Origin: a virus
Virus record (IMG/VR): IMGVR_UViG_3300020475_000527
Span: 1-23,282 of that record
Direction: 5' to 3' (one strand)
Length of the DNA stretch: 23,282 nucleotides
Shown: positions 1-23,282 of the stretch, in pieces
Numbering within the stretch: position 1 is the stretch's first letter
Layout: every line of letters starts with the position of its first letter
Notes under the pieces: model-generated
What the model saw: the letters and a program-made list of their open reading frames with translations, nothing else
What the model was told of the DNA's origin: nothing
Database searches by the model: none
Translations under genes and position numbers: made by a program

Positions 1-3000
1 AAGAGTATGAACTGTTTAGCAAGTTCATACAAAAATACTATGAGCAGTTAGAAATTCAAGGACAACCTTTGGATATTGTTAGCAATATTCAAACTTATGC
101 TGATATTGATTATTACGAGAAGAATGTATTAAATCAATCAACAACTATCAATGGGTTTATTCAATCTACTGATAGTACAATTACTGTTGCTGATACAAGT
201 TCTTTTCCTGATAGTGGTTATATAAAGATAAATGATGAAATTTGTTTTTATGCCAAAAAGACAGATACACAGTTCTTAGAAGTTAGTCGTGGTGTAAGTG
301 GTAACACGACTCTAGGAGATCTTTATGAAAAGAGTGCCTTTGTCACTACACAAGCAGCAGATCATGTATCTGGATCTACTGTACAAAACATTAGTAACCT
401 ATTCTTATATTCTTTAGTTAAGAGTTTTGAGAAACAGTACCTTACCGATTTCCCAGAAGCATATCTTAAAGAGGGAATTGATAAGAGAACTCTTATTAAG
501 AACATTGGTTCTTTCTATCAATCTAAAGGAACAGATAGTTCAATAAAGTTCCTATTCAACTGTCTTATTGACACTGATGTAGAACCAAGTATTTCATATC
601 CAAGAGATCACACATTAAAAGCTTCAGAATCTAATTGGGTACAATCTTATGCTCTCAAAGCAAAGATCTTATCTGGCAACGTTAATGATCTCGTTGGAAA
701 AACAATATCTCAGACAGATGGAGACTATGCGTCTGCTATAGTTGATAACGTTAGATATGCTGGTAAGTTTGATGGTGAAGATCTATACGAAATCATTTTA
801 AATGAAGCAAGTGTTAATGGTCAGTTCTCTATTGCAGCAAGAACAAAATTAACGAAGGAAGTTGACGCTAATACTGGTGTTGGTGATAGAATTGATGTGT
901 TTTCCACAATGGCGTGGAAAAAAACTGGTAAGTTTAATTTAGATGATGAAGTTATTACATATGAGAACAAAAATGTAAATCAATTTGTTATAAAATCTAG
1001 GACTGGCACTGGAGCACACCCTGTTGGCACTCCTGTAACATATGGTGCTAATGTTTCTGGTGCAAATGTTGATTTACTAATATTTGGTGTCTTATATAAT
1101 CTTGACAATGAAGTAGAAGCACCATATTCCAATGCTGGAGACAAAGTTGAAGTATCTGAGGCAGGGTTTTCCACAACCGATGTAAGAATTGTAGATGCTC
1201 AAAACAATTTAAGATGGATTACTAGTACTGGTACTGCTGCTATAGCAGATCTTAATCCTAATGTATCAGCTATCTTTGAAGATGGTGAAGGATACTATAT
1301 TGCATCTTCTGGATTCCCATCACATGCCATTGGTACATTACCTGCTGATGCACAGGATCAGAAACATTTAAAGATTATTAGAAAGCATCCTATTTCTGTA
1401 ACTGAGTCTTATGAGACTCAATACAGAGACGTTGGTGTTGCTATTAATGGTATTCCATTCATGGGATACAAAGATGAAGAAGTAGTTCTTAAAGGTGCTA
1501 TTCAAAATATTACTGTTAATACTAAAGGTGATGGTTATAAGAAACCTCCATATGTTTTAATCAATAATACATCTTCCCTTGCAAGAACTAGACTTGCTGG
1601 AGAAGTAGTTGAGTCTGTTATTGTTGATACTGCTGGTGACTATTCATCTATACCTACAGTAGACATTGTATCTGGTAGGAATGGAACTGCAACTGCTGTG
1701 GTTACTAATGGTGAAATAACAAGCATTGTTGTTGATAATGCTGGTGAGTACTATTCGTCAGCACCAGAAGTTAGAATTACAGATAAAGTAGGTAAAGGAA
1801 GATTTGCTGATTATGTTGCTGAAGTTTCAAATGACGGACAGATAACAGGATTTGTTAAAGTCACTGGTGGAAATCTTTACAGTCAAGAGAACGTAGTAGT
1901 TGAAATTATTGCTGTTGGACATGGAGCGACTGCGACTGCATCTATTAAAGAATGGAGAAAGGATAGGTATTATAACAATCAATCAAACTTAGATGCTGAT
2001 AATGGTTATTGGTTAGATAGTTTCAATCCATCTCTAGGACAAGGATATGCTTACTATGCTTCCCCTACTACACTAAGAGCAAATGATAGTGGAGTATCTC
2101 ATTCATCTATTATAGGGTTTGCGTATGATGGCAACCCCATATATGGTGCTTATGGATATACTAATCCTGTAGATTCTTCAACTCCTATAACTAGAATGAT
2201 GTCTAGTTATTCTAAGAATACTAGTAGAGTAGGTGGTCCTTCAACTACAACATATCCAATTGGAACTTTTATAAATGATTGGACTTATGTTGATGAATCT
2301 GGTTCTTTAGATGCTAATAATGGAAGGTATTGTGTAACTCCAGAATTTCCAGAAGGAACATATGCATATTTCATAACTGTTAATCCATCAGGATCTCCAG
2401 TATTTCCTTATATCTTAGGTAATAATTATTACTCACTACCAGTAGATTCTAATTACAATTCTTTATTGTCTCAAGATGATATTCCAGTTAATTCAAATAG
2501 ATTAAGAGTATCTGGAATTGATAGTAATGGAGATCTATCTGTTGCATTAATTGATGATGTAAAGAGAGGAGATATATCTTCAGTTTCTATTCTTAACAGT
2601 GGATCTAATTTTTCTGTTACTGGAAAGGTAGTTATTGATGATACAGATACTGAGGGATATGGTGCTGCTGCTGAAATAGAATCTGTCAAAGGCAAGTCTG
2701 TAACTTCTGTTAATGCATTAACATCCATTTATATTGAACTTTCTAATGTTGCTTACCTCTTTGATGGTGATACTATTACACAAGCAACTACTGGTGCTAC
2801 AGGAACAATAGTTGGTAATGTAGTTTCTTCTAAGATTTTTGCTTTAAGTTCAGTTACTGGAACTTTTGATAGTACAAATGTACTATCATCTAATACAAAA
2901 GTTTTATCTTTGATATTGGATAAAAATGCATCATACACTAAAGGTGCTATTCTTTCGCTTGGAGATGGTATTTCTGCTGCTACTGCTAAAGGAGAAGTAT

Positions 3001-6000
3001 TAGAATCTACAACTTCTCAAAATACTGTAAAGATAAAAGTAACAGATACTGGTTTCATTGTTTCTGATAGTCTTTTCTTAACTAGTTCTGATTTAATTGA
3101 TACTACTGGTGCAAAGATTGTTTCTATAGGATCATTAAGTGATAACTTAAGTATTTTCAATCTAGAAGATAAGGTAGCACTTCTTACAACATCACATGCA
3201 CATGGTGTAGCAGTTAATGAAACAATTGATATTAATATTGACCCAGATGATAGTACAACAAATACAACTTACTATGTTAGAAAAAGAATATATCAAGATG
3301 TAGTCCTCAAGAACCCAGTCATATCAACGAGTCTCAGTGATACTGGTGTTGCTAGAGTTGCTATCTTAAATGGTGGTAATGATTATACTCAAGGGACTTA
3401 TAATGATCTGAGTTTGATAGGTGGATCTGGATCTGGTGCAGAAGCAAATATATTGGTTTCTTCTGCTGGTCATATTACCTCAGTAGAAATTACAAACAAG
3501 GGAACTGGGTATAAGAAGTTTGACGAGTTAACTATAGGAGATGGTGCAGCAGGTGAAACTGATACTTCTACTCCTAGTTTAGTTCTTTCTGTTGATCACG
3601 TTGGATTTTCCATTCAAAATGCAGTATTGAATGTTGCTAATGGTGGTGATATCCAAAAAGGAGATCTTTTACTCGTTAATGATGAAATACTTCTAGTTGA
3701 TAGTACAAGTACAAATGCTATTACAGTTCAAAGAGCACAAAATAATACTACAAGATCTGATCATTTTGATGGAACAGTAGTTTCAGTATATGATGCTGGA
3801 TATAATCTTACTACAGGTCATGTTGTTAATGACGGAACAATAGTTTCTTATGATGCTACCACCCAAAGAGCAAGTATAGCATGGGGTTATACAGAAACAT
3901 TATCATCTATAGAAGAAGTATCTTTAAGTACAGTATTCTTTGATGAGGTAGATAGTGAAGGTAATAAGAGACTTGTACAAGTATCAAGTATTAGTTCTCC
4001 TGATATCTATTACGAGATTTCTTCTGACAATACAAACTTCACAAGAAATCCAGTTATTAATGTAAACAAGTACTACAAGTATACATTTAATACTACTCAT
4101 TCATCAATGATTGGTTGTGGTTTTGATTTCTCACCAAGTATAAACTTTAATCTAATTACACCAGAAGCAAATAGATCTATTACTGATGTTAATATTAAAC
4201 TTGGATATGGAGCAAGAATAAGTTCTAATAATTATAGTAAGAGAAAGGAATCTAATTACTTACAATATTTCTACTATGATAGGGATGGAATTGTTAATTC
4301 TGAAAAATCATATTTAAATGTTACTTCTGATCCATTGCAGGGAAATAAAACTGCAATGTATGTAACACCAAATAAAATAGTTTATTCAACTACTACCAAA
4401 TCTCCTTATAATGGTAGTGGTGTTATCAAGTATACTTCTAAGTCTCTTTTCTCTGTTGGAGAAATTGATTCTATTAAGGTTACTAATATTGGTATTGATT
4501 ATAAGAAACTTCCTATTGTAACAGGAATTATTGATGCTGATGGTAATGTTGATACTAATGTTGATTGTTATTTAAATAGCACAAACATTGGTATACCTAG
4601 GAATATAAGGATTATTAATAATGGTGGATCATATCATAATGATAAGACTCTTAATTCATCATTTACTTCTAACTATATTCTAACGTTATCTGGATTTGAT
4701 CTTGATGCTTTTAGTATTGGTGAAACCATTGTACAAAAATCAGGATCAGTTGAAATTGCTAGAGCAAAAGTTACATCTTGGAGAAAAGGTTCAAATATAT
4801 TATTAGTTAATAAGATTTCTGGAATCTTTAGAGAAAAACAACAAATAGTTGGATTATCTAGAAAAAGAACAGCAACAATTGAATCTATTAATTATAATCA
4901 ATTTTCTTCAGATATTAAAACATATTATGATAATCTGGGTTATTACAAATCAGATTCTGGAAAGGTCAGTGACGCTAATCAAAGAATAACAGATTCATTC
5001 TATTATCAAGATTATTCATACTTAGTTAAATCAGAAACTCCAATTAATACATGGAGATCTTTAATAAAAGAAACTACTCATCCAGCTGGATTTAAATTAT
5101 TTGGTGAGGTTGTAATCAACTCTGTTGTTGATGCAAAGATGAGCGAGACCTCTGATACCAGCAGAGTAAGTGTTATTCAACTTTGGGATCCTGAGAAGAA
5201 TAATGTTACTGTAGTAAGTACTAGAAGGCAGATTACTCAGAGCATTGCTTTGATGAAGAATTTGAATGTAGAGAAAGGAGTTGGTTCTGTATCAATTGAT
5301 ACAAAGAGTACTGCTGAGATAAAAGGAAATCCTGTTTTCATAAATGGAATCTTTGAAGGTTCTCTTAGTGAGAAAGGCAATCTTAGTGGTAATACAGATT
5401 TTGGTTTGATTGATTCAAATGGCAATGCTGTTAAACCATATAATGCTCAAACTTTAGTAGTAACTCTTGATGGTATATTACAAGAACCAGGTGTTGCATA
5501 TAATATTGTTGACGAAGATAAAATTGAATTTGCACAACCACCATTAAAGGATGTTACTTTCCATGCAAGATGGTTCCAGTTTAAAGATGATTCTTTGAAT
5601 GCCAAGTACTTTAAGAAGATTAAGAATATTTTCCAGAAGAATGGTAGGTGGCTTGATGCTGCAAATCAAATTGAGATGAATAAACAGTTCATTCAATCTG
5701 AGTCTCTTGGTTATATTAAAAATAAGTATCCAGAATTTAGTTGGAATACTAAAGAAACTGATTGGTATATTGATATTGGACTTGTTGTTGATGGTATATC
5801 CCATGATGTAAGATTTGGTGGAAATCAAAAGACATTATCAAATGCAGAAAGATATTTCACTGGTGGTGTATTAAGTTCTTTAACTGGTGATGCTATATTA
5901 ACTGATGCTGCAACAGGAGATAAGACTTCAGAACTAGAAGCAGCAGTTGAAGCATATGAATATGCTGTTGGTCTTGCTAAGTTATCAATAAACAATGAAT

Positions 6001-8600
6001 TACCAAGTGGTACATATACAACTGTTTCTCCATATTCAAATGGAAATATAACAATAGATTCTGAAACTCCTAGATGTGCAGATGTATTGTCTGCTATAGA
6101 AACATTGGGTGGTGTGTTGAAAACAACACTAAACAGTGGAGTAGGAACAATAGATGTTTCTTATGCTGATTACTTTGATGGAGAAAATACAATATTTGAA
6201 TTGTATTACGAAGATGGAACTTCTGTAGATACTCAAGTAAATGAAGATTTATTTATTGCGTTGAGTGGAGTATTACAACATACACCTGCTTATACCATTG
6301 ATAGAACTTCTGTTCCAAATAAAGTTGTATTTGATACCCCACCATTATGGGGTCAAGAATCAAATACAAAAACTTTACAGGAAGGTTTAGCAGTAGAGAA
6401 ATTCTTCGCACATGGAGTAGGAAATTATATAAGATGTGGAATTAATAATACTGGTATTTCTAAGCAAGGATCTACTGGTCCTTTCTTAATTTTAGATCCT
6501 AGCAATGAAATAAAGGTTTTAAGTAATCCTGAGTTTGCTTTAGTCTTTATAGATGGTGTATTGCAAAGAGAAACGTATTCATATACTATAAGTGGTCCTG
6601 CTATTAGGTTTACAAAAAATATATTTGCAGGAAGTAATGTAGAGATTATTCTTGTTTATGGAAGAGATATTAATCCATCAATAACATTATACGATTTTGA
6701 AAGAAATCAGTATTATAATGAAATTGTTTTAACATGTGATGCTGGTTCTGCTAATAACTTTACTGGATGGAAGAGATGGTATGGAGATTCTTCCGATTTC
6801 TTCCAAGTTGCATATCAGAAGATAGGTGGTAAAAAAATCTTTATTGGTAACATTAAATCTTATAGAACTACTAGTGATGAGTTAATTATTACTATTGCTG
6901 GTGGTAATCCTAATACAGACAATTCTAATATATTCTTTGCTGGAATGACTGACTTTAGCGATGAATATGAATTAACTGGAACTACAAATACTATTTCTAT
7001 AGTTAGAGATGATAGTTCTGATTATAGAATGCAAAGAAATACTGCTAAGTGGTTGTATGGATCTAAGAGAGCAGATGAAGTTTTCTATGAGAGGAGAAGA
7101 GGACTTAGTAATTTAAATGCTGGTGATATAATTAAAATTGATGGTGAGGATTCTTATAGGACAATTGATCAACTGCCACAGTATGTTTCTCCCAAAACTT
7201 ATAATGCAGGTGATGATACTTCAATTAGTTTCTTTGGTAATGTTGAAACATCCAGTTATGCAGGAGATGTTGATGGTGTAGGTCTTAGTGTTACTTGCGA
7301 GGTTACTAATGGTTCTGTAAGTTCTATTACTTGGAATAAGACAGATTTACAGTTACTATATGATACTGGAGTTCTTAAACCATCTGGTGCTAAAGATTAT
7401 CATACAACTCCTATATTACATTTCATTCCTGTAGATCAACAGGGTGGAGGTGCTAGAGCTGAAGTAAAAGTTTCTGATGGACAGATTGTTGATATTGTAT
7501 TAACCAATGCTGGATCTGGATATACAAAAGCACCTAGTGTAGTAACAGCAAGACAGTATGATGTTATAAAACAACGTGGTAGGAAGATTGATAGTTTATT
7601 CACATTATTGATTAATACTAGTCTTATACAACCATCTCCTGTTGCTATTAGTGCAGAGTGGGCTACTGAAAGAAGAGTTGAAGTTGGAACACCAGCACAT
7701 AGTATCAATCTTGAAATTAGTACACCTGTACTATGCAAAGAGAAGATAACTCTTATTATACAAAAACAACTTGATTTGAGTCCACTTCCTATATCACAGG
7801 AATATGTTACATACTATGCTACTTCTATAGCATCTGCTAGTGTTCCTACTACAGCACTGACTTCTCAGGGAACTAGTATCATTGAACTTGATCATAAAGT
7901 ACAATGTCGTTTACCAGTAATTGAAGTGGATATATACGGAAATAGATTTGTTGATCCTGGTGGACCTCCTGGAGAAATTCCTGGTGCTGGCGGTGGCGGT
8001 GGCGGTGGAGGTCAAGAAAGGATCTTCTACTATAACTTTGGTTTCGTTGACAAGAGAAGGATTTCTTATAAGTTATCCTATAATCAAGGAACATTGGGAC
8101 CGAGATTCTTGCAATGGGAAGGTGCTAAATTTATGAGCACTGGTGATATAGTATCTCCTGGCGGATTTAGTGTTTCCGCATATACTATTCAGGAATGGGA
8201 AGGATTCAATCTACAACTACAAGAATTTGAGAATAACTCAAATACTATGGTTGCAGATAATGACTATCTTTTCAACGTTGGGTATCCTTCTATAAATAAC
8301 TACTTAACCGTACTTGACACTGCTGATTTACCTGATGCAAATGGTGCTGGATATAATGCAACTGGTGAAGTAATATATACTACTACACAATACAGTGTTA
8401 CAGAAAATCCTGGAACACCTCAGGAACAGACAGCGATTCGTCACATCTATCCTGAAGCAGGAGGAAAGATTTTGATCGGTAGAGAAACTATTTCTTATAC
8501 CAGTAAAATGAGTGATCGTTTATTAGGTTGTACCCGTGGAGTTGATGGTTCTCCTATTGAAGAGCATACTATTGGTACGCATATTAGAAACGCACTATAA
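1..8600 (+). CDS. Giant virion/baseplate structural protein with YHYH-like domain (5' partial; T4 gp7 position)
   Basis: The frame is open from base 3 with no stop upstream, so the gene starts before the window; the TTG at 69 is only an internal Leu codon. The codons before it encode a helical stretch with FIQKYYEQLE, typical of the N-terminus of phage structural proteins of this type. Ordered blocks: an E-x-x-Y/RG-type beta module (about 177-335); a conserved-looking block with FYQSKGTDSSIKFLF (about 435-640); G-x-GY repeats (1504-1780, 3350-3590, 7440-7560); a YHYH-like domain (about 2000-2440); a block with YYQDYSYLVKS and HPAGF (about 4920-5118), familiar from other myovirus virion proteins; three 'DGvLQ' fibre-type repeats (5448-6665); a glycine linker (7983-8015); and a C-terminal domain ending with another RG-type module. 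Because it lies directly upstream of gp8, it occupies the place of T4 gp7 (1,032 aa), but I see no sequence match to gp7, so that role is inferred from position only. It is probably a peripheral baseplate component. The stop TAA is at 8598-8600. Confidence 0.85.
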   Translation, partial: EYELFSKFIQKYYEQLEIQGQPLDIVSNIQTYADIDYYEKNVLNQSTTINGFIQSTDSTITVADTSSFPDSGYIKINDEICFYAKKTDTQFLEVSRGVSGNTTLGDLYEKSAFVTTQAADHVSGSTVQNISNLFLYSLVKSFEKQYLTDFPEAYLKEGIDKRTLIKNIGSFYQSKGTDSSIKFLFNCLIDTDVEPSISYPRDHTLKASESNWVQSYALKAKILSGNVNDLVGKTISQTDGDYASAIVDNVRYAGKFDGEDLYEIILNEASVNGQFSIAARTKLTKEVDANTGVGDRIDVFSTMAWKKTGKFNLDDEVITYENKNVNQFVIKSRTGTGAHPVGTPVTYGANVSGANVDLLIFGVLYNLDNEVEAPYSNAGDKVEVSEAGFSTTDVRIVDAQNNLRWITSTGTAAIADLNPNVSAIFEDGEGYYIASSGFPSHAIGTLPADAQDQKHLKIIRKHPISVTESYETQYRDVGVAINGIPFMGYKDEEVVLKGAIQNITVNTKGDGYKKPPYVLINNTSSLARTRLAGEVVESVIVDTAGDYSSIPTVDIVSGRNGTATAVVTNGEITSIVVDNAGEYYSSAPEVRITDKVGKGRFADYVAEVSNDGQITGFVKVTGGNLYSQENVVVEIIAVGHGATATASIKEWRKDRYYNNQSNLDADNGYWLDSFNPSLGQGYAYYASPTTLRANDSGVSHSSIIGFAYDGNPIYGAYGYTNPVDSSTPITRMMSSYSKNTSRVGGPSTTTYPIGTFINDWTYVDESGSLDANNGRYCVTPEFPEGTYAYFITVNPSGSPVFPYILGNNYYSLPVDSNYNSLLSQDDIPVNSNRLRVSGIDSNGDLSVALIDDVKRGDISSVSILNSGSNFSVTGKVVIDDTDTEGYGAAAEIESVKGKSVTSVNALTSIYIELSNVAYLFDGDTITQATTGATGTIVGNVVSSKIFALSSVTGTFDSTNVLSSNTKVLSLILDKNASYTKGAILSLGDGISAATAKGEVLESTTSQNTVKIKVTDTGFIVSDSLFLTSSDLIDTTGAKIVSIGSLSDNLSIFNLEDKVALLTTSHAHGVAVNETIDINIDPDDSTTNTTYYVRKRIYQDVVLKNPVISTSLSDTGVARVAILNGGNDYTQGTYNDLSLIGGSGSGAEANILVSSAGHITSVEITNKGTGYKKFDELTIGDGAAGETDTSTPSLVLSVDHVGFSIQNAVLNVANGGDIQKGDLLLVNDEILLVDSTSTNAITVQRAQNNTTRSDHFDGTVVSVYDAGYNLTTGHVVNDGTIVSYDATTQRASIAWGYTETLSSIEEVSLSTVFFDEVDSEGNKRLVQVSSISSPDIYYEISSDNTNFTRNPVINVNKYYKYTFNTTHSSMIGCGFDFSPSINFNLITPEANRSITDVNIKLGYGARISSNNYSKRKESNYLQYFYYDRDGIVNSEKSYLNVTSDPLQGNKTAMYVTPNKIVYSTTTKSPYNGSGVIKYTSKSLFSVGEIDSIKVTNIGIDYKKLPIVTGIIDADGNVDTNVDCYLNSTNIGIPRNIRIINNGGSYHNDKTLNSSFTSNYILTLSGFDLDAFSIGETIVQKSGSVEIARAKVTSWRKGSNILLVNKISGIFREKQQIVGLSRKRTATIESINYNQFSSDIKTYYDNLGYYKSDSGKVSDANQRITDSFYYQDYSYLVKSETPINTWRSLIKETTHPAGFKLFGEVVINSVVDAKMSETSDTSRVSVIQLWDPEKNNVTVVSTRRQITQSIALMKNLNVEKGVGSVSIDTKSTAEIKGNPVFINGIFEGSLSEKGNLSGNTDFGLIDSNGNAVKPYNAQTLVVTLDGILQEPGVAYNIVDEDKIEFAQPPLKDVTFHARWFQFKDDSLNAKYFKKIKNIFQKNGRWLDAANQIEMNKQFIQSESLGYIKNKYPEFSWNTKETDWYIDIGLVVDGISHDVRFGGNQKTLSNAERYFTGGVLSSLTGDAILTDAATGDKTSELEAAVEAYEYAVGLAKLSINNELPSGTYTTVSPYSNGNITIDSETPRCADVLSAIETLGGVLKTTLNSGVGTIDVSYADYFDGENTIFELYYEDGTSVDTQVNEDLFIALSGVLQHTPAYTIDRTSVPNKVVFDTPPLWGQESNTKTLQEGLAVEKFFAHGVGNYIRCGINNTGISKQGSTGPFLILDPSNEIKVLSNPEFALVFIDGVLQRETYSYTISGPAIRFTKNIFAGSNVEIILVYGRDINPSITLYDFERNQYYNEIVLTCDAGSANNFTGWKRWYGDSSDFFQVAYQKIGGKKIFIGNIKSYRTTSDELIITIAGGNPNTDNSNIFFAGMTDFSDEYELTGTTNTISIVRDDSSDYRMQRNTAKWLYGSKRADEVFYERRRGLSNLNAGDIIKIDGEDSYRTIDQLPQYVSPKTYNAGDDTSISFFGNVETSSYAGDVDGVGLSVTCEVTNGSVSSITWNKTDLQLLYDTGVLKPSGAKDYHTTPILHFIPVDQQGGGARAEVKVSDGQIVDIVLTNAGSGYTKAPSVVTARQYDVIKQRGRKIDSLFTLLINTSLIQPSPVAISAEWATERRVEVGTPAHSINLEISTPVLCKEKITLIIQKQLDLSPLPISQEYVTYYATSIASASVPTTALTSQGTSIIELDHKVQCRLPVIEVDIYGNRFVDPGGPPGEIPGAGGGGGGGGQERIFYYNFGFVDKRRISYKLSYNQGTLGPRFLQWEGAKFMSTGDIVSPGGFSVSAYTIQEWEGFNLQLQEFENNSNTMVADNDYLFNVGYPSINNYLTVLDTADLPDANGAGYNATGEVIYTTTQYSVTENPGTPQEQTAIRHIYPEAGGKILIGRETISYTSKMSDRLLGCTRGVDGSPIEEHTIGTHIRNAL
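2000..2440 (+). other. YHYH-like domain inside the giant structural protein
   Basis: The translated segment has the landmarks of the YHYH domain family in the right order: a tyrosine-rich strand (YAYYASP, about 2048-2068), then SSIIGFAYDGNPIYGAYGY (about 2104-2160), then LDANNGRYCVTPEFPEGTYAYF (split here by its key residues: LD, NGR, TPEFPEGTYAYF; about 2308-2373), then a closing FPYILG. The eponymous Tyr-His-Tyr-His is read here as Tyr-Ala-Tyr-Tyr, so both histidines are absent. YHYH domains occur in bacterial secreted proteins and in marine phage structural proteins; their function in virions is not established. Domain assignment is by motif recognition only. Confidence 0.7.
5448..6665 (+). 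repeat. Three diverged fibre-type 'DGvLQ' beta repeats in the giant structural protein
   Basis: Three protein-level repeats follow the pattern: beta strand, (D/S)G(I/V)LQ, aromatic Y-x-(I/V) strand, then F-x-x-P-P or an equivalent, then a closing strand. They fall at about 5448-5580 (VTLDGILQ... FAQPPL), 6239-6350 (ALSGVLQ... FDTPPL) and 6529-6665 (VFIDGVLQ... FTKNIF). This pattern is common in phage tail-fibre and baseplate proteins, where it forms small beta domains. The copies are strongly diverged at the DNA level. They lie between the HPAGF block and the C-terminal third of the protein. The third copy lacks the PP pair. Confidence 0.6.
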
Positions 8601-8614
8601 ATAAGTTATAAATA
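8596..8614 (+). promoter_or_regulatory. Tandem T4-type late promoter elements (2 x TATAAATA)
   Basis: Two exact copies of TATAAATA, the T4 late-promoter -10 octamer recognised by the phage sigma factor gp55 with gp33 and the sliding clamp, lie at 8596-8603 and 8607-8614. The first overlaps the TAA stop of the upstream gene. Transcription would begin about 10 bp downstream of each, giving a leader of roughly 35-45 nt before the gp8 start at 8656. They lie in the only intergenic gap longer than 30 bp. No -35 element is needed by this promoter class. In such AT-rich DNA single octamers will arise by chance, but an intergenic pair placed just before a conserved late gene is a strong candidate. 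Confidence 0.72.
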
Positions 8615-8655
8615 AACTTGATTCAGCTTAACTATAAACTAAGGCACAGCGACAA

Positions 8656-10404
8656 ATGGCAGCTATTATCTCAGAAAAATTTAGAATCTTCAATGCGAAG
8701 CAATTCTTAGAATCCCTCAGTGAAGCTGAGAAGACACATATGTATTTCTTTGTGGGACGTTCCTCTAAATGGGATGCTCATCTTGAAATTTTTAACGTAA
8801 GCGGAACTTTTTCCGTAGGTGAAACAGTTAGTGGTGGTGGATGGAGTGGAGTAGTATCTGAAGTTCATGCTAATAGTTTGCTACTTACTACAATCCTTCC
8901 TACGGCAACTACTACACCTACATTTAAGACTGCTATAACTGGAGGAACTTCTGGTGCTACTGCTGTTTCTGGAACATATAGGTATGCAACCGAAGAGATT
9001 CCACCAGCACCAATTGATAACCAAGCTGAAAAGCAAGACGTATATACAGAACTAATCGCTGCCAAGAAGATTACTTCATCATTTGCCCGTCTTGTTGTAC
9101 CCCGTTACAACTGGAGTACAACGCTGAATCCAAAATTTGATATGTACCGTCCTAACTATGCACCTACTGCTGGTGGTGGAGGTACAGTTGGTGTACAAAC
9201 TGCTCTTAATTCTTCTGCATTACCTGGATCTAAGTTCTATGTGATGAATGGAGAATATCAGGTATTTAAATGCCTTTATAATGGAGAGAATGCTGCTAAT
9301 GCTACAGGTCAAAATGTAACTTACGAACCAAAGAGTTCTCCTAGTGCTGGCGAAGGTACATTTGCAAATGGTATATTCACAGAACCTGCTGGTACTGGTG
9401 GATACATCTGGAAGCATATGTACACCCTTACAACAGGTGATGTTCTATCTTTCCTATCAACAGACTTTATGCCTATTGCTGCTTCTGGAGAGGCATCTAG
9501 GACTGCTGTAGAAGCACTTGCCGTTGATGGTGGTGTTAGTGTTGTATTGGATAATGCACAAGGAACGACTGGATTACCAGCTTCAGAGACATTATATACA
9601 GCAATTGTTGGTGATGGTACTAATGGTGTAGTTAAATTTGAAACTACTGCTGGTGGTGGTATTTCTAGTATTAGTGTTGAAGCAGCAGGTTCAGGATATA
9701 CTTACGGTAGTGTAATACTGACACAAGCTACCACATTTACTGACGCTGGACTTACTACTGGTTATGGTAGTGCATTTACTGCTGTAGGTGGATTTGAAGT
9801 AATTGTTTCACCTGAAGGTGGTCACGGTTCTAGTGCTGAAGCAGAATTATTTGCTAAGAGAGTTATGACGAATATTCGTCTAACTTATGCAGAAGGTTCT
9901 GGAGACTTCCCTGTAGATAATGATTTCCGTAGGATTGGTATTATTCAAGATCCATTAGATTATGGAACAACCAACGTTGCAACAGATCCAACACGCCGTG
10001 GAACGTTTGCAGTTAAATTGAATGGTGCAACCGCAGATTATGTTGCTGATGAGACTATTACCCAGACTGTTACAGGTGGTACTGCAAAAGGTACTGTTGT
10101 TTCTTGGGATACTACTAATGGTATTTTGAAATATTTCCAATCACCTACTACACATACTGATAGTGGTGTAGTTCGTGCATTTGAATCTAATGCTGCTAAT
10201 GCAGTTGTTGGAGGAACATCAACTGCTTCTGGTACTGTTGATACTGCACAAAATACTGCATTGGTGGAAGTTTCATTTACTGGTGGTTTAGCAACTCCTG
10301 AGATTGAACCTAACTCTGGTGATATCGTATACATAGAGAACAGAAGGCAAATTACACGTGCTCCTGACCAGATTGAGGACATCAAGCTAGTAATTGAATT
10401 CTAA
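8656..10404 (+). CDS. 8: Baseplate wedge subunit gp8 (T4 gp8 homologue, enlarged)
   Basis: This 582-aa protein keeps the landmarks of T4 gp8 (334 aa) in order: an N-terminal KFR...F segment followed by FFVGRSSKW (residues 31-39, T4 has a similar ITFGRSEPW), VVPRYNW (147-153, T4 VIPRRDW), YQVFKCLY (201-208, T4 WLVYRCLD), GGYIWKHMY (248-256, T4 GYVWEYLF), FRRIGIIQDPL (424-434, T4 FRQISIITNPL) and the C-terminus SGDIVYIENRRQI...DQIEDI (554-576, T4 SGEMIYMENR...DQTEEI). T4 residues are quoted from memory. In T4, gp8 is a dimer in each baseplate wedge that binds gp7, gp10 and gp6. The extra length is in beta-rich insertions at about 43-113, 280-395 and 450-535. The start ATG at 8656 follows a weak AAGG at 8641-8644, and the late promoter pair precedes it. 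The stop is at 10402-10404. Confidence 0.93.
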   Translation: MAAIISEKFRIFNAKQFLESLSEAEKTHMYFFVGRSSKWDAHLEIFNVSGTFSVGETVSGGGWSGVVSEVHANSLLLTTILPTATTTPTFKTAITGGTSGATAVSGTYRYATEEIPPAPIDNQAEKQDVYTELIAAKKITSSFARLVVPRYNWSTTLNPKFDMYRPNYAPTAGGGGTVGVQTALNSSALPGSKFYVMNGEYQVFKCLYNGENAANATGQNVTYEPKSSPSAGEGTFANGIFTEPAGTGGYIWKHMYTLTTGDVLSFLSTDFMPIAASGEASRTAVEALAVDGGVSVVLDNAQGTTGLPASETLYTAIVGDGTNGVVKFETTAGGGISSISVEAAGSGYTYGSVILTQATTFTDAGLTTGYGSAFTAVGGFEVIVSPEGGHGSSAEAELFAKRVMTNIRLTYAEGSGDFPVDNDFRRIGIIQDPLDYGTTNVATDPTRRGTFAVKLNGATADYVADETITQTVTGGTAKGTVVSWDTTNGILKYFQSPTTHTDSGVVRAFESNAANAVVGGTSTASGTVDTAQNTALVEVSFTGGLATPEIEPNSGDIVYIENRRQITRAPDQIEDIKLVIEF

Positions 10405-10434
10405 TTCTATCCAAAAAACTAGAGACAAAGTGAG
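10405..10434 (+). other. 30-bp intergenic gap between gp8 and the DUF4815-type gene
   Basis: No TATAAATA octamer, no hairpin followed by a T-run, and only a weak purine-rich ribosome site (AGAGAC at 10421-10426) are visible. The downstream gene is therefore probably read through from the promoters before gp8, although an internal promoter cannot be excluded. Confidence 0.5.
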
Positions 10435-13400
10435 ATGCCTCAGAAGACAAACCTTAATGTAGCTCCATACTACGACAATTTTGAACTGGATAAAAACTTC
10501 TATAAGGTTCTCTTTCGTCCTGGATATTCAATCCAAGCGAGAGAGTTAACCCAATTACAGTCTATTCTTCAGAATCAGATTGAAAGTTTTGGTAAATACA
10601 ATTTCAAGCAGGGTGAATTAGTCATTCCTGGTGAGGTTGGTCTTAACACGAGATTATCTTATGTTAAGTTGTCTTCTGTATCAGAAATACCTGTAAACCA
10701 AGATGGTCAAGTGGTTTACAAGAAATATGATATTAGTCAATTAAAAGGCGTAGAATTAAAAGGTTTAACTTCAGGTGTTATTGGTACAGTAGTTTCAAGT
10801 AAGGATGCTACCGATACAACATCTGATGTTGTGTATGTTAATTACACAAATAGTGGTGATTCAGGGAATGAGGATACATTCCGTCAAGGTGAGACCCTAG
10901 AGGTCGTAGATGGCGTTAATACACCACTCCTAGTGGTTGGAACCGATGGAAGCGTACTTCCTACTAGTATTTCTGTTACTGATCCTGACACAGGTATATC
11001 AGCGTCCCTAGAGAGCACTGCTATGGGATATGCTTCTGCTGTTCAGGTAGAAGAAGGAATTTATTTTGTAAATGGATATTTTGTAAAAAACAAATCACAA
11101 TTATTAGTAATTGATGATTATTATGATCAACCATCTGCAAAAGTTGGTTTTAAAATAGATGAGAGTTTAGTTACTCCTGAAGAAGACGATAGTTTATATG
11201 ATAATTCTGCTGGATCAAGTAATTATTCATCTCCAGGAGCTCATAGATTAAAAATTAGTCTTACCGTTGTAAAATATAATCTTGGTGAAATCACCGATAA
11301 GAATTTTATTCAGTTACTAACTGTTAAGAAGGGTACTGTACAATCACAAGTAGTACAAACAGACTACTCTCTTCTAGAACAAACTTTAGCAAGAAGGACT
11401 TATGATGAATCTGGTGACTATATTGTTGATAACTTCTCTCTAGATGTTAGAGAATACTACCAACAAAATGGTAATCTAGGAATTTATCCTCTAGATGCTT
11501 TTGGAAAAGTTAATGGTATTACAACAACAGAGGCACAGCAGAAACTTTTAGCTAGTGTAGGTCCAGGTAAGGCATATATTAAGGGATATGAGATTGTTAA
11601 TAAAGAAACAAAGTACATTCCTATCAATAAAGCAAGAGAAACTCTTGATAGAAAGGATATTCGTTTAAAAACTAGTGGTCTTCCCACATATAAAATTACA
11701 AACACTTATAATACGGTTCCTCTTAATGCTGAAGGTTCTCAATTAAGTGCTTATCCTAATGTATTTCTTTCTGCATCCTTTAATGATGGATCAATTGGTT
11801 TAAATGGTAGTGAAGAATCTACAGATTCAAAACAAACTGTTAGTCGTAGAGGAACTTTCTTTGATACCAACAGTGGTATTAAAACAATTTACATTGAAAT
11901 TCACCCAGATTCTGTAACCAAGTATAATGCTTTAGCTGATTCTAATTGGTTGAGTAATAAATCTGGTGGTGGATTATCTCAGATTGCTATTATATCAAGT
12001 AGAGTTGGTAGTAGTACTACTCCAAATGGACAAAAACCATTAGTTCCAATTGCATTTTCAAAGGTTAGTAGAATTGAAGCTAATTCAAATTCGTCTGTAA
12101 AGTATCTTGAACTTACAGTTAGTGCAAAGAAAGATGAATTAGATCAGTTTCTATTAGAATATGATATGGGTGCAGACAATCTCAGACGAGCAGTATTCTG
12201 GGATGATGCAGATGCAATGGCTGATGATCATAGTACAGCAGCTAATGTTCCTATTGGATATATTGTTGATTACAATGAAACATTTACTCCAGTTATCGGA
12301 ACAGTAAAACCAAGTAACTTTACTCTTGCTGAGAAAGGATCTGGATTTAATCCAGACACTGATACTATACTATCAAAAGGTAGACAATCTAATGGTACAT
12401 CCATTTATAATTCTATATTTGGGTTGTCATATTTTGATCCTCAATTCTTTACTAAGATTATTTTAGACCAACCACTTCAGTATGCTGAAAATGATGCAAA
12501 ATATTTTGCTCCTGGAAGATACGTATATGGTATTGCAAGCGGTGCATATGGTGTTGTAGAAGGAGAAGCACTTGGTAAGTACACGAGTACTAGAACCTTG
12601 ATGTTAAAGACTCTTTTTGGTGAGTTTAGATCTGGTGAAACTATTAGAGATGAAAATAATAATATCTTAAAAATTGCTAAAGATAATACTATTTCACATT
12701 TCATTGTTAATAACACTGGTGGTGGTTATGATACAGGAAGTAAGGTTAGGATTGATGGTGTTGAATATGATGATTCTAAAATTAAATTAAACTTAGCATC
12801 AACAGGTGGAAAAATTATTAGTGCAACTGTTGTAGATAGAGAAGGTGTTAATATTGAATATTCAAAACCACCATCTGTAATTGCTATTCAGGCAACTGGA
12901 TCTGGTGTAACTCCAACAGCTGCTCTTATTACTCCTGTTCTTGTTAGAAATGCAGTAACAACATACACTCCACAAAATGTAAAATCTTTCTATTCTAAAT
13001 TTGGTTCTGGAAGTGTAAACACATTCACTTCTGATGTTGAGTTGAATAAAGAAACATATTCTGAAGTTGTTCCTGTTACTGAGTTTACTTTTAGTGGAGA
13101 ATTAGGAAGAAAGTATATTGAATGTAATGGATTTGGTGGAGATGCAACTAAGTTCTTACAACAAGGAGATCTAGTACAGTTTACAGATAGTACTGATACT
13201 ATAGTACGTGCTCTTGTACAACAATCAACTAAACCATCTGGTATACTAAAATCAAGAATATATCTAGATAGATCTCTTCCTGCTGATGTAAGTAATAGTA
13301 GTGTTGTTAGAGTGCGTCCTTCAATTGATAACTTTAATCAAGGAAGTCTTTTATATAAAACAGGAACTACTCAAGTTAGTTCAATTGTTGCAGATAGTGA

Positions 13401-16400
13401 AGATTCTAAAATTTCATACTTCCTAAGAAGGGACTTTGTTAGTCCTGGTTCTGGTGGAGCTGGAATGATAACATTCGCTGCTCAATTGCCATTTGGTACT
13501 CAGAGATTTGTTTCATTCACCGAAAGTAATTTCCTTGTAACAGTTTTAGATCCAGGCGATGCACCTTCTATTGGTAAAGGTGACATTGTTTATCTTACCT
13601 CAGATCAAGTAAGTATAACATCTTCTGTTGATTCTGCTAGTGGTTTAACTGCTGGTAGTGTATCACTATCATTTACTGATACTTATTTTGGATCTATTCC
13701 TACAGGAGGAACTTATCCAACTCTTAAATTGACTGCTACATTAGAAGTTAGTAAGGCAAAACCAAGATTAAAGACAGCAGTTGTTAATAAGAGAATTGTT
13801 ATTGATTCTATTGGAGACAATATTATTCCTTTCAGAGGAAAGGATTATGATAGTGAAAATCTAACAGTATACAGTTATGCTGATGCATATAAACTAAGAT
13901 ATGTTTATGAAGGTACTACATCTGCTCCACCTACTGTAGATAGAAATGGTAATCTTCTTAGTGGTACTGATGTTACTAGTAGATTTACTTTTGATGATGG
14001 TCAGAGAGATACAATATATGACCTTTCAAGACTTGTTCTTAAACCAGGATCCGATTCTCCTTCAGGTCAATTAGTTATTGCTTTTGATTACTTTGAGCAT
14101 ACTCAAGGTGATTTTTGTGCTGTTGATTCTTATTTACATGAAGCTGGTGTTGGTCCCGAAGATATTCCAACATACAATTCTCCTGCTCTTGGTAAGGTAT
14201 CATTGAGTGATGTTTTAGACTTCAGACCAAAAGTTGATAACGATTCTATTACTTCTGGATTTGATAATAATTCTCTATTATCTTCTTCTAATACTAGATC
14301 ATTTACTGGAACTGGTGGTATTGTTTCTAGCACACCTGCTTCCGATTCTAATTTAGAGTATACATTCTCATTTACACAGAAGCAATACTTAGATAGAATT
14401 GATGGTTTGTTCTTGAATAAGAAAGGTGAATTTGTTGTTAAAGAGGGTAATTCATCTTTAAATCCATCTAAACCTGATCCTATTAATGATGCTATCTCTT
14501 TGTATTACATGTATGTTCCTGCTTTCACAGAAAGTAGTAAGGATGTAAGGATTATACCTGTTGATAACAAGCGTTATACAATGCGTGATATTGGCAAGTT
14601 GGAGAAACGTATTGAAAGATTAGAATATTACACTACGTTAAGTGTCTTGGAACAGCAAGCACTCAACATGCATATTACTGATTCTGCTGGAATAAATCGC
14701 TTTAAGAGTGGTTTCATAGTGGACAATTTTGAGACACATAAGATTGGATCTTTAAAGTCAGTTGATTACAAGTGTTCTATTGATACTCAACAATCTGTAA
14801 TGAGACCTCAATCTAAAGAGGATTCATTTAAGTTAGAAGAAGTTAATACAAGAGAAGATCAAAGATCAGTTTCTGGATATCAAAAATCTGGAGATCGTGT
14901 TACTCTTCCATATACAGAATTAGAATTGTTAGGAAATAACTTTGCTACTAAGACAGTTAATCCTAATCCATTTGTTGTACTTCAGTATGTTGGTGATTCA
15001 TTCATAGGACCATCAGCTGATTCTTGGTATGACACCAGTGTAGCACCTCTGGTTACAGATAACAATACAAATTTATATTCAATTTTCCTTGCAAAGAATG
15101 AACTTAAAGATGCTTTTTCAAGTCTTTATAATTCTTATAAAATAAATTGGATTGGTGCAGATAGAGCATTCTTTAACATAGGTTCATTTGCAGAAACTAA
15201 TAGTAGTATATCTGACAGTAGTGTTACTAGTGCTTCTGTTGGAAGTTCTTCAAACATTAGTCCTCAGAATAATGAAATTGGTAAAGGTATCAATACAAGA
15301 GGTGTTGGTTCTAACGTAGTAGCAACATCATTGTCATTCTTTGCAAGAAGTATTTCGGTTCAATTTAAAGTTAGTCGTCTTAAACCTAATACAAATATAA
15401 GTGTCTTCATGGAAGGACAGGATATTTCTCGTTGGGTTAATCCTGATTATAGGTATACAGGCATTGCTGGTAATTCATTATCATCTTTTAACAGTCCTAT
15501 TACTACAGATGAGAATGGTAATGCTAGTGGTATCATTTTAATACCTGCTGGACAACCACCTAGAGAGAATACTACATGGACTGGAAATGTTGATACTGTA
15601 TCATATGATACAGATGCTAGTGAAATTAGATTTTCTACTGGTGTAAAAACAATTAGATTTACTTCAAGTTCTACAAATGCTTCCAAAGATAGTGTAGAAA
15701 CATATGCTGAAGTTAAGTACTATGCTACAGGATTGCTTCCAGATAACCCTTCTTCTATTGTTTCAACTAGTCCTGCATTCTTTAAATCTAATGAAGGTAC
15801 ACAAATAGTTGATAGTAATACTGATAACCCAGCTAGACCAAATCCACTTGCACAGACATTTACTGTTGATGGATTTGATGGTGGATTGTTTACAACTAGT
15901 GTTGATCTATTCTTCTCTCAAAAGAGTTCCACTATTCCTATTAGAATTTATCTAACAGATGTTGAGAATGGTAAACCAGGTAAAAATATTATTCCTGGAA
16001 CACAAAAAGTTTTAAATCCTGATACTTATTTAAGAGTCGTTGCTAGTGACACTCTTAATATAACAAAGGGAGAAAAGATAACTGGATCTACTTCTAATGC
16101 TTCTGGTCCTATTTCTCGTATCTTTGATAAAAATAACATTGAAGTTAGTTCTTCTGCATCAGGTGTATTTACTTTAACTAATGATCAGGTCTATACATTA
16201 CTATTAAACAATCATAATGGTACTGATTTCAAGCAAGATGAAACTCTAACAGTTCCATCAATAACTACTGCTAACAATGCTAATAATACTACAATATCAC
16301 TTAAGATTGTTAAGGATTCTGGTAGGGTAACTGATCTGAAGATTAAGAATACTGGTTATGACTATGATTCTGCAATTGTAACAATTGAGAGTCCTCAACT

Positions 16401-18612
16401 ACCTGGTGGTGGTAATGCTACTGCTACAGTAAGAGTTTCTGGAAATAAAGTTTATCATTCGGAATTAGTTCTTGCTGGTTCTGAATATACCGAACCACCT
16501 GCTGTTGTTATACGTGGAACAGGTACTGGTAATGCTGGTGCTGAAATTGAATCGTTTATTACTATTGATAGTCCAGCAGTTCGTATGGGTATCTCAATTG
16601 ATGATACTGGTGTAACTGCTTCAACTACTCCAACCAAGTTTACTTTTGATTATCCTGTATATTTACAGAATGATACTGAGTATGCTCTTGTTCTTGAGAC
16701 AGATTCTATTGATTACTTGGTATGGGCTTCTGCATTAGGAGAATCTGATATTGCCACTAGCACAACTGTCACAACACAACCTGCTTTAGGTTCTCTCTTC
16801 AAGTCTCAAAATACTAATGCTTGGATAGAAGATTTATTTGAAGACATTAAGTATAAACTAAATCGTGCAGAGTTTGATATTACAAGACCAGCAGAACTTC
16901 TTCTTACAAACGAAGAACTTGGATACGAAGCATTATCTTCCAATCCAATTGAAACTGATGCTAGTTCTAATTCAACTGCAACTTCTCCATTGTTTAAAAA
17001 TAGCAACTTCAATGTTAAGGTAAGTCATTCTGATAATGGATTTGATTCTGATGGTAAATCATATGTCTTCTTTAAGGGAGTATCTGATGTTGGTGGTGTA
17101 ACTGCAACACAATTAAATTCTGGTTTATTTAAAGTCGTAAGTGCAGGTATTGATTCTTATAATATAGTATCTTCAAGTAGAGCATCATCAAGTTCATTTG
17201 GTGGTGGTACAGATGTACTAGTATCATATAATAGGAAGTTTGAAAAACTTCATGCAACTGTTCCTAATCTCTCATTTACACAGACTAGTGTTGGTAGTTC
17301 AGTTAAAACAACTAATATTGCACCTGTAGATGATAATGTTGGTACATTTACTTCATATTCTCAATCTGATTATGAAAAGACTTTCTTGAATGAAGATTTC
17401 TTCTTTATTAATCAAAAAGTTATTGCGTCAAGAATTAACGAGACTTCTAATAATATTACAAGATCTTTAACATACAAGATTGATTTATCAAGTAGTGTAT
17501 CTCATTTGTCACCATTGATTGATCTTTCTAGATCTTCAGTAAAAACTATCAGCAATAGAGTAGAAAATCCTAAAGGAAATGAAGATAGATTTGGTCGTAG
17601 AAATCAATTATTAGAATTCTATCCTGTTTATGGTTTCCAAACAAATGGTGTTGCTGGTAATGAAACAGTCACTGCTGCTGGACAAACAATAACAGGTGCG
17701 ACTAGTAAAGCATCTGGTGATGTTGTTAAGGTTGCTGGAACATACATCTATGTTAAGGTTAAAACTAATGACACATTCCAACCAGGAGAAACATTAACAT
17801 TTGAAACTGATACCTTTGCTGGAACTGTTAGTGTTGATAGTGGTGCTAATGTAACTAAGGAATCATTTGCAATTCCTGATGTTCTATCACCTCCATCATA
17901 TGTAACTGCTAGAAACCCAAGTGTTATTGCTGAAACATATGATAATAAGATTTCTGGTAAGGTTTTACTTTGGAATGAACAGACAAAAGTTCTTACTACA
18001 ATTAATGATAAGAAACCTATAAATGATGATTACACTGGTGCTATTAATACTAACACTGATTATACCAGAAATGCAGTTGTAGATTCTATGGGTGCTGATA
18101 TATTCCGTGTAGGAGATATCATTTCTTATAGTGGACAAGATGCAGAAGAGCAGTTGTACTTAGAGGTATCTAAAATATCTTATTCTGATGGAATTGAGTA
18201 TACAAGTGATATACAATCTAAGAATAGTTCAACTATCGCTAAATATGTAACGAAAGAAGTTGCTATTCAAAATCCAGCTACTGCAATTGATTTAAAGATT
18301 ACTGCTAATACCAGTGATATTAATAATATCTCAATTCTTTATAGAATTAAAAAATCATCTTCACAAGAAAACTTTGAAGATATTGAATGGATATATTTTA
18401 ACGGAACAGGACTTCCAGATGTTAATGTAATTGCAACTGCTGAGAATTCCATTAGTGGAATCACCGAGAAGCAATCTTCATATCAAGAACTATCTTATAG
18501 TGTTGAAGATCTTTCTGAGTTCTCATCATTTGCCATTAAGGTCGTAATGAAATCAAACAACCCTGCATTTGTACCGAAGATCCAAGATCTTAGGGCTGTA
18601 GCATCATACTAA
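10435..18612 (+). CDS. Giant DUF4815-type virion structural protein (baseplate/fibre connector candidate)
   Basis: This 2,725-aa protein opens with the hallmark of DUF4815 phage proteins: PYYDNF, then FRPGYSIQARELTQLQSILQ (residues about 28-47), then F-K-x-G and VIPG. A second conserved section has RYTMRDIGKLEKRIERLEYY (about 1380-1399), a probable short coiled coil, followed by RFKSGFIVDNF and CSIDTQQSVMRP. Further family-like landmarks are LKPNT (about 1650), LAQTF (about 1805) followed by SVDLFFSQKS, and SLFKSQNTNAW (about 2120). The C-terminus has a FAIKVVMKSNNPAFVP...DLRAVA block. Beta-repeat modules (nt 12700-12930, 16040-16560, 17640-17860) separate these parts. T4 places gp9, gp10, gp11 and gp12 after gp8; this gene fills the gp9/gp10 interval, so a wedge or fibre-attachment role is plausible but unproven. 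ATG at 10435; TAA at 18610-18612. Confidence 0.85.
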   Translation: MPQKTNLNVAPYYDNFELDKNFYKVLFRPGYSIQARELTQLQSILQNQIESFGKYNFKQGELVIPGEVGLNTRLSYVKLSSVSEIPVNQDGQVVYKKYDISQLKGVELKGLTSGVIGTVVSSKDATDTTSDVVYVNYTNSGDSGNEDTFRQGETLEVVDGVNTPLLVVGTDGSVLPTSISVTDPDTGISASLESTAMGYASAVQVEEGIYFVNGYFVKNKSQLLVIDDYYDQPSAKVGFKIDESLVTPEEDDSLYDNSAGSSNYSSPGAHRLKISLTVVKYNLGEITDKNFIQLLTVKKGTVQSQVVQTDYSLLEQTLARRTYDESGDYIVDNFSLDVREYYQQNGNLGIYPLDAFGKVNGITTTEAQQKLLASVGPGKAYIKGYEIVNKETKYIPINKARETLDRKDIRLKTSGLPTYKITNTYNTVPLNAEGSQLSAYPNVFLSASFNDGSIGLNGSEESTDSKQTVSRRGTFFDTNSGIKTIYIEIHPDSVTKYNALADSNWLSNKSGGGLSQIAIISSRVGSSTTPNGQKPLVPIAFSKVSRIEANSNSSVKYLELTVSAKKDELDQFLLEYDMGADNLRRAVFWDDADAMADDHSTAANVPIGYIVDYNETFTPVIGTVKPSNFTLAEKGSGFNPDTDTILSKGRQSNGTSIYNSIFGLSYFDPQFFTKIILDQPLQYAENDAKYFAPGRYVYGIASGAYGVVEGEALGKYTSTRTLMLKTLFGEFRSGETIRDENNNILKIAKDNTISHFIVNNTGGGYDTGSKVRIDGVEYDDSKIKLNLASTGGKIISATVVDREGVNIEYSKPPSVIAIQATGSGVTPTAALITPVLVRNAVTTYTPQNVKSFYSKFGSGSVNTFTSDVELNKETYSEVVPVTEFTFSGELGRKYIECNGFGGDATKFLQQGDLVQFTDSTDTIVRALVQQSTKPSGILKSRIYLDRSLPADVSNSSVVRVRPSIDNFNQGSLLYKTGTTQVSSIVADSEDSKISYFLRRDFVSPGSGGAGMITFAAQLPFGTQRFVSFTESNFLVTVLDPGDAPSIGKGDIVYLTSDQVSITSSVDSASGLTAGSVSLSFTDTYFGSIPTGGTYPTLKLTATLEVSKAKPRLKTAVVNKRIVIDSIGDNIIPFRGKDYDSENLTVYSYADAYKLRYVYEGTTSAPPTVDRNGNLLSGTDVTSRFTFDDGQRDTIYDLSRLVLKPGSDSPSGQLVIAFDYFEHTQGDFCAVDSYLHEAGVGPEDIPTYNSPALGKVSLSDVLDFRPKVDNDSITSGFDNNSLLSSSNTRSFTGTGGIVSSTPASDSNLEYTFSFTQKQYLDRIDGLFLNKKGEFVVKEGNSSLNPSKPDPINDAISLYYMYVPAFTESSKDVRIIPVDNKRYTMRDIGKLEKRIERLEYYTTLSVLEQQALNMHITDSAGINRFKSGFIVDNFETHKIGSLKSVDYKCSIDTQQSVMRPQSKEDSFKLEEVNTREDQRSVSGYQKSGDRVTLPYTELELLGNNFATKTVNPNPFVVLQYVGDSFIGPSADSWYDTSVAPLVTDNNTNLYSIFLAKNELKDAFSSLYNSYKINWIGADRAFFNIGSFAETNSSISDSSVTSASVGSSSNISPQNNEIGKGINTRGVGSNVVATSLSFFARSISVQFKVSRLKPNTNISVFMEGQDISRWVNPDYRYTGIAGNSLSSFNSPITTDENGNASGIILIPAGQPPRENTTWTGNVDTVSYDTDASEIRFSTGVKTIRFTSSSTNASKDSVETYAEVKYYATGLLPDNPSSIVSTSPAFFKSNEGTQIVDSNTDNPARPNPLAQTFTVDGFDGGLFTTSVDLFFSQKSSTIPIRIYLTDVENGKPGKNIIPGTQKVLNPDTYLRVVASDTLNITKGEKITGSTSNASGPISRIFDKNNIEVSSSASGVFTLTNDQVYTLLLNNHNGTDFKQDETLTVPSITTANNANNTTISLKIVKDSGRVTDLKIKNTGYDYDSAIVTIESPQLPGGGNATATVRVSGNKVYHSELVLAGSEYTEPPAVVIRGTGTGNAGAEIESFITIDSPAVRMGISIDDTGVTASTTPTKFTFDYPVYLQNDTEYALVLETDSIDYLVWASALGESDIATSTTVTTQPALGSLFKSQNTNAWIEDLFEDIKYKLNRAEFDITRPAELLLTNEELGYEALSSNPIETDASSNSTATSPLFKNSNFNVKVSHSDNGFDSDGKSYVFFKGVSDVGGVTATQLNSGLFKVVSAGIDSYNIVSSSRASSSSFGGGTDVLVSYNRKFEKLHATVPNLSFTQTSVGSSVKTTNIAPVDDNVGTFTSYSQSDYEKTFLNEDFFFINQKVIASRINETSNNITRSLTYKIDLSSSVSHLSPLIDLSRSSVKTISNRVENPKGNEDRFGRRNQLLEFYPVYGFQTNGVAGNETVTAAGQTITGATSKASGDVVKVAGTYIYVKVKTNDTFQPGETLTFETDTFAGTVSVDSGANVTKESFAIPDVLSPPSYVTARNPSVIAETYDNKISGKVLLWNEQTKVLTTINDKKPINDDYTGAINTNTDYTRNAVVDSMGADIFRVGDIISYSGQDAEEQLYLEVSKISYSDGIEYTSDIQSKNSSTIAKYVTKEVAIQNPATAIDLKITANTSDINNISILYRIKKSSSQENFEDIEWIYFNGTGLPDVNVIATAENSISGITEKQSSYQELSYSVEDLSEFSSFAIKVVMKSNNPAFVPKIQDLRAVASY

Positions 18613-18617
18613 GAGGA
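18611..18617 (+). promoter_or_regulatory. Ribosome binding site for the first tail-fibre gene
   Basis: AAGAGGA overlaps the TAA stop of the upstream gene and lies 8 bases before the ATG at 18626. It is the best Shine-Dalgarno match among the gene starts in the window and supports that start. The overlap with the stop suggests that ribosomes finishing the giant protein help feed the fibre gene. Confidence 0.75.
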
Positions 18618-18625
18618 TCCCCACA

Positions 18626-20272
18626 ATGCCATTAAGAAACGTAGCAACGACATTTACAATAGAACAGCAGAGGTTAGAGATTAACAATCTCGCTGGTGAT
18701 GTCAATAACATAGCAACAGGAGCAACCACTGTTGGTACTGCAACCACTGCCACTGCTCTTGCAGCAGGTGCAACTGGTGCTGACCTCACATTGAGTGGGA
18801 CGCTAACAGTCAACGGCACTCAGACGATTCTGAACACTGAGACACTTCAGGTGGAGGACAAGGAAATTGTCATTGGTAATGTCTCATCACCTACTGATGC
18901 TACAGCTCATGGTGGTGGTTGGAAGTTGAAGGGTGCTAACAACAAAACTATTACATATAATCAGACTGGGGATAAGTGGGTAAGTAATAAAGATTTTGAG
19001 GCTCCTAATCTTATTGGTGCTGTTTCTGGTGTAACTGGAAGTCCTGCTACGGTTGCTGGTAATCTACAGTTTATCCAAGGTACTCCAGAACTAGAATTTA
19101 ATAATGGTGGAGCTAGACTTACTGTTCAAGCAGCAAACTCATTATCAGTTCATACTGGTGGTGGTATTGGAACTACTACTAGTGAAGTAGCACGTTTCAC
19201 CAATACTGGACTTTCTATAACTGGAGGTTTGTTAGAAACACAAGGTGGACAAGGTTATGCAGATTCAGCAAGTAGTTTAGCAACTTCAGTTACAAAAGCA
19301 GCTTTTAGAGTTAAAGGTTCTAATAACAGTTCTGATTCTCTTTGGATGGGAGTTGAAACTACAGATGCTAATCCTTATATACAAGGATCTAACGGTGTTG
19401 GAAATTTAGCTAAAGCTTTATTATTAAATCCACATGGAGGAAGAGTTGGTATTGGTAAGACTGCTTCAGCACAGAGAACTTTAGATATACAAACTGAAGA
19501 TGGTGAAAATGGTTTCTGTTTGAATAGTATAGGTACTCCTGCTAATTATCATTTTGATATAAGAGATGATAATGTTGTTGTAACTCGCATTGACTCAAGT
19601 GGTCGTTTGTTGTTAGGAACCAGTACGGAAGGAAGAGATACCTATGGTGAGAAATTTACTATTGCTGATTCTGGTCATTGTGGAATGACAATTCGTTCTG
19701 GTGCGACAAGTTATGGAATACTTCATTTCAGTGATGGTACAAGTGGTGCTGCTGAATATGATGGAATGGTTGAATATTTACACGGTGCAAGTCCTAGAAT
19801 GCGACTCTTTGCAGGTGGTAAATATAATATTGTTTTAAATGGTGGTGGATCAACAGTACTTAATCATAACGAGAATCCAAAATTAGAAACTACTAGTTCG
19901 GGAGTGACGGTAACGGGAAATGTATCAGATGAGAAAGGTAATCTAAGAAGTGTACCAACTAGTCCTCTATCAGGTACTCATGCTGGCGGTTATGTCATGC
20001 TTGCTAGTGATGTTGGAAAGTGTGTTTCAATGTCTGGAGATGTCACACTTCAATCTGCTTCTGGTGGTGGTCCTTTTGGAGGAGGAGACGTTATAACAAT
20101 TTTAAATGCTAGTGGATCTGCAATAACATTAAATCAAGGTACTGGTTTAACTCTTTACGATAGTGGGACTGGCAATACAGGAAATCGTACTCTCGGTGCT
20201 AGAGGAATGGCGACTGTCATTTACATGTATGGAGGAAATACTGCTTATATCTCTGGAGCTCAGTTAACATAA
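18626..20272 (+). CDS. Tail-fibre protein with conserved N-terminal anchor and variable distal part
   Basis: This 548-aa protein has the layout of cyanophage fibre proteins. Residues 1-30 (LRNVATTFTIEQQRLEINNL within it) form a short helical anchor that recurs in the fibre gene at 21190. Residues about 54-85 carry the LTVNGTQTI...EIVIGN module that is common in marine phage fibres. The middle has fibre-shaft motifs GRVGIGK (about 273) and RIDSSGRLLLGTS (about 321). Residues about 435-548 form a C-terminal module of the type GNLRSVP ... GYVMLASDVGK ... NASGSAITLNQGTGLTLY ... GNRTLGARGM, familiar from other cyanophage fibres. It probably attaches to the baseplate at its N-terminus and contacts the host surface at its C-terminus. 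GC drops sharply along the gene. The stop TAA (20270-20272) overlaps the next ATG. Confidence 0.85.
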   Translation: MPLRNVATTFTIEQQRLEINNLAGDVNNIATGATTVGTATTATALAAGATGADLTLSGTLTVNGTQTILNTETLQVEDKEIVIGNVSSPTDATAHGGGWKLKGANNKTITYNQTGDKWVSNKDFEAPNLIGAVSGVTGSPATVAGNLQFIQGTPELEFNNGGARLTVQAANSLSVHTGGGIGTTTSEVARFTNTGLSITGGLLETQGGQGYADSASSLATSVTKAAFRVKGSNNSSDSLWMGVETTDANPYIQGSNGVGNLAKALLLNPHGGRVGIGKTASAQRTLDIQTEDGENGFCLNSIGTPANYHFDIRDDNVVVTRIDSSGRLLLGTSTEGRDTYGEKFTIADSGHCGMTIRSGATSYGILHFSDGTSGAAEYDGMVEYLHGASPRMRLFAGGKYNIVLNGGGSTVLNHNENPKLETTSSGVTVTGNVSDEKGNLRSVPTSPLSGTHAGGYVMLASDVGKCVSMSGDVTLQSASGGGPFGGGDVITILNASGSAITLNQGTGLTLYDSGTGNTGNRTLGARGMATVIYMYGGNTAYISGAQLT

Positions 20273-20991
20273 TGGCAATACAACAAATGCTATTAGGAAT
20301 ACCTGCACCTTCGTCTGGTGGTAGTGGTATTGATATTGAGAGTAATGGTTTAATAGCATATTGGAATGCTATTTCAGAGAACGTACAAAATCAAAGTAGT
20401 GCTTCAACAATTAACTGTTCTGTTAGTTCTAATCATCTTTATTCAAATACTACTTCAATGACTTGGGAAGCTTCTGATGGAGGACGAGTTATTGTTCCTT
20501 CAGGGGGTAGTAATTTCTTTGAATGGCTTAACACAATTACCTTTAATGGTGGTACTGCATTTACTTATTTTTGGTGTGGATTAAAATTGGCTTCTGGTTG
20601 GTGGATGACGGCAACAAATAATGATGGTAATAATTTCATAGGAATTACAGGTTCTTTACATAGATTAGATAGTAATAATGATGTTAAAGGTGATCTTAAC
20701 GCAGGAAGTGGTTACGCTGAAAATACTATACATTGTTTTTACATGACGATGGAGACGAATGGTAATATGACTTGGTATCATAATGGAAGTAATGTTGGAA
20801 GTGTTGCTTTTGGTGGTGGGGGGAATGCTTGGAATATTGATAGTGCAGTTTTCAAGTTTATTGATAGGTATAGTGGTACATCTCTTCATACTGAGGGTAG
20901 ATTACATTTCTCAGGATTTTATGATAGAGCTTTAAGTTCATCTGAGGTTTCATCTAATTGGTCTGCACATCAAACAAGATTGGGAATATAA
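20272..20991 (+). CDS. LamG/concanavalin-like lectin-fold protein, probable tail adhesin
   Basis: This 239-aa protein begins with MAIQQMLLGIPAP, a short lead-in recognisable from other marine phage fibre-associated proteins, followed by a Ser/Gly linker. The rest reads as a beta-sandwich of the laminin-G/concanavalin type: GLIAYWNA near the start, several Trp/Tyr/Gly-rich strands, TWYHNGSNVGSVAF (about residues 164-177), and a C-terminus with FSGFYDRALSSSEVSSNW, the classic closing motif of phage and bacterial LamG domains. Such domains usually bind glycans or proteins on cell surfaces. The start ATG overlaps the previous stop as TAATG, so translation is probably coupled; GGAG at 20255-20258 is rather distant. 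No signal peptide or membrane segment is seen. The glycan-binding role is inferred. Confidence 0.72.
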   Translation: MAIQQMLLGIPAPSSGGSGIDIESNGLIAYWNAISENVQNQSSASTINCSVSSNHLYSNTTSMTWEASDGGRVIVPSGGSNFFEWLNTITFNGGTAFTYFWCGLKLASGWWMTATNNDGNNFIGITGSLHRLDSNNDVKGDLNAGSGYAENTIHCFYMTMETNGNMTWYHNGSNVGSVAFGGGGNAWNIDSAVFKFIDRYSGTSLHTEGRLHFSGFYDRALSSSEVSSNWSAHQTRLGI

Positions 20992-21206
20992 TGAACCATT
21001 TAAAAGTCAAGGACAACGATCATCTCTACCGTGACGTAAACACTGGTGCGATCATAAATACTGACAGATCTTCTTTTGAGAAATATAAAAAGTCTAGACA
21101 AAAATTTCAGAATATGGAAAAGGAATTGGACTTTGTTAAAGATGAGTTATACGAGATCAAATCCCTACTCAAACAGATAGTGAAGTCCGATGACAGCAAT
21201 ACTTAG
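20991..21206 (+). CDS. Small coiled-coil protein in the fibre gene cluster
   Basis: This 71-aa protein starts with MNHLKVKDNDHLYRDVNTGA, followed by IINTD; similar short proteins are known from marine T4-like phages without an assigned function. The C-terminal half is a regular coiled coil: hydrophobic residues F39, M42, L46, V49, L53, I56, L60 and I63 follow exact 3-4 spacing with charged residues between. The ATG at 20991 overlaps the previous stop as TAATG, which favours it over the upstream in-frame TTG at 20958 that would lie inside the lectin-like gene. Its 3' end overlaps the next fibre gene by 17 bases. Its size, coiled coil and position among fibre genes are compatible with a fibre assembly factor, as T4 gp57A (79 aa, helical) is, but no sequence similarity to gp57A is claimed. 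Confidence 0.82.
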   Translation: MNHLKVKDNDHLYRDVNTGAIINTDRSSFEKYKKSRQKFQNMEKELDFVKDELYEIKSLLKQIVKSDDSNT

Positions 21207-23282
21207 AAATGTAGCAAAGACTTTTACCTTTGAAGAGCAAAGGATAGAGATCAATGAGATTGCTCAAGATTTATATAATTTAAGTTTAGAAGAAGATAAA
21301 GATATTGAACTTGGTGACTTTAATGTTACTGTTGGTACTGCTTCTGGTGGAGGTTATTTAACATATACTGTTACTGGTACTTACCCAAATGATACAGGTG
21401 AATTTTTATACGTTCCACCTGACTTATCAAACTTTTGGATAGAAGATACTGCAAAAATTGCTAATTGGGATGAAGCATGGGGTTGGGGTGATCATTCTAC
21501 TGAAGGTTATCTAAAAAACATTAATGGTTTATCAATTAATGAATTACAGGATGTTACTATTACTAGTGTACAACCTGATCAATTTCTTAGATATGATAAT
21601 GGTAAATGGATTAATACAGGAGATCTTAAGTTATCCATTACAAAAAATAATGCAGGAACTCCAGACCTCAGTGTAACAGGAACCGTATTTACATACACAC
21701 CTCCAGATTTATCATCATTCGCATCAAAAGTAACTACTGATGACACCGCACCATCAACTCCTTATGATGGACAACTTTGGTGGAAATCTGACGAAGGAAA
21801 TTTAAAGATATATTATGAAGATGTTGACAGTAGTCAATGGGTTGATGCCGTACCAGCTGGTATTCAATTAACTGATCTTTCAATTTTAGTAAATCCTGCT
21901 GCTTCAGTTTCTTCATTAACTTATGATAATACCAATGGAAAATTTACATATACTCCTTCTAGTGGAGGAGGTGGTGGTGGAAATGTTCAATCTGATTGGA
22001 CTGAAACAGATAATACAGATGATGCTTTCATAAAGAATAAACCTTCACTTCCTACAAATATTGGTGATCTTGATAATGTTGATACATCATCTCTTACAGA
22101 TGGTTATGTATTAACATATATTGCTGCTGGTAACGGTACATGGGAACCTAGAGCAGCTTCATCTGCTACCTCTCAGGTTCAAGCAGATTGGAATCAACTT
22201 ACTACGACTGCTGTTGATTTTATAAAAAACAAACCTTCTATACCATTAGCACAGGTTCAATGTGATTGGAATGCTACTGCACCTAGTGGTGGTCTAGCAG
22301 TAATTCTAAACAAACCAACAATTCCAGCAGCACAGATACAATCCGACTGGACTCAAGCAACTACTACTGCGAAAGATTATATTAAAAATAAACCAACAGT
22401 TGTAAGTACTCTTCAAGCATTAACTGATACCGATATACCTACAGATCCAGCAAATATTACAAATGGACATGTATTGAAATGGAATTCCACAACTAGTAAA
22501 TGGGGACCATCACAAGATCTTCAAGGAAGTAGTAGTGGTGGTATACAGTTAGATGATATATCTGTTGTTAAACCAAATCCTACTGCTGCTGGAAGTGGAG
22601 ATGTTACATACGATAATGCTAGTGGAGAGTTTACATATACTCCACCTGCATTGAATTTCCTTACGGCAGAAACTGACACTCTTGATAGTGTAACAAGTAG
22701 ATCCAGTGGAAATACAACTACAAATAGTATTACTGTTGGTGGAAATGGTTCGTCAGGTGGTATAACTCTTGCTGATGGTAACATTGGTGTAAGAACAGGT
22801 ACAGGAAACGTAGCAGCAATAGACCTATATTGTGAGGTTGGTAATTTACATAAGGTAAGTATAAAAGCACCACCACATAGTATTTTTAGTGGTAATGTTA
22901 ATTTTCAGTTACCCCCAAATAACGGTACTAATGGATATGTTTTATCTACAGATGGAAATGGAAATACTAGTTGGGTAGCACAATCTGGTGGTGGAGGAGG
23001 TGGTAATTCTAGTAGTGATCCTATAGGAACTGTAGTTGCTTGGTCTGGTGCTGGTAATAATTTGCCTTCTGGTTATCAGTTATGTGATGGTGCTACACCA
23101 GTTACAACTGAACTACAAACTATTACTGGTGGTGTTGTACCAGATCTAAGAGATAGATTTGTTGTTGGAGCAGGTAGTACATATAGTGAAAATGATACTG
23201 GTGGTAGTAAAGATGCAGTAGTTGTATCACACGAACACACTACAAACATTGATGGTGGTCATGTTATTCCAGGTAACGGTGG
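21190..23282 (+). CDS. Tail-fibre protein with repeats and tail-collar domain (3' partial)
   Basis: The frame is open from ATG 21190 to the window end (697 full codons) with no stop. The N-terminus ILRNVAKTFTFEEQRIEINE repeats the anchor of the fibre gene at 18626, which supports this start despite a 17-bp overlap with the preceding gene. Modules in order: a WGWGDHSTEGYL motif (about residues 97-108) known from many phage fibres; a DGQLWWKS module (about 194); four IKNKP repeats (about 266-402); four strands ending FTYTPP or a variant; two Gly-rich linkers (about 21961-21981 and 22987-23004); and a Phage Tail Collar domain (about 610-662: PIGTVVAWSG, GYQLCDG, PDLRDRFVVGAG). An HEH motif follows at 681-683. 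The expected function is host recognition as a trimeric fibre, with the collar domain near the receptor-binding tip. The C-terminus is missing from the window. Confidence 0.87.
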   Translation, partial: MTAILRNVAKTFTFEEQRIEINEIAQDLYNLSLEEDKDIELGDFNVTVGTASGGGYLTYTVTGTYPNDTGEFLYVPPDLSNFWIEDTAKIANWDEAWGWGDHSTEGYLKNINGLSINELQDVTITSVQPDQFLRYDNGKWINTGDLKLSITKNNAGTPDLSVTGTVFTYTPPDLSSFASKVTTDDTAPSTPYDGQLWWKSDEGNLKIYYEDVDSSQWVDAVPAGIQLTDLSILVNPAASVSSLTYDNTNGKFTYTPSSGGGGGGNVQSDWTETDNTDDAFIKNKPSLPTNIGDLDNVDTSSLTDGYVLTYIAAGNGTWEPRAASSATSQVQADWNQLTTTAVDFIKNKPSIPLAQVQCDWNATAPSGGLAVILNKPTIPAAQIQSDWTQATTTAKDYIKNKPTVVSTLQALTDTDIPTDPANITNGHVLKWNSTTSKWGPSQDLQGSSSGGIQLDDISVVKPNPTAAGSGDVTYDNASGEFTYTPPALNFLTAETDTLDSVTSRSSGNTTTNSITVGGNGSSGGITLADGNIGVRTGTGNVAAIDLYCEVGNLHKVSIKAPPHSIFSGNVNFQLPPNNGTNGYVLSTDGNGNTSWVAQSGGGGGGNSSSDPIGTVVAWSGAGNNLPSGYQLCDGATPVTTELQTITGGVVPDLRDRFVVGAGSTYSENDTGGSKDAVVVSHEHTTNIDGGHVIPGNG
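21985..22395 (+). repeat. Four IKNKP fibre repeats of 60-63 bp
   Basis: The units are 21985-22044 (VQSDWTETDNTDDAFIKNKP), 22177-22236 (VQADWNQLTTTAVDFIKNKP), 22255-22317 (VQCDW...LAVILNKP) and 22336-22395 (IQSDWTQATTTAKDYIKNKP). Three encode 20 residues and the third 21. Starts are separated by 192, 78 and 81 bases, so the last three are nearly in tandem and the first is set apart by a separate strand module. The V/I-Q-x-D-W ... I-K-N-K-P pattern is widespread in phage tail fibres. The third unit is the most diverged, having lost the T-rich loop and the first K of IKNKP. Confidence 0.85.

Follow-up and report, generated by a model that had tools for sequence, protein, structure and literature searches.

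A cyanophage gp8 baseplate wedge protein with probable accessory domains of two module families at three sites of a T4-like core

Introduction

The best described counterpart of the protein studied here is gp8 of phage T4 (PDB 1n7z, 5hx2, 5iv5), which forms a dimer, touches gp10, gp7 and gp6, and also helps gp6 to fold (PMC3004832). T4 gp8 (334 aa) and gp8 of Klebsiella phage Lilla1 (9f4a, 341 aa) are both without the three added modules that are the subject of this work. In cyano- and pelagimyophages, the baseplate is the structural region least like that of T4 (PMC7029224). The cyanophage gp8 family, PHROG 438 (S-RIM2, P-SSM2, S-WAM2 and others), is related to our protein over its full length and carries the second and third modules, whereas the first is found among cyanophage gp8 only in a clade with S-WAM2, S-RSM4, S-CAM1, S-CAM3 and S-B43. 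Similar modules also occur in cyanophage gp14 (PHROG 460), which contains tandem units of ~35 residues together with GSGY-type units. This is a different protein, located at the neck, and as far as we have seen it has only the modules in common with gp8. Because wedge proteins are packed tightly, the uptake of domains by a conserved wedge core shows how contractile tails diversify. Here, we describe gp8 in a viral stretch of 23,282 bases (the window), where its gene is flanked by gp7-like and gp10-like/VrlC-type genes.

Results

Three extended sites in gp8

The gene and its three inserts have the following positions in the window:

8656..10404, + strand: gp8, baseplate wedge subunit, 582 aa
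8776..8988, + strand: insert 1, GETI-type, six-stranded, clade-specific (residues 41-111; at T4 gp8 residues ~50-56)
9493..9840, + strand: insert 2, GSGY-type (residues 280-395; in all cyanophage-type gp8 examined)
9994..10260, + strand: insert 3, GETI-type (residues 447-535; in all cyanophage-type gp8 aligned)

The window gene is a cyanophage gp8. Pfam Phage-Gp8 (PF09215) matches the protein at E 4.9e-12 (46 bits against a cut-off of 25), and PHROG 438, 'baseplate wedge subunit', matches it end to end at E 3e-160. Its relatives come from 498 phage records, the majority annotated as baseplate wedge or gp8, and the closest annotated ones come from Synechococcus myoviruses (family Kyanoviridae). 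In the window, as in the annotated relatives, the gene sits between those for gp7 and gp10, which is the 7-8-10 order of T4. The gp7-like neighbour upstream has 2843 residues (ORF 69-8600), and the gp10-like/VrlC-type neighbour has 2725 residues (ORF 10435-18612) and contains DUF4815.

The core landmarks of the window gp8 align to T4 gp8 (hhalign E 8.6e-29), and hmmsearch to 1n7z gave E 1.9e-23 with the C-terminal landmarks matched, in agreement with a first-pass annotation that had called these landmarks intact. That annotation had also described a protein about 250 residues longer than T4 gp8, and the excess is 248 residues (582 vs 334 aa). The span that it reported, 8782-10260, corresponds to gp8 residues 43-535, the extent covered by the inserts, as opposed to the full ORF at 8656-10404. 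When some 110 gp8 sequences are aligned, extra length falls at all three proposed sites, with 71 residues in the window against 6 in T4 at site 1, 116 against 45 at site 2, and 86 against 7 at site 3. At site 1, members of the window's clade have 69-86 residues, and all other aligned gp8 have 0-17. At site 2, cyanophage types have 98-127 residues and T4 types ~45, while phiM12 and BUCT608, both very divergent, have 180 and 175, respectively. Site 3 spans 82-120 residues in gp8 of cyanophage type but is shorter in T4 types (7) and in BUCT608 (22).

All 77 of the cyanophage-type gp8 sequences aligned carry inserts 2 and 3. Insert 1, by contrast, is found in 36 sequences and absent from 57, and in a gp8 tree built on core columns only, all 36 lie beyond one branch (SH-aLRT 99). 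The inserts had been presented as one set of acquisitions, to be compared across cyanophage gp8; that comparison shows a general presence for inserts 2 and 3 but confines insert 1 to one clade, and a single set gives way to inserts of different ages. Judged from these sequences, insert 1 is a single later gain in the window's clade, and inserts 2 and 3 would already have been in the common ancestor of cyanophage-type gp8. Since inserts 2 and 3 occur in every cyanophage-type gp8 examined, they are family features that are special only by contrast with T4, and this difference from T4 may reflect a gain in one lineage or a loss in the other. Within the clade, identity is 53-60% in the inserts vs 68-83% in the core, indicating that the inserts change faster. 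This faster change fits tolerant peripheral parts, and it is equally expected of any tolerant loop. We also looked for a recent DNA-level duplication and for odd base composition, and found neither.

A separate observation concerns S-CAM1 (NC_020837). Its gp8 is annotated from locus position 874, whereas the homologous start is at 601, 273 bases further upstream, and both the N-terminus and insert 1 seem to be missing from the annotated protein.

Kinship of the inserts

The motif strings that the first-pass annotation quoted for inserts 1 and 3, which it took for the same kind of module, are found in the gp8 sequence. Direct comparison of the two single sequences is weak (shuffle P about 0.05). 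Comparison of their family profiles gave P 8.8e-4 (local) and 2.5e-3 (global), in register, with GETV/DETI, G-x-V-V, an LL strand and the GGTS motif aligned. The first halves of the two inserts match at P 3.4e-5, and for the second halves sequence kinship was not established (P 0.078). Paired by family profiles, insert 2 showed no kinship with insert 1 or insert 3 (P 0.43 and 0.11), and a search by sequence for similarity between the two halves within one insert found none, although the two units are plain to see in gp14.

We then turned to units outside gp8. An iterated search started from insert 3 and restricted to proteins other than the flagged gp8 yielded a profile of 16 units (neck gp14, gp7-like and gp10-like); a divergent gp8 of phiM12 slipped into the iteration, giving a region of insert 3 and none of insert 1, and was removed afterwards, so that it influenced recruitment. 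A corresponding search seeded by insert 1 alone drifted and was excluded. The non-gp8 profile matches window insert 1 at 6e-4 and window insert 3 at 2.6e-5, the latter value being partly circular because the insert 3 profile seeded the search, and the former being free of this. Of 81 gp8 ORFs, 38 had a match at insert 1 and 66 at insert 3, with zero matches elsewhere in gp8, and reversed or shuffled databases gave no match below 0.1. With both inserts matched and the controls empty, the idea of one kind of module stands: inserts 1 and 3 belong to the same small β-domain family (GETI-type), whose members apparently have six strands in two halves of ~35 residues. Insert 2 belongs to a different, second family (GSGY type). 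It is matched by an iterated GSGY profile at E 2.9e-24, and this profile has many copies in other tail proteins and no match among shuffled sequences.

Predicted structure

The AlphaFold2 model of full gp8 has pLDDT 87.6 and pTM 0.77. Its best PDB match by Foldseek is T4 gp8 (1n7z; E 2.7e-12), where the TM (target) of 0.59 and the high rmsd of 12 over the whole chain make domain placement in the model uncertain, and in a viral structure library other phage gp8 models rank first. Modelled alone, insert 1 forms all six strands with pLDDT 92.5 and pTM 0.81, and it is thus a predicted autonomous domain; the earlier view of the inserts as domains, against extensions of core strands, is supported for this insert. 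Insert 3 has high pLDDT throughout in the full model and a strand run of its own (451-456, 467-472, 475-485, 490-494, 516-519 and 525-528). In this model, inserts 1 and 3 are each predicted with six strands, which seem to follow a similar order and to carry the motif on the second one.

Foldseek on isolated insert 1 gave no significant match (best E 0.22). Nearly all of the 50 matches listed were F1 ATP synthase chains (TM 0.42, rmsd about 8), and the size of the region matched suggests that it is the N-terminal β-barrel of F1-ATPase alpha. This most consistent PDB resemblance of insert 1 is a hint of a small closed barrel, and we claim no kinship from it. The insert profiles compared with the PDB by sequence found no solved relative. 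Weak fold matches of the full gp8 model to Listeria phage A511 gp105 and to phi812 baseplate/arm chains (E about 0.02; three of them with prob 0.94-0.97) hint that gp8 may be distantly related to the arm proteins of double-layered baseplates.

Module copies in other tail and neck proteins

Further copies of both modules lie in the two large neighbours of gp8:

1596..1952, + strand: two adjoining GSGY-type copies (1596-1793 and 1764-1952), gp7-like protein; E 1.8e-9 and 2.4e-7
3339..3563, + strand: GSGY-type copy, gp7-like protein; E 2e-12
4677..4841, + strand: GETI-type copy, gp7-like protein; insert 3 profile E 2.0e-5
7383..7559, + strand: GSGY-type copy, gp7-like protein; E 1.8e-18
16180..16569, + strand: two adjoining GSGY-type copies, gp10-like/VrlC-type protein; E 1.4e-6 and 1.2e-7

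The GETI-type copy at 4677..4841 was also detected at 8.6e-5 with another profile and at 0.0055 with the iterated unit profile, and the GSGY-type copy at 3339..3563 is matched independently by PHROG 438 (E 1.2e-10). With host proteins named by annotation, the GETI-type module was found in gp14 (as two tandem units of ~35 residues), gp7-like and gp10-like proteins and one tail fibre protein, and the GSGY type in gp7-like, gp10-like and gp14 proteins, a baseplate hub protein and tail-fibre-like proteins. PHROG 460 (head closure Hc2, gp14) matches 8 of 31 insert 1 sequences weakly (best E 0.0052), and PHROG 693 (tail fibre) matches 16 of 31 (best E 0.0037). Neither the insert 1 profile nor the insert 3 profile had a match in the whole T4 genome, neither iterated profile matched the T4 baseplate region, and no curated Pfam or NCBI (NCBIfam) family matched either module.

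Several other features of the window deserve mention. The gp10-like protein (residues about 1875-1920 and 2404-2465) and the gp7-like protein (about 900-920) contain GEKITGSTS / GQTITGATS / GDTITQATTGATG motifs, and these stretches resemble diverged GETI-type units at a level below threshold. Also in the gp7-like protein, residues 641-773 match a YHYH domain (E 1.2e-29) and residues 1614-1681 match Baseplate_wedge weakly, so that this protein is a mosaic of several modules. At 21190-23280, an ORF of 697 aa that is open at the stretch end has segments of the 'VQSDWTETDNTDDAFIKNKP' type in several repeats and, towards its end, the sequence 'GTVVAWSG...PSGYQLCDG', and is a probable tail fibre.

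Discussion

Our analysis suggests that the window gp8 is the wedge core known from T4 with peripheral accessory domains at three sites, that these domains belong to two shared tail-module families, and that insert 1 was added last, a reading that we give a probability of about 0.75. The accretion of domains on this known protein is real and well supported, and the inserts are mostly ordinary for cyanophages. By analogy with T4, the core presumably keeps its task, in which a dimer of gp8 connects gp7, gp6 and gp10. The modules at the periphery would add bulk and extra protein contacts and so thicken the wedge, and this added bulk would match the much larger gp7-like and gp10-like partners. We give even odds to the peripheral exposure of the modules and their role in packing.

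There is little chance that the extra segments are elongated core strands and loops in place of domains. This explanation is largely refuted for insert 1, which forms all six strands when modelled alone (pTM 0.81), and it sits poorly with the confidently predicted, separate strand run of insert 3; it has most room at site 2, where T4 already has 45 residues and part of insert 2 may replace core structure. We regard as similarly improbable that convergence or composition produced the likeness of inserts 1 and 3. Gly/Thr/Ser-rich β segments are compositionally biased, and the weak single-sequence comparison would be expected from such a bias, but matches to the non-gp8 profile are confined to inserts 1 and 3, the reversed and shuffled databases are empty, and insert 2, of similar composition, matches neither. 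If inserts 1 and 3 are true relatives within one gene, insert 1 might have been copied from insert 3 inside gene 8 instead of coming from another tail gene. At the present divergence of the sequences we find this doubtful, though less so than the two preceding explanations, as a DNA-level trace of copying is absent and the PHROG matches of insert 1 sequences are to gp14 and tail fibre families and never to gp8's own, a comparison limited by the gp8 PHROG model, which covers insert 3 and is without insert 1.

A different function has also been considered, in which the modules are receptor- or glycan-binding domains through which the baseplate touches the host surface, with host range as the trait for which insert 1 was selected. 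The fast change of the inserts would suit such a role, as would the units of related type in tail fibres, seen through PHROG 693 (which matches 16 of 31 insert 1 sequences) and in the S-RIM2 tail fibre. However, the same modules occur in neck gp14, far from the host surface, the GSGY type occurs in the hub, and zero sugar-binding Pfam families match insert 1, making host binding unlikely. The presence of the modules in neck, hub and wedge makes a general structural role more likely than receptor binding, and the baseplate being the least T4-like structural region (PMC7029224) fits this.

The recurrence of both module families in gp7-like, gp10-like and gp14 proteins marks them as shared parts of an enlarged tail machine. 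The chances are balanced that two undescribed families have spread through neck, wedge, hub and fibre proteins by repeated insertion into conserved cores, as a common construction kit. Neither these modules nor a Kyanoviridae baseplate structure turned up as described in published work, in a search with little coverage of subscription journals. The shared module kit is more interesting than the gp8 inserts themselves, and with profiles for both modules, some regions of the giant 'structural proteins' in marine phages could be annotated. Related clades differ in having or lacking insert 1 at a single site, which makes its effect directly testable. If true, the construction kit would be how the tails of cyanophages and their kin grew far beyond that of T4, with insert 1 as a recent, datable insertion.
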